Of a DNA stretch of 64,000 bases, positions 1 through 64,000 are shown in pieces (position 1 is the first letter of the stretch; each line of letters starts with the position of its first letter). Origin of the DNA: Stieleria neptunia (GTDB taxonomy: Bacteria > Planctomycetota > Planctomycetia > Pirellulales > Pirellulaceae); contig NZ_CP037423.1 of the NCBI RefSeq assembly GCF_007754155.1, positions 4,650,001 to 4,714,000 on the forward strand, read 5' to 3'. A model generated the notes under the pieces. The model did no database searches. It saw nothing but the letters and a program-made list of their open reading frames with translations, and had not been told where the DNA came from. A program made the translations under genes and the position numbers.

Positions 1-245
1 CAAGCCGCCGCGACGGTGTCGGGGTACTGGGACGCGACTTCGGGGTTCTCCATCAGCAACTGCAAGGTCGCGTCGCTGCGTTTGGCGACTTCGCCGCTGG
101 AGTAGAGTCCGACGGCGATCAACGCCACAATGACGATCACCACCGCCGTCAGGATGAGCTTGGAATAAGGCTCAATCTTCTTGTAAAAGCCGGCCAAATT
201 CTCGGCGACGATGTTCTGTTCCAGTTCTGCCTGGCGATCTTTCAT
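1..245 (-). CDS. Membrane protein, N-terminal part (cut by window edge)
   Basis: Reading leftwards from an ATG at 245, an open frame of about 81 codons runs off the window. The protein begins with a charged segment (MKDRQAELEQNIVAENLAG), then has one clear transmembrane helix around residues 29-47 (LILTAVVIVIVALIAVGLY) and a polar segment that would lie outside the membrane. This single-anchor layout is common in planctomycete TPR-type or periplasmic scaffold proteins, but no TPR can be confirmed because the rest is missing. Function unknown. The short gap up to the next gene, also on the minus strand, shows nothing notable. Confidence 0.6.
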   Translation of the reverse strand, partial: MKDRQAELEQNIVAENLAGFYKKIEPYSKLILTAVVIVIVALIAVGLYSSGEVAKRSDATLQLLMENPEVASQYPDTVAAA

Positions 246-448
246 GAGTGGTCTTGTCCGCGTTGTCTAAGCGAGACGAGCCGATTGCGGTGAGTGAACG
301 AGTTGGAAGCGTTGGGCTGGGCGAGCGTCAATGTCGCACAAGTGTCGATCGCGAAGTATAGGAGCGACAAAAAGTTATCGTCAATAGAAGGCGCCGCACA
401 CCCGACAACCGCTCTGCCATTTGCTGCAGGTTGCCCAGCTAACCGAGG

Positions 449-820
449 CTACCGCTCGGATTCGTCCACCGCGTGCTCCCGGAGTTCTTCCAGCGAAGCA
501 AACTCCAGGGCCGAGACATGGGTGGCGCGGAGGACCACCTGAGGGGCTTGGCCGGCATCGTAGGCCTCTTTCCAGCGTGCGGCGCACAAACACCAGCGGT
601 CGCCCGGTTGCAGTCCGGCGAACCGGTACAGCGGATTGGGGGTGCTGAGATCATTGCCGCGCGACTTGCTGAAATCCAAGAATTCAGCCGTCATCACGGC
701 ACAGATCACGTGCAGCCCCGCGTCCGAAGCGCCGGTGTTGCAGCACCCGTCACGATAAAAGCCGGTCATCGGGTCCGTGCTGCAGGTCTCGAGGTCGGTT
801 CCAATAACGTTTTTTGCCAT
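449..820 (-). CDS. DUF2237 family protein
   Basis: A 123-residue protein that looks complete for this small family. It has the conserved core: CSTDPMTGFYRDGCCNTG near the start, then GLHVICAVMTAEFLDFSKSR, GNDLSTPNPLYRF and GDRWCLCAARWKEA. The repeated Cys residues (GCC, CLCA) are typical of DUF2237; the biochemical role of the family is not established. The open frame extends upstream to 967, but the ATG at 820 (MAKNVIGTDLE) fits the family length and the upstream part is low-complexity and Arg-rich, so 820 is preferred. It probably acts in the cytoplasm, as no signal peptide is seen. Confidence 0.85.
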   Translation of the reverse strand: MAKNVIGTDLETCSTDPMTGFYRDGCCNTGASDAGLHVICAVMTAEFLDFSKSRGNDLSTPNPLYRFAGLQPGDRWCLCAARWKEAYDAGQAPQVVLRATHVSALEFASLEELREHAVDESER

Positions 821-1046
821 GGGGTCAGGTTCAAGGGATCGGGCCAGCTGTCGCGCATCACAATGGTACCTGATTGTAGCGAGTCGGCCGCCGCGCCGTG
901 GGGGGTGGGAAGCCGAACGCGGCGGCGCCGGCGTGCATCGTTTCTGAAGCGCGGGACCGATCTTCAAAGTCGAAACGGAGATCGGCTTTCGGTCAAACGG
1001 TCTTCGGGCAAACTATCATGCCGTTTTTGAGTGGATTAACGAAACG

Positions 1047-1084
1047 GGGTTGGGGGTGAGGGGCTCAGCATTGAGACGCTTCAC
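1047..1084 (-). repeat. Inverted copy of the flank of the 4001-4090 hairpin repeat
   Basis: These 38 bases are, with about two mismatches, the reverse complement of 4001-4038, the leading flank of the hairpin between uvrD and the sulfatase. Here the hairpin half is missing. The 821-1480 gap holds this partial copy and the hairpin at 1222-1279; no gene was found in it. Confidence 0.75.
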
Positions 1085-1221
1085 CTCGATTGAGGTGCTA
1101 AATCGCCGAACACTTTGACGTGTGCTTATTGTCGGGTTTCATCGCTTGCGTATCAAATCTCGCCTTAGGGGCTTCTCTGCTCGTATGCGTCGCGATGGAT
1201 TGGATTCCCCCTCACCCCCAG

Positions 1222-1279
1222 CCCCTCTCCCCCAACACTCTGGCTCGCTTAGGTTCGCCAGAGTGTTGGGGGAGAGGGG
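1222..1279. repeat. Long perfect hairpin repeat
   Basis: Bases 1222-1244 and 1257-1279 form a perfect 23-bp inverted repeat around a 12-base loop. The sequence leading in (CTCACCCCCAGCCCCTCTCC) is shared with the hairpin at 4001-4090, while the inner stem differs, so the two are members of one dispersed family. It lies between two divergent genes, so it is unlikely to be an ordinary terminator here. Confidence 0.8.
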
Positions 1280-1480
1280 AGCTAGAATCATTACTTGACT
1301 ATGAAACTCCCCTCGCTTCGCACGACCCTCCTGCCAGGAGGGTGACTTTAAAACCGCTCGACCTCCACACAGGAGGGTGACTTAAAAAACTGCGCGACCT
1401 CGCTGCGGTCAGAACCGCCTTGGGCAACGGTCGGCCGGTGGGTCGCCGCGGGGCCATGGTTTTGGCGTCATGGCCTTGAG

Positions 1481-3946
1481 GTGGCTGTTCGTTATATGAT
1501 GATGGCGTTTCTTCCGAATTCTGTTTCCGCCAGTCGACCTGCCATGGATGTTCCCCACAGCGACGCTTTGCTCCGCGAATTGACAGCCCCGCAATGCGAA
1601 GCGGTTCAGCACGTCGACGGCCCGATGTTGATCCTGGCCGGCCCGGGCAGCGGAAAGACGCGAGTGGTCACGCACCGGATCGCGTATTTGTTGGCGCAAG
1701 ACATTCCGGACTGGCAAATCGCGGCGTTGACCTTTACCAACAAAGCCGCCGACGAGATGCGATTGCGGTTGGACAAGCTGGCGCCCGGGCAAAAGGTCTG
1801 GATGGGCACCTTTCACCGTTTCTGCGCCCAGCTGTTGCGGCGGTACGCGTCGATGGTGGGCCTGCAAGAGAATTATTCGATTTACGACACCTCGGATTCC
1901 AAGCAGGCGATGAAGCGTGCGATCGAAGCCGCCGGGGTTTCCACCACGCATGCGTCTCCGGACCAGATCGCCAACGTGATCAGCAAGGCGAAAAACAAGC
2001 TGATCACGCCGGATGTGATGGAAGGCCAGATGCTTTCGCCCAAAGAAACGGTCGCCGCCAAGGTGTACCCGGTTTATCAACGTCAATTGTTGACGGCCAA
2101 CGCGGTCGACTTTGATGACCTGCTGTTGCACGTCGCCAACCTGCTGCGGCACAGTCCTGAATTGCGTGGCGAACTGGATCAACGATTTCGCTACATCCTG
2201 GTCGACGAGTACCAAGACACCAATTTGGCTCAGTATGCGATCGTGCGGGCGCTTTCGATCGATCACCCCAACCTGTCGGTCACCGGAGACCCGGATCAAT
2301 CGATCTATGGCTGGCGCGGCGCGGACCTGAACAACATCCTGGATTTTGAAAAAGATTACCCTTCGGTCCGAACGGTTCGGCTGGAACAAAACTATCGCAG
2401 CACGCCCAACGTGTTGCGGGTCGCCGATCAATTGATCCGTCACAACCGACGTCGCAAGCAAAAGAACCTGTTCACCGACAACGACGAAGGTGAACCGGTG
2501 ATTTTGCGGTGGTTTGAAAACGGCTATGAGGAGGCCGATTCGATCGCCGATGAGATCGTCGCGGCGATTTCTTCCGGCCTGGCCCGGCCGAGCGATTTCG
2601 CAATCTTTTGTCGCATGAATTCGCTCACTCGGTCACTCGAACACGCACTGCGTGGCCGTGGCGTTCCCTATCAAATCGTCAACGGCGTCGAGTTCTATCA
2701 GCGGAAAGAAATCAAGGACGTGTTGGCGTATCTGCATCTGGTCAACAATCCCGGACACGACGTTGCGCTGACGCGTGTGATCAACACCCCGACCCGCGGC
2801 ATCGGCGCCAAGACGGTGCAGCGGTTACAGGCGTTTGCCGACAGCCACAACATCCCGATGTTGGAAGCGGCCCGGCGGGCCGAGCAGATCGAATCGCTGG
2901 CCAAACGCAGCGTCACGATGGTCAAGAAATTTGTCGCGATCTACGACCGGATCGCCGCCCGCGCGACCGCGCCGCTGGAGGACTTGATGCGGTGCGTGGT
3001 TCAAGAATCGGGGTACGACAAGTTTCTGGAAAAGAATTCAGACGAGGCGGACGATTCCAGTCCGCTGGGGAACGTCGACGAATTGATCAGTGCCGCGGTG
3101 GACTTTGACCGGCGGCATCCCGACGACGGATCGCTGGAAGCGTTTTTGGAGCAAGTCGCACTGGTCAGCGACACCGACGCCTTCGAAGAAAACGACCAAC
3201 GCGTCACACTGATGACCCTGCATGCCTCCAAGGGGCTGGAATTCCCACGCGTCTTCATCGTCGGCGTCGAAGATGATTTGCTGCCCCACAAACGATCCAA
3301 AGAAGACGATGCCCAATTCGAAGAGGAGCGGCGTTTATTGTTCGTCGGTATCACCCGCGCCAAACAATGGTTGCAGCTGAGTTGTTGTAAACGTCGCATG
3401 ATTCGCGGCGACACGCGACCGGTGATCGCCAGCCCGTTTTTGAACGAGCTGCCGTTGGAGGAGATGAAACGCATCGAGTCGACGGTGCAACGAAATTATT
3501 TTGATCAGGAGATCGACCAGAGCGGTGGAGGGGATTGGGATCTGCCGGAAATCCAAATCAACGCGGAAGCCCAGGGAGAAGCCCAGGCAGACGTGTCGTT
3601 CGATTTCGGAGCCAATCAAGACGAGGACGTGTTCTCGTCCGACGACCAAGCCCGAGAGTCTTCGCCGGCGTTTGATTCGGTCACCGCCGAATCGGCTCCT
3701 CCGGAGGCCAAAACAAAATCGATCCCCGAGATCGGTGCGCTCAAGACGGCGGCGGATTTGATGTCGGGGAATCGTCCGCCGCTGACGGCGTATCGCGAAG
3801 GCACCACGGTGCGGCACTACGATTACGGCGAAGGAACGATCCTGGCCGTCAGCGGTCTCGGCCCCAAACGCATGGCACGCGTTCAATTCGCCGACGGAGA
3901 ACACAATTTCCGACTCGCCTTCGCCAAGTTGGAAGTGGTGGGGTGA
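1481..3946 (+). CDS. uvrD: UvrD/PcrA-type superfamily 1 DNA helicase
   Basis: An 821-residue SF1A 3'-5' helicase that should unwind DNA in nucleotide excision and mismatch repair and remove proteins from DNA. Motifs appear in order: Walker A GPGSGKTR (about residue 54), motif Ia LTFTNKAADEM, motif II LVDEYQDTN (about 241), motif III DPDQSIYGWRGA, the Q-R motif LEQNYRST, and motifs V/VI MTLHASKGLEFPRVFIVG and LFVGITRAK. A poorly conserved acidic linker leads to a short C-terminal domain (YDYGEGTILAV...), as in PcrA tails. The start at 1481 is uncertain; an in-frame ATG at 1544 (MDVPHSDALL) lies nearer the conserved core. Length fits the family (about 720-820). UvrD and PcrA are not separable by motif alone. 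Confidence 0.95.
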   Translation: MAVRYMMMAFLPNSVSASRPAMDVPHSDALLRELTAPQCEAVQHVDGPMLILAGPGSGKTRVVTHRIAYLLAQDIPDWQIAALTFTNKAADEMRLRLDKLAPGQKVWMGTFHRFCAQLLRRYASMVGLQENYSIYDTSDSKQAMKRAIEAAGVSTTHASPDQIANVISKAKNKLITPDVMEGQMLSPKETVAAKVYPVYQRQLLTANAVDFDDLLLHVANLLRHSPELRGELDQRFRYILVDEYQDTNLAQYAIVRALSIDHPNLSVTGDPDQSIYGWRGADLNNILDFEKDYPSVRTVRLEQNYRSTPNVLRVADQLIRHNRRRKQKNLFTDNDEGEPVILRWFENGYEEADSIADEIVAAISSGLARPSDFAIFCRMNSLTRSLEHALRGRGVPYQIVNGVEFYQRKEIKDVLAYLHLVNNPGHDVALTRVINTPTRGIGAKTVQRLQAFADSHNIPMLEAARRAEQIESLAKRSVTMVKKFVAIYDRIAARATAPLEDLMRCVVQESGYDKFLEKNSDEADDSSPLGNVDELISAAVDFDRRHPDDGSLEAFLEQVALVSDTDAFEENDQRVTLMTLHASKGLEFPRVFIVGVEDDLLPHKRSKEDDAQFEEERRLLFVGITRAKQWLQLSCCKRRMIRGDTRPVIASPFLNELPLEEMKRIESTVQRNYFDQEIDQSGGGDWDLPEIQINAEAQGEAQADVSFDFGANQDEDVFSSDDQARESSPAFDSVTAESAPPEAKTKSIPEIGALKTAADLMSGNRPPLTAYREGTTVRHYDYGEGTILAVSGLGPKRMARVQFADGEHNFRLAFAKLEVVG

Positions 3947-4000
3947 AACCCGGCAACAATCACGTCTCAAAATGATCCGCGATTTAGTACGTCAATCGAT

Positions 4001-4090
4001 GTGAAGCGTCTCAATCCTGAGCCCCTCACCCCCAGCCCCTCTCCCCAAAAAACGCTCGACGCTTCGCGACTCCGGCGTTTTTTGGGGAGA
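4001..4090. terminator. Repeat-derived hairpin, probable bidirectional terminator
   Basis: Bases 4040-4055 and 4075-4090 form a perfect 16-bp stem whose arms carry six A and six T. It sits between the converging 3' ends of uvrD (3946) and the sulfatase gene (4131), so it is well placed to stop transcription from both sides. Its flank 4001-4038 recurs inverted at 1047-1084. Terminator activity is inferred. Confidence 0.65.
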
Positions 4091-4130
4091 GATGAGCCAG
4101 TGTATTTTTTTAGCCGCCACCTTTCCCTTC

Positions 4131-5579
4131 TCACGACCCCGTGTAGCGTGACAACTCGCCCAGGTTCAGGCCGTCGTTCATTTCGGCTTGCAGTGTTTCC
4201 AGACGCGAGAACAACCGCTTGACCGTTTTGGCATGGCTTGCCGAACCGGCCAGGTCGTTCATTTCCAGCGGATCCTGTTTCATGTCGTACAAACGCATCT
4301 TGTTGGCAATGGGATAGACGATCAGCTTGTAGTTTTCCGTGCGGATGCTGCGTTGTTTATCCAAGTAGGCGCCGTAGACGACATCGTAGGGGCTGTCGGC
4401 ACCGCCGAGCATCGGCAACAGGCTGTTGAATTGGACGTGCTCGGGTTGCTTGATCCCGGCCAATTCCAAGGTCGTCGGCATGATGTCTTGCAGGTACACC
4501 GGGTGATCGATGGTTTGCCCCGCTTTGGCGTCCGGCCCGATCACCATCAGCGGCACACGGACGCTGTGGTCGTACAAGTTTTGTTTGCCCATCAAGCCGT
4601 GTTGACCGCAGGCGAGCCCGTGGTCGGCGGTAAAGAAGATCCACGTGTTGTCCTGTTTGCCGGTCGCTTTGACGGCGTCCAGAATCCTGCCGATCATCGC
4701 GTCCATGTGCGTGATGATCGCGTAATACTCTTGGCGGTTTGTCTTGACGGCCAGGGGCGTGCGGGGGAACGGAGCCAGTTTTTCGTCGCGCAGCCTTCGT
4801 CCGGCAGCCATCGCTTCGGCGTAGGGGTATTCGGGCAGGAAATTTTTCGGCAGTTTGACTTGGTCGACCGGGTACTTGGCAACGTACTCGGCAGGCGATT
4901 GGCGTGGATCGTGTGGCGCGTTGAAGGCCAGGTACATGAAGAACGGCTGGTCGATCGCGCTGGCCTCGCTGAGAAAATCGACCGAGTGATTGGCAACCAC
5001 TTCACTCCAGTGCGTTCCGCCTTCCCAGAACCCGCCGAACTTGGGATCACTCGGGGACCAGGGATCGGTCACTGCGCCGGTTTCCGGATCGATGAGCGGT
5101 CGGTTGTACCCGGCCGGCGTTTGGCTGGGCATGCCGCCGCGGACATCGCGGGCGACGTCAAAGGATTTTTGCGCGTCGGCCCGGCAATGCCATTTTCCGG
5201 TCATGTAGGTTCGATATCCGGCGGCTTTCATCGACTCGCTCCACCACCGACCCGCTTGCCGTTCCTGTTCGGCGGTTTGATAAACCGTTTCGGCGTCCCA
5301 GAGGAATCGCCCGGAATTGAGCATCATGCGGCTGGCGACACACACCGCACCCGACCAAGACCCCATGTTGTAGGCGCGGGTGAAGGTGGTCGCGCGCTTG
5401 GCGATGCGATCCAGATTGGGTGTTTCGACTTCCGGGTGGCCGAACGCTGCGACGGTGTCGAAGCACTGGTCGTCGGAAAAGATGAACACGATATTGGGAG
5501 GCTCTGCCGCGCCGGCACCCGGCGGGCAGCTAGAACTCGAGACCGTTGCGACAAGGATCAGAAACGCGAGTCGAGACAT
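4131..5579 (-). CDS. Sulfatase (S1 family, CxAxR type), secreted
   Basis: A 482-residue arylsulfatase-like enzyme that should hydrolyse sulfate esters, probably on algal polysaccharides. An N-terminal signal peptide ends near GAGAAEPP; the fold then starts with NIVFIFSDDQ, supplying the metal-binding Asp pair (D36, D37). The formylglycine motif is C80-V-A-S-R, the CxAxR variant of CxPxR, so maturation by a formylglycine-generating enzyme is expected. Later come MTGKWH (catalytic Lys/His), FFMYLAFNAPHDPR, and FTADHGLACGQHGLMGKQ with the second metal-binding Asp-His. Length fits S1 sulfatases (450-550). Marine Pirellulaceae carry many such genes. The exact substrate cannot be read from sequence. 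Confidence 0.93.
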   Translation of the reverse strand: MSRLAFLILVATVSSSSCPPGAGAAEPPNIVFIFSDDQCFDTVAAFGHPEVETPNLDRIAKRATTFTRAYNMGSWSGAVCVASRMMLNSGRFLWDAETVYQTAEQERQAGRWWSESMKAAGYRTYMTGKWHCRADAQKSFDVARDVRGGMPSQTPAGYNRPLIDPETGAVTDPWSPSDPKFGGFWEGGTHWSEVVANHSVDFLSEASAIDQPFFMYLAFNAPHDPRQSPAEYVAKYPVDQVKLPKNFLPEYPYAEAMAAGRRLRDEKLAPFPRTPLAVKTNRQEYYAIITHMDAMIGRILDAVKATGKQDNTWIFFTADHGLACGQHGLMGKQNLYDHSVRVPLMVIGPDAKAGQTIDHPVYLQDIMPTTLELAGIKQPEHVQFNSLLPMLGGADSPYDVVYGAYLDKQRSIRTENYKLIVYPIANKMRLYDMKQDPLEMNDLAGSASHAKTVKRLFSRLETLQAEMNDGLNLGELSRYTGS

Positions 5580-5693
5580 GGAGCGAAAGTCCGAAGAGTG
5601 TGGATAGAAATCGACGGCCGTATTATACGATCATTCGCTCGCGGGATCGCTACGTTTCCCAGATTTCGCCACCCGCCGGTCGCTGACCAGCTT

Positions 5694-5792
5694 GTCGATT
5701 TAATCGGGATTGCGGGGTCAATGGTGAGCCGCTGGCCGTAAGGCCTCGGGCGGGCGCTGAAATGCCCGGCCGCTTACGCGTCGCGGCTCACC
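5694..5792 (-). repeat. REP-like element A, copy 1
   Basis: The core 5723-5792 is bounded by the inverted pair GGTGAGCCGC / GCGGCTCACC and contains a second inner palindrome (GGCCGTAAGGCC). The whole block recurs in reverse orientation at 12986-13082, including the short tail GTCGATTTAAT. It lies between the sulfatase start and the aroA end; no gene is seen in 5580-5861. Confidence 0.8.
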
Positions 5793-5861
5793 AAATCGAC
5801 AGGCCGTCACGCGTCCCGCTGGAATGCATCCCAACACGCGGCGCAAGCCCGTGGCGCGTCT

Positions 5862-7262
5862 TCAGCACCAGCGGTGGGGACGACCGGTCAGCGTTTCCAA
5901 GTCGGCAAAGAACTCGGGATAGGTTTTTCCGGTGCAGGACGGGTTCAGTACCCGGACGCCTTCGGCGGCCAGGCCCGCCAGCGAAAGACTCATCGCCATC
6001 CGGTGGTCATGGTAGGTTTCCAACGTGGCCGGCGTGATCCCGTCGCCGGGCGGATGGATCGTCAGACCGTCGTCGTGTTCGTCAATCGTCGCGCCGAGTT
6101 TGCGGAGCTCGCAGGCCAGATCGCCGATGCGATCGGTCTCTTTGAATCGATTGTGGGCGACGCCGCGAACGCGTGTCGGGCCGTCGGCAAACAGTGCCAC
6201 CACGGCAAGCGTTTGGACGGTATCGCTGATTTGGTTCATGTCCACGTCGACGCCGCGCGAGGCACGACCGGAGATGGTCATGCTGTCGGCATCGTGAACG
6301 CAGCGGCATCCCATCTGCTCAAGCACACGGCAGAATCCGACGTCGCCTTGCATCGCGTCGGGGGTCAGCCCCAACACAGTGACCGCGCCCCCCGTGATCG
6401 CCGCGGCGGCCCAGAAATAGCTGGCGGCCGAGGCGTCTGGTTCGATCGCGTACTCGATGCCTTGGTAGCCCGCTCCCGAGACGTTGACGCGCAACGAGAC
6501 GGAATCGACAGCGTTTAAATCGATTTCCTGGATGTCGACGCTCGCCCCAAACGATCGCATCACCGAAGCCGTCATTTCGATGTAGGGCCGGGAGACCAGT
6601 TCGCCGATGACGTTGATTTGGATGTCGCCGACGGGGTGACCGGGATCGGCGTGTGACCGCCGCGCTTGCAAGGCCACCGGGGCGGCCATCATCAATCCGC
6701 TCAAGTATTGGCTGCTGACACTGCCGCCGACACGTATCGGTTTGTCGCTCCATCCGCGCGAGCGAATCGCGACCGGTGGGCAACCGCCCGGGGACTGTGT
6801 CGCGATCGAACCGAGTTGGACTTCGGCCAGTGCAGCGACCAAGTCAGCGATCGGCCGTTGATGCATCCGCTCAACGCCCGACAAGTCGTAGTTGCCTCCG
6901 GCCGCGGACAGGGCGGCGGTCAAAAAACGAATCGAGGTGCCGCTGTTGGCGATGTACAACTCATGGGCCGCGTCCGCGCTGGTGCTGCGGGTCGACGCGT
7001 CGACTTGGATCGTTCGCCCGGCCTCGGAAACATTGATCGAAACGCCGCAGGTGCGGAGACTGTCGATCATCACCGCCGTGTCTTCGCTGCGCAACGCTCC
7101 CGAAAGCGTCGACTGGCCGCAGGCCATCGCGGCGCAGATCAGCGCCCGGTTGGTCAAACTTTTGCTGCCCGGCGGTCGGATTTCCCCGCGGACGGCGCCG
7201 CCCGGTTGGACAGAGACGCCGGTCAGTTCGGGGGTGGTGGTGCTCGTCGGTGGGTCGGGCAT
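5862..7262 (-). CDS. aroA: 3-phosphoshikimate 1-carboxyvinyltransferase (EPSP synthase)
   Basis: This cytoplasmic enzyme transfers the enolpyruvyl group of PEP to shikimate-3-phosphate, step six of the shikimate pathway. With the ATG at 7262 (MPDPPTSTTT) it has 466 residues; the frame runs up to 7364 but the extra segment is not conserved. Family signatures are clear: PPGSKSLTNRALICAAMA (S3P/PEP-binding Lys and Arg), ANSGTSIRFLTAALSAAGG, QYLSGLMMAAP, YAIEPDASAASYFWAAAA, RFKETDRIGDLACELRKLG, YHDHRMAMSLSLAG and the C-terminal NPSCTGKTYPEFF. No neighbouring aromatic amino acid genes are present, so it stands alone. Confidence 0.96.
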   Translation of the reverse strand: MPDPPTSTTTPELTGVSVQPGGAVRGEIRPPGSKSLTNRALICAAMACGQSTLSGALRSEDTAVMIDSLRTCGVSINVSEAGRTIQVDASTRSTSADAAHELYIANSGTSIRFLTAALSAAGGNYDLSGVERMHQRPIADLVAALAEVQLGSIATQSPGGCPPVAIRSRGWSDKPIRVGGSVSSQYLSGLMMAAPVALQARRSHADPGHPVGDIQINVIGELVSRPYIEMTASVMRSFGASVDIQEIDLNAVDSVSLRVNVSGAGYQGIEYAIEPDASAASYFWAAAAITGGAVTVLGLTPDAMQGDVGFCRVLEQMGCRCVHDADSMTISGRASRGVDVDMNQISDTVQTLAVVALFADGPTRVRGVAHNRFKETDRIGDLACELRKLGATIDEHDDGLTIHPPGDGITPATLETYHDHRMAMSLSLAGLAAEGVRVLNPSCTGKTYPEFFADLETLTGRPHRWC

Positions 7263-7322
7263 TGCTTTTTGGGGGCGCGCGAAATGGGTCAGCGGCCCAG
7301 TATCGCTTGCTGGCGAAAATTC

Positions 7323-7385
7323 GCAAGCTGGAAGCTTACGCCACGGGTGGCGTGGGGGACGCAAGCTGGAAGCTTACGCCACGGG
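7323..7385. repeat. Tandem pair of a 25-bp repeat
   Basis: Bases 7323-7347 and 7361-7385 are identical 25-mers containing AAGCTGGAAGCTTACGCCAC, offset by 38 bases. The unit has a small internal palindrome (AAGCTggAAGCTT). The second copy overlaps the end of the 7374-7658 gene and supplies its stop codon and last three residues. Confidence 0.85.
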
Positions 7386-7658
7386 TCTGATTGCGAGGGC
7401 GCCTTCGCGGCTGGGGACGGTGAACACACCCAAGACCATGAAGGCCAACGTCAGGGTGTGGATCAACCAGACTTCATCCAGACGCATCACGGTCCGCAGC
7501 GTCACCAAACTGATGATCACCAACGCGATCAAGAAACGGCGTTCGGCACGTCGCAACGCGTCGCCGACGGACAACTTGGTCGAAAGCAGTGCCCACAGCC
7601 CCAGCACAGGTAACGCCAACGCATTGACCACGGCGAAAAATTGGCTCAGTTCGAGCAT
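7374..7658 (-). CDS. Small integral membrane protein
   Basis: A 94-residue hydrophobic protein starting at the ATG at 7658 (MLELSQFFAVVNALALPVLG), preceded by the purine-rich GAGGGA about six bases upstream. Three likely transmembrane helices are visible: residues about 6-24, 42-57 (FLIALVIISLVTLRTV) and 65-80 (IHTLTLAFMVLGVFTV), with Arg-rich loops (DALRRAERR). No known family is recognised. The frame extends upstream to 7883 but that part is not membrane-like. The C-terminus and stop codon fall inside a dispersed repeat, so the repeat has probably altered the tail. Function unknown. Confidence 0.7.
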   Translation of the reverse strand: MLELSQFFAVVNALALPVLGLWALLSTKLSVGDALRRAERRFLIALVIISLVTLRTVMRLDEVWLIHTLTLAFMVLGVFTVPSREGALAIRPVA

Positions 7659-7906
7659 GACGATCCCTCGTCCAGCAGGGTGATTGATAAGCAGACAGAA
7701 AAGAATTTTGCAACGCCGCTCAGGGTCGCAGGATGGGGCACCGCAACGGAAGATAGGACTTGAGGGAAAATTCCAAGATTCGCCAAAAAGTTCCATTCGA
7801 TTTCCGTAGACGCGGCATTCCGGGCGACACCACAATGGGGTGTGGCGATGACGATTCGATCGCCAGCCGGATCGAATCATCAAAAATTTTTGTGGAGGGG
7901 TAGGCG

Positions 7907-8731
7907 ATGTCAGAAACCAAAGGAACGCGGTGTGGCCAGCGGATCGTCGCGGTCATCGATCTGGGAGACCACCGAGTCGGTGATGACAGATCGTTCGGTG
8001 GTGGGGCGGCGGTCGGTGAAGGTCAGCGGGTCGATCCGCCACATGCGATCCAGCGGTTCGCCAATCGACGACTGGCCGGGCAACCTTTGTTGTTGCGGAT
8101 GGCGGCGCGGTTGAGCGAATGCCAGTGGGTGGATGAGATCTACGCGGTGGGCTGTCACTTGCCGGATTCGATGACGCAACTCAAGAGCCCCGTGATCCAT
8201 CCGCTGAGTCTGCCGACGTGCCATTTGGTGGAACGAGTCGGCGCGATCGTGGATCGGACGATGCCCACGTGGGTGTTTTATGTTCCGGCCAACCGGCCGT
8301 TTGTCGACGCCGCCTTGGTCGACGGGTTGCTGTCCAAAGCGTGCAAAAGCGGTCGCGGGGACTACTTCGGTTACACGTCCAGTGCTCAAGGGCGAACCCC
8401 GATGGAGCGTCTGGGGTTGGCCGGCGAGGTGTGTCACGCCGATGCGATCCGCCGGCTGAGACGGAACGCCGACCGTTTGTCTCCCGGCCAAACCCTGGCC
8501 GGCTGCATGGAGGATGCACCCGGCGACTATGAACTGAACTTTGTGCCCGTTCCCGACGAACTCGATCGTTGTGGTCTGCGGTTTGTCATCGAAGACGAGC
8601 ACGACTGGGACGAAGCGCACCTGGTCTGCGAATCCGTCCGTGAAGTGGATGCGGGATGGCAGCAGGTCGCGCGCTTGGTCAGCCAAAAGGAGCACCTGCG
8701 AGACGCGACGCGCAGCGTCGATTCAATTTAG
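7907..8731 (+). CDS. Nucleotidyltransferase-like protein (cytidylyltransferase/SpsF type)
   Basis: A 274-residue protein that resembles the SpsF/CMP-sugar cytidylyltransferase fold without the strongest signatures. The segment RRLAGQPLLLRMAARLSECQ followed by VDEIYAVG matches the usual pattern (gene of choice G-x-PLL-x-R-x-x-x-RL ... VDEI-x-V). TWVFYVPANRPFVDAALVDG corresponds to the middle strand where sugar or nucleotide contacts lie, and ELNFVPVPDELDRCGLRFVI to the C-terminal part. The typical N-terminal R-x-x-SxRLPGK loop is replaced by GDDRSFGGGAAV, so catalysis may be lost or altered. A role in surface glycan synthesis is plausible but unproven. Confidence 0.6.
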   Translation: MSETKGTRCGQRIVAVIDLGDHRVGDDRSFGGGAAVGEGQRVDPPHAIQRFANRRLAGQPLLLRMAARLSECQWVDEIYAVGCHLPDSMTQLKSPVIHPLSLPTCHLVERVGAIVDRTMPTWVFYVPANRPFVDAALVDGLLSKACKSGRGDYFGYTSSAQGRTPMERLGLAGEVCHADAIRRLRRNADRLSPGQTLAGCMEDAPGDYELNFVPVPDELDRCGLRFVIEDEHDWDEAHLVCESVREVDAGWQQVARLVSQKEHLRDATRSVDSI

Positions 8732-8794
8732 CAGCGACGGTGTTCGCGGAACGGCGCGAGTCGTCCGGTTGCGTTTCAATCACACCGTGAAAGA

Positions 8795-8820
8795 CCGGAG
8801 GGCTCGCGCCCTGCCGCTAA
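8795..8820 (+). repeat. Repeat element B, copy 1
   Basis: A 26-bp unit beginning CCGGAGGGCTCGCGCCCTGC and ending GCTAA, with an internal GGGC...GCCC palindrome. An identical copy is at 13122-13147 and an inverted partial copy at 12953-12974. It lies in the gap between two converging genes (8732-8907). Confidence 0.8.
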
Positions 8821-8907
8821 CCAACAACACCCCGTTGGGTGTCAAAGTACGTGGCACCGGGCTTGCACCGTCGGGTCTGCATTTAACTTTCGCCCCTGAC
8901 GACGTGT

Positions 8908-9927
8908 CTAACTGCGGAGCATCACGCCGACGGCTTGCAGGTAGCGTTCGACCACATCGACTTCGACGTCGCGCCACTCGGCCGCTTTGTGTCGCAGGAT
9001 GGCCAGCTTGAGCGACTCGATGGCTTCGTTCAAGTCGTTCGGCAACTGGGGCAGTCCGATGAAGGGCTGGACCGGTGCGGCAGGCGCTTCGGTTTCGGAT
9101 CCCTCGGCTTGAATGCCAGCTTCGCCTTCTTTGTTTTGGCCCGCCAGGGATTGCAATTCTTCTTCGTCGCCGAAGTCGGGGCCTTCGAACGTGGGGCCGG
9201 ATTCCACGCCGCCGCTGTCGTTATCGTATTCCCGGTTTTTGCCGTCCCCTTGCGCGGGCAGCGTGACGTCTTCGTCGGTGTCGACCTCGACGATCTGGCT
9301 GTCCGTCGGGCGGTTGCTATCGACCGCACCTTCGGCCTGCCAGCGTTTTTCACGCATCACCGAAATGCTCCACTTTTCGTTCGCGGCGCCTTCCAACCAC
9401 AGCGGAGCGTCTTCCCAATCCAGGGCCGCCAAAAAGTGGCTCCAGTACAACCCCTGGTAGCTCTGGTACGAATCGTTGAATCGCTCATAGACCCGGCGGA
9501 GTCGCCCGACGTGCGGCGCGGTCACGCCGCCGACGCGTCGCGACCAGGCGTCATCGGAGTACTGGGTCGCGTCGACACCCGATTCGATCAACTCGTTTCG
9601 CCACAGGCTGATGATCCGGCCTTTTTCCCAGTTGGTCGTGCTGATCAATTGATTCCATTGACCGACAAACGGCTCGGCCAATTCGCTCGCCCGCTGCAAG
9701 TCCGCTTCGCTGACCGTCGCCGCGGTGGGGTCGGCCTGTTCCTCCCAGGCGGCCTTGGCGGCATCCAGATCGGCGTCCTTGATGACTTCCTCCACGGTCG
9801 CGGGAGAGTCGGCGGGCGGTTCGGCAGCCGGGACGGCGGGGTCCGTCGACCCTGCCGAGGGCTCCGCGATCGTGTCGGTTACTTGAGATTCCGTTTCGTT
9901 GGCGGAAGAGAGTTCGTCCTGAGGCAT
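8908..9927 (-). CDS. Conserved hypothetical protein, acidic
   Basis: A 339-residue protein from the ATG at 9927 (MPQDELSSANETE). Residues 1-70 are acidic and Ala/Pro-rich, likely disordered. A central folded region of about 110 residues (WNQLISTTNWEKGRIISLWR, then GVTAPHVGRLRRVYERF and YQGLYWSHFLAALDWEDA) looks helical and could bind DNA or protein. A second acidic linker (VDTDEDVTLPAQGDGKNREY) leads to a C-terminal helix with DLNEAIESLKLAILRHKAAE. There is no signal peptide or membrane segment. I recognise no known family; the pattern suggests a planctomycete-specific protein. The upstream extension to 10071 is Arg/Ser-rich and unlikely to be translated. Confidence 0.65.
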   Translation of the reverse strand: MPQDELSSANETESQVTDTIAEPSAGSTDPAVPAAEPPADSPATVEEVIKDADLDAAKAAWEEQADPTAATVSEADLQRASELAEPFVGQWNQLISTTNWEKGRIISLWRNELIESGVDATQYSDDAWSRRVGGVTAPHVGRLRRVYERFNDSYQSYQGLYWSHFLAALDWEDAPLWLEGAANEKWSISVMREKRWQAEGAVDSNRPTDSQIVEVDTDEDVTLPAQGDGKNREYDNDSGGVESGPTFEGPDFGDEEELQSLAGQNKEGEAGIQAEGSETEAPAAPVQPFIGLPQLPNDLNEAIESLKLAILRHKAAEWRDVEVDVVERYLQAVGVMLRS

Positions 9928-10190
9928 CAGCGTCCGAGTGGTAAAAATGTCGTGTGGAGATAATTTCGTGACCCAGTCACAGCGGTTGCACACGCTAACG
10001 AAAGAAGCAGTGGCTGAAAAACGGTTGGCGGCTACAGAACGCGCGAGTCGACGATTTTCCGATTCACACACGCCGTCTGGGCAAACTTTGACATGTGGAA
10101 AGGCTGTCGGGGAGTCGCCGTTTGGTTTGGCGTTTTCCTCTCGATGAGGTTATCCTGTTGTCCCCACCACCACCCCGCCCACCGCCCGCA

Positions 10191-12920
10191 ATGAAATACG
10201 TCTCTGTTCTTGCCGCCTCCTACGCGGCCGCACTGTGCATCACCGCATGGTGCATCACCGCACTATGCATCACCACGTTGTGCACCGCCGCTTCGTCCTC
10301 CGCCGCGGAACCTTCGCCCGCCGCACAGCCCGCCGCACCATCGGATGCGAAACAAGCGGCGAAGATCGCACCTGAAGAAGAAGCGTTCTTTGAGTCGAAG
10401 ATTCGACCGCTGCTGATCCAGCACTGCTACGAATGCCATTCACGCCAGTCGGGGGAATCGTCCGGTGAATTATTCGTGGATGCTGCCGCTTCGCTGCGGA
10501 CCGGCGGCATTTCCGGCCCGGCCCTGGTGCCCGGGGACCCGGACGCGAGTTTGATGATCCAGGCCGTCCGCTATGACGATGCCGAGTATGAAATGCCGCC
10601 GACCGGCAAGCTCGATGAACGCGAAATCAAATTGTTGGAGGACTGGGTGCGAATGGGGGCGCCCGACCCCCGCCAGTGGATCGCCGAGCCGCCAAAGAAA
10701 ACTTCGCCGATGGACATCGATCCCCGGTCCCACTGGGCGTTCAACGCGCCCCAGCGGTTCCGCGGCGACGTCGCGGTCGGCGACGACGATTGCGATGTGA
10801 TTGACGCGATCGCCAGGGGCTTGGCAGACGACGCGGGCGTTTCCCTTTCCCCGCTCTGCGACGACCGGACATTGATTCGGCGACTCTACCACGACTTGAC
10901 CGGGCTGCCGCCGACGATCGCCCAGATCAACGCCTTCGTCGCCTCCACCGAAACCGACAAGCATCTCCGTTTGGTCGATCGCCTGCTCGCCTCTCCGCAG
11001 TTTGCCGAGCGATTTGCCAGGCACTGGATGGACGTCGCGCGGTACGCCGACACGATCGGGTACGCGTTGGCGGGCAAGGAGCGTCGACTCGAGGGCAGTG
11101 ATCGTTATCGCGATTGGCTGATCCGGGCCTTCGCAACCGACATGCCGTTTGACCAGATGATCCGGCTGCAATTGGCCGCGGATCGCTTTGATCCGGACAA
11201 CCAAAACGGTGATTTGGATGCGATGGGTTTTCTGACCGTCGGCCGTCGATTCCTCAATCGCTACGACACGATCGACGACCGGATCGATGTCATCACGCGT
11301 GGGTTGATGGGAATGACCGTCGCCTGTGCACGCTGTCACGATCACAAGTTTGATCCGATCCCGACGACCGATTACTACTCGTTGCTGGGCATCTTGCAAA
11401 GCAGCGAGACCCCCGAAGACGCCGCCAGCCCGCTGGCCTTGGTCGATCGAGCCAAGCCCGCCGACAGCCATGTGTTCGTGCGTGGCCAGCCCGGCAATCG
11501 AGGTGAAACGGCGCCACGTCAGTATCTGACGGCGCTGCGAAAACCCGACGAGCCGCGGTTCAGCGATGGCAGTGGCCGGCGTGAATTGGCCGAGCGGCTG
11601 GCATCGCAAGAGAACCCGTTGGTCGCGCGTGTGTTCGTCAATCGAATCTGGATGCATCTGATTGGTCGACCGATCGTCGATTCGACCAGTGACTTTGGTG
11701 TCCGCACCGAAGCACCGCCGTTGGTCGGAGTACTGGATGAGTTGTCCGCGGAGTTTGCCGAACACTGGAGCGTCAAGCGACTGATTCGGCGGATCGTCTC
11801 TTCGCGCGTGTACGCCCAATCGGCCGAACCCGCCGACGACGCAGCGCTGCGTCTTGATCCCGAAAATCGTCTGGCGTCGCGCGGGAACCGTCGACGCCGC
11901 GATTTCGAATCCTTGCGTGATTCGGTGCTGGCGGTCTGCGGTCGACTCGATCGTACCATCGGCGGCCCGCCGGTCGAGATCCATTTGGCCTCGCCCAGCC
12001 CGCGACGAACGCTCTACGCCATGATCGATCGCCAAAACTTGCCGTCGCTGTTCCGGACGTTCGACATGGCCAGCCCCGACGCGCATACGCCCAAACGGTT
12101 CTTTACCACCGTGCCGCAGCAAGCGTTGTTCTTGATGAACCATCCACAGATCGGCGTGTTCGCGCGTTCGGCCGCCGAGCAGGTCCGGGCAGACAGCCAG
12201 GACAGTGCGGCGCAGGTGGATCGTCTGTTCGAGCGGATTCTGTCTCGCCAACCGAGTGCACGCGAGCGCGAGGCGTGTGTCGTGTTTTTGCGGCAACCGG
12301 CCGGCCGACGCGAGCAGCGATTCGATCCCCAGCTCGCTTGGCGCTATGGAACCTCGCCGGCGAACGCGGAGAGCCGCGTGACCGAGTTTCGCCCGCTGGC
12401 GGTGTTCAGCGGATCGACGTGGCAGGACCAAGAGAAATTGCCCGCATCCTCCGAACTCGGCTATGCGTCGATCGGTGCGGAGAATGGACATCCCGGGCGA
12501 CAGCATGCCGTCGTGCGACGATGGGTGGCACCGGCCAGCGGTCGCGTGACGATCAGCGGCATGGTGGGGCATCGAAACGATCAAGGTGACGGCGTCGAAT
12601 TGGCGATCTGGGTCGGAGATCGGCGAATCTGGCGCGAAAACCAGAAGAGCAACAATCGGCCGTTTCGCAATTTGAACGCCGATGTCGCCGAAGGAGAGAC
12701 GGTCGATTTTGTCGTGTCCCCACGCGCCTCGGATAGCTTCGATTCGTTCTTCTTGCGGTGTCAGGTCTCGTTAAAATCCGACGGCGGCGACTACTTCGAA
12801 GGCGATTCGAAACGCGACTTCGCTGGGCCGATTGAGCGGGGCAATGAAGCACCGCTGGGGCGTCTGGCACAACTCGCCCAGACGTTGCTGCTGTCCAACG
12901 ACTTTGTGTTCGTGGATTGA
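10191..12920 (+). CDS. PSCyt1/DUF1549/DUF1553 planctomycete cytochrome-type protein
   Basis: A 909-residue secreted protein of a family that is greatly expanded in Planctomycetes. After an N-terminal signal segment comes a PSCyt1 c-type cytochrome domain with the heme motif C-Y-E-C-H (IQHCYECHSRQSGE) and a later Met-containing EMPPTGKL. DUF1549 follows (SHWAFNAPQR ... RFARHWMDVARYADT, and CARCHDHKFDPIPTTDYYSL with another CxxCH), then DUF1553 (ELAERLASQENPLVARVFVN, FVNRIWMHLIGRPIVDSTSD). A C-terminal beta-rich region from about residue 720 may bind carbohydrate. Function is unproven; these genes often lie near sulfatases. The ATG at 10191 is chosen because it begins the signal peptide. Residues 16-35 carry an odd five-residue repeat. 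Confidence 0.93.
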   Translation: MKYVSVLAASYAAALCITAWCITALCITTLCTAASSSAAEPSPAAQPAAPSDAKQAAKIAPEEEAFFESKIRPLLIQHCYECHSRQSGESSGELFVDAAASLRTGGISGPALVPGDPDASLMIQAVRYDDAEYEMPPTGKLDEREIKLLEDWVRMGAPDPRQWIAEPPKKTSPMDIDPRSHWAFNAPQRFRGDVAVGDDDCDVIDAIARGLADDAGVSLSPLCDDRTLIRRLYHDLTGLPPTIAQINAFVASTETDKHLRLVDRLLASPQFAERFARHWMDVARYADTIGYALAGKERRLEGSDRYRDWLIRAFATDMPFDQMIRLQLAADRFDPDNQNGDLDAMGFLTVGRRFLNRYDTIDDRIDVITRGLMGMTVACARCHDHKFDPIPTTDYYSLLGILQSSETPEDAASPLALVDRAKPADSHVFVRGQPGNRGETAPRQYLTALRKPDEPRFSDGSGRRELAERLASQENPLVARVFVNRIWMHLIGRPIVDSTSDFGVRTEAPPLVGVLDELSAEFAEHWSVKRLIRRIVSSRVYAQSAEPADDAALRLDPENRLASRGNRRRRDFESLRDSVLAVCGRLDRTIGGPPVEIHLASPSPRRTLYAMIDRQNLPSLFRTFDMASPDAHTPKRFFTTVPQQALFLMNHPQIGVFARSAAEQVRADSQDSAAQVDRLFERILSRQPSAREREACVVFLRQPAGRREQRFDPQLAWRYGTSPANAESRVTEFRPLAVFSGSTWQDQEKLPASSELGYASIGAENGHPGRQHAVVRRWVAPASGRVTISGMVGHRNDQGDGVELAIWVGDRRIWRENQKSNNRPFRNLNADVAEGETVDFVVSPRASDSFDSFFLRCQVSLKSDGGDYFEGDSKRDFAGPIERGNEAPLGRLAQLAQTLLLSNDFVFVD
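10236..10295 (+). repeat. 15-bp tandem repeat inside the signal peptide
   Basis: Four tandem 15-base units, the first three starting TGCATCACC, encode CITAW-CITAL-CITTL-CTAAS within the hydrophobic signal sequence of the PSCyt protein. The unit length keeps the frame, so gain or loss of copies would change only signal length. Confidence 0.85.
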
Positions 12921-12952
12921 CGGCGGGGCGCTCGCCGCTGTGAAGCATTTGT

Positions 12953-13147
12953 TTAGCGGCAGGGCGCGAGCGGGCTGTCGATTGAGTGAGCCGCGACGCG
13001 TAAGCGGCCGGGCATCCATGCGTCGCCCGAGGCCTTACGGCCGGCGGCTCACCATTGCTTCGACAAATCTCATTAAATCGACGGCCCGCGAGCCCTCCGG
13101 TGTTTTGGCAAAGATGAAGAACCGGAGGGCTCGCGCCCTGCCGCTAA
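12953..13147. repeat. Composite block: repeats B (inverted), A copy 2, B copy 2
   Basis: An inverted partial B unit (12953-12974) is followed by REP-like element A (12986-13082, reverse complement of 5694-5792), a degraded B-like segment (about 13083-13100) and a full B unit (13122-13147). The two B units face each other, so the block could fold into one large cruciform. No gene is seen between 12921 and 13518. Confidence 0.8.
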
Positions 13148-13223
13148 AACTTCTAGAAACACAGGGGGAAAATGCTTCACTGCGTTTTCTGTCGGGGGCG
13201 ACCAAGCTTCCCGGCATCGGATT

Positions 13224-13251
13224 CCGGAGGTGTCGCTACGCTCACCTCCGG
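13224..13251. repeat. Short hairpin repeat (CCGGAGGTG/CACCTCCGG)
   Basis: A 9-bp perfect stem, 13224-13232 with 13243-13251, around a 10-base loop. It lies in the same gene-free gap as the composite repeat block. It may be a transcription terminator for the 10191-12920 gene or another REP family. Confidence 0.6.
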
Positions 13252-13346
13252 CTACTCGCTTTCATCCCTACGGGACGTCGATTGTAAAAGTGACGGATTT
13301 GATCGTAGCGGAAAACGCTAAAACTTTCGCAGCTCCGGCCCTCTCT

Positions 13347-13391
13347 GGCGTTTGCTTGCTGCGCAAACGCCGTCTCTCCCAAAGGGAGAGA
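13347..13391. repeat. Double hairpin repeat
   Basis: Two adjacent stems: GGCGTTTGC with GCAAACGCC (13347-13355, 13363-13371) and TCTCTCCC with GGGAGAGA (13373-13380, 13384-13391). The build, CTCTC outer bases around a variable inner stem, resembles the hairpins at 1222 and 4040. It lies downstream of the HEAT lipoprotein gene. Confidence 0.6.
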
Positions 13392-13518
13392 ATCTAAAGG
13401 GGGGGCAAATCCTGCAGCAAATGAATCGACATCCCACGGGATATCGGTCGCTTGCGTGAAATTGCCGTTACCGTCCTCCGAGATGCAACGTCTTGCCCGC
13501 ATCCCAACACGTCGGACT

Positions 13519-14262
13519 CTATCGGATCGTCTTCTCGTCGCCTTCACCGTCGGCCACGCGGACGTCGTCCGCATCCGCGGTGGGCCCTGCGGGCGCGCGT
13601 TGTGCATCGATCGCGGCGATCCATTGTTGGGGATCACTGCCGTAGTCTTTCCCGATGACGCCTTTCAGACTTTGCATCGCCAGGTGAATCGTTGCCGGGT
13701 CGCGGTCTTCCAATGCCAAGCGAAGCGACTCGACAGGGATGTTGCCCTTGTGCTTGCCGAGTGCGGCGATCGCCGAATTCTTCACGTCGGCCTCGGGAGT
13801 CGTACCGAGTGTGGACGCGAGCAACTGGGCGGCTTCGGGTTCACGCCGTTTTCCCAATGAGCGGCAGGCTTCCATTTGAACCTTCAGACTTTCGTCGTCG
13901 AGTCCGCGTTCAATCAGTTCGATCGCCCCGGGCGTCTTCAAATTGCTGGCGGCGAGAATCGAAAGCCGCCGCATTTCGGGGCTGGGATCGTTTTCGATGA
14001 TGCGATCCAGGTGGGTTGCCCATTTCGCTTGTTCTCGCGTGTTCATGTCGCCGATCTGACTGGCGAGCGTTTGCAACTCTTGCCGCCGCTGGTGGTCGGT
14101 GACGCCGAGTTCTCGGTCCCGTTTCCATTCGCGCATCGTGAAGTACGGATTGACCCGTTTCAGACCGTAGAGCGGCCCGTCGTGACACCCACACGCCAGC
14201 ACGCAGAGGACTGCGGCGATGGCGCCGCAGGAGAAGGGGCGCAGGCGACGAAGGTGTGTCAT
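13519..14262 (-). CDS. HEAT-repeat lipoprotein
   Basis: A 247-residue protein from the ATG at 14262 (MTHLRRLRPFSCG). The N-terminus is a lipoprotein signal with a lipobox-like LACGC, so it should be lipid-anchored outside the cytoplasmic membrane. From about residue 80 it carries helical repeats of HEAT type: NDPSPEMRRLSILAASNLKT, DESLKVQMEACRSLGKRREP, EADVKNSAIAALGKHKG and DRDPATIHLAMQSLKGVIGK. The tail is acidic and probably disordered. HEAT repeats bind other proteins; the partner is unknown. The next gene upstream (14401-14985) is on the same strand 138 bases away, and the two may be cotranscribed. Confidence 0.8.
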   Translation of the reverse strand: MTHLRRLRPFSCGAIAAVLCVLACGCHDGPLYGLKRVNPYFTMREWKRDRELGVTDHQRRQELQTLASQIGDMNTREQAKWATHLDRIIENDPSPEMRRLSILAASNLKTPGAIELIERGLDDESLKVQMEACRSLGKRREPEAAQLLASTLGTTPEADVKNSAIAALGKHKGNIPVESLRLALEDRDPATIHLAMQSLKGVIGKDYGSDPQQWIAAIDAQRAPAGPTADADDVRVADGEGDEKTIR

Positions 14263-14400
14263 GTCAGGTTCGATGATTGGTTGGTGCGGCATTCCGTTTC
14301 CAAAACCAAGACTTCAACGGGAATGTTTCGTGACGGCAAGACCGTCGGGCATTGGGACTTATCAAAGTCAAGGCCGGCTCGCCAAGACCACTTCCATGGT

Positions 14401-14985
14401 TCATTCGGCCACCGCGCCGACTAATTCGTCGGGCCGCTGTCGGATCAAGCGGTACGGCAGCAGAGCGGTATCGATCAGAAACTTTGCTCCCGAATGCAAA
14501 TTGGTCATGATCCCGTCGGAAAAAATCCATTCGGTTTGGCCGCAACGTTCCAGCGGCGCGTCTTCGAAATACAGGCGTCGTCGTGTGTAGGTCGTCACGG
14601 AATCGAGCGGGTAGTCCGGACCATCGCCGCCGGCGGTCATCCACACGACCTGCGGCGGCGTGAAACCCGGTTGTGAAACCTGAGGTGGTGATGCCAATCC
14701 GGATAGCTGAATTTGCGAAAGCGGTTTGTCCAATCGAGCAAGTTGCATTGCCGCGACGTCGCGTTTGCGTTCGTCGGGGGGTGGGACCGGTTCGGACTCG
14801 TTTTTGGGCTGTCCGAATGCTTCGGGGGTGGGACGCGGCACCGCGGGCGAATCGCCTGGCGAAGCGGGGCGGCTGACGTCGTCGAGCTGGACCGGAGAAA
14901 GTCGCAGCGGATCCGCGGGAGCTTGTCCCAATAGGCTGGAGCCGATCGTCAGCGCGGCGATCACGGAGAGAGTCGGTGCGTTCAT
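14401..14985 (-). CDS. Secreted hypothetical protein
   Basis: A 194-residue protein from the ATG at 14985 (MNAPTLSVIAALTIGSSLLG) with an N-terminal hydrophobic signal. A Pro/Ser-rich segment (about residues 30-80) leads to a compact C-terminal domain: VTTYTRRRLYFEDAPLERCG, then WIFSDGIMTNLHSGAKFLID and LLPYRLIRQRPDELVG. No catalytic motif is visible and I do not recognise the family; it looks like a planctomycete-specific periplasmic or surface protein. The longer frame to 15048 is not favoured because the signal peptide starts at 14985. Its promoter lies back to back with that of the giant gene at 15251. Confidence 0.65.
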   Translation of the reverse strand: MNAPTLSVIAALTIGSSLLGQAPADPLRLSPVQLDDVSRPASPGDSPAVPRPTPEAFGQPKNESEPVPPPDERKRDVAAMQLARLDKPLSQIQLSGLASPPQVSQPGFTPPQVVWMTAGGDGPDYPLDSVTTYTRRRLYFEDAPLERCGQTEWIFSDGIMTNLHSGAKFLIDTALLPYRLIRQRPDELVGAVAE

Positions 14986-15250
14986 GGACAGATTGCGGTG
15001 GGTCGGCGATGGAGAACAAGCCACTCCCACTGAGTTTTCGACTGCCATGAGCGAGGATTCCCAGTAAAATCGTTACGGCCGGAAGATTTTCGCCCATTTA
15101 ACAGATTTGATTTGGCGCCCCCATCCGGCGTCATGATGCTTGGGGTTTTCCTGGTCTGTCGGCCTTGACTGGTTTGTGCAGTGTGACGTCGTGGTTCTCA
15201 TCAAGCCTCATTGGGGCGACTTCGATTCAAGCCCTAAGAGGGGATTTATC

Positions 15251-18200
15251 ATGCTTGGCCGTGGGGCGAAAAATGACGATGGGGCCGGTCGTCGGATCGG
15301 GGGCTGGCTGCGCGCCTTCATCGACAGGCGCTCCGTTGCCCGCGTACGTCCGCTGGCGTCGGCTGGGCAGCCTCGGTGGGTGACGCCTCGCCTCACCCTC
15401 TTGGAACCACGAATCGTTCTCAACGCGACGGCAGAACTCTCGGCCGCCAGCGGACTGTTGATCTTTGGCGATTTGGCCGACGATGAAGTTCACTTCGAAA
15501 CCGTTGGGGGCGGCGATTCCATTCAACTGACCGATGCCTTCGGCGCGGTGATTCCGATCGCAGGCCATCACGGCGGCGCGACCGGTAATGAGACCGATCC
15601 GTTGGCGGTTTCTCAGATCACCAACGGTCAGGTGACGATCGATTTGGGCGGCGGGGACGATCTGTTGCAGATCGAATTGCCCGACGGAATCAATTTGGAT
15701 GTGATCGACGCCGATGGGGAAGACCGAACCGTGCTCGGGTTCCAGCCCGTTACGTCGCCATCACCCCCGACGGAAATCAACATCGTTGGCGAGGCGATCG
15801 AGTTGACGCCCAGCGGTACGTCGATCCAGTTCGCCGACCGAACGGTCGCCCTGACCGGAGGCGTGGTCCTGGGAGCGGCATTGCCCACCGGTTTGACGCA
15901 GATCGACCTGGGGTCTGGGGCGTTTGAAGTGCACGGAACCGTGACGCTAGACGGCAGCGTTCGTCTGATCGGCGATTCTGCTGAGGTGCTCTGGCAAGAC
16001 GCGACCGTCAGCGCGTCGTCGAGCGACTTGGATCTGTTCTTTGAATTGGATCCCAATTCGGATTCGTTGATTCGCATCGGGCAAATGGATGCGTCCGCGG
16101 GCGATTGGATCGAAGACGTTCGCGTGGTCAGCGCCACCGAGACCTCTTTCGCCGGCGACGTCACGATCCAGGACACCTTGTCGATCGATGTTCGCGATCA
16201 AGTCAACGTGCAAGGCGACGTGACCGCGGGAACCGTAGGCATTCGTTCCGGCGACGTTGTGTTCGAACAGACGATGACCGAATTGAACGCGGCCCAGCAT
16301 TTGACGCTCGATGGAAATCACCGCACCCTCGGCCCCAACGACAGCGTGATGTTGTCGTCTGGCGATTCCGTCACGATCCGTGGTGAATTCCAAGGCGGAG
16401 ATCAGCTTTCCGTTGATGCCGTGGGGGCCGTCACCGTGGACGCTGATCTGACCGATTGGAACGGAATCAGTTTTGCCGCCGACGATGGGATTCAAATCGT
16501 TGGTGCCGCAACGACCCCGCGTCAAATCTCGGCAACCGGTTCGGTGACCTTCCAGAACGACGTCACCTTTGCAGCCGACACGGAACTGCAGGCGATGAAC
16601 GTTCGTTTTGATGATGCGGTTTCGGTCCAGACAACCCGCGTGGTGGAACTGGACGCGGTGATGATCGACTCCCAAGGCCAGACGGCAATCGAAAAACATG
16701 GTGACGGCGAACTTGTCTTGCTGGCCGAGAACGCATCCAGCACGGATCTGATGGTGGTTGAAGGAACCTTGCGGGTGGACGGGAGCATCGATGCGGCCGC
16801 GGCGGTTGAAGTCCGCGACGGTGCCGTGCTTGCCGGCAGCGGCGAGATTCGCGGAGCCGTGACGCTCAACGGAGGCGCGCTCGCGCCGAACGAATTCACC
16901 AGCGGCTCGTCCACCGGTCAATTGCGATTCGGTGCGTTAAGCCTGAGTGCCGACGCGACGTACCAGGTGGATGTGGACGGATCGACCGTGGGCCAATCGT
17001 TGGATTCGGTCGCCATCGACGGCCAACCGATTGATCTGGTCGGGGCCTTGTTGCAGTTGGACATCGCCGTCACCTTGCCCGGCGATACCGAGTTATTGAT
17101 CCTCCAAAACGACTCCGACGGTCCGGTGACCGGGCGGTTCGTTTCGAACGTCGACGAGGACGGTCAACCGCTGGCGACACCCCGTGAATTGTTCGACGGC
17201 GCCCGTGTGTTGACTCGGTTTGGTCCCGGTGCTGCTGCGGTGCCGGCGTTCATCACGTATTTCGGTGGCGATGGAAACGACGTCGCGATCGTGACCGCGG
17301 GGGATCGTTTGCAGCCGGCCGGAAAGGTCACCATCGTTTCACGAGCGGGCGTTGATTTGGAAATCCGTAGCGGCGATTCACTGGCCGACGCCCAGATGGC
17401 TGATCCGACCGTTCGGCCGATCGCCGGTCTCAACGGCGGCATGCTTGTTTTGGATGCGACGGCCGAGCAGGCGGAATTGTTGATCGACGTCGATGGTTTC
17501 GTCGATGCCGGTGCGAATCCGTTGCACTTCGATGTGGACATCGTTTTTGACGCCACGCAAGTCTTCGGCGACGCGTCGGTGACGATCTTTGACAGCGATC
17601 GCAGCACGGTCGATTCTCCCGATCAATTTGATTTCGTCTATCACAGCGCCGATGAAGTTGGTTTAACCGTCCAACACGATCCATCGCTTGCGCCGGCGTA
17701 CGACATCAACATGCTCGGCGTTGGTCGGGTCGATCTGCAGTTGCCGTCGGCGGTGCTGTCCGCACAGTTGACTCGCGCGGCAGATCAACTGGACGTGGTC
17801 GCCGATCCAGACCCGGCGATGACGCAGTGGCAACTGGCCAGCGGTGGCCGAACCGGCGAATTGCGTTTTGAGAACCCGACCGACAGTCTTTTCATCGATG
17901 GACGCGATGGAAACGATCGGTTGTCGTTTGCCGGTTTCGGACAGGACTTTGAAGCGGTGCCGACCGTGGTCGGTGGACAGGGTGACGATGAATTAAATTG
18001 GAATGCTGACGTCGAGGTCGGGATGCTCGGTGTCGCCGACACGTTTCTGCTGGACGCCGAATCGGTGACGATCGATGGCGATTTGACGTTGATCGGCGGC
18101 GGCGACATTCGGGTCAATGCCGGCGACGCGCTCCTGGTGCGCTCGACCCTCGATGCCGGCACCGGTCGAATCGTCGTGGACTCGGCCGCGTCGCAGAGTG

Positions 18201-21200
18201 ATTTGTCGCTCGGGACGCTCCGCAGCACCGCCGCCGATGTCGCGGTGTCGCTGCATGGTGGCGATTACTTATTGGGAGACATCTCCACGCCCAACGGCAC
18301 CCTGGTCCTGGGAAGCGACGATGGACTAGGCCGCATCGGCTCGGTCGGGCAAGCGATCGGATCGCAGATTGATGCGATGCAGGTCACGGCTTCGTCGACC
18401 GGGCAGTTGAACTTGGGGTCGACGAATAACACGATCGACGACGTGCATGTTGCGGCCGATCAGGGCGTGACGGTGCGCGATTCGGCGGATGATCTGCGGT
18501 TGTTCGTCTCCGCCGCGGACACGATCGATGTTCAGGTGGCCGGGGACTTGGTGCTGGAATCGGCCGCGACGACGAATGGTTTGGTCAAGCTGATCGCCGC
18601 CGGAAATGTCGTCGCCGACGCGGGAGGGGCGAGCGTCAACGCGGGTGGCGATCTGGTGGAGATCACGGCGGGGGGCGCGTATCCGGGACAATCCAACATG
18701 CCCGGAACGATGGCCTCGATCGGTTCGGCTGCCGTTCCCATTCACGTTGCGGCGCTGCAATCGTTTTCCGCCAGCACCTCGGGGACCGGCGGATCGATCT
18801 TTGTGAACAGTTTTGAACTCGCTGGATTTCCAGCGTCCACCGGGACCTTGCCGATCGGCTTGGTCGATGCCGGCGACGGGCGGATTGAGATCGATGCGGT
18901 CACGATCGACGACGCCGATCTGGATTCAACCGTTGACCTGATCGGACGCGAGATCGGTCTGGGGGCCCGCTCGGGTATCGGTGCCAGTGACACAATCACC
19001 GTGACCGGCGTTTCCGATCTACAGGCGATCACGGACCAGGGGACAATCCGAATGGACGTTCTGGCGGATCGGACCGTCAATCTGTCGCGCGTCTGGACCG
19101 GAGGCGGTGTCGGCGAAGAAATCCTGATCCGCCATCGAGGCGACGATCGCTTGTCGATCATCGACGTCGGCAATGCAAACGGTGACGTCACCATCTGGAC
19201 GGAAACCGCGTCGATGGATGTCTTGTCCGACGTGTCGCCGACCGCCCTGTCGGCCGGAGGCACCGGCAAGATCGTGCTGCAAAACCTGGGCGGCCAGTCG
19301 GACATCACGATCCGTGGCGGCGTGGTCAGCGAGTCGGGTGACGTCACGATCGCATCGCGGCGAAACCTGGTTGTCGCGCCGACCGGCAGTTTGACTTCCT
19401 TGGACGGAACCATTCACCTGTCCGGCGGCAATGCCATCGGTTTGCCAGACAGCACGGTTGCCTTGCAAGACGGCTCGCTGATCGATGCCGGGGCCGGCCC
19501 CGTGATGGTTCAGACGCCGGGCAACGTCTTCGTCTCGTCGATTCGCTCGGCCCACAACGGACAAGCCATTTCGATCGAGTCATCGTTCGGAGCGTTGATC
19601 GATGCGGGTGACCAGGCCGTGGATCTGGTCGCCGAGTCGGGGCAGGTGCGAATCGATGTTGCCAGAGGAATCGGTGACGCAGACGCGATCGAGACGGAAA
19701 TCGGAGCGCTGGTTGCCTTCGTCCGACAGTCCGGCGGGTTGCAAATCAGCGAGGGCTCGGCGATCGAGTTGGTCGACGTGCTGACGGTCGATGGGAACAT
19801 CGAAATCGTCGCCGTCGGGAAGATCGTGGCGGATCGAGTCCGGTCACAGAATGCCAGCGGCCAGGACGCGGACCAGCACCGGGATGTGCGTCTGGTTGCC
19901 ACGGCGGCCGACAGCGACATCCTGGTCCGATCCATCGTGACCGACACCGCTCAGTCGGCCGGGCAGGTGACCGATGTCGAATTGGTGGCCGGCGACGACG
20001 TGCTGTCCTTCGGGGCGGACTCGTTGTTGGTCGCGGACGATCTTCGCATCGAGAGCGGCAACGCGACCGATGACGCCGCGGAGGCGGTTCGGTTGGTCAC
20101 CAACGTCAATGAATTGGAATTGAGCGTCTTGGGAATCGGCCGCGGTGACGTGCAAATCGATGAAGTCGATTCGATCCGATTGGCGTCGTCCGACCGGCAG
20201 GACGACGGCGAAACGGTCGCGACGGTCAACGGCGAAATCCGAGTCCGCGCGGCGGAGTCGATCACCGTGTTCGATTCGTTCCTGATAGACGACCTGAACT
20301 CGCGGCGCGGCGATGTCGAACTCATCGCCGGCGGTGCCAACGGCCGCATTCGACTGCAGGCCGGCGAGTTGATTCGGTTGGACGATTCGGTCCAGATCCA
20401 AGCCCAACAAAGTGTCGCGGGGGCAGTGATGATCGATGCCCCGCAGATTGTGTTGGGGCAAGACTTTCAGATCGAAACCGGTGACGGTGTGGGGGTCGCG
20501 CGTCGGTTTGCCACGCGACCCGATGACGGGGTAACCGACACCGCGTTTTATGATGCCACCACGATCGCAACAAATCGACTGGAGCAGGCGGCGGTCAACG
20601 ATGCGACCGGCGTGTTGACCGTCGACATCGGCAATCCCGGCGAACGGGGATTAACGATCAACATCGATTGGGGCGCCGCGACGCAGCGCTTTCAACAAAT
20701 TGATGCATTGAGCGGCGATGCACCACCGTTGCAAGTCGAACACTTGTACTTGGAACCCGACATCCTGGATGCCCGATTCAACGGTCGAACATCCGCGACC
20801 GATCCCTTGGAAGTGCGGTTTTCGGTTCGCCACCACGAGTCGATCGTGGTGACGGGGGCAACGATCCAACAGGCAGACAGTGCGGTCCAGCGGGTCGAGG
20901 GAGAATTGATTTCGTCGACCGACAATCCGCTAACCGAGGATGATTCCGTGACGCCGATCTTGGAAAACGGATCCGCCCGTTTCATCATTCCATCGTTGTC
21001 GATTCCGGTGGCGTTCTTTCCCGTCCGGGATGTGATTCCGGTGATCGAACAGACTCCCGTCTTTGTCAGCACGGAATCCACGGTCGTGGTCTTGGGCGGG
21101 GCGTTGGAAACGACCGAAGTGGTCGCGTCGACGACGACCGCCCGCGAAGAGTACTTTCAAATTCGTGTGCTGTCGCCTGACCCCGAAGGCGACGACTTGG

Positions 21201-21658
21201 TGCCACCGACACGCTTGCCGGACGACATCATCAGCGGTGATCAACTAAAAAAACTGTTCCAGTCCTTGCCCGATGGACGCTACGAGATCCAGTACGTGCT
21301 CGGCGACGGCAACGTGCGTTCGATCTTGAGCGTGGACCTGAGGAACGGAAAGCCGGTTCTGCCGGGTGATGCGCCCGACGGAGGCGCCCTGCGACTGATT
21401 CCCGTCCAACCGGATGAGGGATTGGGCGATCAAGACGCTGGCGATCCCGAAGCTGGCGATTCGACCGAGGCGGACCCGCGGCTCGATCAATCGTCCCATT
21501 GGGCTCCACCACCGATGCGATTCGATCGTAGCGAAGACATTCGTGGCCCGGAGACGTGGGACACCCCTCGAATCGGCCGGTTCTCGGTAGCGGGGCGATT
21601 TCGAGCGCGTGTGGAATCGATGAACGCGGCTGACGCTCTGGAGGCGAGCGAGCGATGA
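15251..21658 (+). CDS. Giant LEPR-type secreted beta-strand repeat protein
   Basis: A 2135-residue protein, probably displayed on the cell surface. The ATG at 15251 (MLGRGAKND) is preceded by AGAGGGG, a good ribosome site. Residues 51-59, LEPRIVLNA, form the LEPR motif found at the N-terminus of many huge planctomycete secreted proteins. Much of the rest is short beta-strands with repeated Asp/Gly turns (TIDLGGGDDLLQIELPDG, DGRDGNDRLSFAGFG), suggesting beta-helical or Ca-binding folds. Around residues 480-545 is an autotransporter-associated beta-strand repeat (LVLLAENASSTDLMVVEGTL, then LNGGALAP). No autotransporter barrel or dockerin is visible. It overlaps the kinase gene by ATGA, so they are likely co-translated. 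Confidence 0.85.
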   Translation: MLGRGAKNDDGAGRRIGGWLRAFIDRRSVARVRPLASAGQPRWVTPRLTLLEPRIVLNATAELSAASGLLIFGDLADDEVHFETVGGGDSIQLTDAFGAVIPIAGHHGGATGNETDPLAVSQITNGQVTIDLGGGDDLLQIELPDGINLDVIDADGEDRTVLGFQPVTSPSPPTEINIVGEAIELTPSGTSIQFADRTVALTGGVVLGAALPTGLTQIDLGSGAFEVHGTVTLDGSVRLIGDSAEVLWQDATVSASSSDLDLFFELDPNSDSLIRIGQMDASAGDWIEDVRVVSATETSFAGDVTIQDTLSIDVRDQVNVQGDVTAGTVGIRSGDVVFEQTMTELNAAQHLTLDGNHRTLGPNDSVMLSSGDSVTIRGEFQGGDQLSVDAVGAVTVDADLTDWNGISFAADDGIQIVGAATTPRQISATGSVTFQNDVTFAADTELQAMNVRFDDAVSVQTTRVVELDAVMIDSQGQTAIEKHGDGELVLLAENASSTDLMVVEGTLRVDGSIDAAAAVEVRDGAVLAGSGEIRGAVTLNGGALAPNEFTSGSSTGQLRFGALSLSADATYQVDVDGSTVGQSLDSVAIDGQPIDLVGALLQLDIAVTLPGDTELLILQNDSDGPVTGRFVSNVDEDGQPLATPRELFDGARVLTRFGPGAAAVPAFITYFGGDGNDVAIVTAGDRLQPAGKVTIVSRAGVDLEIRSGDSLADAQMADPTVRPIAGLNGGMLVLDATAEQAELLIDVDGFVDAGANPLHFDVDIVFDATQVFGDASVTIFDSDRSTVDSPDQFDFVYHSADEVGLTVQHDPSLAPAYDINMLGVGRVDLQLPSAVLSAQLTRAADQLDVVADPDPAMTQWQLASGGRTGELRFENPTDSLFIDGRDGNDRLSFAGFGQDFEAVPTVVGGQGDDELNWNADVEVGMLGVADTFLLDAESVTIDGDLTLIGGGDIRVNAGDALLVRSTLDAGTGRIVVDSAASQSDLSLGTLRSTAADVAVSLHGGDYLLGDISTPNGTLVLGSDDGLGRIGSVGQAIGSQIDAMQVTASSTGQLNLGSTNNTIDDVHVAADQGVTVRDSADDLRLFVSAADTIDVQVAGDLVLESAATTNGLVKLIAAGNVVADAGGASVNAGGDLVEITAGGAYPGQSNMPGTMASIGSAAVPIHVAALQSFSASTSGTGGSIFVNSFELAGFPASTGTLPIGLVDAGDGRIEIDAVTIDDADLDSTVDLIGREIGLGARSGIGASDTITVTGVSDLQAITDQGTIRMDVLADRTVNLSRVWTGGGVGEEILIRHRGDDRLSIIDVGNANGDVTIWTETASMDVLSDVSPTALSAGGTGKIVLQNLGGQSDITIRGGVVSESGDVTIASRRNLVVAPTGSLTSLDGTIHLSGGNAIGLPDSTVALQDGSLIDAGAGPVMVQTPGNVFVSSIRSAHNGQAISIESSFGALIDAGDQAVDLVAESGQVRIDVARGIGDADAIETEIGALVAFVRQSGGLQISEGSAIELVDVLTVDGNIEIVAVGKIVADRVRSQNASGQDADQHRDVRLVATAADSDILVRSIVTDTAQSAGQVTDVELVAGDDVLSFGADSLLVADDLRIESGNATDDAAEAVRLVTNVNELELSVLGIGRGDVQIDEVDSIRLASSDRQDDGETVATVNGEIRVRAAESITVFDSFLIDDLNSRRGDVELIAGGANGRIRLQAGELIRLDDSVQIQAQQSVAGAVMIDAPQIVLGQDFQIETGDGVGVARRFATRPDDGVTDTAFYDATTIATNRLEQAAVNDATGVLTVDIGNPGERGLTINIDWGAATQRFQQIDALSGDAPPLQVEHLYLEPDILDARFNGRTSATDPLEVRFSVRHHESIVVTGATIQQADSAVQRVEGELISSTDNPLTEDDSVTPILENGSARFIIPSLSIPVAFFPVRDVIPVIEQTPVFVSTESTVVVLGGALETTEVVASTTTAREEYFQIRVLSPDPEGDDLVPPTRLPDDIISGDQLKKLFQSLPDGRYEIQYVLGDGNVRSILSVDLRNGKPVLPGDAPDGGALRLIPVQPDEGLGDQDAGDPEAGDSTEADPRLDQSSHWAPPPMRFDRSEDIRGPETWDTPRIGRFSVAGRFRARVESMNAADALEASER

Positions 21659-24600
21659 GTGCCGAAGACCGCAACGACGACCAAGAGGATACGCTGGATG
21701 ACGTCGACCAAAGGGGGGCGTCCATCGACGAGACCAAGGGCGACGCCATCGACGAAACCTTGCAGTGGGCCGAGCCGTCGGATCAGACGACGACCGATGT
21801 TCCATCATCAAACACCGAAGCCACGCGTGTTTTCGCCGGCGGCTCTGCGGCCAATCAGACCGCCAGCGATCTGAATGAAGAGACCGTTGACGAAGTCCCG
21901 CCGTCGGTGATGCACAGCCGCGACATTTCCCAGACGATCAATCCGCGAGAACTGAGCAAGGAGGATGCGGCATTCTGGGGATCCGCCGCGATCGGGGCCA
22001 GCAAGCAGAACAAGGCCGAACCGTCCCAGTTGCGTCCCGCGGTGGAACGGTCCATCACCGAATCGAAACTGCAGATTCGCGAGCGTGACCTTGCCATCCC
22101 GACCCGCGACCCCGATTCGCCGTCGGACTATCGTTTGATTCGATTGCTCGGTCGCGGTGGCATGGGGAATGTCTACGTGGCGCGACAGGCCTCGCTGGAT
22201 CGGATGATTGCGGTCAAGGTGATCAAGCCGCTGCCCAAGGCCAAACGTCAATCGCTCCGCCAATCCGGTCGCTTGAAGGACGTCGAACACGAGCGGCGTC
22301 AGCAATTCTTGTCCGAGGCGGTCGTCACGGGTGACCTGGATCACCCCAACATCGTTCCCATTCACGACATCGCCGTGGCGGCCGACAACACGTTGTTCTA
22401 CGCCATGAAACGTGTCGTCGGTCAGCCTTGGCTGAAGACGATCGAAGAACGATCACGCGACGAAAATCTGGAAATCTTGTTGAAGGTCTGTGACGCGATC
22501 GCGTTCGCGCACACGCGCGGCGTGATCCACCGCGACATCAAACCCGAAAACATCATGCTCGGGGATTTTGGCGAAGTGTTGGTGATGGACTGGGGGCTGG
22601 CGATCGCCAAACCCGAATTCGAGAAACGCGACTCGATCACCTTCACCGCCGGCTTGGGCGGGACACCGGCTTTCATGGCGCCGGAGATGGCGCTCGGTCC
22701 GGTCGAGGCGATCGGCCCGCACAGCGATATTTATCTGCTCGGTGCGACGTTGTTTTACATCATCACCGGCGTTCCACCGCATCGGGCCGATAACGTCAGT
22801 CAGTGCATCCGCAAAGTCGCGGCGAACGAGATCCAAGACGCATCGACGCAGCATGGCGGCGAGTTGTTGGAGATCGCGTTGCGGGCGATGGCGACCGACC
22901 CCAAGCAGCGCTACGAGAGCGTGCAAGCGTTCCAGCAAGCGATCCGGTCGTATCGATCCCACTCTGAAAGCATCGCGATCTCGACGGCGGCCCAGCAGGA
23001 ATATCAACGGGCCCAAGAAACGTTGCGTTACGAGTCCTTTTCACGCGCCGGTCACGGTTTTGAACAGGCCCTTGCGCTTTGGGATGGCAATCAAGCCGCC
23101 ATGGAAGGCTTGGATCGATGTCGGATCGATCACGCCGCAGCCGCCTACGAAAACGGCGACTACGACCTGGGATTGTCATTGCTCAATCCCAACGAGTCGA
23201 AACACCTGCCGCTGATCGAAAAATTGAACGCGGGGTTGCACCAACGCGAACAACGTTTGGTTCGTTTGCGACTGATGCGCCGGCTTGTCACCGCCAGTTT
23301 GCTGTTCATTCTGGTCGGCGGAAGCATCGCGTTGTACGTGATCAATCAGAAACGCAATGAAGCGAACGAGCAGCGTGAACTTGCCGAAACCCAACAGCAG
23401 GTAGCCGAGCAACAATCTCGGCTCGCGACGGAGCAGCGGGATCGGGCGGAGGAATCCGAGCAGCTGGCGGCCAATCGGCTGGTCGAAGTGGAGCGGGAGA
23501 AGGCCAAGGTCGAGCTTCAGAAGAAAATCGCGGAAGACAACGAACGGGATGCAAAAGACGCGCGGATTTTGGCCGAGGAGAATGAACAGAAAGCCAAGGA
23601 TCAAGAACTGATCGCCAAGCAAAATGCCGACGATGCGCTTCGACAGAAGCTGAAGGCCGAGCGGAGCGAAAAAGCTGCGTTGGTGGCACTGGAAAGGGCG
23701 CGGTATGAATCGTACCTGTCTCAAATCGGTTTGGCCAAAGCCCGCGTGGACGGCAATGAATTTGACGATGCACGATTGATCTTGACGTCGATTCGGGCTG
23801 CCCGACGCGACCAGTCACCGGCCTGGGAATGGCGTTACTTGTGGCACTTGGCCAACCAATCGCGATCGTCGTTCCGATTCGATTCCGGAGTCAGCGATCT
23901 TGCCATGGCAGCGGACGGTCGGTCCGGAGTCGTGGTTTGCAACGATGGCACGGTGCATCGCGCCAAGATCGGCGATGCATCGGGACCGATTTGGACGCGT
24001 GATGATCTGTTCGCGACGTGCGCGGACATCGCCATCGATGGCCAATGGTGTGCGATCGGGACGCAACGGGGGACTGTCTTGATTGTCGACCCGATGACGG
24101 GGCGGACCCTGCACGTGCTGGACGGACATTCCGCGACCGTCAACGATCTGGAATTTCTGGCCGACGGACGGTTGTTGTCCGCGTCCTCCGATCGCACGGT
24201 CGCACTGTGGGATCCCGGCAACGAGCGACGAGTCTCGCGCGGCTGGCATATCGCGCCGGTTGTTTCGCTGGCATCGCGTCAATCCGACAGCGGTGATCCG
24301 CCGACCATCATTGCTGCGGTCAGCGATGGGAAAGCGGGACGCGTCGTCGCGTGGCAGATCCAGTCCGACCGGTTTGCACGAATCGGAGAGTTTTCCGGTC
24401 ATTCCTTCCCGGCCATTGCGTTGGCGCTGTCGAGTGATGGGCAACTGGCCGCATCCGGAGACACACGCGGCAACGTGTTTTTGTGGCGTCCCCGGCAACT
24501 GCGGCCCACCGATTTTGACGCCGCGCTCCAACGGGCGATCGATTCCATCAGCGACAATCCCGAGTCACCCGAACCGTCGGTCGCTGGACAGCCAGCCACG

Positions 24601-27015
24601 CCAACACAAACGCCAACACAAACAGCGGCGCGATCCGACGGAGATGCGATCGTCGCGAGCTGGAAAGCGCATCCGGACGCGATCGCCGTGATGCGGTTCG
24701 ATGATGTCGACCAAACGCTGTTGACCGGATCGGATGACTACACGATCGCCGCGTGGATGGTTGCCGATCAATCGCTGCGGTACACCCTGCGTGGCCATGG
24801 CGGATGGGTCCGCGCGTTGGCAATCCGAGCAAACGCCGTGGGACTGGGGGACGCAGCCATTGTGTCGGGATCGGCCGACGGAACCGTTCGGGTTTGGGAT
24901 CGCTCGACACCCGAATCGGTTTCGCAGGACGTGGACGACGCGACCGATGAGACGCAAGGGCCCGCGACCCAGATTCGCACGACCCCAGAACACGGCACGC
25001 AGTTACACGGCGCGCAGTTAAACGGCACGCGGCTACACGGTGACGAAATCCTGGCCGCGCGGCTCGATCGTTCCGGCTCTCGCGTGATTTCAGCCAGCCG
25101 CGACCACACCGCTCGGATCCTGGGGCTGGACCGAACGGGATTGATGTTCCGCGAGCTCGCGCGGATCAACACCAACGAAGCTGCGGCGGGCGAATTGAAC
25201 GAAGGGACCGAGTTTTTGGCGATGTCGGCGCGGCTGGATGCGTCGGGAAAACGTTTGTTCGTCGGCAGTGCGGATGCGACGATCCGGATTTGGGATGTCG
25301 ACTCGGGGACTCAGCTCGGTGTGTTGCAGGGGACGGGGCTCAACAACGCTTTTGCACTTTCCCAGGACGGTCGCCGGCTGTTGTCCGGTTCCAGTCGACC
25401 GGATGCCAAGGCATTGTTGTGGGATGTGGATCGGCGAAACGGAGCACCCAAAATCGTGCATCGTTTGACCGCCGGCGATCAAGCGGTGACCGCGTTTGCG
25501 TTGTCCAGTGATGGTGAATTCGCGGCAACGGGAGATCGCGGGGGGCGTTGTTTGCAGTGGGACGCGACGACGGGTCAACCGATCGGTCCGCCGATCGATC
25601 TGTTGCGAGGGTACCGAATCAACGATCTGGCGATTTCGCCGGACGACCAATCGCTGTGGGTGGCCAGCGACAACGGGCAATTGACGGAAATTGATTTGCA
25701 GTCGCGGCAACCGCGGCGCCGGTTGGATCATGACGGTTTTGTGACCGCCCTCTCGTTGTCACCGCGCGGGGACCAGGCGATCACGATCACCGCGCAAACC
25801 GCAAACAACCGCTTCGTCACGACGGCCACGTGGTGGGATCTGGCAACGCAAGACAGCCGTCGGCTCGATCGGGTCGCAGCGCCACTCGATGCCGACGGCC
25901 AGGCCGCCGGTGATAGCGCGCGTCTGACGTCGGCACGCTTCGGAAATCGGGGAAATCAGGTCGTGGTCTGTCGTCAAACCAAAGACGGACGCGGCGGCCG
26001 CGTGATATTGATCGATCTGGCCAGTCAAAAAAACAAGGCCTTTGATTTGCCGGCCGCGATCGGAGCACCCGAGACGGGGTTGTTGTCGCTCAGCGACCAG
26101 TTGATCACGCTCAATGGCGAAGCCGCCTTTCGTTGGTCGATCGACGCGATGGCACACGTGAAAAGCTATCGTCCCCACGCCTCGGTGGTCGATGCCTGTT
26201 TCTTTCCCGATGGAAAGATCGCCGCCACGGCCAGCCGAAGCGTGCGACTGTGGCAGACCGATTCGGGCGAGGCGATCGACAAGCTGGAAAACCCGCACGC
26301 CGGCGCGATAACGGGGCTGGATGTTTCAAGCCGTATGGACGAACTCGGTTATCGAATTGCAACGTGTGGCGCAGAAGCTGCCGCGCGACTTTGGATTTGG
26401 AAAGATCGCCAATCGGGTTTCCGCTTGGAACGCGAGTTCGGGATCGACGAAGCCGAAATCAAGCAGCTGCAGTTTTCGCCCGATGGCGGGCGGTTGATGC
26501 TCGCCGGCGCCGATGGTTCGATCCAGCTACACCCAATCGACGGTTCCGCTGCGACGTTCCGCTGGCGACTGCCCGAGGGGCTGGCGCCGACCTGTGTGGC
26601 ATTTTCGAGCGATGGTCGATATTTGGCGGTCGGTGCTTCGGACAAGACCGCCTGGTTGATTGATTCAATGGCAGACACGGACGTCAAGCCGCGGGTGATG
26701 CGCGGCCACGCCGATCGAATCGAATCGATTGCCGTCTTAAACGACGGTTCCGGCCAAGTACGAGTGCTGACGGCATCACGCGACAAGTCCGCGCGGGTGT
26801 GGGATCCGCGTTTAGAAGTTCTCGAAGACGACTTGTCGGCGGATTCCGAATTGATCTTCGGCCGCGAAGTGCTGGCCCTGCGTCGCCACACCCAGGGTGT
26901 CACGGCGATCGACTGCACCGGCGACGGAGATCTGGTCATGACCGCCGCCAGAGACGGAAAAGTCCTCCTGTGGCCGGCACCCCAACGTGCCGCACTCGAT
27001 CCCGTCTTGCCCTAG
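21655..27015 (+). CDS. Transmembrane Ser/Thr protein kinase with WD40 repeats
   Basis: A 1786-residue PknB-like receptor kinase. Residues 1-155 are acidic and likely disordered. The kinase domain (about 160-440) has GRGGMGNV (166), Lys188 in AVKVIK, HRDIKPEN (292-299), DWG at 312 in place of DFG, and APE (342-344), so it looks catalytically competent. A transmembrane helix (543-563, LVTASLLFILVGGSIALYVI) and a Glu/Gln-rich coiled coil (565-690) lead to WD40 repeats from about residue 720 to the end (VWDRSTPESV, IWDVDSGTQL, VWDPRLEVLE), enough for two propellers. The kinase should be cytoplasmic and the propellers external. It overlaps the giant gene, which may be its partner. A 15-bp repeat lies at 24994-25038. 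Confidence 0.93.
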   Translation: MSAEDRNDDQEDTLDDVDQRGASIDETKGDAIDETLQWAEPSDQTTTDVPSSNTEATRVFAGGSAANQTASDLNEETVDEVPPSVMHSRDISQTINPRELSKEDAAFWGSAAIGASKQNKAEPSQLRPAVERSITESKLQIRERDLAIPTRDPDSPSDYRLIRLLGRGGMGNVYVARQASLDRMIAVKVIKPLPKAKRQSLRQSGRLKDVEHERRQQFLSEAVVTGDLDHPNIVPIHDIAVAADNTLFYAMKRVVGQPWLKTIEERSRDENLEILLKVCDAIAFAHTRGVIHRDIKPENIMLGDFGEVLVMDWGLAIAKPEFEKRDSITFTAGLGGTPAFMAPEMALGPVEAIGPHSDIYLLGATLFYIITGVPPHRADNVSQCIRKVAANEIQDASTQHGGELLEIALRAMATDPKQRYESVQAFQQAIRSYRSHSESIAISTAAQQEYQRAQETLRYESFSRAGHGFEQALALWDGNQAAMEGLDRCRIDHAAAAYENGDYDLGLSLLNPNESKHLPLIEKLNAGLHQREQRLVRLRLMRRLVTASLLFILVGGSIALYVINQKRNEANEQRELAETQQQVAEQQSRLATEQRDRAEESEQLAANRLVEVEREKAKVELQKKIAEDNERDAKDARILAEENEQKAKDQELIAKQNADDALRQKLKAERSEKAALVALERARYESYLSQIGLAKARVDGNEFDDARLILTSIRAARRDQSPAWEWRYLWHLANQSRSSFRFDSGVSDLAMAADGRSGVVVCNDGTVHRAKIGDASGPIWTRDDLFATCADIAIDGQWCAIGTQRGTVLIVDPMTGRTLHVLDGHSATVNDLEFLADGRLLSASSDRTVALWDPGNERRVSRGWHIAPVVSLASRQSDSGDPPTIIAAVSDGKAGRVVAWQIQSDRFARIGEFSGHSFPAIALALSSDGQLAASGDTRGNVFLWRPRQLRPTDFDAALQRAIDSISDNPESPEPSVAGQPATPTQTPTQTAARSDGDAIVASWKAHPDAIAVMRFDDVDQTLLTGSDDYTIAAWMVADQSLRYTLRGHGGWVRALAIRANAVGLGDAAIVSGSADGTVRVWDRSTPESVSQDVDDATDETQGPATQIRTTPEHGTQLHGAQLNGTRLHGDEILAARLDRSGSRVISASRDHTARILGLDRTGLMFRELARINTNEAAAGELNEGTEFLAMSARLDASGKRLFVGSADATIRIWDVDSGTQLGVLQGTGLNNAFALSQDGRRLLSGSSRPDAKALLWDVDRRNGAPKIVHRLTAGDQAVTAFALSSDGEFAATGDRGGRCLQWDATTGQPIGPPIDLLRGYRINDLAISPDDQSLWVASDNGQLTEIDLQSRQPRRRLDHDGFVTALSLSPRGDQAITITAQTANNRFVTTATWWDLATQDSRRLDRVAAPLDADGQAAGDSARLTSARFGNRGNQVVVCRQTKDGRGGRVILIDLASQKNKAFDLPAAIGAPETGLLSLSDQLITLNGEAAFRWSIDAMAHVKSYRPHASVVDACFFPDGKIAATASRSVRLWQTDSGEAIDKLENPHAGAITGLDVSSRMDELGYRIATCGAEAAARLWIWKDRQSGFRLEREFGIDEAEIKQLQFSPDGGRLMLAGADGSIQLHPIDGSAATFRWRLPEGLAPTCVAFSSDGRYLAVGASDKTAWLIDSMADTDVKPRVMRGHADRIESIAVLNDGSGQVRVLTASRDKSARVWDPRLEVLEDDLSADSELIFGREVLALRRHTQGVTAIDCTGDGDLVMTAARDGKVLLWPAPQRAALDPVLP
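24994..25038 (+). repeat. 15-bp tandem repeat encoding a pentapeptide-like insert
   Basis: Three near-identical 15-base units encode GTQLH-GAQLN-GTRLH within a loop of the WD40 region, followed by the related GDEIL-AARLD. Leu recurs at every fifth residue, as in pentapeptide repeats. It follows a low-complexity Asp/Thr-rich linker. Confidence 0.8.
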
Positions 27016-27311
27016 TGATTCGTCAACTTTTGAACTTAGCAACGAGCGGAATAGAAGTGTCGGATCTCTTGAAGTGGGATAGGCTTCCAGCCTGTCATTT
27101 CAGCATCGACAGGTTTTTGGTACCTGACCCCTTTTCCGCTCGACCGTGAAAGAGCCCTCTGCGTAGGAGCTTTGACAAGATCCACTACCGGAAAGGGTTT
27201 GAGCGATTGACGGGCTTCCTGTTCCGGTCGGCGCGTTAAACTCGTTGGACGCCGCCGCGCAAATTGTTGGTCTGGGTGGGCGCAATGCTCCCCATCCAAC
27301 CGCAGGAAACG

Positions 27312-28019
27312 ATGATCGACCTCAAAATTCTGGCCTATGAAGAGACTCCCCTCGGACCACTTTGCCTGAGGCGGCGCAAGACCTTGTCCGAGCCACGGCA
27401 GTGGGTCACCGAAGTGACGCTGAATCATGAGTTTCTGATGAGTAGCTTGCACACCGATTCCGAACGGGCATTGGCGACGATTCCGTTGGAGCAGGCTACG
27501 GGAAGCGGGTTGCGCGTGCTGGTCGGTGGGCTGGGGCTTGGGTACACCGCCCATGCCGCGTTGGCTTTCGAACGCGTGGAGCATGTCGAAGTGATCGAGT
27601 ACCTGCCGCAAGTCATCGGCTGGTTGCGTGACGAAATGACCCCGCTGGCCGAGGAGCTGAACGACTCGAATCGTTTGAACGTCTCCCAGGGTGACATTTT
27701 CGAGTTCTTGCTCGCCGAACCGACGCAGCGACGGTTCGACGTGATCTTGATTGATGTCGATCACTCGCCCGAAGACCAACTGGCGAAGAAGCACGATTCG
27801 TTTTATCAAGTTGACGGTCTAAGAAGGGCTGCGGCGCATTTGACAGAGCAAGGATCCTTTGCGTTGTGGTCCTATGATCGACACACGCCACTTTGGGATG
27901 CGATGCAGCAGGTTTTCGCGTCCTCGACGGCTCATCCGATCACCTATTACAACCAACACGTCCATGAATCGTTCACCGACTGGTTGTACGTCGGCACAAT
28001 GACGTTGAAAAACGATTGA
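27312..28019 (+). CDS. Spermidine-synthase-like SAM-binding protein
   Basis: A 235-residue Rossmann-type methyltransferase/aminopropyltransferase-like protein. The ATG at 27312 (MIDLKILAYEETPLG) follows AGGAAA and fits better than the upstream start at 27264. The SAM/dcSAM site is visible: RVLVGGLGLGYTAHAAL, then the acidic VEVIEYLPQVIGWL, NVSQGDIFEFL, and FDVILIDVDHSP, which stands where spermidine synthase has its catalytic Asp. The N-terminal beta domain is shorter than in true spermidine synthases (280-300 residues), so the substrate may differ. The 27016-27311 gap holds a short palindromic repeat (AGGCTTCCAGCCT at about 27080) and no gene. Confidence 0.8.
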   Translation: MIDLKILAYEETPLGPLCLRRRKTLSEPRQWVTEVTLNHEFLMSSLHTDSERALATIPLEQATGSGLRVLVGGLGLGYTAHAALAFERVEHVEVIEYLPQVIGWLRDEMTPLAEELNDSNRLNVSQGDIFEFLLAEPTQRRFDVILIDVDHSPEDQLAKKHDSFYQVDGLRRAAAHLTEQGSFALWSYDRHTPLWDAMQQVFASSTAHPITYYNQHVHESFTDWLYVGTMTLKND

Positions 28020-28076
28020 GCGACGGGGCAATCTCTGTTCGCCCCGTGTCAATGCGGTGCCCCGCCATGCTACAAC

Positions 28077-30641
28077 ATGGGCATGAACCACGAAGAACCG
28101 GCCGCCGTAGATCCTTCGGCGGCAGCAAAACAGATCACCGTTGATCCCGATCTGGATCGGGATACGCTTGCCACCGAGTACTTTTCGCTACTTCCTTACG
28201 AGCCCTACCCGGTTCAGGAAGAAGCGATGCTGGCGTACTTTGCCGGCGATCCCGATCGCGGCGACCAGGGCGTGTTGATCTGCGCTCCGACCGGAACGGG
28301 CAAGACCATGATCGCCGAAGCGGCGGTGTACGAGGCCCTGCGGACCGGTCGGCGGATGTATTACACCACGCCCCTGATCGCGTTGACCGATCAGAAACTG
28401 GATGAATTGCGAGAGAGTGCGGTGCGCTGGGGGTTTCCCGCCGACAGCGTGGGGCTGGTCACGGGCAATCGACGCGTCAACGGGGATGCGCCGGTGCTGG
28501 TCGTCGTCGCCGAAATTCTGCTCAACCGGTTGCTCAATCCCGAGGCCTTTGATTTTTCGGACGTCACGTCGGTGGTGATGGATGAGTTTCATTCGTTCAA
28601 CGATCCCGAACGCGGCATCGTGTGGGAGCTGACGTTGGCGTTGTTGCCCGCCCACATTCGCACCATGTTGTTGAGTGCGACAGTCGGCAACTCGCTGGAA
28701 TTCACGTCCTGGCTTTCGCGCGCCCACAACCGCCGATTGCAGCTGGTCACCGGAGATGAACGCAAGGTGCCGCTGCAGTATGAGTGGATCGGCGATGAGA
28801 TCTTGAATGACTTTGCCGAAAAAATTGCCGCCGGGGATGACGAAATCCGCCGCACGCCATCGCTGGTGTTTTGCTTTTCTCGCTCGCAGTGCTGGACCGT
28901 GGCCGAGATGCTCAAGGGAAAAAGTCTGATCGACAAAGAGCGTCAAGCCGAACTGGCCGACTACCTGAACGCGGCCGACATGGCGGACGGTGCGGGACCG
29001 AAGCTGAAGCAGATTCTGATGCGCGGCGTCGGAGTGCACCATGCCGGCGTCATGCCACGCTACCGGCGAATGGTCGAGGAGCTGTTTCAACGCAAATTGT
29101 TGGCGATGTGTGTTTGCACCGAAACGCTTGCCGCGGGAATTAATTTGCCCGCACGCAGTGTGGTGTTGCCAAGTTTGTTGAAGGGGCCCAAGGATAAACG
29201 CAAACTGGTCGAAACGGCTTCGGCACAACAGATCTTTGGCCGTGCCGGACGACCGCAATTCGACGATCGAGGTTTCGTTTATGCCTTGGCCCACGAGGAC
29301 GACGTCAAACTGAACAAGTGGCGGGAAAAATTTGATTCGATTCCCGAGGACACCAAAGATCCGGGGCTGCTGAAAGCCAAAAAGCAGCTGAAGAAGAAAA
29401 TGCCCAAGCGGCGAACCGGTGAGACCTACTGGACCGAACAACAATTCATCCAACTGCAAGAGGCCGATTCGGCAGACCTTTCCAGCCGCGGACAATTGCC
29501 ATGGCGTTTGCTGGCCTACATGCTGGGAAAGGATTCCAGTGTGGCGCCGCTCCGCGAACTGGTCTCTAAACGTTTGTTGACGCCCAAGAAAATCGAAGAG
29601 GGGCAACGGGAATTGAACCGAATGCTGATCACGATGTGGCAGGCCGACTATTTGCAGCTCGACCCCAAGCCCGTTCCCGCGTCCGCCAGTGATCTCCAAT
29701 CCAAACCGCCGGTGGCGAAGAAGGTTGCCGGCGAGAAGACCAAGGCAGCGGAACCGAAATCCAGCACGGGCGGATTGTTCGGCGAGTTGTTGGATCAAAT
29801 GCGCGACGAGGCGCCAGAGTCGGTGGCCCAACCGGTGGAGACGGATGAGGGTGCCGAGCACGATGAGCCACGGGTGAAGCGATACGACCTGGACGCTTAT
29901 CGTCCGCAGGTTGCGACGCCGACGAAGCATCTGGATCGTTTGGTTCATCTGCGCAGCATCAACCCGTTGTTCGGCGTTTACTTGGCCGACTTGCTGGCAA
30001 CCGCGGATCCCGAAGAACGGATCGCGTCGTTTGAGAGTGTGTTGGAAGTTCCCGGCACCGTCGCAAGGTTCACGCGCATGCCGCGGATCGAAGACATGCC
30101 GCCGGGAACATTGGCCACCACGCGGCTCGATCCCCAGTTGCTCAAGCTCGGCTTGGCGACTCCGGAAGAGCTTGGTGCGCGGGGCGAAGACGAAGACGAG
30201 GATGTCCAGGATCGCGGATTCGGCCGCGTGATGTTCGAAGAGCCGCGAGTCTGGCCGCTGACGATCGGCGAAAAGATTCATCGCCTGTTCCAGAATGATT
30301 ACCCCACGGTGCAGGGCGTCCGCGTACGACCGGTTTGGATCGTCGGCGAACTGCTCAATTACGACGGCGACTTCAATAAATACGTCACGACGAAGAAGCT
30401 GCAGAAAGAAGAAGGCATCCTGTTACGTCATTGCCTGAGAATGATTTTGTTCCTGGACGAGATGGCCAACGTGCCACCGGAGAACACGACGGTCGAAACC
30501 TGGGAAGACCCGCTCGACGATCTCGCGGAGATCTTGACCGAAACCTGTCGCAAAGCCGATCCGCAAACGACCGAAGAAGTCCTCTCCCACGACGAAACCC
30601 TCGAAGATGCCTTGATCAGCAGCGGACGAAGGAAAAACTGA
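28077..30641 (+). CDS. Ski2-like DEAD/DEAH-box superfamily 2 helicase
   Basis: An 854-residue SF2 helicase. Motifs: Q-motif-like PYPVQEEAMLAYF, Walker A APTGTGKTM, Ia TTPLIALTDQKL, DEFH (Walker B, in VVMDEFHSFNDPERG), SAT (MLLSATVGNS), and in the second domain GVGVHHAGVMPRYR, TETLAAGINLPARSVV and QQIFGRAGRPQFD. The HHAG and GRAGRPQ motifs are characteristic of the Ski2/Mtr4/Hel308 group, which acts on RNA or branched DNA. A long C-terminal region (about 500-854) has Lys-rich and acidic linkers and a helical end domain with no recognised family. An in-frame ATG at 28083 is an alternative start. RNA turnover or DNA repair are both possible. Confidence 0.88.
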   Translation: MGMNHEEPAAVDPSAAAKQITVDPDLDRDTLATEYFSLLPYEPYPVQEEAMLAYFAGDPDRGDQGVLICAPTGTGKTMIAEAAVYEALRTGRRMYYTTPLIALTDQKLDELRESAVRWGFPADSVGLVTGNRRVNGDAPVLVVVAEILLNRLLNPEAFDFSDVTSVVMDEFHSFNDPERGIVWELTLALLPAHIRTMLLSATVGNSLEFTSWLSRAHNRRLQLVTGDERKVPLQYEWIGDEILNDFAEKIAAGDDEIRRTPSLVFCFSRSQCWTVAEMLKGKSLIDKERQAELADYLNAADMADGAGPKLKQILMRGVGVHHAGVMPRYRRMVEELFQRKLLAMCVCTETLAAGINLPARSVVLPSLLKGPKDKRKLVETASAQQIFGRAGRPQFDDRGFVYALAHEDDVKLNKWREKFDSIPEDTKDPGLLKAKKQLKKKMPKRRTGETYWTEQQFIQLQEADSADLSSRGQLPWRLLAYMLGKDSSVAPLRELVSKRLLTPKKIEEGQRELNRMLITMWQADYLQLDPKPVPASASDLQSKPPVAKKVAGEKTKAAEPKSSTGGLFGELLDQMRDEAPESVAQPVETDEGAEHDEPRVKRYDLDAYRPQVATPTKHLDRLVHLRSINPLFGVYLADLLATADPEERIASFESVLEVPGTVARFTRMPRIEDMPPGTLATTRLDPQLLKLGLATPEELGARGEDEDEDVQDRGFGRVMFEEPRVWPLTIGEKIHRLFQNDYPTVQGVRVRPVWIVGELLNYDGDFNKYVTTKKLQKEEGILLRHCLRMILFLDEMANVPPENTTVETWEDPLDDLAEILTETCRKADPQTTEEVLSHDETLEDALISSGRRKN

Positions 30642-30781
30642 GCGGAGCGAGTGGATCGATCTCGGAGAGGGCAGGGGAGAGATGGCAGAATGATTCGGGG
30701 CAGAATGATGGAGCAGGGCGATCGGGAGAAAGCGACAGGGGACTTAAAAAGGGGCGAGGAGTGAATGGCACGGGCATCAGT

Positions 30782-30857
30782 GTTGGTGTGCAGGCTTTAG
30801 CCGCCCGCTGTCGCTGCATCGCAGCGACCGGGAATCGCCTCAAGGCTAAACACCAAC
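30782..30857. repeat. Palindromic repeat downstream of the helicase gene
   Basis: GTTGGTGT and GCTTTAGCC at the left pair with GGCTAAAC and ACACCAAC at the right, enclosing a second small hairpin (TCGCTGCATCGCAGCGA). It lies in the 30642-30990 gap, which holds no other feature. It may end helicase transcription or be a REP-type repeat. Confidence 0.6.
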
Positions 30858-30990
30858 GTCTCCGTTGTTTTACCCCTCATCACTTCGCCTTCCTGTGTTA
30901 TCGGTTTAATCATCGACGTCATGGCGGCTTTCGGCGACTCTGGTTTCACGCGGTCTTGAGTTCCTTCTGCTCTTGCCACGACAGCTTCAC

Positions 30991-32436
30991 ATGAGCTTTA
31001 TCAGCTATCCGTTTCTCCTGTTGTTCGCTTGCGTCTGGCTTGCGTGTTGGCGTCTTCCGTTTCGTTGGGTCAATCCTTGTCTGCTGCTCGCCTCGTACGT
31101 CTTTTACGGTTGGTGGGACTGGCGATTTCTTGGGCTTCTCGTCTTTTCCTCTGTCGTTGACTTTGTTTGCGGAAGGTTGCTTGATGGCCGGGTTTCCGAA
31201 GAAAGACGATCGGATGTGCTGATCATCAGCTTGGTTGTGAATCTGGGGACGCTTGCGGTCTTCAAGTATTTTGACTTCTTCATTGATTCATTCAGCGAGG
31301 TGCTTTCGACGCTGGGGATTGAGATGCGGCCGCCGCTGCTTCGGCTTGTGCTGCCGATCGGAATCTCGTTCTACACATTCCAAACGCTTAGTTACACCAT
31401 CGACGTTTATCGTCGGAAGATGCCCTCTGCAGATCGGTTTCTCGATTTCCTTTTGTACGTGAGCTTCTTTCCACAACTGGTGGCGGGACCGATCGAGCGA
31501 GCGACGAGTCTGCTGCCTCAAATCCAAGTGCCCAGGACGTTCAATTGGGAACGGATCAGTTCTGGTTGCCAACTCGCCTTGGTCGGGTTCTTTAAAAAGA
31601 TGGTGATCGCAGACAACCTGGCACCGTTCATCGAATCGGTCTACGGCAATGGCGGCGAAAGCAACGGCCTCGCCGTCGTGTTGGCAACTTATGCATTTGC
31701 GATCCAAATTTACTGCGATTTTTCTGGCTACACCGACATCGCCCGCGGCGTGGCGAGGATGATCGGTTTTGAGCTTTGCGAGAACTTCAACCTGCCCTAT
31801 TTCGCCACCAACCCCAGCGACTTTTGGCGGCGATGGCATATCAGCCTCTCAACTTGGATTCGGGATTATCTGTACATTCCGCTGGGAGGAAGCCGCGGGG
31901 GGCGATTCCGAGTGATACGGAATCTCGTTATCACCATGTTCCTGGCCGGGCTCTGGCATGGGGCGAGTTGGAATTTTGTAATCTGGGGTCTCTATCACGG
32001 CGTTTTGCTCGGGATTTTTGCCATCATTCATGACGCTCGCGAGAAACAGCAAAGGGCGCGCAGACCTCAGTTGCGGGAGCCGAATGCGAGTGGTGTCGGA
32101 TTTTGGTTGTCAGCTCTGGCGTTCTTTCACTTGACCTGTCTGGGGTGGCTGATCTTTCGGGCAGAATCGTTGTCGTCGATTTTGAAGTTGTTGAAAAGCA
32201 TTTCAGAGGTTTGGCATTGGAGTCTGTTGAGCATCGACCCGAATCTGGTCTTCCGATTGGTTCTGTTCGGCATTCCTCTGATTCTGTTTCAGTGTTACCA
32301 GTTCAAGAGAGGCGATAATGAACCGTGGATTCGATGGCGGCTGACAACCCGTGTCGCATTTTACGTCGCGCTCTTTTACGGCATCGTCTTACTCGGATCA
32401 CCGGAACGTCATGAGTTCATCTATTTCCAGTTCTGA
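30991..32436 (+). CDS. algI: MBOAT-family O-acyltransferase (AlgI-like)
   Basis: A 481-residue polytopic membrane protein that should transfer acetyl groups across the cytoplasmic membrane for O-acetylation of an exported polysaccharide. The ATG at 30991 (MSFISYPFLLLFACVWLA) gives a typical AlgI N-terminus. Family blocks are clear: ASYVFYGWWDWRF, LPIGISFYTFQTLSYTIDVY, FFPQLVAGPIERA, NPSDFWRRWHISLSTWIRDY and, with the catalytic His at about residue 324, FLAGLWHGASWNFVIWGLYH. The C-terminal region has four further helices. It overlaps the next gene by 26 bases, so the two form a transfer pair as algI/algJ or patA/patB do. The polymer cannot be deduced. Confidence 0.93.
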   Translation: MSFISYPFLLLFACVWLACWRLPFRWVNPCLLLASYVFYGWWDWRFLGLLVFSSVVDFVCGRLLDGRVSEERRSDVLIISLVVNLGTLAVFKYFDFFIDSFSEVLSTLGIEMRPPLLRLVLPIGISFYTFQTLSYTIDVYRRKMPSADRFLDFLLYVSFFPQLVAGPIERATSLLPQIQVPRTFNWERISSGCQLALVGFFKKMVIADNLAPFIESVYGNGGESNGLAVVLATYAFAIQIYCDFSGYTDIARGVARMIGFELCENFNLPYFATNPSDFWRRWHISLSTWIRDYLYIPLGGSRGGRFRVIRNLVITMFLAGLWHGASWNFVIWGLYHGVLLGIFAIIHDAREKQQRARRPQLREPNASGVGFWLSALAFFHLTCLGWLIFRAESLSSILKLLKSISEVWHWSLLSIDPNLVFRLVLFGIPLILFQCYQFKRGDNEPWIRWRLTTRVAFYVALFYGIVLLGSPERHEFIYFQF

Positions 32437-33541
32437 TCCTGAAACTCACGCTGCGAATGGAAAGCGGGTTCCGTACGGACTTCTACTGGCCATCGTGTTG
32501 GTTGCGGTCATCGAGGCAACGCTCTCTTTCGTTGACACTCCGATTGACGCCAACGGGATCTTCTTGCCCGACGATCGACCTCCAACTGTCGTGGAGACGA
32601 TCATGGAAATCAAGCTGCAAGCTGCGAATACGACCGGTACGGCACCGGACGTGCTCTTGCTGGGCGACAGTTCCGGATTGATGGGGCTCGATCCGCGAGT
32701 CATGTCTGATCACGTCGGCACGAGCGTCTTCAACTTGTGCTCCATCAGTCTGATTGGGGCGGACGGACAGAAAGCGATGCTCGAAAGGTACATCCGTTCG
32801 CACGGTCGCCCCCGGGTGATTGTTTATCACTATGCCCCACATGACCTTCGCTACACGGCTGCCGATCTAGCCGAGTGGCAGTTTCGCCGATCGATGTTCC
32901 TCTGGCTTGCGGCTTCAGATGGGCAAGCGGTCGCAGCAGAGTTGCGAGACAGTCCGCAATTCCGACTGTTGCCGAGCCAGAGATTCCGCAACGCAGCACA
33001 GGGTCGGCTATTTTTCGTTTCGGGGCATCAGCGGAATCTCAGTTTGCCTCGCGGTTTATTCGGATCTCACAACGAACTTGTCGCAGAGGTTTCGGATCAG
33101 GATGGTTTTTTGCAGGAAGTCAACAAGGACGAGACCGAGCAGCCGAGGGACCTCGACTTGACCATGCCCGAAAGCCAGGAAGTGGCGTTTGACGAATTGC
33201 TTGACTACGTTGATGAAATTGGGGTGCCGATCTTCTTCGTGTCGAATCCACTCCCTGAGTACTCTAAAACAAGGGCGACTCTGGAGTCGTTGCGCATGCA
33301 GCAGCGACAACTCAAACGCATCACGGCGCGGCACGAGCGAGCCGAGATCCTTTTCCCAGAGCAACGGTTTTTGCCTCGCGAGAGTTTTGCGACGCTCAAT
33401 CATTTGCGGCCGTTGTCTGCTGTGGTGAACAGTAAAGAAGTCGCGATGGCACTGCTCTCGGCCCGGACGATGTCTTCAGCGACTGACGCGTTTCTTCTGT
33501 CGTTGTTGGCAAAGAGCAAATCGCTGTCAGCAAAACGGTAA
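32411..33541 (+). CDS. SGNH-like (AlgJ/AlgX/DltD-type) acetylation partner
   Basis: A 376-residue protein beginning inside the end of the acyltransferase gene (ATG at 32411, MSSSISSSDPE). One N-terminal transmembrane helix (YGLLLAIVLVAVIEATLSF) anchors a periplasmic domain. LLLGDSSGLMGLDPRV carries the SGNH/GDS-type nucleophile (G85-D86-S87), and VIVYHYAPHDLR is a candidate second block. Near the end, ESFATLNHLRPLSAVVNSKE replaces the usual DxxH with NH, so the catalytic triad is uncertain. By analogy with AlgJ/PatB it would receive the acetyl group from the MBOAT protein. The 33542-33695 gap has only a weak hairpin (CCGGTTGTGAACCGG, about 33600). Confidence 0.75.
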   Translation: MSSSISSSDPETHAANGKRVPYGLLLAIVLVAVIEATLSFVDTPIDANGIFLPDDRPPTVVETIMEIKLQAANTTGTAPDVLLLGDSSGLMGLDPRVMSDHVGTSVFNLCSISLIGADGQKAMLERYIRSHGRPRVIVYHYAPHDLRYTAADLAEWQFRRSMFLWLAASDGQAVAAELRDSPQFRLLPSQRFRNAAQGRLFFVSGHQRNLSLPRGLFGSHNELVAEVSDQDGFLQEVNKDETEQPRDLDLTMPESQEVAFDELLDYVDEIGVPIFFVSNPLPEYSKTRATLESLRMQQRQLKRITARHERAEILFPEQRFLPRESFATLNHLRPLSAVVNSKEVAMALLSARTMSSATDAFLLSLLAKSKSLSAKR

Positions 33542-33695
33542 AACTATTTTTTATTGTTTTGGTGGACTGGCGCCCTGGGATCCTTTATTGTGAGCCCGGT
33601 TGTGAACCGGTTCGTATCGATGGCGGACCGATTCATAGTTCTCATCATTGTCTCTTTACAAGCTTTCTTACATTTTCAATTAGGCGGGGGCTCGG

Positions 33696-34691
33696 TTGAA
33701 TAGTTCACTCGAAACTGCCGACGCGCAACAGGTGACAGAAATATTTCTGGAACAAGTACAAAGCGTTCGACAACAATTAAAACAAACCATTGTCGGACAA
33801 GATGCGGTACTCGATCAGTTGCTAATTTGCGCACTGACGGGATCCCATGCCTTATTGGTCGGCGCGCCCGGTCTTGCAAAAACGCTGATGGTGAAAACGT
33901 TGGCCAACGCGTTTCACTGGCGTTTTTCACGGATTCAATTCACGCCCGACCTGATGCCCAGTGACATCACCGGCTACGAGCTCCTTGCGCGGGAGGCGTC
34001 CAGCGGGATCACCGAAATGCAATTTCGTCACGGTCCGGTGTTTGCCAATCTGGTGCTGGCGGACGAGATCAATCGGGCGGCCCCGAAAACGCAATCGGCG
34101 CTGCTGGAAGCGATGGCCGAACGGCATGTCACCGTAGGCGGTCAAACCTATCCGTTGGAAGAGCCTTTCCTGGTGCTTGCGACCCAGAACCCGATCGAGC
34201 AAGAGGGGACCTATCCGCTTCCCGAGGCCCAGCTTGACCGGTTCATGATGGAAATCCACATCGGATACCCGACCCGAGAGCAAGAGAAAGAGATCGTCTA
34301 TAAAACGACGGCCGAACCGGTGGAGATACCAGAAAGCCGTTTGCCGGGCGATGCATTTTTGAAGTTGCGTCGAACGGTTCGTGCGGTCCCGGTCCCCGAG
34401 GCCGTCGTGGACCTGGCAGTTGATCTGACGATACGTTCGCGTCCGGATTCGGAGACGGCACCCGAGACGGTTTCGAACTACGTGGCCTTCGGGGCTGGGC
34501 CGCGTGGCAGTCAGAATTTGGTGTTGGCAGCGAAGGCGCGGGCGCTTTTGGAAGGCCGGACGAGCCCGATTCCTGCGGACATCGAGGCCGTGGCGCTGCC
34601 GATCCTTCGGCATCGCATCATCATGAACCACCGTGCGATCGGTGACAATTTCAGTGTCGATTCGCTCGTCGATTCGATCTTGAATCGGTAG
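33696..34691 (+). CDS. MoxR-family AAA+ ATPase
   Basis: A 331-residue MoxR ATPase, first gene of the long operon. The start is TTG at 33696 (MNSSLETADAQ) after a GGCGGGGG stretch; the first in-frame ATG falls after Walker A, so a non-ATG start is required. Motifs: Walker A GAPGLAKT, FTPDLMPSDITGYE, Walker B LVLADEINRAAPKTQSALLE, sensor 1 LATQNPIEQEGTYPLPEAQL and DRFMMEI. MoxR proteins act as chaperones that fold or activate partners with vWA domains, fitting the DUF58 and vWA genes immediately downstream. Family length is normal (about 330). Cytoplasmic. Confidence 0.95.
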   Translation: MNSSLETADAQQVTEIFLEQVQSVRQQLKQTIVGQDAVLDQLLICALTGSHALLVGAPGLAKTLMVKTLANAFHWRFSRIQFTPDLMPSDITGYELLAREASSGITEMQFRHGPVFANLVLADEINRAAPKTQSALLEAMAERHVTVGGQTYPLEEPFLVLATQNPIEQEGTYPLPEAQLDRFMMEIHIGYPTREQEKEIVYKTTAEPVEIPESRLPGDAFLKLRRTVRAVPVPEAVVDLAVDLTIRSRPDSETAPETVSNYVAFGAGPRGSQNLVLAAKARALLEGRTSPIPADIEAVALPILRHRIIMNHRAIGDNFSVDSLVDSILNR

Positions 34692-34709
34692 CGTCCGCCA
34701 CACGTCATC

Positions 34710-35648
34710 TTGGAATGCGTCTTGTTTAGTTCATCTGCGTCGCAAACAACACCGTATGTCAGTCGCTTCTTCGAAGCCTCGTCGCTCGCCGGTTTGGAGC
34801 GGATGCGTTTCTCACCGCGGAGGGCGGTCGAAGGGAATTTTAGCGGGCGACATCGTTCTCGTCGGCGTGGCGGGGCGGGCGAGTTTGTGGACTATCGCGA
34901 GTACGCGCCCGGTGACGACGTGCGCCGGATCGATTGGAAAGCGATGGGGCGGATGGGGCGCGCCTATTTGAAGATCTTTCAGGATGAAACGGATCTCAAT
35001 TGCACGCTCGTGCTGGATGTGAGTGGTTCGATGGCCCAGGGTGCCGGCAATCAGACCGCCGGCGCAAAACTGGAGTGGATGCAATACTTTGCGACCGCAC
35101 TCTCACATCTGATCGTGTTCAATCGCGACGCGGTCGGGCTGGCCGTGATCGGAGAACAGCTGACCGAATACATCGCGCCCAGTTCGTCGACCCAATCTCG
35201 CCAGTTGATGCATCACACGATCGAGCAACTGGAAGCCGCGGGAACAACGCAACTGGGGCAGGGGCTAGAGGATGTTTTGAAACGATCCCCGCGGGGAGGC
35301 GTGCTGGTGATTTTGAGTGATTTTCTGGTCGATTCGATCGACGAAGTCGTTTCGAGAATCCGGACGTTTCGTGCCCGTGGCTGGGAAGTGATCACGATTC
35401 ACTTGATTCATCCCGACGAACAAAATCTTCCGGATGGAAACGCGTTCCGTTTCGCGGGTTTGGAGGGAGATGGCGTCGTGAGTTGCCAACTATCCGAAGT
35501 GCGTCACGCCTATCAACAGCGATTTGAGGCACTTGCCGTGATGATACGCAATGTATTGTCCAGTTCCGGTAGCGACTACTATCGGGTCTCGACCAACGAG
35601 AGTTACCTGGAAGTCTTGCGATCGTTCCTGGTGGTTCGTGGAGCATAG
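34710..35648 (+). CDS. DUF58 family protein (vWA-like)
   Basis: A 312-residue protein that follows MoxR by 18 bases. The DUF58 signature is clear: GRHRSRRRGGAGEFVDYREY and APGDDVRRIDWKAMGR, followed by a vWA-like fold with a MIDAS-type LVLDVSGSMAQG (D-x-S-x-S) and ILSDFLVDS. It is a likely client of the MoxR ATPase. The start is TTG at 34710 or 34722; no ATG lies before the conserved core, and no strong ribosome site is seen, so translation may be coupled to the gene upstream. No transmembrane segment is present, so it should be cytoplasmic or peripheral. Confidence 0.92.
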   Translation: MECVLFSSSASQTTPYVSRFFEASSLAGLERMRFSPRRAVEGNFSGRHRSRRRGGAGEFVDYREYAPGDDVRRIDWKAMGRMGRAYLKIFQDETDLNCTLVLDVSGSMAQGAGNQTAGAKLEWMQYFATALSHLIVFNRDAVGLAVIGEQLTEYIAPSSSTQSRQLMHHTIEQLEAAGTTQLGQGLEDVLKRSPRGGVLVILSDFLVDSIDEVVSRIRTFRARGWEVITIHLIHPDEQNLPDGNAFRFAGLEGDGVVSCQLSEVRHAYQQRFEALAVMIRNVLSSSGSDYYRVSTNESYLEVLRSFLVVRGA

Positions 35649-35665
35649 AAGGGGAGCTTCCAACG

Positions 35666-37789
35666 ATGGGATTCTTGAATCCATGGGCGATCGCGATCGG
35701 CGTCTTGGCGGTTGGTGCTCCGGTTGTCGTTCATTTTTTGACACGGCCTGTGCCGATCGAGTACCCGTTGTCGACGATTCGATTGCTGAGCGAAGTGATT
35801 CAACAGCGTCGCGCACGGAATCGGCTGCGTGACTGGTTGATTCTATTGATGCGAATCGCTGCGATTTGTTTGTTGGCCGCGACATTTGCCCGGCCCACAC
35901 TCGATGACGGCCCGGCGGTGTCGAGGACGGCAAAGGGGGAAACGGCACGGGTGATCGTGTTGGACGTCAGTCAAAGTATGGCGGCGGGCAACGCGGGGGC
36001 TCAGCGATTCGCCCAGGGGCGTTCCGCCGCGATCGAATTCCTGGACGGAACCCGCGGGCTCCAAGCGGCCGTGGTGTTTGCCGGTGCAAAACCAAGGACC
36101 GTCTTTGACCAGATCTCACCCAACCTGTTATCACTGCGGGGTGCGGTTGAGGAGGCCGTGGTGCGACCGGAACAAGCCGACGCCAACGCAGGGCTGCAGC
36201 TTGCCGCGCGAATCCTATCGGATGCCAAAGCCGAAAAACGTGAACTGGTCATCATCAGTGATTTCCAACGGAGCAACTGGGGAACCGCCTCCTTGGACGG
36301 ACTGCCGGAAGAAACCGATGTGCAGTTCCACGCGGTCACGTCAACGGTTGCCGACAATCTTGCGATCACCGACGTGCGTTTCGCCCAGCAGCCGATCATC
36401 GGGCAACCGGCACAACTCGAAGTCGAAGTGGCCAACTACAGCGATCATGACAAGGAGATTGTCTGCCACGTCAATCTGGACCGTTGGCAGCAACGATTGG
36501 TTGCAAACGTACCGGCGCGCGGGATGCGAACGCTTTCACAATCGTTGACGATGGACGAGGCGGGGTGGATCAATGGAGACGTGTCGCTGGTGTCCAATCT
36601 GGACGTGTTGTCGGCCGACGATTCACGACCGTTGACGGTCGAAGTTCGCGACACGCCAGGTGTTGTGCTGCTTTCCAGACAATCGGAACTGGCGGTTCCG
36701 TCCAGCAGTTGGTATCTGCAGCAGGCATTGAACGTGACGCTTGCGCGGGCGGATGGTGGGACGGCGGTCACCAGGATCGATCCGATGCGAATTCATTCGA
36801 ATCGGTGGCCCGTCGCGGACTTGTTCGTGATCGACCATCCGGGGACGCTCGACGACGATGGGATCAGCTTCCTGGCGGCGAACGTCCGGCGCGGTCGGGG
36901 CCTGTTGTATGTGACCAGTGAACTCGCCGACGCGATGAATTTGAAACGGTTGAGCGAATCGTTGGGATCGGGGTTTCAGCCACCCGTTCGGCTGATGTCC
37001 GAATCCGCGTCGCGTTCACGAAAAGACCTCTTTATCAGCCGAGTCTCCGCTCGACGTGAGCCGTTCCGCACGCTGGGCGGCGCCGTCGAATCGGCACTGC
37101 GTCCGGTTCGTTTCAGTGGTGGGCTGCCGACCACGAATTTGGGCGAAGGGCTAAGCGATCAAGTGCTCGCAGAGCTTAGCGATTCATCCGCACTGCTGTA
37201 TGTCACATCGGCCGACGCGGGCAAGATCGGCGTCTTGAACGCGGATTTGGGAACATCAAATTGGCCGTTCCAGGCAACGTTTGTCCCGATCCTGGGCGAG
37301 CTCGTCGGGGGGCTGCTGCGCGGCGGAATGGGCACCGGTTCGGTCGACTGCGGAGATCCCTTTGTTCGCCTGCTACCGCCGACGGTACAAGAGGTAGAAT
37401 CGCTTGTGATCAGGCCGGCGACGGAAACCACACCGGCAGCGGACGAATATGGAAAGCTGCAGACCACCGGATCCAGCGAAGATGAATCGTCTAAAAGTGG
37501 CGGTTTTGTTTGGGCTTGGGAAGATCCGATCGGCCCCGGCGTCTATGAAGTCCAACAGGGGATGCAAACGATCATGGCGGTGGCCATGGCAGCGCCGGCC
37601 TTGGAGTCCGACCTGCAAGCGCTTGACGAAACCGTTTTGAAAGATCGCGTCGGCCAGGGGCGTCGGGTTGCGTACAGCACGCCAACGAGCGAAGAAACAG
37701 AAGACGATCGATGGTGGACATGGCTGATCGTGGCCTGTCTGATGGGTTTGATCGCCGAGGTCACCGTGTTACGAGGATTCCGGGTCTGA
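35666..37789 (+). CDS. BatA-like membrane protein with vWA domain
   Basis: A 707-residue protein from ATG 35666 preceded by AAGGGGAGC. It has the BatA N-terminal domain: a hydrophobic helix (WAIAIGVLAVGAPVVVHFLT), PIEYPLSTIRLL and a second helix (LILLMRIAAICLLAATFARP). A vWA domain follows with MIDAS VIVLDVSQSMAAG and LVIISDFQRSNWG. The middle is beta-rich, like an Ig or CARDB-type segment (AITDVRFAQQPIIGQPAQLE), and a C-terminal helix (WLIVACLMGLIAEVTVLRGF) returns to the membrane. Its stop overlaps a possible small gene (ATGA at 37789). It matches BatA in layout but is much longer than classical BatA. Confidence 0.9.
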   Translation: MGFLNPWAIAIGVLAVGAPVVVHFLTRPVPIEYPLSTIRLLSEVIQQRRARNRLRDWLILLMRIAAICLLAATFARPTLDDGPAVSRTAKGETARVIVLDVSQSMAAGNAGAQRFAQGRSAAIEFLDGTRGLQAAVVFAGAKPRTVFDQISPNLLSLRGAVEEAVVRPEQADANAGLQLAARILSDAKAEKRELVIISDFQRSNWGTASLDGLPEETDVQFHAVTSTVADNLAITDVRFAQQPIIGQPAQLEVEVANYSDHDKEIVCHVNLDRWQQRLVANVPARGMRTLSQSLTMDEAGWINGDVSLVSNLDVLSADDSRPLTVEVRDTPGVVLLSRQSELAVPSSSWYLQQALNVTLARADGGTAVTRIDPMRIHSNRWPVADLFVIDHPGTLDDDGISFLAANVRRGRGLLYVTSELADAMNLKRLSESLGSGFQPPVRLMSESASRSRKDLFISRVSARREPFRTLGGAVESALRPVRFSGGLPTTNLGEGLSDQVLAELSDSSALLYVTSADAGKIGVLNADLGTSNWPFQATFVPILGELVGGLLRGGMGTGSVDCGDPFVRLLPPTVQEVESLVIRPATETTPAADEYGKLQTTGSSEDESSKSGGFVWAWEDPIGPGVYEVQQGMQTIMAVAMAAPALESDLQALDETVLKDRVGQGRRVAYSTPTSEETEDDRWWTWLIVACLMGLIAEVTVLRGFRV

Positions 37790-37923
37790 TGAACACGCCG
37801 CCAACCGTCATCGAATCGATCACCGATCAATACTGGACCGACCAAGACCGGTCTCGCGAGGAAACCTATGGGACGAAGCGAATGATCGATAACATTGAGG
37901 TGCTTGATCGTGTGGACGATTGA
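37789..37923 (+). CDS. Possible small protein bridging two vWA genes
   Basis: A 44-residue frame starts at the ATG overlapping the stop of the gene before it (ATGA at 37789) and ends at 37923, 14 bases inside the start of the next gene (GTG at 37910). The peptide (MNTPPTVIESITDQYWTDQ..., ending IDNIEVLDRVDD) is hydrophilic and acidic, without signal or membrane segment. Overlap at both ends is what translational coupling would need, and it fills a gap that would otherwise be untranslated in a tight operon. It has no recognised family and could be chance. Confidence 0.4.
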   Translation: MNTPPTVIESITDQYWTDQDRSREETYGTKRMIDNIEVLDRVDD

Positions 37924-40219
37924 ACCGCGCATTCCGATGGGGCTGTGGTGGGCGTTGGCCGCACTGTCTGCCGCCGCGATCGTCTTCTATGTATCGCGCC
38001 GCGATTGGTCTGTCACAGGATCACGTCGTTCGGCGATCGTGCTACTGATGATGGTCGGTTTGTTGCTGCCGTTGCTGGTGACGCTGAATCCCGTCTACGT
38101 CCGACCCGTTCCGCGACCATCGGGCAAGCCGAGGCTGACGGTGTTAATGGACGGAACCGCCAGCATGACGGTCAAAGATGTCAGCGGTGAGAGTTCGCAG
38201 TCCCGGTGGCAGCGAGGATTGGAACTTGCCGAATTGGTGACTTCGGAAAACGAAGATGTCGAAGTGACCAAGCAGGTGTTCTACACCGACGAAGTGCGGC
38301 CGTTGCCCATTCCCGACGCCGGGCAGGCCGGCCGCGGCGGCATCTCACATGGCCATCTGACCGATTTGAGTTCCGCGCTGGGGGCAGTGATTCGTAAAGG
38401 CTCACCGCTCGGTCACGCGATCGTGTTGCTCAGTGACGGCGCACATAACGCGGGTTCGGCTCAAAGTGTGATGTCTCGGGCCAAGGAGGCGAACGCGCTC
38501 GCCACACCGATCTACACCGTCACGCTGGGCAGTCGAGTGGGACTGACCAATCTATCGCTGGCGTCGCGATCACCGCGAATGATTGCGTTCTCCGACCAAG
38601 ACTTGATTTTGAACGTGCAACTCGGGCAGGTGGGATTGTCAGGGCATTCGACTCGAATTCAGTTGTTGACTGATTCAAAAGTTGTCGACGAACAGACGGT
38701 CCAGCTTGGCGATCAATCGAATCAACAAATCCGATTCACCATCCCCGGTGGTCCGCAGAAGTCGTTACAGCGATTTCGTTTCGTCGCCGAGGGCGTACCG
38801 GGCGAAGCCACGACATCGGACAACGAAACAACGGTCCTCGTGCAGCGGTTGGATCTGCCGATCAACATCTTGCTGCTCGAAGGCAAGCCCTACTGGGACA
38901 CCAAGTTCTTATGTCGTAACCTCAGCGGGGATCCGATGGTCAGTTTGACTTCGATCGTCAAACTCGGCAACGAGCGGTTCTTGCAGCGACGAATGACCCA
39001 CCGGAGTGATGGCGCCGAGCAACAGGGCGGAGCCGACCAGACCACGCGTGATCCGACGGCGCCCGCCTGGCAAATCCATACGGAGCTGGTTTCACCGCTG
39101 GAGAAGATGGAGATCCTGGAAGACTACCGAATGGTGCTGTTGGGGCGTGACGCAGATCGATTTCTAACGCCGCAAGGAATCGAGAATCTGAGGCAGTGGA
39201 TTTCCCGCGTGGGAGGGTGTTTGGTTTGCGCTCGCGGCGCGCCCAGTAATGAAATCGCCTCGCGACTTGCCGAAATCTTGCCGGTCCGCTGGGTGGGGCA
39301 AGGGGAGACACGGTTTCGCACGCGTGTGACACAGCACGGGCTGGATACGGCCATGTTTGACCCCTTGGTTTCGGAAGGACGCGAACCTCTGTCCAACTTG
39401 CCGTCGCTGTCGTCGTCCGCGGTTCCTCGTTCGCGGCAAGGTCTGCCGCAAGTGTTGATCCAAAGTGTGGCCGATGGCGGTGGTGAGACGGTCCCCGTGG
39501 TTACCTATCAGCGTTATGGCAGCGGCCATACGATTGTGGTGGAAGGGGCTGGGATGTGGCGATGGGCGTTCTTGCCGCCCGAGCACGCCGACAAGGACAC
39601 CGTGTATTGGTCGCTCTGGCAGTCATTGATCGCTTGGATCATTTCGTCGCATGACTTTTTGCCGGGCCAGGCGATTGCGATTCGTCCCGATCGGGCGACG
39701 TTCCTGGCCGGCAATCGGGTCACTGCGTCGCTCTTGATTCGCAGTTCAGGTGAACGAGCGGTATCGGGGGATGCCCAGGAGTTCAGCGTCTTGCTGGAAT
39801 CCGCAGAGGATCAGCTACCGAAACGCTTTCACCCTACTGTGTCCGGGCTTCAGGAGGATTCTTTTCGAGTCGATTTCGGCAATTTGCCCGTTGGGATTCA
39901 TTCCGCTCACGTGGTTCGTGGCGGGGATGACCAAGTGGTCGCCGAAACGTCGATCGAAGTCCGTGATCCGTGGTTTGAAAGCCTGGAAGTCGACGCCCGT
40001 CCCGATCTCATGCGTGCGATTGCGCGGGAAAGCGGAGGTGAAGTCGTGGCCCCGGATCAACTTGCGACCTTGGTCAGTCGCTACGAACAGCGTCTTCGCA
40101 CCAATGAAACGAGTCGAGTGCAGCGAACGATGGTATGGGACCATCCGCTCGCATTGATCGGAATTCTCGGCACCTGGATCACGACCTGGATGATCCGCCG
40201 GCGCTCCGGGCTGACCTAA
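37910..40219 (+). CDS. vWA-type membrane protein, second in operon
   Basis: A 769-residue protein, probably from GTG 37910 (VWTIEPRIPMG, read as Met); a TTG at 37895 is the alternative. Two N-terminal helices (MGLWWALAALSAAAIVFYVS and SAIVLLMMVGLLLPLLVTL) lead to a periplasmic-side vWA-like region (LTVLMDGTASMTVKDVSG, with D-G-T-A-S in place of DxSxS, and IVLLSDGAHNAG), so metal binding may be weakened. A glutamine amidotransferase-like fold follows (INILLLEGKPYWDTKFLCRN, VLLGRDADRFLTPQGIENLR), then an Ig-like end domain and a C-terminal helix. This resembles the large planctomycete proteins paired with BatA in MoxR operons. Confidence 0.8.
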   Translation: MWTIEPRIPMGLWWALAALSAAAIVFYVSRRDWSVTGSRRSAIVLLMMVGLLLPLLVTLNPVYVRPVPRPSGKPRLTVLMDGTASMTVKDVSGESSQSRWQRGLELAELVTSENEDVEVTKQVFYTDEVRPLPIPDAGQAGRGGISHGHLTDLSSALGAVIRKGSPLGHAIVLLSDGAHNAGSAQSVMSRAKEANALATPIYTVTLGSRVGLTNLSLASRSPRMIAFSDQDLILNVQLGQVGLSGHSTRIQLLTDSKVVDEQTVQLGDQSNQQIRFTIPGGPQKSLQRFRFVAEGVPGEATTSDNETTVLVQRLDLPINILLLEGKPYWDTKFLCRNLSGDPMVSLTSIVKLGNERFLQRRMTHRSDGAEQQGGADQTTRDPTAPAWQIHTELVSPLEKMEILEDYRMVLLGRDADRFLTPQGIENLRQWISRVGGCLVCARGAPSNEIASRLAEILPVRWVGQGETRFRTRVTQHGLDTAMFDPLVSEGREPLSNLPSLSSSAVPRSRQGLPQVLIQSVADGGGETVPVVTYQRYGSGHTIVVEGAGMWRWAFLPPEHADKDTVYWSLWQSLIAWIISSHDFLPGQAIAIRPDRATFLAGNRVTASLLIRSSGERAVSGDAQEFSVLLESAEDQLPKRFHPTVSGLQEDSFRVDFGNLPVGIHSAHVVRGGDDQVVAETSIEVRDPWFESLEVDARPDLMRAIARESGGEVVAPDQLATLVSRYEQRLRTNETSRVQRTMVWDHPLALIGILGTWITTWMIRRRSGLT

Positions 40220-40251
40220 CGAAAACGGCACCTCAACCACACAGCAACACT

Positions 40252-43149
40252 ATGTCGTCGATTCCAAATTCCGATCACTCGATCCGATCAAGTGTATCAT
40301 CGGTGCTGCGACCGTACCGCAAGCGTTGGTTGTTCCTGGCGTCAACGCGGATGGTCCTCTGGTCATTGGCAACCATCGTCGTGATCTGGATCGCGGCGAT
40401 GTGGATTGATCTCGTCTGGGCCTTGCCCGACGGGATTCGTTGGTGGGTGTCCCGCATTGCGCCGCAGGTCGCGATCCTGGTCACTGCCGCGGCACTGCTG
40501 GTCCGATTGATTCATTTCAACGACGATGCGATCGCGCGGTGTATCGATGCGGAAAAAGACACCGGGGGCGAGGTCTTGGTCGGTCTGCAATTGGAGGCAC
40601 GACCGTGGCCTTCGAAAGATTCGTTGACGCTTGGGATGGCGTCACTCGCGGTCGACCGGTCGCGCCAACTCGCCGCGTCCTTTTCGACCGGTGATGTCTT
40701 TCGCTTCGATTCACTACGCCGCCCATCTGTTATTTTGTTTTCGATGCTGAGCGTTGTCTTGTTGGTTGCGATGATCGTTCCCGCGATCGCCAAAACTCAA
40801 GTGACGCGTCTGCTGTCCCCAACCTCCGACGTACCACCGTATACGGGGGTGATGATTGAATTGCAATTGGATCGCGACTCTGTCACCTACGGAGACAGTA
40901 CGTTGATCCGTGCGACAAGTACCGGGGCCAGGGTTGAACGGATGCAGTTGGTGATTCGGACGCTGAAAGGTGAGGAAAGCGTGTTGCCCATGTTGCCGAC
41001 CGCGAATTCCCCCGACACCCAATCAGAAACGCACTGGCAAGCGATGCTCAGTAACGTGACGGAACCACTGATCGTGTTTGCGATGAGTGGACGTTCACGG
41101 TCGACCCAGCACGAATTGAAGGTGATCTTGTTGCCGCAATTATTGCCACCGACGGTGCGCATCACTCCGCCGGAATACACGCGGTACGGAACCTATGAAG
41201 GGCCGATTCCCGATCATGGCATCGAGGGTTTGCCGGATACGGAAGTCATGTGGCGACTCGCCAGCAATCGCCCCCTGGCGTCAGGCCGTATTGATTTGCA
41301 ATATCGTGACGAGACTCGTGAGACAATCCAGCTTTGGCCCGATACAGAGGATGCGAGTCGATTCGTCAGCCGCCAAGCAGAAGCCGCGTCGTCAACCGTC
41401 TACGGATCCATGCGGTTGACCCGACCCGGTCAATTCACGCTGTCCGTGACGGACATCGACGGAATCACATCGCGGGAATCGATCAGCGGAAGTATCGGCA
41501 TTCTCAAAGATGGGCATCCCGTCGTTCGCATCACCTCCCCCAGGCCCATCTCTCTTGCGACCCCGAACATCAAGCTGCCGGTGACGATCGAAGGCGCCGA
41601 TGACTACGGGATCGCCCGAATGTGGCTCTATCGGTCGCTCAACGGATCGCCGGCCAGCAAAATGGAACTGGAAACCGATGGCACCCGCCAACAACGCGTC
41701 CGCTGGGATCTTCCGCTGGATCAGTACGGCTTAAGTTCCGGCGACGAAATACAGTTGTTCGCAAGGATCGAAGACAACGACCCGAACGGTGCGAAAGGCG
41801 CTGAATCACCGGTAACGGTCGTGCGGATCATTTCGCAGGTAGAACTGGACGAATTGAGAATTCGTCAGAAGGGCGTCGAAAGCTTGCAGGCCAAGTACGC
41901 GGCGGCGCAACGCCAATTGGAACACCTTGCCGAGGCCCTCCGCGCGGTCGATGAAGCTGCAAAGCGCGCCGCAGAAGACGGTTCGGCCGAATCCAGGGAA
42001 AGGCTACACGAGAAATTGGCCGCCGCGAAACAAGCCGCGGACGAGGCCGCCGAAGCGATGGAAAAGTTCAGTCAACATCCGATGCCGATTGACGTCGATC
42101 GCGAGTTGACCGAGAAGCTTGCCGCGCAAGCCAAACAAATTCAGCAGCTTTCCAAGCAGCTGGAAAACGCCACCGCTGCTGATCCACAATCCCAACAAGA
42201 TCTATCGAGCGAACAACAAGAAATGCTGCGGCGGCTGGGCGAACAAGTCGCTTCCCAACGGCAAGACCTTCAGCAAAACGCGGTCGAGCCGCTTCAACAG
42301 TTGCAGCAAATCATGCCGCTGATCGTGGACCAGCAACGATTCGAGCAACTCGTCCGCCAACAGCGTGACTTGGCTCGACGATTGAATTCGCTGAATTCCG
42401 AGACCGATCCGGAACAAGGTCGCGTCGCCGAATTGGAAACACAACAACAGCAGCTTCGTCGAGCGCTTGACCAGTTGTTGGACGATATCGAGGCACACGC
42501 CAAAGCCCTTCCCGACGAACCGAGCTTGGAAAAGCTGCGGCGGACTGCGGAAGAGTTTGTCGACGGGATCCGCGAAAGCCAGGCTGAATCGGAGATGTTG
42601 TCCGCGCAGCAAGGCCTATTGGAAAATCAGTTTGCCGACGCATACGACGATGCCAAATCAGCGGCCGATATCTTGGAGAGTTTTTTGTCCCAATGCAAAG
42701 GCATGGGCGATCAAGCCTGTCAGAACTGTCAAATGGCGTTCAATCCGGGGGCCGGCGGAGCAAGCTTGGGGAATTCGATCGAACAGATCTTGTCCATGAT
42801 GGGCATGAAACCGGGGGCAAGTGGTATGCGGCCGGGTGGTTCACCGGGGATGGGACTCGGTTGGGGTGCCGGTGGCGGATACTCCATGCGTCAGCCCGGA
42901 CCCAACAACGTTGGAATGTACGGGGCGATGCCAACCTCCGCGACCAGCCCTCGCCAAGGACGTGGCGACCGCGCCTCCGGTGGGATTGCCTCGATCAGGT
43001 CCGGTTCACCCGGCGGCGGACAATCCAATCAGATCGATCAGCCGCCCCATGACGCCGGTGGCGGACAAGCCGATCAAGCGATCCCCGGTAAATACCGGGA
43101 TAAGGTTTCCGAATACTTTCGACAACTCGCCGAGCAATTGGGAGAGTGA
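40252..43149 (+). CDS. DUF4175-like membrane protein with coiled coil
   Basis: A 965-residue protein from ATG 40252 (MSSIPNSDHSIRSS). Three N-terminal helices anchor it: about residues 33-50, 67-85 (QVAILVTAAALLVRLIHF) and 160-178 (ILFSMLSVVLLVAMIVPAIA). A beta-rich external region (TVRITPPEYTRYGTYEGPIP) includes DDYGIARMWLYRSLNG, typical of DUF4175 domains. Residues about 540-810 form a long Gln/Glu/Ala coiled coil (AEALRAVDEAAKRAAEDGSA). The tail (about 845-940) is Gly/Met/Pro-rich, with CKGMGDQACQNCQ just before it. DUF4175-like proteins are common in MoxR/BatA operons; their function is not defined. Confidence 0.78.
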   Translation: MSSIPNSDHSIRSSVSSVLRPYRKRWLFLASTRMVLWSLATIVVIWIAAMWIDLVWALPDGIRWWVSRIAPQVAILVTAAALLVRLIHFNDDAIARCIDAEKDTGGEVLVGLQLEARPWPSKDSLTLGMASLAVDRSRQLAASFSTGDVFRFDSLRRPSVILFSMLSVVLLVAMIVPAIAKTQVTRLLSPTSDVPPYTGVMIELQLDRDSVTYGDSTLIRATSTGARVERMQLVIRTLKGEESVLPMLPTANSPDTQSETHWQAMLSNVTEPLIVFAMSGRSRSTQHELKVILLPQLLPPTVRITPPEYTRYGTYEGPIPDHGIEGLPDTEVMWRLASNRPLASGRIDLQYRDETRETIQLWPDTEDASRFVSRQAEAASSTVYGSMRLTRPGQFTLSVTDIDGITSRESISGSIGILKDGHPVVRITSPRPISLATPNIKLPVTIEGADDYGIARMWLYRSLNGSPASKMELETDGTRQQRVRWDLPLDQYGLSSGDEIQLFARIEDNDPNGAKGAESPVTVVRIISQVELDELRIRQKGVESLQAKYAAAQRQLEHLAEALRAVDEAAKRAAEDGSAESRERLHEKLAAAKQAADEAAEAMEKFSQHPMPIDVDRELTEKLAAQAKQIQQLSKQLENATAADPQSQQDLSSEQQEMLRRLGEQVASQRQDLQQNAVEPLQQLQQIMPLIVDQQRFEQLVRQQRDLARRLNSLNSETDPEQGRVAELETQQQQLRRALDQLLDDIEAHAKALPDEPSLEKLRRTAEEFVDGIRESQAESEMLSAQQGLLENQFADAYDDAKSAADILESFLSQCKGMGDQACQNCQMAFNPGAGGASLGNSIEQILSMMGMKPGASGMRPGGSPGMGLGWGAGGGYSMRQPGPNNVGMYGAMPTSATSPRQGRGDRASGGIASIRSGSPGGGQSNQIDQPPHDAGGGQADQAIPGKYRDKVSEYFRQLAEQLGE

Positions 43150-43152
43150 ATC

Positions 43153-43899
43153 ATGTGTATCCATCAGTGGTGGTTGGAACAAATGCAACGTTTGGGTTGC
43201 GGTCTGGTCGTTGTCGCACTCGCTGCGACTTCGCACGCGGAGGAGACGAATGCAAAGCAAGGCTCGAATCCGCCGTCTAATGTCGTTGCCGATCCAGACT
43301 CAAAAGGCGGTGAGCCGGAAAGCATTGTTCAAGTCGCAAATCTGATCTATGCCGGCACGAAGACCAGCGAGTGTTTCGCGGATAACTTTCTGCGCAAAGC
43401 GGAGAGCGATTCTTCGATCAGTACCACTCGCCGACTTCACTCCGTGAAGCTGTCCTCGGATGAAATCTACAATTTCCCGATGGTGATTATGACCGGCGAA
43501 GGCGAATTCGATCTGTTGCCCGAAGAACGTGATCACCTCAGCCGCTTCGTTCAACGCGGCGGTTTTCTGTTGGCGTCTGCCGGTTGTTCGTCCCCCGAGT
43601 GGAATCGATCGTTTCGACGCGAAATGGTCAAGGTCTTTCCGGGGCAAGAGATGGCCGTCCTGCCGATGGATCATTTGATCTTTCACACCGCCTATGACAT
43701 CGCTGACCTGAAAGCCAAACACGGCACGCCGCGGCCGCTTGAAGGGATCCATTTCGGTTCCCGACTGGGGGTCCTGTACTCGCAAGACGGCTTGAACGAC
43801 ACGTCGAACGCTCAAGGATGTTGCTGTTGCGGAGGAAATGAAATCACCAATGCCGAGCAAGTGAACGTGAACATTGTCATTTACAGCTTGCTGCAATAA
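43153..43899 (+). CDS. DUF4159 family protein
   Basis: A 248-residue protein four bases after the previous gene. It has an N-terminal signal (LGCGLVVVALAATSHAEE) and a DUF4159 domain: VQVANLIYAGTKTSECF, VIMTGEGEFDLLPEERDHLS, RFVQRGGFLLASAGCSSPEW and the C-terminal VNVNIVIYSLLQ. The domain resembles a glutamine amidotransferase-like Rossmann fold with no known activity. Unusual is C223-C226, four consecutive Cys in NAQGCCCCGGNE, in the loop before the last strand. It should be periplasmic, where this cluster could form disulfides or bind metal. It overlaps none of its neighbours but is tightly spaced (3 bases to the next start). Confidence 0.88.
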   Translation: MCIHQWWLEQMQRLGCGLVVVALAATSHAEETNAKQGSNPPSNVVADPDSKGGEPESIVQVANLIYAGTKTSECFADNFLRKAESDSSISTTRRLHSVKLSSDEIYNFPMVIMTGEGEFDLLPEERDHLSRFVQRGGFLLASAGCSSPEWNRSFRREMVKVFPGQEMAVLPMDHLIFHTAYDIADLKAKHGTPRPLEGIHFGSRLGVLYSQDGLNDTSNAQGCCCCGGNEITNAEQVNVNIVIYSLLQ

Positions 43900-43901
43900 G
43901 T

Positions 43902-45281
43902 ATGACGTCCCATTCAAAGCTCGTTCATTCGTTGATTGGCACCGGAGGAAGTTTCCTCTGCTTGACCTTGATGTTCGGTGGTTGTCATCGGCAACAACCG
44001 ACATCGTTCGGGTTGATCTTCAGCGGCGACACGGCGGGCTGGATCACTCCCTGCGGTTGCGCGTCGAACCAATCCGGAGGTCTCGCCCGCAGGCAAACAC
44101 TGATCGACACCCAACGCGAACAGCGTCCCACGATCTATGTCGACGTCGGGGGCAGTGCAAGTGGCACCTCCGAATACCATCAGGTCAAACTCGAATCGAT
44201 CCTCCGGGGGATGATGTTGATGGATCTGCGTGCCCATAACCTTGGCAAGACCGAAACAGATCTCGGGCCCGATGTCCTGCAACGGCTGGCCGAATCGACG
44301 GGCACACCGTGGCTCTCGACGAACCTGTCAACCAAGGATGGAAGCTGGACCCCAACTCGTATCCTCGTGGAAGAAGTCGGCGGTTGTCGCGTGGGGATCG
44401 TCGGCGTGATCGATCCTCAACTGATCCACAACGATGCCTGGTCGGTTCAAGACCCGGTGTCTGCAGTCGTCGCTGCTCTCGATCAAGTTGAAACAGACGT
44501 TCGAATTGTGTTGGCGTACATGGATCAGGGCCAGCTTCAATCGCTGGCTGCAGCACTTCCCGAAGTCCACGCCGTGCTCGGCGGACCGACGGGCCAATCG
44601 ATGAGTCCCAATGAGATCGGCGAGGTGGTCGTCATGTCGGCAACGAACAAGGGAAAGTATGTCGGCGAATTGGTGATCGACGCTTCTAGCGATGCACAAT
44701 CCTATCGTACCGGTGATTCGCGATTGATCGAAGTGTCCAGCGAAATGGATGAAAGTGCAGCGCAAGTCGCCAATCTGAATGCCTACTACAAGAGGTTGTC
44801 GGTTCTGGATTTTCCCGCGGACGAAACCGGTTTGGTATCCAGCCTAACAAGCCATCGCGAGGGTTTTGCCATTGCCGGGTCAAATCGCTGTGCCACCTGC
44901 CACCCGCCGGATGATTCGGTTTGGCATCGGTCTCGTCATGCTCATGCTTGGGATGTTCTCGTGGCCAAGTCGGCCCAGTTTGATCCATCCTGCCAGCAAT
45001 GTCATACCACCGGCTACGGAATCGAAGCGGGCTTTCAAAACGTCGCCTCCTCTCCGGATCACGTCCATGTCGGTTGCGAGAACTGCCACGGTCCATCGCA
45101 TGAACATGTCAACAACCCCAAAGTCAAGACTCCCTGGGTTGCCGCACAGCAGTGCGTGCGCTGTCACGATCGCGAGAATAGCCCGTTGTTTCAATACGAT
45201 TCCTATTGGAGCAAGATCGTCCATGGTGTCGGCGCGGACCTGCCTGGCAACGACTCTAATCTGTCTGAGGTCGAATTGTGA
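43902..45281 (+). CDS. Four-heme cytochrome with UshA-like N-terminal domain
   Basis: A 459-residue protein with a lipoprotein-type signal (LCLTLMFGGCHRQ). Residues 35-300 match a UshA/5'-nucleotidase-like metallophosphatase fold in reduced form: LIFSGDTAGWITPCGCASN, QSGGLARRQTLID and NLGKTETDLG; the second metal-binding His motif is not evident, so activity is doubtful. The C-terminal part is a cytochrome c554-type domain with four CxxCH motifs at C330 (CATCH), C364 (CQQCH), C392 (CENCH) and C418 (CVRCH), plus extra His (WHRSRHAHAW) suitable as axial ligands. It should be anchored outside the membrane. Its stop overlaps the start of the next gene (GTGA at 45278). Confidence 0.88.
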   Translation: MTSHSKLVHSLIGTGGSFLCLTLMFGGCHRQQPTSFGLIFSGDTAGWITPCGCASNQSGGLARRQTLIDTQREQRPTIYVDVGGSASGTSEYHQVKLESILRGMMLMDLRAHNLGKTETDLGPDVLQRLAESTGTPWLSTNLSTKDGSWTPTRILVEEVGGCRVGIVGVIDPQLIHNDAWSVQDPVSAVVAALDQVETDVRIVLAYMDQGQLQSLAAALPEVHAVLGGPTGQSMSPNEIGEVVVMSATNKGKYVGELVIDASSDAQSYRTGDSRLIEVSSEMDESAAQVANLNAYYKRLSVLDFPADETGLVSSLTSHREGFAIAGSNRCATCHPPDDSVWHRSRHAHAWDVLVAKSAQFDPSCQQCHTTGYGIEAGFQNVASSPDHVHVGCENCHGPSHEHVNNPKVKTPWVAAQQCVRCHDRENSPLFQYDSYWSKIVHGVGADLPGNDSNLSEVEL

Positions 45282-48200
45282 TCGAGCGAACGATGCCTCT
45301 GCTTTTTGTCGCGATGTTCGGGTTGCTGACAGGCTTCGGGCCGGGAAGTACCGGGCGAGCGGATGATCCCCCAGTCGAATCGCCGGCAGACGTCGAACGA
45401 GATACCGTCGATCTGTTGGACAATTTTTTCGGTTCAAACCAGTCGAACCCCGATCCGCCAAAGCAATCTCAACCCGATTCGCCCGCGGAAGATGATTCAC
45501 CGACACAAACCGATGACTCTGATCCGTCGCGTTCGGTCGCTTCAGAATCGCCCGGCATGGCAGTGGACCGCCAATCAGAGAACGATCATCCGCGACATGC
45601 GGGAGATCGAATCGAACCGGTCAACACGTTCGAAGAAGGCAAGCGATTGGCGCTGCTTGAACAGCGACCCTTGCTGGTCGTTTTTGGTGCCGAGTGGTGC
45701 GGGTGGTGTCAACGGCTCGAAAATGAGCTGACGACGCCGGAAGCGAGTCCCATCTTAAACCGCTGGGTGTTGGCCTTCGTCGATGTTGATTTGAACCCGG
45801 AGATCGCCCAACACTTTCAAGTCGGCGCACTGCCCTCGCTGCGGGTCCTGGACGGATCGGGCGCCAGTGTGGCGTCGCGTGCGGGATACATGCCATTGGC
45901 CGAATTGGAAGCCTGGCTTGAAGACCACTATCAGAATGCTGACCCCGTTCTGCAATCGGTGCTGTTTGCGTCGGGTGCGCCCGATGCAAGCGAGATCGAT
46001 GAGCTAACCGAGCTTTTGGGTTGGCGTTCCGCTTCGGTCCGAGCCGCCGCTGCCAAACGTCTATCCGATCACAGAAGTCTTACCGCGGGCGCCGTCGTCG
46101 ATCAACTTCGTGCGGGGAAACTGGCCGCTCAATTGACCGCATTGGAGATCCTGGCGAACTGGCACGCGCCGGTCGGCGCGATGGATCCGTGGATCCCGGA
46201 ATCCATCAATTCGGAATCGTTGCCGCCCTTGGTCCAATGGCTGCGTCGGTTGCCCGCGGAGTCCGCGGCGCTGAAGCCTGACGCTAGCGAAACCGCGAAT
46301 GACCGCCGACAGATCGGCGACATCCTGCGTGAACTTCTCTCCGCACCGGAAGTTCGTCATCACGAGTTGATCCAGCGAGCGATCGTGATCGGCGATCATG
46401 CGGCGGACGAAGCCAAACGCATCGAGTCAACGGCCGAGTCGTTGACGGATGACCAACGACAACGTTTGCGCCGGGTTCGATACAGCGTCCTGGCCGGCCC
46501 GTCGACTCGGCTCGCCAATGCCGGATTGATCGAATCGCTTTCGAAACTGGATCGTCCCACACACTTTTCGGCCGCCGAAAAACTTCTCGCCGATGTGACT
46601 TCGCAGGACCAGCCGCTGATCGACGAATTGTCCGAGGACCGGGATCCGTTGGTCAGAGAACTGGCCGTCTCGGCTCTGCACCGGATCGGTGCGCTGATGT
46701 CGGGCGACCGAATGCAGAGATTGCTCGATGATGAGAGCCCCAGCGTTCGGACAGCCGTGCTCCGGCAGTTCGCCGAAGACCCCGACGATGAAATCACCAA
46801 GCGGCTCGTCGAGTATTTGGAATCTGAGTCCGATGAGGATCTGCTCATCTATGCGACCAAGATCCTGGGTAAGTTGGCCAGCCGTGTCGAGGCGAGCGAC
46901 GCACTCGCACAGTTGATCGATGACGAACGCTGGCGAGTCCGGGCGGCTGCCTTGGATGCCGTGGATGAATTCGTCAGTGAAAACAGTTATCTGATGGACC
47001 TTGATGCCGGAGGTTCTGTGGTCAGTGAACCCGTTGCCGATGCGGTACTGGAACACACCAACGATCCCGATACTTTTGTGGCGAACAAGGCACAGTATCT
47101 TGTCCCGAAAGTGGTCAGCAAGCGGACTGCGGATGCCGTCGCACAGTTCTTGCTCTCTGATCTGGAACGCGGTCGAGACATCCTTGAATCCGTGGAAGGC
47201 TACGAACGCGGACAGCTGCTGACTCCGTTGGTCAATTTGAGTACGCAGTGGCTTGACGGAGACGATCCAAGCCGACTTGCCGACGCCGCGTTGTTGATGA
47301 CCGAAGTTTCACCGACGACGCTCCGTTATCGGTTGGATGATCTGATGAAATCAGACAGCATTGACGTCCGATTGGCGGCGATTCGGGCCTTTATTCCGTG
47401 TATGGAAGAGTTTCGAGAACAGAGTGTTGGGGATGAACTCAAACAGTGGCGGCTGGCGTTCTCGACCAACGAAGGGCGAGCGATTGATTCGATCGCGCTG
47501 ATCCGGCCGATCCCGCAAGTCTTCATCCCCGAAGCGCCGGAAACGGATGCCAAAACCGTCGACCAGAACGATCGGGCGGCAGGACGTGACGACGATTCCC
47601 GCGAACGCGACGATAACGAGGACGACCCGCTCGACCAGATCGGCAGCTTCTTCGGATCAAAGCAACCCGACGAGAATGCCGGTGACCCCACTGCAACCGA
47701 TTTGGGTTCCGAAGAGGCACCTTCTTTCGATTTCACCGATTCCTTTTTTGGTGACGCGCCCCCTGCCCCGGAACGACAACCGCGAGAAGCCGAGGATAAC
47801 TCGAACGACCTTGCCAAGCTCGATTCGAGCCGACTCGGAAGCGTATCGTACTGGCTCGATCGGTGGCAGAATCGTGATGCGAGTCTGACGCGACCGACTT
47901 GGGTACGAAATTGCGAGCCTATTCTGGCTGAGATGCTCGATTCTGATGATCCAACCGAACGTCGCTTGGCGGCCGTCGCGTTGATGGTTTCCGGAGATGA
48001 CTCGGCGGCAGATCGAGTCCTGGAAACACCTTCCGGCGTTGCCCCAGGCCAGTTGAGCGAACATCAATGGATGTCCTGGCTGTCGCCGGAAGCACGGATG
48101 AAATGGGTGCGGAGTCAACTCTCTGACTTGAAATCTGATGAAGCGGGTAAATCGTTGGACAAGGATTGGGATGCGGCCACTCTCACGGAATCGTTGGACA

Positions 48201-49120
48201 TTGCGAAGGAGATTGATGCAGAACTCCGCCAGTCGTCTGATCTTTCCAAGGAAGCGTCGTCTCGATTCGTCCAGTACCTTGTTCGTGCACTTACCGGGGG
48301 CATCGCTGATCAGGATTCGGAATCCTTGACCGACGAACGGTTATCCATCGACGTTGCAGGAGGCCTGGCAAAACGCAAGGTCGTCGGCCTTTATCCTCAC
48401 CAGGCAGATTCGGTGCGATGGCTGATCGAGCGTTACAAGTCGGCAAAGTCGCCGCAGCATCAGGCCATCCTGCTTGCGGCGCTCGCAAACGTCAGCCGAA
48501 GGCATGCCACTGCGGAGGCTTTGGCCGTCCTCCGGCAACCTCCCGAGAACGAATCGTTCTTGCGTGTGGCGACGGTTCTGGCGCTCAGTGACGCATCATC
48601 CTTGTCGGTCGATCGTGCGTTGGTCTTGCTGGACAATCCGAACCAATGGGTTGCCGAAACCGCACTGCATCGCCTGGCATCCCAAAATGTCAATCACGAA
48701 TTGATTTCCCAAACGATCGCTGTCCCGTCGGTCTATCATTGGTCCGGACTGCAACCGATTCAATTGATCAACAGACCGCTTCCAAAGGAAGCGTTAACGC
48801 GACTGAGCAAAAGTGAGAACGCGACGTCTGCGGCCATCGCCGAGACCCTTCTCATCTTGCTCGGAAATGAGTCTGCGCCCGCCCCGCTGCTGGACCGACT
48901 CGGTACACTCGAAAAGCCGCTCGTTTTCATGACGCTTGTTTTGGCCAAAGCGGGCCGCACGGATGATGATGCAATTGAAATCTATGATCGATGTGCCCGA
49001 GATTTGGAATGGAGCGACCGGGATGCTGTTCATTTCGCACTGTCATCATTACGGGACGATCGCGTCAAGAAAATCATCAAAGTACACCTGCAAGATTCCG
49101 ACGGCATCTTTTCTTTTTGA
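45278..49120 (+). CDS. Secreted thioredoxin-fold and HEAT-repeat protein
   Basis: A 1280-residue protein starting at GTG 45278, overlapping the cytochrome stop. After a signal peptide (LLFVAMFGLLTGFGPG) and a disordered Pro/Ser-rich stretch, a thioredoxin fold (about residues 120-215) carries the active site W-C141-G-W-C144 (VFGAEWCGWCQRLENEL) and the cis-Pro loop GALPSLRVLDG. The rest is mostly alpha-helical HEAT-type repeats (DRDPLVRELAVSALHRIGAL, DESPSVRTAVLRQFAEDPDD, DERWRVRAAALDAVDEFVSE) in two blocks split by an acidic linker (about 750-840). The motif FFGS or a close relative occurs three times (about residues 50, 791 and 823). The context suggests periplasmic thiol chemistry coupled to scaffolding. 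Confidence 0.85.
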   Translation: MIERTMPLLFVAMFGLLTGFGPGSTGRADDPPVESPADVERDTVDLLDNFFGSNQSNPDPPKQSQPDSPAEDDSPTQTDDSDPSRSVASESPGMAVDRQSENDHPRHAGDRIEPVNTFEEGKRLALLEQRPLLVVFGAEWCGWCQRLENELTTPEASPILNRWVLAFVDVDLNPEIAQHFQVGALPSLRVLDGSGASVASRAGYMPLAELEAWLEDHYQNADPVLQSVLFASGAPDASEIDELTELLGWRSASVRAAAAKRLSDHRSLTAGAVVDQLRAGKLAAQLTALEILANWHAPVGAMDPWIPESINSESLPPLVQWLRRLPAESAALKPDASETANDRRQIGDILRELLSAPEVRHHELIQRAIVIGDHAADEAKRIESTAESLTDDQRQRLRRVRYSVLAGPSTRLANAGLIESLSKLDRPTHFSAAEKLLADVTSQDQPLIDELSEDRDPLVRELAVSALHRIGALMSGDRMQRLLDDESPSVRTAVLRQFAEDPDDEITKRLVEYLESESDEDLLIYATKILGKLASRVEASDALAQLIDDERWRVRAAALDAVDEFVSENSYLMDLDAGGSVVSEPVADAVLEHTNDPDTFVANKAQYLVPKVVSKRTADAVAQFLLSDLERGRDILESVEGYERGQLLTPLVNLSTQWLDGDDPSRLADAALLMTEVSPTTLRYRLDDLMKSDSIDVRLAAIRAFIPCMEEFREQSVGDELKQWRLAFSTNEGRAIDSIALIRPIPQVFIPEAPETDAKTVDQNDRAAGRDDDSRERDDNEDDPLDQIGSFFGSKQPDENAGDPTATDLGSEEAPSFDFTDSFFGDAPPAPERQPREAEDNSNDLAKLDSSRLGSVSYWLDRWQNRDASLTRPTWVRNCEPILAEMLDSDDPTERRLAAVALMVSGDDSAADRVLETPSGVAPGQLSEHQWMSWLSPEARMKWVRSQLSDLKSDEAGKSLDKDWDAATLTESLDIAKEIDAELRQSSDLSKEASSRFVQYLVRALTGGIADQDSESLTDERLSIDVAGGLAKRKVVGLYPHQADSVRWLIERYKSAKSPQHQAILLAALANVSRRHATAEALAVLRQPPENESFLRVATVLALSDASSLSVDRALVLLDNPNQWVAETALHRLASQNVNHELISQTIAVPSVYHWSGLQPIQLINRPLPKEALTRLSKSENATSAAIAETLLILLGNESAPAPLLDRLGTLEKPLVFMTLVLAKAGRTDDDAIEIYDRCARDLEWSDRDAVHFALSSLRDDRVKKIIKVHLQDSDGIFSF

Positions 49121-49156
49121 CCTCGTTTTCATACTACAACAAATTGGGAGAAGTTT

Positions 49157-50125
49157 ATGAATCGTAACAATCCAAGTGCCCACCGATCGCTGGACATCGC
49201 GTTCTGTGCGGGAACCCTGCTGGCGTTTTGGCTGATGTCGCCGACACCGACTCTGGCTCAGTCGGGGTCCGTCCCCGAAGGCATCGTTGCCCGAGGCACC
49301 GCAACGGTGACGGTCGAGCCATCGGCGCTGCGGCTGACGATGTCCGTCAAAGCTCAGGGAAAAGACCCCAAATCGGCGGTTCGCTCGCTGGCAGCACACA
49401 AGCAGCGTGTGCGAAAAGAATTGGGCGAAATGAACGCGAACAGCGAGTCGGTTCAATTCACATCGACTCAACTTTCAACAGGCGGCAGCAACAATTCGGA
49501 ACAACAGCAATACATGCGAATGATGCAACGTCAAATGGGGCAAGTTGTACCTGATTTGGGCGAAGTCCCAACCGTCTATACGGCGACGGCATCACTACGA
49601 GTCGATTGGCCATTGCCGACCACGGATCCGGAAGCCCTGTCCTTGTTGCCGCAAGGATTGCGAGACCAAATTTCGAAGCGCGATTTCCAGGGTGACAACA
49701 ACGCACCGGATTTGGACGAAGAATCACTTGAGAAGCTGGAGGCGAGTCAAGCGATGGGCGACGAAACGTATATGTATATGGAGGAGGGTGACTCCGGCGA
49801 AGCCCGCATTCAATTTGTAGGCAAGTTGAGTCCTGATCAGCGTCGGGACGGATTGAAGTCCGCGATCGCAAAGGCGAAGACATCCGCCCAAGTGACGGCC
49901 GAAGCACTGGAGGTCAAGTTGGGCAAACTCAAGACGTTGTGGCCCAACGAAAGCACAAGTTCCACCACCTATTCAAGGTCCGCCTACATGGGATCGGAAT
50001 ACTACGCGTCGTATGGCGATACAGATGCGGACGCCACGGAGGATTCGCAATCCGATGTGACTGCCGCAACCCTCGATGGGTTACGATTCAGCGTGAGTAT
50101 CTTCGCGGTCTACGATTTCGAGTAA
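49157..50125 (+). CDS. SIMPL domain (DUF541) protein
   Basis: A 322-residue protein whose ATG at 49157 follows GGGAGAAG. It has a signal peptide (IAFCAGTLLAFWLMSPTPTL, cleaved near TLAQSG) and the SIMPL pattern: VPEGIVARGTATVTVEPSAL, RLTMSVKAQGKDPKSAVRSL and, near the end, AIAKAKTSAQVTAEALEVKLG, followed by a final beta strand (LRFSVSIFAVYDFE). A Gln/Asn/Met-rich insertion lies at about residues 110-130. SIMPL/BP26-type proteins form periplasmic oligomers of unclear role. It is the last gene of the operon, 36 bases after the HEAT protein; no obvious terminator was seen in 50126-50318. Confidence 0.88.
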   Translation: MNRNNPSAHRSLDIAFCAGTLLAFWLMSPTPTLAQSGSVPEGIVARGTATVTVEPSALRLTMSVKAQGKDPKSAVRSLAAHKQRVRKELGEMNANSESVQFTSTQLSTGGSNNSEQQQYMRMMQRQMGQVVPDLGEVPTVYTATASLRVDWPLPTTDPEALSLLPQGLRDQISKRDFQGDNNAPDLDEESLEKLEASQAMGDETYMYMEEGDSGEARIQFVGKLSPDQRRDGLKSAIAKAKTSAQVTAEALEVKLGKLKTLWPNESTSSTTYSRSAYMGSEYYASYGDTDADATEDSQSDVTAATLDGLRFSVSIFAVYDFE

Positions 50126-50318
50126 ACGTGCGATTCAGTCGTCGCCGACGCGATCACGGAGTGTGAAACGGAGAGGCACACCCCTGATCGCACCGCAAAT
50201 CGACATCCACGTTCGCGCTAGCTGCAGGGGATTGCAGACAAATTGCCTGCAGTTCCATTAACTGCAGATCGCCCCATCGCCCAACCGGCAATCGCCACAA
50301 ATCCCCACGAAACTTGGC

Positions 50319-51332
50319 GTGTTTGCTACGAATCCCAAGCATTACTACCATCGCACCCAACAGTACTCCATCACCGCGCTGACCGATTCGAGCGGGACGA
50401 TCAAAGAACGCTACGCTTATGACGCGTACGGCAATTTGTCGATCTTCGATGGCAGCGGAAGTAGTCGTACTGCGACGACGGAAGGCAATCGGTACACATA
50501 TACGGGCCGCGAGCGGGACGGCAAGCTCGGACTGTATCACTACCGTGCTCGAATATATTGTGCTGAAACGGGTCGGTTCTTATGTCGTGATCCAATTGGG
50601 TATTTTGACCATAGCTCTCTTTATGAATTTTCAGACACGCTATCAACTACGGACCCGGGCGGTCGTGTGCGTGTATCGTTGACGGCCAATGTCACTGGAA
50701 TCGGTAGTTGCGGAACGTTTTCCGGCACGAATAAGATAGGAGTCAATGTCGATGAAGCTGAAAGTGGGCGTGGACGCCAAATATTCATTGTTCAACACAT
50801 TCAGTTTTCGATAATTCAACGCAAGTGCGAAGGCACCGACAAAAAGTGCTGCAAGCCAGGTGTCGCCGAGGTCCACGCTTGTGAGTGGTATGAAATCTTT
50901 GGGGTGATTTCCGCGGCTAATGAGGGAGCTCCTCGCGTTCAAAACGCACCAGGGATAGCGGGGCCCAATCCGTTCGGCGACTCGTGGGAGTCTGGGTTAT
51001 TGATGCCAGGCGGATGTGGCGACAAGGGCGTTATACTTTTCCGTGGAGAAACACGTGCAGTCCGGGATCCCGACGGTAGCTTAGAGAGAGCGTGGCGCAA
51101 TCCGTCGCCCAGTGGATTAATTTCTATCTGTCCAGAGCTTCCGAGTGGAGAAATGCGGGTAAACAATGGATATGCAGATGCCCCTGCAGGTTGGGAAAGC
51201 AGCCTTGGATCTGTTAGCTCATCGGCTGGGCTGCATTGGGATTGTTGCGGAGACGAGAACTCAGTGATGATGACTCTCGGCCAAGGTGATGGCAGCTTTG
51301 ACACAATAAAGATTGATCCAGAAAGCTTGTAA
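50319..51332 (+). CDS. Orphan RHS-repeat tip with variable Cys-rich C-terminus
   Basis: A 337-residue frame from GTG 50319. Residues 1-115 match the RHS-repeat-associated core: YYHRTQQYSITALTDSSGTI, KERYAYDAYGNLSIFDGSG, RYTYTGRERDGKLGLYHYRA and GRFLCRDPIGYFDHSSLYEF. The upstream repeats of a full RHS protein are missing; the frame closes at a TAA near 50265, so this is a displaced tip or remnant. After DPGG the C-terminal 220 residues are unrelated to any toxin I recognise; they are Cys-rich (KKCCKPG, HACEWYE, WDCCGDE). The base composition falls to visibly lower GC than its neighbours, suggesting transfer. It may encode a polymorphic toxin end, but no catalytic motif is evident. Confidence 0.75.
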   Translation: MFATNPKHYYHRTQQYSITALTDSSGTIKERYAYDAYGNLSIFDGSGSSRTATTEGNRYTYTGRERDGKLGLYHYRARIYCAETGRFLCRDPIGYFDHSSLYEFSDTLSTTDPGGRVRVSLTANVTGIGSCGTFSGTNKIGVNVDEAESGRGRQIFIVQHIQFSIIQRKCEGTDKKCCKPGVAEVHACEWYEIFGVISAANEGAPRVQNAPGIAGPNPFGDSWESGLLMPGGCGDKGVILFRGETRAVRDPDGSLERAWRNPSPSGLISICPELPSGEMRVNNGYADAPAGWESSLGSVSSSAGLHWDCCGDENSVMMTLGQGDGSFDTIKIDPESL

Positions 51333-51404
51333 GGAGGTGCCTGTGTTACGCTCCGCTTTGATTCTGTTAATGTTCATTCTCCTGCGTCCAGAAGCAGTCG
51401 GGGC

Positions 51405-53178
51405 GGGTGCATTCCCATTTAGTTGACGCAAAAATCACGTTAATCGTCGGCCGAAAGGAGTTGTTGGTCAGTGGCTTCAACTTTGCAGCTCATTGGACGA
51501 GGCTCCCAGTGCCAACTGTCGCTTGCCTGGGTGCGACGGAATTCGGCCAGCTCGCCGATTGATTCATCCCAACGATTAGGAATCAGATGAGCGCGAACTT
51601 GAAGCATCTGCTCCGCGTTTTCGCTTTTCCAAAACATTGCATTGCTCTTTAGACGCAAATTGATCACGCGGCGAATGCTGCTTTCGATCGCCCCGCTACC
51701 ACAAGGGATTCCGCTGCGACGATAGGCAGGGTAACTCAACCGACCCGCTTCACCATGTCGGCAAAGGTAATGGATTTCTGTTTCCAGTTCTGTGGCCGAT
51801 TTTCCGACGCGTTCTAGGCCGGCGAGCTCATCAACCACTCGCCGCCATTGACCGTTTCGCAGCAGCGTTCGGTACTGACGATAAAGCCCCTGGCGGACGT
51901 CTGCGTCGAGCCCAAGCGAAGCAAGCGCTTTGGAAACGTGATGCACCGCATGGCAGCAGTCCAAGACCTGATGCGTGACGACGCTCGTGAGTCCCGCATA
52001 TTGAATGATGCGATCAATACGATCCCAAATCCAGGGGGCGCCATCGGCGACGAACGTCACGCTATGTGCCTCCGCGGCTCCGAGCCGATGCAGATGCATC
52101 GCAACCAATTCGGCGATCGCGTCGGGCCCAGTCAGGGTGCCATCGATCGTCGCTTCATGCTCCTTCACCATCCGCCCCTGCTCGTCGTGAACAAAAATCG
52201 TCATCAGTTTAGGCTCCCGCCAGTCCGCTTCAAACGAGCGTGCAGGTTTCTTTGCCGAGCGTCCGGGCGAGTCAGCTTGCCCCTGAGCGACATCATCGCT
52301 TGACGCATTGGAAGTCGATGCAGGTAGCATTTTGCCGCGTATTTTCATTCTTCCGCCATCAATTTGCACCGACACTCGTTTCCCGGCCAATTCACCGGTG
52401 CTCGCCAACTTGCCCTGCCGAAACAGTTTGAGCCGATGCCGTCGTAGGCGCAATAAGCCGTCGCCAGATTGATAGGCGATCCGTTTGACCGCCTTGATAT
52501 CAAGTGTGATACCATCGCGAACCAGTTCTCGGTGAGCCACTTCGATCGAAGGACACAATGCCACTTGGCGTGCCACGCGACTCTCCAGCGCGGGCGAGAC
52601 GCCTTTGCCGAACCCGAATTGAGCAAGCGAAACATGCAAGCCGACGCGGGGCGAATCGTCTCGACCAAGCAACTTTTTCTTAGGGGCACAGTAGAGCGCT
52701 GTGGCCCAGAACAGCATGCCGCCGAGCAATCGAACGGCGACCCTAGTCTCGCGCCCTTTCTGAAGCGGTCTTGAGAAGTTGACCCGACTCGATTGGCATG
52801 CTTTTTCAAAACCTTTTTCGATCATGGTCGCGGAGATCAGCCCGGCGACGACCATGTCCGCACCGCGGGCAAAGGCATCATGGATGGTTCTTTCCAGCGT
52901 TGCGAGTTGCTCGGGATGATCTGAGATCCGTTGTTTCCAGAGCGTAACTTTGGGAACCAACTGAGCGTAAAAGAGCGCGAGCATTTCTTCAGCCGACTCA
53001 ATCCGCTCACCATTCTCTTGCCCCATGTCTAGTCCTTGCATTGTCGTCGGCATCCTTGCTAGGCGAGTGGAAAATCATCCTTGAATCGCCCAAGATACCG
53101 TCAACACCGGATCCAGAAACAGCAGCCAAGCCCCCGACGGGTTGCTAGCAAAAACGTCAACTAAATGGGAATGCACCC
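51405..53178. mobile_element. ISKra4-family insertion sequence, complete
   Basis: A 1774-bp element with perfect 24-bp terminal inverted repeats (51405-51428 and 53155-53178; the tip is GGGTGCATTCCC) flanked by an 8-bp direct repeat GTCGGGGC at 51397-51404 and 53179-53186. It carries one transposase gene on the minus strand. The intact ends, exact duplication and unbroken transposase frame indicate a recent insertion. Family assignment rests on the transposase. Confidence 0.93.
51440..53053 (-). CDS. ISKra4-family transposase
   Basis: A 537-residue transposase filling the element. The DDE residues can be placed: the first Asp in KRVSVQIDGGRMKIRGK, the second in SVTFVADGAPWIWDRI, and the Glu in GIPCGSGAIESSIRRVINLR, the usual C-terminal block of ISKra4 enzymes. 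Around residue 150-170 is a conserved region (VSLAQFGFGKGVSPALESRV). The N-terminus is helical and likely DNA-binding. The start is 53053 or the in-frame ATG at 53026 (MGQENGERIES). The frame is intact and no frameshift is visible, so the element may be active. Catalysis is cut-and-paste or copy-paste, not determinable here. Confidence 0.92.
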   Translation of the reverse strand: MPTTMQGLDMGQENGERIESAEEMLALFYAQLVPKVTLWKQRISDHPEQLATLERTIHDAFARGADMVVAGLISATMIEKGFEKACQSSRVNFSRPLQKGRETRVAVRLLGGMLFWATALYCAPKKKLLGRDDSPRVGLHVSLAQFGFGKGVSPALESRVARQVALCPSIEVAHRELVRDGITLDIKAVKRIAYQSGDGLLRLRRHRLKLFRQGKLASTGELAGKRVSVQIDGGRMKIRGKMLPASTSNASSDDVAQGQADSPGRSAKKPARSFEADWREPKLMTIFVHDEQGRMVKEHEATIDGTLTGPDAIAELVAMHLHRLGAAEAHSVTFVADGAPWIWDRIDRIIQYAGLTSVVTHQVLDCCHAVHHVSKALASLGLDADVRQGLYRQYRTLLRNGQWRRVVDELAGLERVGKSATELETEIHYLCRHGEAGRLSYPAYRRSGIPCGSGAIESSIRRVINLRLKSNAMFWKSENAEQMLQVRAHLIPNRWDESIGELAEFRRTQASDSWHWEPRPMSCKVEATDQQLLSADD

Positions 53179-53604
53179 GTCGGGGCTGGAGACTTCGATG
53201 CTCTGATGCGTCAAGCTGACATCGTTGTTATTGCCAAATGCAATGGCCGGATCGAGACAAACAAGAGAAGTTTGCTGGCTGTACCTAGCCACTTAGAAGA
53301 GCATATTACGGTAGACGCCTATAGATTCAGCCCCTCGCTGGTTCTCAAAGGAGTTGTTCCAGAAGGTCCTCTGATCCTCGAAAACTTTGCGATGAAAGAT
53401 CTGGGAGCAACCAAGGGCAGACGTCATTCAGCCATGGTCGAATTTCGTGTGGGCAAGCAGAAATTCCGCGGGGTCGATTGGGTCGCCATCCTAGATTTTG
53501 AGTACCTGCTATTCTTAAGGAAGTTGCCATCTGGGAGATTTGCGTTAATGGGTAACTTCGAGGAGATGAAGGAATCTGCTAGAATCGTGTCCCCAGTTTT
53601 TTAG

Positions 53605-54230
53605 ATATTGCCAGACGGTTCCAAACCCGTCCTTTCAAAATGCGTCGGACGAGCGTTTAGGTTGGAGAATTGCTAGCTGAGATTGGTGGATCAGCCGCAA
53701 ATGTAAGCCGAAGGGCATGATTTAGCAAAAGGTCAGAACAATCAAAACGGACGGGGGTGGATTCCCGCAAATCAGCGGCGGACGATTGACGTGAACACAC
53801 AACCGCGTCTCCTTCCGCCGCAATGGGAGGCCGCTTAGTCTTGCCGCAAGACCGACCGCTTATCCGGACGCCCAAAGAACGCCGAAGGCACGGCGGGTAG
53901 GATGCCCGTCGACTGAAACCCGTCGGGGACAGGATGTCAGTCGGACAACGATGGCAGGAAGCGGGAAGGCAGAGAGGGAGACAAGGAGAGGGGGAGACAA
54001 GGAGTGGTAGAGTGATGATGGTTGTGGAGTGAGGTAGCGTGCCATCGTTCGCCGACCGGAGTGAGGGAGGGATCGACCGAGCGGAGCCGACGGCCCGCGG
54101 AGGTGGTGACAGCGACCGAAGGATGAGGGTAGCGCCGAGCGATAGCGAGCAGCACCGACGCCGAGGGCGGAGCCCGATCAGAACAGTGCGAGGCAGGAGG
54201 CCGAGCTCCTTATCAAGAAGGGCGAAAGTG
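53605..54230. other. Gap without gene; purine-rich repeat
   Basis: No coding gene is supported here. At 53976-54004 a 13-base purine-rich unit GGGAGACAAGGAG occurs twice with a 16-base period. The stretch 54040-54215 is GC- and purine-rich and rich in GAGCG-type words, but I cannot assign it. It ends at the first copy of the 85-bp repeat. Confidence 0.5.
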
Positions 54231-54315
54231 ACCGCGTCCGAGCCTAAGCGAGGTAAGCCGGGAACGAGCCACTCGGTAAACCATCATCCGACAGCTTGTC
54301 TGTTCGGCCAAAGCC
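54231..54315 (+). repeat. 85-bp direct repeat, left copy
   Basis: It starts ACCGCGTCCGAGC and ends TGTTCGGCCAAAGCC and matches 62096-62180 with three mismatches in 85 bases. Weaker similarity continues about 45 bases past its right end (CCGACAGGC... CCGCCAAG). It lies 160 bases left of the IS21-type element. It could be a recombination site, a cassette end or a remnant of an older duplication. Confidence 0.9.
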
Positions 54316-54552
54316 CTCTGCGGATCACCGACAGGCTCCCCCGGCACTGATCCGCCAAGCCACTCGGCCGCTCTCGAACCGAGTCTCATCATCACGGCGA
54401 GACAATGGAGACCTGATGCGGTGTAAACTGATGCATCGTCTCCTATGGAACATTCAGACATTCAGTTCACGCGTGTGTCTAGCGGCGATTGGTTTTCCCG
54501 GCCGTGTTGCCTCAGCCGAGAAGGATACCCAAATGGAAGGACTAGAAAGAAT

Positions 54553-54597
54553 GCTGGCATAGGGCTGCTGAGCGTAGCGAAGCCGCCCTATGCCAGC
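54553..54597. terminator. 13-bp perfect hairpin downstream of the rve transposase
   Basis: GCTGGCATAGGGC at 54553-54565 pairs with GCCCTATGCCAGC at 54585-54597 around a 19-base loop. It lies past the 3' end of the minus-strand transposase gene (54628), so it may be its terminator or a structure at the element end. There is no T tract after it. Confidence 0.55.
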
Positions 54598-54627
54598 GGT
54601 TACATTTTTCATAGGCGAGCAAGACAC

Positions 54628-56142
54628 TTAGGTCGCCGTGGTGCCCGTCACTAATTTCCTTGCCATGATATTCCGCCACTGACTCACGCGACGTTGAAGC
54701 GTTCGTAGTTGACCGCCGTTGTATTTGTCGGGCGATCGTTCGATGAGCCTTTCGAGTAACGACGACGCAGTTGCGTCTGGGGATTTTTCAAGCCATCCAA
54801 GAATCGTCGTCCAGTCTCCTTCAAAGGGGTCTGGACGCGTTCGATAATCTCGCGTTCGCATCGGCTTCGGCTGATGAGTTGGTCGGGCCTCGCCTTTCTT
54901 CCATAGCTCCGGTAACTGTGAAAGAAATTCTTCGAGATCAATCTGCTGCTCCTGGGAGAGCGAATCCTCCGTCGACAGCGAATCCAGCGCAGCTTGCGAT
55001 TGTCGGATTGCGTGTAGTAGTTCTAGCGGGTCCTGTTCAAGACGGTTGCGTCGCAAATACTCTTTCGATTCGGATGATACTCGCGAGTCACTAAGTAGCC
55101 GTTCACATGGCGTTTGAGGTGAGTGAAACTTCTTGCTTACCCTGGCGCCGTCACGAGTCTTGCTTAAGAGCTTGAAGGATGGCTGAAACATGTTCACGTA
55201 CCAACGAACACTATCGAAAAGATGTGCGATGGTTTGGCATGCGATCGGTCCCGAGAATCGCTGATAGCCGAGGTGTTTGCGAACGATAGAACCGTTCTTC
55301 TGCTCGATCCATGCCTGATCGTTTTTTCGATAGGGCCGTGATCGAGTAAATGTGATACTTTGGGAATCGCAGAATTTGATGACTGATTCGTTGATGAACG
55401 AACTGTCATTGTCAGTGTTTATTCCCAGGACTGGAAACGGAAATCTGTTCCGCAGCAATTCCAAAGATTCGACGACGAGAGACTGCTCGCGAATCAGAAT
55501 CGGGATGCATTCCGTCCATCCAGACGCAACGTCTGTAGCAACCAAACTGTGTATGAATGGGCCGGATAGATTCCCTCCGCAGTGAGCAACAAAATCTACT
55601 TCGAGACTCCCAGGGGCGACATCATCCCATTCGGAAAAGGTCTTGACGGCAACTGCAGCGCGGACCTTTTTCTTTGGGCGAACGCGTTTCTTTCCAGTCG
55701 CTTCCTCACGTATAGGACGAAGCAGTCGGTCTATGGTTGAAGCACTTGCCGACAACACCCGCGTCTTGAGAGAATCATCAAGATTCATGTGACCGTGCGA
55801 CTCCATCGACTTCAGCAACTCGGGAAGAATCGCTTTGAGGCGTTTGCCGCATAGGCGATCGGAAGATTCCCAGAGCGTTACAAGCACCTCCTTGACCGCG
55901 CAGTCGTATATTTTGCGGCCCACGACTTCACAACGCTCTGGGGTGGTGTTTTGGCGTTCAGCGAGAATTCGCAGCGCGTACTTACGTTGGTGTCCGGTAA
56001 TCGCAACAAATTCATCGAGTATCCGCGACTTGTCTCGTTTCCGTGCGCCGTAGTATCGCGAACGAATCGAGTCAATCAGTGCAGCTTTTGCTTGCATTTC
56101 CATGGCGCCACCTACGATTTGGGTATCTTTCTGTTGAGGCAA
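54628..56142 (-). CDS. Transposase with rve integrase core (DDE)
   Basis: A 504-residue transposase of the retroviral-integrase superfamily. Helical DNA-binding region at about 15-150 (KSRILDEFVAITGHQRKYAL). The DDE triad can be placed: Asp in SLEVDFVAHCGGNLSG, Asp in GINTDNDSSFINES, Glu in NDQAWIEQKNGSIVRKHLG. The C-terminal 75 residues (RTRDYRTRPDPFEGDWTTIL ... LRTLQRRVSQWR) resemble the N-terminal module of the neighbouring IstA (KPRDYRTRIDPF ... RRTFERRVRLWR). The frame is intact. The start may be the ATG at 56142 or at 56103 (MEMQAKAAL), since the region before it overlaps an end repeat. The exact IS family is not certain. Confidence 0.85.
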   Translation of the reverse strand: MPQQKDTQIVGGAMEMQAKAALIDSIRSRYYGARKRDKSRILDEFVAITGHQRKYALRILAERQNTTPERCEVVGRKIYDCAVKEVLVTLWESSDRLCGKRLKAILPELLKSMESHGHMNLDDSLKTRVLSASASTIDRLLRPIREEATGKKRVRPKKKVRAAVAVKTFSEWDDVAPGSLEVDFVAHCGGNLSGPFIHSLVATDVASGWTECIPILIREQSLVVESLELLRNRFPFPVLGINTDNDSSFINESVIKFCDSQSITFTRSRPYRKNDQAWIEQKNGSIVRKHLGYQRFSGPIACQTIAHLFDSVRWYVNMFQPSFKLLSKTRDGARVSKKFHSPQTPCERLLSDSRVSSESKEYLRRNRLEQDPLELLHAIRQSQAALDSLSTEDSLSQEQQIDLEEFLSQLPELWKKGEARPTHQPKPMRTRDYRTRPDPFEGDWTTILGWLEKSPDATASSLLERLIERSPDKYNGGQLRTLQRRVSQWRNIMARKLVTGTTAT

Positions 56143-57012
56143 CCACCATCGTTCGGTATCCGAATTGTTGAGGCAATGCGCTCCTTGTTTTCACGGAGAT
56201 TGCGATGGTCACGGACGGAAAGGTTAAAGAACTGCGGCGTTTGCTAGCATCTGGCAAGTCACTGGCCGCATCGTCAAGGATGACTGAGATGGATGAGAAA
56301 ACGGCAAGACATTATCGAAACGACAATCGGCTCCCCTCTCAGCGGAAGAAGCCGCGAGATTACCGGACTCGCATCGATCCATTCGCCGATGTCTGGAACG
56401 AGGTGCAGATCAGGCTTGAGGCCGAACCGCGACTGCAGGCCAAGACCCTTTTCCAGTGGCTGCAAGACCGCTATCCAGGCGTCTACCCAGACTCCACTCG
56501 ACGAACCTTCGAACGTCGAGTCCGATTGTGGCGCAGTACAGAAGGTCCAGACAAAGCAGTGATCTTCCCGCAGGTCCATCATCCGGCTCGGGTTGCTGCG
56601 AGTGACTTCACCGTCATGAACACACTGAACGTGACCATCGCGGGCGTTTCGTTTGAACACATGCTCTTTCATTGTGTCCTGACGTATTCCAACGTCGAGT
56701 CGGTCTCTCTGTGTTTCTCCGAATCTTTCGAAGCGCTCAGCGAGGGGATTCAAAAGTAAGCGCCCAGGAGCACCATGGGTTAGGTGGGCCAACGGGGCGA
56801 CGCCGTGGCCATGTTTCAGGGAAAGAGCTATCGCCCGATTCTCGGATCCACTGGCCGTAGATGATCCGCGATCCGCCGGGACAAGCGTCTTGATCTCATA
56901 GGGCCCAACGCGAGCTTAGCAGGCGCGTGACTCCCTCGTGACGCGCGAGGTGTGTTCTACGTCAGTTTTCTTTTATCGAAAGACAGTCCTGAATGCTGCC
57001 TTGCAGTGCCAG

Positions 57013-58851
57013 CTACTGATCCAGGCGGGCGAGGCGGCGGCGAAGCCGATCTCGCTCTCGACGGATGTTGTCAGCTTCACGCTCCTTTTGCCGGTGGGCC
57101 CGGATCGACTCCGGATGCGCTGTCCCCCATGCGTCAGGACGCAGCGCGGCATAGTCGCGACTGCCTGCGAGAAGCTGGTCGAGTACGTCTTCCAAGTACG
57201 CCGCCACATCCAGGTCGTTTCGTATCGCGCTGCTGACGACCGTCATCAATGTCGCCGTACGATAACCCGATGCAAGACTGCCAAGAAAAAGCCAGTTCTT
57301 GCGACCCAGTGCTACTTGCTTCATCAGCTGCTCGCATGAGTTGTTGTCGATCGGGATTTCCCCGTCTTCAAGGTGAGCCGTCAGTCCTTGCCATTGATTC
57401 AAGATGTAACTTCGCGCATCGCTGATCTTGTCACTACTCAGCACGTCCATCATCTTCATCTGGAGGTACTCGCGCATCTGGCCCCAAAGGGGAGCCGATT
57501 GCTTTTGGCGAAGTGTCAAGCGTTCTGCTGGCGACAACTCTCGAGCTTCGTCTTCGACATCATAAATCAATCGAAACAATCCAAGTAAATGCTTTGCATG
57601 CTCCGCGTGATTGTCTAGCGCAGCTTCCACCTTCCGACGCGCATGGGCCGCGCAAGCGGCATGAACGATCAATCCGTTTGATCGTATGTAAATCCCCGTG
57701 TTCGCTCCGTAGCAGTCTCCCAATAGAGTTCCCGTATACTCGCTATCGACTAAAAATTGGTCCGGCCCATCACGGTGACGACTGACCGTAAAGTCAAACA
57801 CGTTGATTGGAATATGAACGCCTCGGTAGGCCCACATCTTTGCCGTGATGCTTTTGAGCCCTTTCGACTTGGCTGCTGCAAAAACTTCCGCAGCACGCCG
57901 ACCCTTCGGATCGTCCTCGCGTGCTTCGGGAATGTCTTGCGGCAACAGTAAGCGGATCGACGTGTCGTCACTTCCGATGCAGCTGTCGGTGCGAACCAAG
58001 TCAGCAAGCCACTGCACGAACGGCCGGAGCACGCGTTCGGCAGCTTCTTGAAGGTTTAGTAGCGTACTGCGTGAAAGGTAAAGGCCGCACTCGGCGAACA
58101 TGTCCTCTTGACGATAGATCGGCAGATGGTAGCCAAGTCGATTGGCAATGACCGAGGCAGCGAATGAGGTGTCGTAGCGATCGCCTTGAATCAGCGCCGC
58201 GGGGCGTGGGGCCTGCAAAATACCGGCGCGGGGATCCTCCGGGTGAACGTACTTGGGGAAGATCTTTCGAATGATATAGGCCGCACCCCGGGTGAAGTGT
58301 GCCGATTCGACCACGTCTTCTCCGATCCGCACCAAGCCTTCTTTTTCTTCGTCGCTTAAGTCGACAATCACTTCCTTGCGCGGCAGGCTGTCGGGAAAAC
58401 GCTCTTCACGCTTGCGTCGCTTGGGCGGCTTGTTGCGTTTGCCGGCTCGATCATTTTCTTCGATCGCCTGCTTGATGCCTTCACGAGCGTCGTCGATTTC
58501 TGCTTGACTGGCGAATTCGAACTTCAGCTGGTCGTCGTCTTCAAAGCGTTCGCTCTGGCGGCCAAAGATGCGACGGATCAAAGCGTCGAGTTCGTCTTGC
58601 TTTTTGGAGAGTTGCTTTCGTAAGTCCTCGTTCTTCGATTCAAGGTCCTCTTTGGCCGCAGCGAGTGACTTGGCGTCTTGGACGAGAGACTCGTTGGTGG
58701 TAGCAAGCGATTGGTTGTTTACAGCGAGTGAATCGACTTTGTTGGTGAGTGACGCATTGGTGGCAGCAAGCGATTCATTGACGGACTCAAGCGTGCTGTT
58801 TTTCGCACGCAGGGCTTCGATTTCGCGTTGAAGTTGCTTGAGCTTGTCCAT
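57013..58851 (-). CDS. tnpC: IS66 transposase TnpC
   Basis: A 612-residue catalytic transposase. The N-terminus (about 1-90) is an unusually regular coiled coil of Ser/Leu/Asn units (SLAATNASLTNKVDSLAVNN), longer than in many IS66 TnpC. A short Lys/Arg-rich segment (KRNKPPKRRKREERFPDS) and a zinc-ribbon-like region lead to the IS66 core, with IGSDDTSIRLL (first Asp), GLIVHAACAAHARRKVEAAL and the C-terminal block HLEDGEIPIDNNSCEQLMK with Glu, then NWLFLGSLASGYRTATLM. All DDE positions appear present. The gene lies 132 bases downstream of tnpB with an intrinsic terminator in between. Confidence 0.95.
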   Translation of the reverse strand: MDKLKQLQREIEALRAKNSTLESVNESLAATNASLTNKVDSLAVNNQSLATTNESLVQDAKSLAAAKEDLESKNEDLRKQLSKKQDELDALIRRIFGRQSERFEDDDQLKFEFASQAEIDDAREGIKQAIEENDRAGKRNKPPKRRKREERFPDSLPRKEVIVDLSDEEKEGLVRIGEDVVESAHFTRGAAYIIRKIFPKYVHPEDPRAGILQAPRPAALIQGDRYDTSFAASVIANRLGYHLPIYRQEDMFAECGLYLSRSTLLNLQEAAERVLRPFVQWLADLVRTDSCIGSDDTSIRLLLPQDIPEAREDDPKGRRAAEVFAAAKSKGLKSITAKMWAYRGVHIPINVFDFTVSRHRDGPDQFLVDSEYTGTLLGDCYGANTGIYIRSNGLIVHAACAAHARRKVEAALDNHAEHAKHLLGLFRLIYDVEDEARELSPAERLTLRQKQSAPLWGQMREYLQMKMMDVLSSDKISDARSYILNQWQGLTAHLEDGEIPIDNNSCEQLMKQVALGRKNWLFLGSLASGYRTATLMTVVSSAIRNDLDVAAYLEDVLDQLLAGSRDYAALRPDAWGTAHPESIRAHRQKEREADNIRRERDRLRRRLARLDQ

Positions 58852-58909
58852 GTACAGAAGACTAAAAGCTTCTCGAAATCGCGCAATAGCAAATCACCGT
58901 CTGGGCAAG

Positions 58910-58945
58910 AAAAAAAGCAAGTTTTCTTCGCCGAAGAAAACTTGC
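58910..58945 (-). terminator. Intrinsic terminator between tnpB and tnpC
   Basis: On the minus strand a perfect 14-bp stem (58932-58945 with 58917-58930, arm GCAAGTTTTCTTCG) is followed directly by seven T (58910-58916). This is a strong Rho-independent terminator. It stands after tnpB and before tnpC, so transcription from the tnpA end would usually stop short of tnpC. Confidence 0.85.
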
Positions 58946-58983
58946 TCCCAAGTGTGGTCCGTCGTCACTGCTTCCGCGGCAGC

Positions 58984-59331
58984 TTACGCTGCCTTGAGCC
59001 GTTTACGTCTCTTGGCATTTTCGATTGAGATTCCACCAAGCAGCATCGCCAAGTCGGCTGCGTCGAGCTTGACGCTCGCCTCGCCATCTTGCCTGATTCT
59101 TTCAAAGGTGCCTTGCTCCAGACTTTTGTACCACACCGCCATTCCATCGCGGTCCCAATAGAGTGCTTTGAGTTTGTCCTGGCGTCGATTGATAAACAGG
59201 AACAAGCTTCCGTCATTTGGCGTTTTGCCTAGCTCGTTTCGCACGATGCCAGCCAGGCCCGAGAAACTCTTTCGCATGTCGGTCGGCTTGGCGTAGAGAA
59301 AAATGCCGCCAGTGGTTGGTAGCGCGATCAT
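58984..59331 (-). CDS. tnpB: IS66 accessory protein TnpB
   Basis: A 115-residue IS66 Orf2 protein starting at ATG 59331, overlapping the tnpA stop (ATGA). The family pattern is complete: IFLYAKPTDMRKSFSGLAGI, DGSLFLFINRRQDKLKALYW, WDRDGMAVWYKSLEQGTFE, and AADLAMLLGGISIENAKRRK at the end. It is needed with TnpA for IS66 transposition but has no known catalytic role. Its length is typical (110-120). No separate ribosome site is needed because it overlaps tnpA. Confidence 0.95.
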   Translation of the reverse strand: MIALPTTGGIFLYAKPTDMRKSFSGLAGIVRNELGKTPNDGSLFLFINRRQDKLKALYWDRDGMAVWYKSLEQGTFERIRQDGEASVKLDAADLAMLLGGISIENAKRRKRLKAA

Positions 59332-59657
59332 TGCTGCAACTCGCTTGGTTGTGGTGCCAACCGGTCGACGATGATCATCAGGCTGTTGGCATCGCAGGAA
59401 GCAAGCTCGATCTGCGTGCCACAGGGAAAGCGGACAGTGGTGCCGCCGATTTGGGGACGCGGCTGCTCGATCTGCACGGCAAGAAACGCGTCGCTCTGAT
59501 CGGCGTCGCCCTGCAGCCTTTGTCGCCATCGATAAAACGATGCGGTGGAGACTCCGTGCAAATCGCAAAATTCGGAGACCGCAAGATCGGACTGTTCGTG
59601 AAGTTGGATCAGCCGCGACCAACGTTGGCGAACGGCGGGGTCTGGCAAGCGAACCAT
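59328..59657 (-). CDS. tnpA: IS66 accessory protein TnpA
   Basis: A 109-residue IS66 Orf1 protein from ATG 59657 (MVRLPDPAVRQRWSRLIQ), preceded on the minus strand by AGGAGG, a strong ribosome site. The middle has a helix-turn-helix region (SDLAVSEFCDLHGVSTASFY, then RWRQRLQG), probably DNA-binding. The C-terminal half (TTVRFPCGTQIELASCDANS) matches the family. The upstream extension to 59690 (MGFHSRNQEVS) is not favoured. Confidence 0.92.
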   Translation of the reverse strand: MVRLPDPAVRQRWSRLIQLHEQSDLAVSEFCDLHGVSTASFYRWRQRLQGDADQSDAFLAVQIEQPRPQIGGTTVRFPCGTQIELASCDANSLMIIVDRLAPQPSELQQ

Positions 59658-60682
59658 GGAAACCTCCTGGTTACGTGAGTGAAAACCCACCAGCCTACGC
59701 CACGCGCCAAGAATGGTTTCCTCGGGCGCTTACATTCAAAATGCGTTTTGGGAATTCGGCGGAGTGCCCGAGCGTCACCGCACTGATAGCCTTAGCGCTG
59801 CGATCAACAATCACTCTTCAAAGAAAGAACTCACTGCTCGCTATGGAGCGTTGATGGATCACTATGGCACCAAGTCAGAGCGAATCAACGTTCGCTGTGC
59901 GAACGAAAACGGCGACGTTGAGTCATCCAACGGTCATCTCAAGAATCGAGTCGACCAAGCATTGCTACTTCGCGGTAGTCGCGACTTCGCCAGTCGTGAA
60001 GACTACATGCATTTCGTTCGATCCCTGATCGTTCGCGCTAATGATGCGCGCTTAAATCGATTTGAAATTGAACGCTCGCATTTGCGACCACTTCCCGATA
60101 GTAAGCTTGATACCGATGACAACCAACAAGGCATCATCGTCGGCAGTAGCAGCACGATTAATGTCAAGAAAAACATCTATTCGGTTCCTAGCCGATTGAT
60201 CGGTCAAAAAGTCGATGTGCGGATCGGTGCCGAGTGGATCGATGTGACGCATCACGGCATCCACGTGCAACGGATGCCACGACTTACTGGCGTCGGCGGA
60301 TCGGCCATCAACTACCGGCACGTGATCGATTCATTGGTTCGCAAACCGGGAGCATTCGAAAACTACAAATACCGTCAGGACATGTTCCCGACGAGTCACT
60401 TCCGAATCGCCTATGACATGCTATGCGACGCTCACAGCGAGAAGGTGGCGGTGAGGAAGTATCTTGAGATCCTGCAATTAGCGGCTAGAGAAAGCCAAGA
60501 TGCGGTGCAGAATGCACTGCGTCATCAAATCCAATCGGGACAATCCATCGATGTCGATCAGGTTCGGCTGATGGTGAGTGAAGCGATCGAGATCAAGCCG
60601 GTGACCGACATCGATGTCAAAGCACCGAACTTGAAAGACTATGACGAATTATTTGACACGTTTGACAAGGAGAGTCCAAACG

Positions 60683-61549
60683 ATGAATCAATCAACCACA
60701 CGAAAGCCCCAATCGAAAAAGACCGAATCGTCGATACGGCAGCCTCCCAAGACCCCGCCCACGAGGACGAGCAACGAACGGACCGAGGAGCGGCTGAAGG
60801 AGCAGTTTCGCAGCTTGCGTCTGCCGATGTTTCGCGACCAGTTTCAAGCGACGGCCGACCGAGCAGCCGCGGAGGATCTCAGCCATGTTCAATACTTATC
60901 GGAACTGGCGGAACTGGAATGCCAGGCCCGCAACGAGAGTCGGATCAAGCGTCTAATGACCAACTCACGTCTTCCGCTGGGCAAGACATGGGAGACGTTC
61001 AACTTCGATCGCTTGCCATTGTCAGTGACACGACAACTGGAGAGTCTTCGGGAGGGATCGTTCTTGGATCGTCGGGAGAACGTACTGATTTTCGGTCAGC
61101 CCGGTGCGGGGAAGAGTCACGCGCTTTGTGCCTTGGCGAATCAACTCGTCCAGCAAGGCCGGAGCATGCTTCTGACAACGTGCAGCTTGCTGGTGCAACA
61201 GTTGCTGATCGCAAAGCGGGATCTTCGCCTGCAGAAGTACATCAAGCAACTGTCTCGTTTCGAGGGCCTGATGATCGACGACCTGGGTTACGTGCAGCAG
61301 AATCGAGAAGAGATGGAGGTGCTGTTCACGCTGCTGGCGGAACGTTACGAGAGAGGGAGTGTTCTGTTGACGAGCAACTTGGCGTTCAGCAAGTGGGACC
61401 AGATCTTCAAAGATGCGATGACGACGGCGGCGGCGATCGATCGCTTGGTTCACCACAGCGTGATCATCGAGTTGAACGTGCCAAGCTATCGCGTGGAAAC
61501 AGCCAAGAAAACGAAGTCAGCTGGACGGTCAGCAAAGGCCTCTCAATAA
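60683..61549 (+). CDS. istB: IS21 helper ATPase IstB
   Basis: A 288-residue AAA+ ATPase that loads and activates IstA on target DNA. ATG 60683 (MNQSTTRKPQSKK) follows AGGAGAG, and fits better than the upstream in-frame start at 60641. Walker A GQPGAGKSH (in NVLIFGQPGAGKSHALCALA), Walker B LMIDDLGYVQQNREE and sensor 1 VLLTSNLAFSKWDQIF are all present. The N-terminal IstB region (RLPMFRDQFQATADRAAAED) is typical. The length (about 250-290) fits. Its partner istA is broken, so the element cannot move by itself. It lies inside the unterminated istA frame, offset by one base. Confidence 0.95.
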   Translation: MNQSTTRKPQSKKTESSIRQPPKTPPTRTSNERTEERLKEQFRSLRLPMFRDQFQATADRAAAEDLSHVQYLSELAELECQARNESRIKRLMTNSRLPLGKTWETFNFDRLPLSVTRQLESLREGSFLDRRENVLIFGQPGAGKSHALCALANQLVQQGRSMLLTTCSLLVQQLLIAKRDLRLQKYIKQLSRFEGLMIDDLGYVQQNREEMEVLFTLLAERYERGSVLLTSNLAFSKWDQIFKDAMTTAAAIDRLVHHSVIIELNVPSYRVETAKKTKSAGRSAKASQ

Positions 61550-61632
61550 AAATCGGATTCGTAATCGGGAATACTAGTTGTCGCTAAAGCGGAGAACCAA
61601 TTGTCGCCGAACACGCGTGACCAAATTCAGCA

Positions 61633-62070
61633 ATGAAACCGGCGAGATACTTCTCTGATTCAATAACCATCGGGGCGAACGAGTACTTGGTTGAAGTTCG
61701 CGAGGGCGTCGGTGAAAAGAAATATCTTTGCATTCAGAGGAACCCGTCAATGAACTCTAAAGTGGAGTCGATCGTCGTTTACGAGTCGTCTCTTCCACAA
61801 TTCCTCGATACGATCGTTCGGGCAGCTGGCGCGATCTACCATGACGTGCGTGCGCTCAGCGACGCAGTCGAACAATCGAGTTACGAAGATCGAGTAAATC
61901 AGATACGCGAGCGTTACCCGAATGCCTATACAGCTTGGACCAAGGAGGAAGATCTTCACCTCAGCGAAAAACATCGTGATGGTAAGACGATCGACGAACT
62001 GGCGGTGATCTTTCAGCGTCAGCCAAACGCTATTCGATCGCGACTGAAGAAACTCGAGTCCAATGAGTAA
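61633..62070 (+). CDS. Pur-alpha-like (DUF3276) protein with C-terminal HTH-like domain
   Basis: A 145-residue protein from ATG 61633, just after the IS21 right end. Residues 1-75 resemble the DUF3276/PUR family ssDNA- or RNA-binding fold (YFSDSITIGANEYLVEVREG, KKYLCIQRN). Residues about 100-145 (AYTAWTKEEDLHLSEKHRDG, KTIDELAVIFQRQPNAIRSR) match a short SANT/HTH-like module seen at the C-terminus of many DNA-handling enzymes. No transmembrane or signal segment. It is the only non-transposon gene between the two 85-bp repeats and ends 25 bases before the right copy, so it looks like the cargo of that unit. Function in cells unknown. Confidence 0.72.
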   Translation: MKPARYFSDSITIGANEYLVEVREGVGEKKYLCIQRNPSMNSKVESIVVYESSLPQFLDTIVRAAGAIYHDVRALSDAVEQSSYEDRVNQIRERYPNAYTAWTKEEDLHLSEKHRDGKTIDELAVIFQRQPNAIRSRLKKLESNE

Positions 62071-62095
62071 ATTCGCCTATTGGATCGCGCAAGAG

Positions 62096-62180
62096 ACCGC
62101 GTCCGAGCCCAAGCGAGGTAAGCCGGGAACGAGACACTCGGTAAACCATCATCCGACAGCTTATCTGTTCGGCCAAAGCC
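62096..62180 (+). repeat. 85-bp direct repeat, right copy
   Basis: Matches 54231-54315 with three substitutions. It begins 25 bases after the stop of the Pur-alpha-like gene and, like the left copy, is followed by weaker shared sequence for about 45 bases. With the IS21 element removed, the two copies would be about 720 bases apart (start to start). Confidence 0.9.
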
Positions 62181-62670
62181 GTTTGCCTTTCCGACAGGCC
62201 CACCTCGGCGCGGAACCGCCAAGGCTGACTAACGACAGCCAGATCAAGCCGGGCGCCTCTTTCTTCCCCAATGTTTTTTGGCTTTCGCCGAGCCGGACTG
62301 ACGCCGTCACCCGTGACCGTTCGGTGGCAGTCCGAGAGAAGGCGAGAGGCGAAAAACGCGCACGTGCGATCGTTAACACCAAGTGCGTTGACTTTAACGA
62401 TTGATACCGAAGCGGTTTTCTACTTTTGCGGCGGTTGGCGAATTGCTCTGTTGACAACCAGGCGGAGCTGTCGGGTCATCGAGGTGGTCCACGCTCTCGG
62501 GCTCATTGAACTTGATCGCCATCGCCACCGATCAAGGCCGCCGCCATCAGTGACAACCGAGAGACACGCAGCGCAGCCGGCCGGATCGCCAAGCCCACGC
62601 GACCCCGCCGGCATGGATCTTCTCCACGGCGTCTGCGCAATCGCAACGCACCAACACAAGGTCACCCCCG
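62181..62670. other. Gap without gene
   Basis: No supported gene lies here. Short frames are Arg-rich and show no domain. At about 62380-62405 GTTAACACCAAGTGCGTTGAC is followed by TTTAACGATTGA; core-like GTT and AAC words occur, but no ordered attC site was confirmed. Confidence 0.4.
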
Positions 62671-63066
62671 ATGGCTTCGACGTTACCAGCCCTGGTCCAA
62701 AGCTACATCGCATACCTGCAACGATCGGGCCACAAACGACGCATCGTCAACATCACCAGGCAGCAACTCGACTACTTCGTCACCTGGTGTCAAACGCAAT
62801 CGATCACAACCAACGACCAAATCAGCGACACAACCGCCGCTGACTATGTTGGCCACCTGCAAAACGAAGTTGACTTAATCAATGGTGCAGCGATTGGGAT
62901 CCGCATCGTTCGTGAACGCGTCACAAAGCTTCGTCGCTTGTTTGAATGGCTTGCGCGAGACACCAATTTCTCCAGTGACATCGCAGCGACGGTTCCCACA
63001 ATCGATAAACGCGGGAAGGCGAATCTGCCAAGCCATTGCTGCTACGACCAAAAGCTTCCGGCCTAG
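62671..63066 (+). pseudogene. Tyrosine recombinase, N-terminal domain only
   Basis: A 131-residue frame whose sequence (LVQSYIAYLQRSGHKRRIVN, RQQLDYFVTWCQTQSITTND, RERVTKLRRLFEWLARDTNF) matches the SAM-like core-binding domain of XerC/D-type recombinases. It stops at TAG 63064 soon after KANLPS, the point where the neighbour at 63576 enters its catalytic domain (QRLPSSHLTIDEI). The downstream 500 bases do not resume the catalytic fold in any frame I read. Either the 3' part was lost in rearrangement, or a stand-alone core-binding protein is made. A remnant is more likely. Confidence 0.65.
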
Positions 63067-63141
63067 GACGCGAAGCTTCCGGGGCCTGCGGCAAAGCTGA
63101 CGGCGTGCTTCCGTGGACCTTCTGGTGGCATTCGATTGACG

Positions 63142-63444
63142 CAAGTCGTTTCCAGTCAAGCAGCTAGCCACGATTCACCCCAACCGAACCCGAAAACGTC
63201 GCAAGCCCCCCCTCATGCAAACACTCTGTATACAACAATTACGACCAAAACTGCGAGCATGCGATAGCTGACTGCGAGCATCAGATCGGCAAGCCCGAGC
63301 ATGGGATGTGCATTGGGTGAGCATGTCATGAGCATCGTTTGTGATGCTCAGTAATTCACACAAGTCGTTGCCAGCCAACGACATTCAAAACGAAAGCGAA
63401 AACTTCGCCTTCAAACCTCGCAAGGCCCCCTCATTGAAAGTCTT
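63142..63444 (+). repeat. Diverged pair of 84-bp direct repeats
   Basis: Copies at 63142-63225 and 63361-63444 share the ends (CAAGTCGTT-CCAG and GCAAG-CCCCCTCAT) in the same relative place, offset by 219 bases, while the middles have diverged. They bracket the GAGCAT cluster and precede the recombinase at 63576. The 63067-63575 gap holds no gene. Confidence 0.6.
63255..63349 (+). promoter_or_regulatory. GAGCAT iteron cluster, helically phased
   Basis: GAGCAT occurs at 63255, 63275, 63297, 63319 and 63330 on the plus strand and inverted at 63344. The spacings 20, 22, 22 and 11 are close to two turns and one turn of the helix, so the sites face the same side. This pattern suits cooperative protein binding, such as an operator or accessory recombination site for the adjacent recombinase gene. 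The binding protein is unknown. Confidence 0.5.
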
Positions 63445-63575
63445 GCCATAGCTGCATCGCCGTGATCGGTGATGCCGTCTTCTTCGGCCGAGTGACGTTC
63501 ACCCGGCCGCCTTCACCCTGATCGAGCACGCCCGGCTACCGGTACGCGCTGATCACAACCCCAGGATGCAAATCC

Positions 63576-64000
63576 ATGTCAAACCTTCCTACTCCCACCG
63601 TCCTGCTAACTCGTTACTTCAACAACCTTAAGATGAACAACTGGTCGGCAACGACCATCTCGCGCCGCGACTACGTCTTGAACAAGTTCATCACGTGGTC
63701 TTCCGAACGCGGCATCGAGTCCGTCACCGAGATCACGCCCGAGTCACTCGCAGCCTATCGGCGTTGGCTCTATCACTACCGCAACGAACGCACCGGCAAG
63801 TCGCTCAAGTTCTGTACTCAAGCTTCCTACCTCTCAACGGTTGGTCACTGGCTCGCATGGCTGACCGAACAGGGTTGGATCAACAGCGATCCATCAACCG
63901 GCATCGAACTGCCCAAGGAAGAACAGCGTCTCCCATCATCGCACCTGACGATCGACGAAATCGAAACGCTGTTGAGCTCCGTCGATCTCACAACCGCGAC
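63576..64000 (+). CDS. Tyrosine recombinase/integrase, XerC/D type (runs off window)
   Basis: An open frame from ATG 63576 (MSNLPTPTVLLTRYFNNLKM) continues past the window end, giving 141 residues here. CAGGA lies nine bases upstream. The visible part is the core-binding domain (TISRRDYVLNKFITWSSERG, LAAYRRWLYHYRNERTGKSL, LSTVGHWLAWLTEQGWINSD) and the start of the catalytic domain (LPKEEQRLPSSHLTIDEIET). The catalytic Arg, His and Tyr lie outside the window. XerC/D, integron-type and trio-type recombinases all share this N-terminus, so the type cannot be decided. It is probably the enzyme acting on sites in this accessory region. Confidence 0.85.
   Translation, partial: MSNLPTPTVLLTRYFNNLKMNNWSATTISRRDYVLNKFITWSSERGIESVTEITPESLAAYRRWLYHYRNERTGKSLKFCTQASYLSTVGHWLAWLTEQGWINSDPSTGIELPKEEQRLPSSHLTIDEIETLLSSVDLTTA

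Follow-up and report, generated by a model that had tools for sequence, protein, structure and literature searches.

Rhs tip cassettes in this genome are probably moved as circles through two short crossover sites, a and b, and lie in arrays that, judged from their genes, store spare ends for large Rhs proteins, predicted to act as toxin tips. Array A lies in the window, the whole stretch of 64,000 nucleotides analysed here. Three duplications with circularly permuted order carry this reading, and the sites at which their blocks meet are narrowed to a few bases. The features of array A in the window are as follows.

50319..51332, +, head Rhs core and variable tip (core 50346-50603)
50353..50365, +, site a sequence GCACCCAACAGTA as an exact string, left boundary of the Rhs tip that can be exchanged
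51404..53178, -, insertion sequence carrying a transposase ORF of 537 aa, separating the head tip from the small ORF behind it
53206..53604, +, small ORF of 132 aa, a candidate immunity gene on positional grounds alone
54212..54218, +, ATCAAGA, site b, the 7 bp common to three crossovers at R
54222..54321, +, repeat R, copy 1 (85-bp repeat within, 54231-54315)
54475..61613, nest of insertion sequences interrupting the 720-bp unit, with an IS66-like element at 56756-59733 as its inner member
61633..62070, +, the one gene of the 720-bp unit, an orphan (145 aa)
62087..62186, +, repeat R, copy 2 (85-bp repeat within, 62096-62180), no ATCAAGA ahead
62671..63066, +, 131-aa ORF standing where the primase-like gene would be
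63576..64000, +, INT, tyrosine recombinase (Phage_int_SAM_1), cut by the window end and extending to genome position 4714529

The repeat, the recombinase and the unit

The standard unit runs from R through a primase-like/ATPase gene or its remnant and the tyrosine recombinase INT to an Rhs core; the tip joined to this core is variable, and a small gene often comes after it. The initial annotation had proposed a mobile cassette system of the integron type with one gene per unit. Its repeat-bounded mobile system beside tyrosine recombinases stands, while the integron type and the one-gene layout do not, as a standard unit is multi-gene and its cargo is an Rhs tip.

The 85-bp pair on which that proposal was built is real, with both copies on the same strand and 3 mismatches between them, and their alignment extends to 100 nt at 93%. 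A 26-bp piece of R matches twice in the window versus 0 times in 100 shuffles. Further copies, which the annotation had advised looking for, do exist: the genome search gave 24 R matches, and 21 of them lie in five arrays, which hold recombinase genes. The outcome named by the annotation as refuting its proposal, a repeat confined to two places or dispersed with no tie to recombinases, thus did not arise. ATCAAGA precedes nearly all of the array copies, copy 2 in the window being an exception. The other check advised was to fold R as single strand; in four folds its stability did not exceed that of shuffled DNA (z -0.26 to 0.66). R was rejected as a known RNA, since Rfam gave no match to its region up to E 1 (window positions 50000-64000).

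The recombinase genes claimed next to the unit are present as the INT gene at 63576, complete in the genome with 318 aa, and the 131-aa ORF, which has no Pfam match and is read as an N-terminal recombinase fragment. The INT catalytic domain scores 145 bits with PF00589, and the alignment has R, K, H, R, H and Y in invariant columns, presumably the catalytic positions of tyrosine recombinases. The best solved match is XerD at 197 bits, and IntI4 reaches 92 bits over 65 residues, which by alignment score places INT nearer to XerD than to IntI. In this genus the primase-like protein has neither the CHC2 nor the Toprim part found in its relatives and may not prime.

A tyrosine recombinase gene lies immediately ahead of most stored tips, with 12 units having one of their own. 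In this genome the distance from an intact INT to the following Rhs core is 218-264 bp for all 12 copies, and the next core after the window-edge INT lies 218 bp beyond it. The same place is kept in other species, by 4/4 INT copies in two arrays of genome G012 and by 5/5 in genome G003, the latter judged by a short shared sequence. An Rpn-type gene instead of INT precedes 2 of the 14 non-head tips.

An integron-type cassette array, as first proposed, would share the repeat-bounded units beside a tyrosine recombinase, and here too the first unit alone is fused to the expressed gene. However, the four folds of R and the XerD-like INT both contradict it, and each of 12 units having its own recombinase gene speaks against it as well. 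We regard the integron reading as hardly tenable.

The 720-bp unit between the two R copies in the window is a minor, atypical cassette with an orphan gene, called atypical because the 7-bp crossover sequence is missing ahead of its right repeat. The nest of insertion sequences in it was correctly recognised: at another place in the genome, 54475-56755 and 59734-61613 are joined without interruption (98.5% and 99.9% identity, respectively), and the inner IS66-like element has the 8-bp duplication ATTCAAAA at its ends. The unit of about 720 bp predicted after removal of the nest occurs naturally in arrays B and C, where the repeat starts are 720 bp apart.

Its single small gene is likewise borne out, as one ORF whose end is separated from the right 85-bp copy by 25 bases, and is also found in arrays B and C at 97.9% identity. 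The label 'Pur-alpha-like' for the 145-aa product was rejected: it has no Pfam family at E 0.01 (one unrelated sub-threshold match, 0.042) and no homologue but its own record among 5.8 billion proteins.

Rhs tips, small genes and array heads

The three own tips scanned all have the Rhs core TIGR03696 above its cut-off, and the tips diverge after the core. The head core of array A scores 49.1 bits (cut-off 32.5), with about 13 bp of the rhs body left before it. Pfam matched 0 of the 10 tips scanned, and a small gene follows 13 of 19 tip ORFs by a positional rule; hence the toxin role of the tips and the immunity role of the small genes are predicted ones. The 132-aa small ORF behind the array A head has no Pfam family. 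The insertion sequence between them recurs nearly unchanged in arrays B and E and at 10.1 Mb.

Array D has the only intact head rhs gene in this genome, of 2,221 codons, and the heads of arrays A, B, C, E and F are decayed. Three shorter tip ORFs follow the array D gene, that is, truncated tip genes stand downstream of a full-length one, as in orphan arrays. Its tip is 100% identical to a stored copy over 1,907 bp. The first 600 residues of its product have no orthologue at E 1e-60 in 13 other genomes.

Among 13 further genomes of the genus, 2 have relatives of the gene upstream of array A. In these 2 genomes, the 1.5 kb following the relatives shows no array flank that would mark an empty site of array A.

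Permuted duplications and tip exchange

Circular permutation is seen in three duplications, from two species: blocks in the order X-Y in the array stand as Y-X at the head. They lie in array D, in B/C and in genome G012 with exact edges, and carry a tip and a small gene inside the duplicated blocks. The third is complete once two insertion sequences in its head copy are recognised.

At site b, the left edge of R, the three crossover windows are 25, 8 and 14 bp and have the 7-bp core ATCAAGA in common. Longer identical runs of up to 71, 68 and 74 bp within the same homologous stretches were left unused. At site a, in the rhs core, the windows are 13, 17 and up to 33 bp, the last blurred by two mismatches in the B/C duplication. 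The 13- and 17-bp windows have CCAACAGTA in common. The homology there spans about 260 bp, and these two crossovers lie within its first 13-17 bp. The permuted order, the short fixed sites and the unused longer runs point to circles and site-specific recombination; as far as sequence can tell, the three duplications imply a circular intermediate.

In the mechanism proposed, recombination at one kind of site would free a circle, which would then enter the other kind. From array to head, R x R excision would be followed by insertion at site a of an rhs gene, or of an array head with a decayed rhs body. This would fuse the new tip in frame and displace the old one to behind INT. In the opposite direction, a circle cut out of the head by a x a recombination would enter the array at an R, leaving a stored copy of the current tip. 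Both directions leave the same footprint, which thus fits array-to-head and head-to-array copying equally.

In all three duplications the other copy is still present, which suggests copying followed by insertion; the primase-like gene may assist in the copying. The constant place of INT next to a suggests that it acts at a, and probably at b too.

Alternatively, these could be orphan rhs-tip arrays reshuffled by RecA-type homologous recombination or gene conversion, with the recombinase genes as passengers. The units do have long similar segments in common, and a Salmonella orphan rhs tip is deployed by homologous recombination according to the accessible text of PMC3967940. Moreover, two other identical-tip pairs have their edges inside the core and before R, so homologous recombination acts here too. 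Two separate conversion tracts with the same ends could even mimic a permuted duplication. However, the blocks of all three permuted duplications meet at R within the short windows given above, three events falling on the same 7 bp past longer identical runs, and two site a crossovers keep to the very start of the homology. Reshuffling by RecA alone is thus an unlikely account of the arrays.

The primase-recombinase pair spans phyla, and at 11 of 31 loci (14 genomes; phyla unevenly sampled) an Rhs core lies no more than 6 kb away. The pair may instead be a selfish element favouring insertion in or after rhs, the tip exchange being a by-product useless to the host. Besides its own primase-like gene, the 20 of 31 loci without an Rhs core within 6 kb favour this, as do up to 22 of 27 Planctomycetota loci, a number to be read with many contigs ending just after INT. 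Against it, each intact INT in this genome stands just before an Rhs core, and the tip and small gene travel inside the duplicated blocks. We consider it very unlikely.

More tentatively than the circle-borne tip exchange itself, the primase-recombinase modules could be cross-phylum self-copying elements, many of them targeting the conserved 3' part of rhs. They would replace the tip in frame and keep the old tip with its immunity gene behind the recombinase, as an ordered, redeployable store of past toxins. The pair can serve as a marker for finding similar arrays in other phyla.

Comparison with known systems

In integron arrays, the first cassette is expressed, the others are stored and the recombinase is of the tyrosine type. 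Unlike them, the arrays here have no attC-like fold that we found, a XerD-like recombinase and units of several genes. Our literature search, with most subscription papers outside its reach, found no account of primase-recombinase Rhs-tip cassettes, and we make no claim of unpublished status.

Orphan CDI/Rhs arrays, in the accessible text of PMC4927057 and PMC3967940, keep stored toxin tips and immunity genes behind a full-length gene, with integrase or transposase genes between the tips, and displacement of the old tip has been proposed. The stored tips, the interspersed integrase/transposase genes and the displacement model are common to both. Unlike what that text describes, most stored tips here adjoin their own INT, whether the primase-like gene is present or absent, the crossover sites can be placed to within a few bases and the footprint is permuted and circle-like. 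For how orphan Rhs and CDI tips arise and get redeployed, the accessible part of PMC4927057 offers two models. The sequence here names candidate crossover sites, a likely enzyme and an intermediate form, and the integrases among orphan toxin modules would gain a role.

The pneumococcal tvr locus (SpnIV), as far as the available text of PMC6265443 goes, has a tyrosine recombinase and two kinds of direct repeats, and excises and reinserts circles to alter the end of an expressed gene. A tyrosine recombinase beside two kinds of direct repeats (R and site a) is found here also. The tvr cargo is hsdS specificity parts, with one recombinase gene per locus, whereas here the cargo is an Rhs tip, each unit has a recombinase, the copies are retained and the circles are deduced from sequence.

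The rAID arrays of Bacteroidales, by the part of PMC12247911 available, place a tyrosine recombinase beside orphan interbacterial-conflict genes with conserved intergenic motifs. The likeness is a store of orphan conflict genes flanked by a tyrosine recombinase. The rAID arrays described there hold immunity genes only and one recombinase, whereas the arrays here store tips and have rhs as the partner site.

The repeat and its arrays

Two 85-bp repeats (R) in the window, with 3 mismatches, were initially read as bounds of an integron-like cassette, and that annotation described them correctly, along with the distance between them, the small ORF and the ORFs for recombinases. Its size of about 720 bp for the unit without the insertion nest is also right, because arrays B and C hold natural nest-free units with 720 bp between repeat starts. 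Within the window, an IS66-like insertion at 56756-59733, flanked by the 8-bp target duplication ATTCAAAA, lies inside an older insertion, and a copy free of the IS66-like element stands at 5.65 Mb.

The search for further copies that the annotation had proposed gave 24 R matches in the S. neptunia genome (G000, a single contig of 10.98 Mb), and 21 of these are in five arrays.

R matches in G000
Array A (this window), 4.70 Mb, 4 matches
Array B, 5.88 Mb, 5 matches
Array C, 7.51 Mb, 5 matches
Array D, 3.21 Mb, 4 matches
Array E, 6.75 Mb, 3 matches
Lone copies, 10.1, 5.65 and 1.18 Mb, one each

R is present in six of 59 related genomes besides G000, all of the same genus. The tyrosine recombinase of these arrays (INT) has a 97% match encoded in a Stieleria sedimenti record.

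Anatomy of the cassettes

After R comes a primase-like gene (PRIM), or a 131-aa ORF in five of the units. Next is INT, and behind it an ORF that joins an RHS-associated core to a variable tip. The PRIM copies inspected have 688–764 codons. Their N-terminus resembles the DnaG core (PF08275, 24.1 bits, below the cut-off of 26; TIGR01391, E 4e-6, far below that model's cut-off), and an ATPase-like motif is discernible by eye. INT is a 318-aa tyrosine recombinase (PF00589). By a positional rule, a small ORF follows 13 of the 19 tip ORFs; the tips are predicted toxins and the small genes candidate immunity genes.

All 12 intact INT copies of G000 stand 218–264 bp ahead of an Rhs core, and the thirteenth, degenerate, is 1,305 bp from one. 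Among 14 Rhs cores outside the head, or first array position, 12 are behind INT and two behind an Rpn-type nuclease gene, as is the head of array E. Such PD-(D/E)XK nuclease genes (e.g. locus L033, 5865-6746) occur within or beside arrays A, B, E and a further locus F with a decayed rhs head, three times in the position of INT straight before a core; the F copy matches PF12784.

At the head of array D the rhs gene is intact and has 2,221 codons. Ahead of the head core, the rhs body is reduced to mere pieces in B, C and F and to about 13 bp in A. Stored tips in arrays D and E have a conserved start codon 189 bp before the core (e.g. L033, 18497). Its frame continues into the tip, which could thus be expressed behind a short leader. 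Outside the arrays, G000:C1:6361010-6361240 is an Rhs core inside an open frame of 12,318 codons, with a counterpart of 12,322 codons in another species, G012.

Permuted duplications and crossover places

Let X be the segment that begins with R and ends with INT, and Y the one that begins with the core, contains the tip and extends to the next R. Array D then reads Y0 X0 Y1 X1 Y2 X2 Y3, and its stored X1-Y2 corresponds to the head Y0-X0 in permuted order. The Y0/Y2 identity spans the entire tip of the full-length rhs gene plus the small gene.

Circularly permuted duplications
Array D, Y0 = Y2: 9641-11547 = 22690-24596, 1,907 bp, exact
Array D, X0 = X1: 11523-15740 = 18485-22702, 4,218 bp, exact
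B and C, first block: B 8782-10839 = C 14206-16263, 2,058 bp
B and C, other block: B 10832-14259 = C 10773-14200, 3,428 bp, with the 720-bp unit's orphan gene
G012, head block: 5726-10315, split by two insertion sequences, = 20537-22516
G012, other block: 10302-14474 = 16381-20553, one mismatch

A search of the G000 and G012 arrays for exact blocks of at least 300 bp found these three cases. Otherwise it gave insertion sequences, two more tip pairs, of 539 bp and 778 bp, and blocks repeating that same G012 X segment between its two arrays. Unequal crossing-over or a single conversion tract keeps the order of segments, but a circle opened elsewhere changes it. We infer such circles as the intermediate.

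The crossover at the left edge of R (site b) is narrowed to 25, 8 and 14 bp in the three duplications, all sharing ATCAAGA. The homologous stretches around R also offered longer identity, in runs of up to 71, 68 and 74 bp, which the crossovers did not use. The crossover in the rhs core (site a) is narrowed to 13 bp in D and 17 bp in G012 with CCAACAGTA in common; for B and C, two mismatches blur it to a stretch of up to 33 bp. A purely site-specific picture is opposed by the two remaining identical tip pairs, whose edges lie within the core and before R.

In G000, rhs heads and INT flanks carry GCACC ahead of CAACAG, except ACACC at head F, and in G012 both carry GCGGC at that place. In a third genome, G003, whose INT is 43% identical, TCTTGCTCCAGAGATCC is common to five of five INT flanks and recurs with one mismatch in a neighbouring rhs core, at the last conserved stretch ahead of the tip. 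The regular position of INT beside site a suggests that it acts there, and probably at site b as well. On its INT side, site a is preceded at a distance of about 30 bp by ATCAAGTT or a near form in every G000 and G012 array. This motif resembles the ATCAAGA of site b and may serve for binding or crossover.

An R × R circle from the array that entered the head at site a would yield the observed arrangement. An a × a circle from the head, inserted at an array R, would yield the same, and either direction would keep the source copy. No feature deciding between them was found in the sequences analysed. The PRIM gene may aid the copying.

In A, B and C, the 720-bp unit sits between the R of the head tip and the first X; the B/C duplication contains it. 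Its right R is without a preceding ATCAAGA in all three arrays, and a protein sequence search found no homologue of its gene. It may be a derivative cassette.

Relatives in other lineages and known systems

Among the best 30 of 80 loci retained by an INT-alignment scan, a PRIM relative adjoins INT in 16 (two with the N-terminal part alone) and 14 are without it. In eight of these 16 the sequence ends within 0.7 kb past the last INT, the kind of break that repeats would produce. The PRIM of locus L144 has CHC2, DnaG-core and Toprim matches, and five other alignment rows align with it there. In L159 (Shewanella) and L158 (Colwellia), istA- and istB-like genes precede a short PRIM-like gene and INT, and two Rhs tips come next in L159.

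The 14 genomes reached via INT loci hold 31 distinct PRIM loci, in 12 of them. By our tally, 11 of the 31 have an Rhs core within 6 kb on the same strand and none on the opposite strand, versus about 0.3 expected by chance from our arithmetic on core numbers and genome sizes. The 11 are from Maricaulis, Duganella, Pseudomarimonas, Binatota, Planctomycetota, Acidobacteriota, Wallbacteria and Elusimicrobia.

A search of 391 other Planctomycetota, which scored two candidates per genome, gave PRIM matches at E 1e-60 in 25. At least five of 27 PRIM loci, from 21 of these 25 genomes, have a core no more than 6 kb away (TIGR03696), one of the five scoring below the cut-off. The PRIM-INT pair is thus not bound to Rhs in all lineages. 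In other Planctomycetota, genes that by a motif resemble those of PIN-domain toxins follow primase-recombinase-recombinase trios (L260, L261, L270, L271, L273, L278).

The sequences themselves show the array structure, the permuted duplications, the narrow crossover windows and identical tips at expressed and stored places. For CDI, displacement of older tips had been proposed (PMC4927057). The closest worked-out parallel that we found is the pneumococcal tvr locus, where circles arise through a tyrosine recombinase and two types of repeat (PMC6265443).
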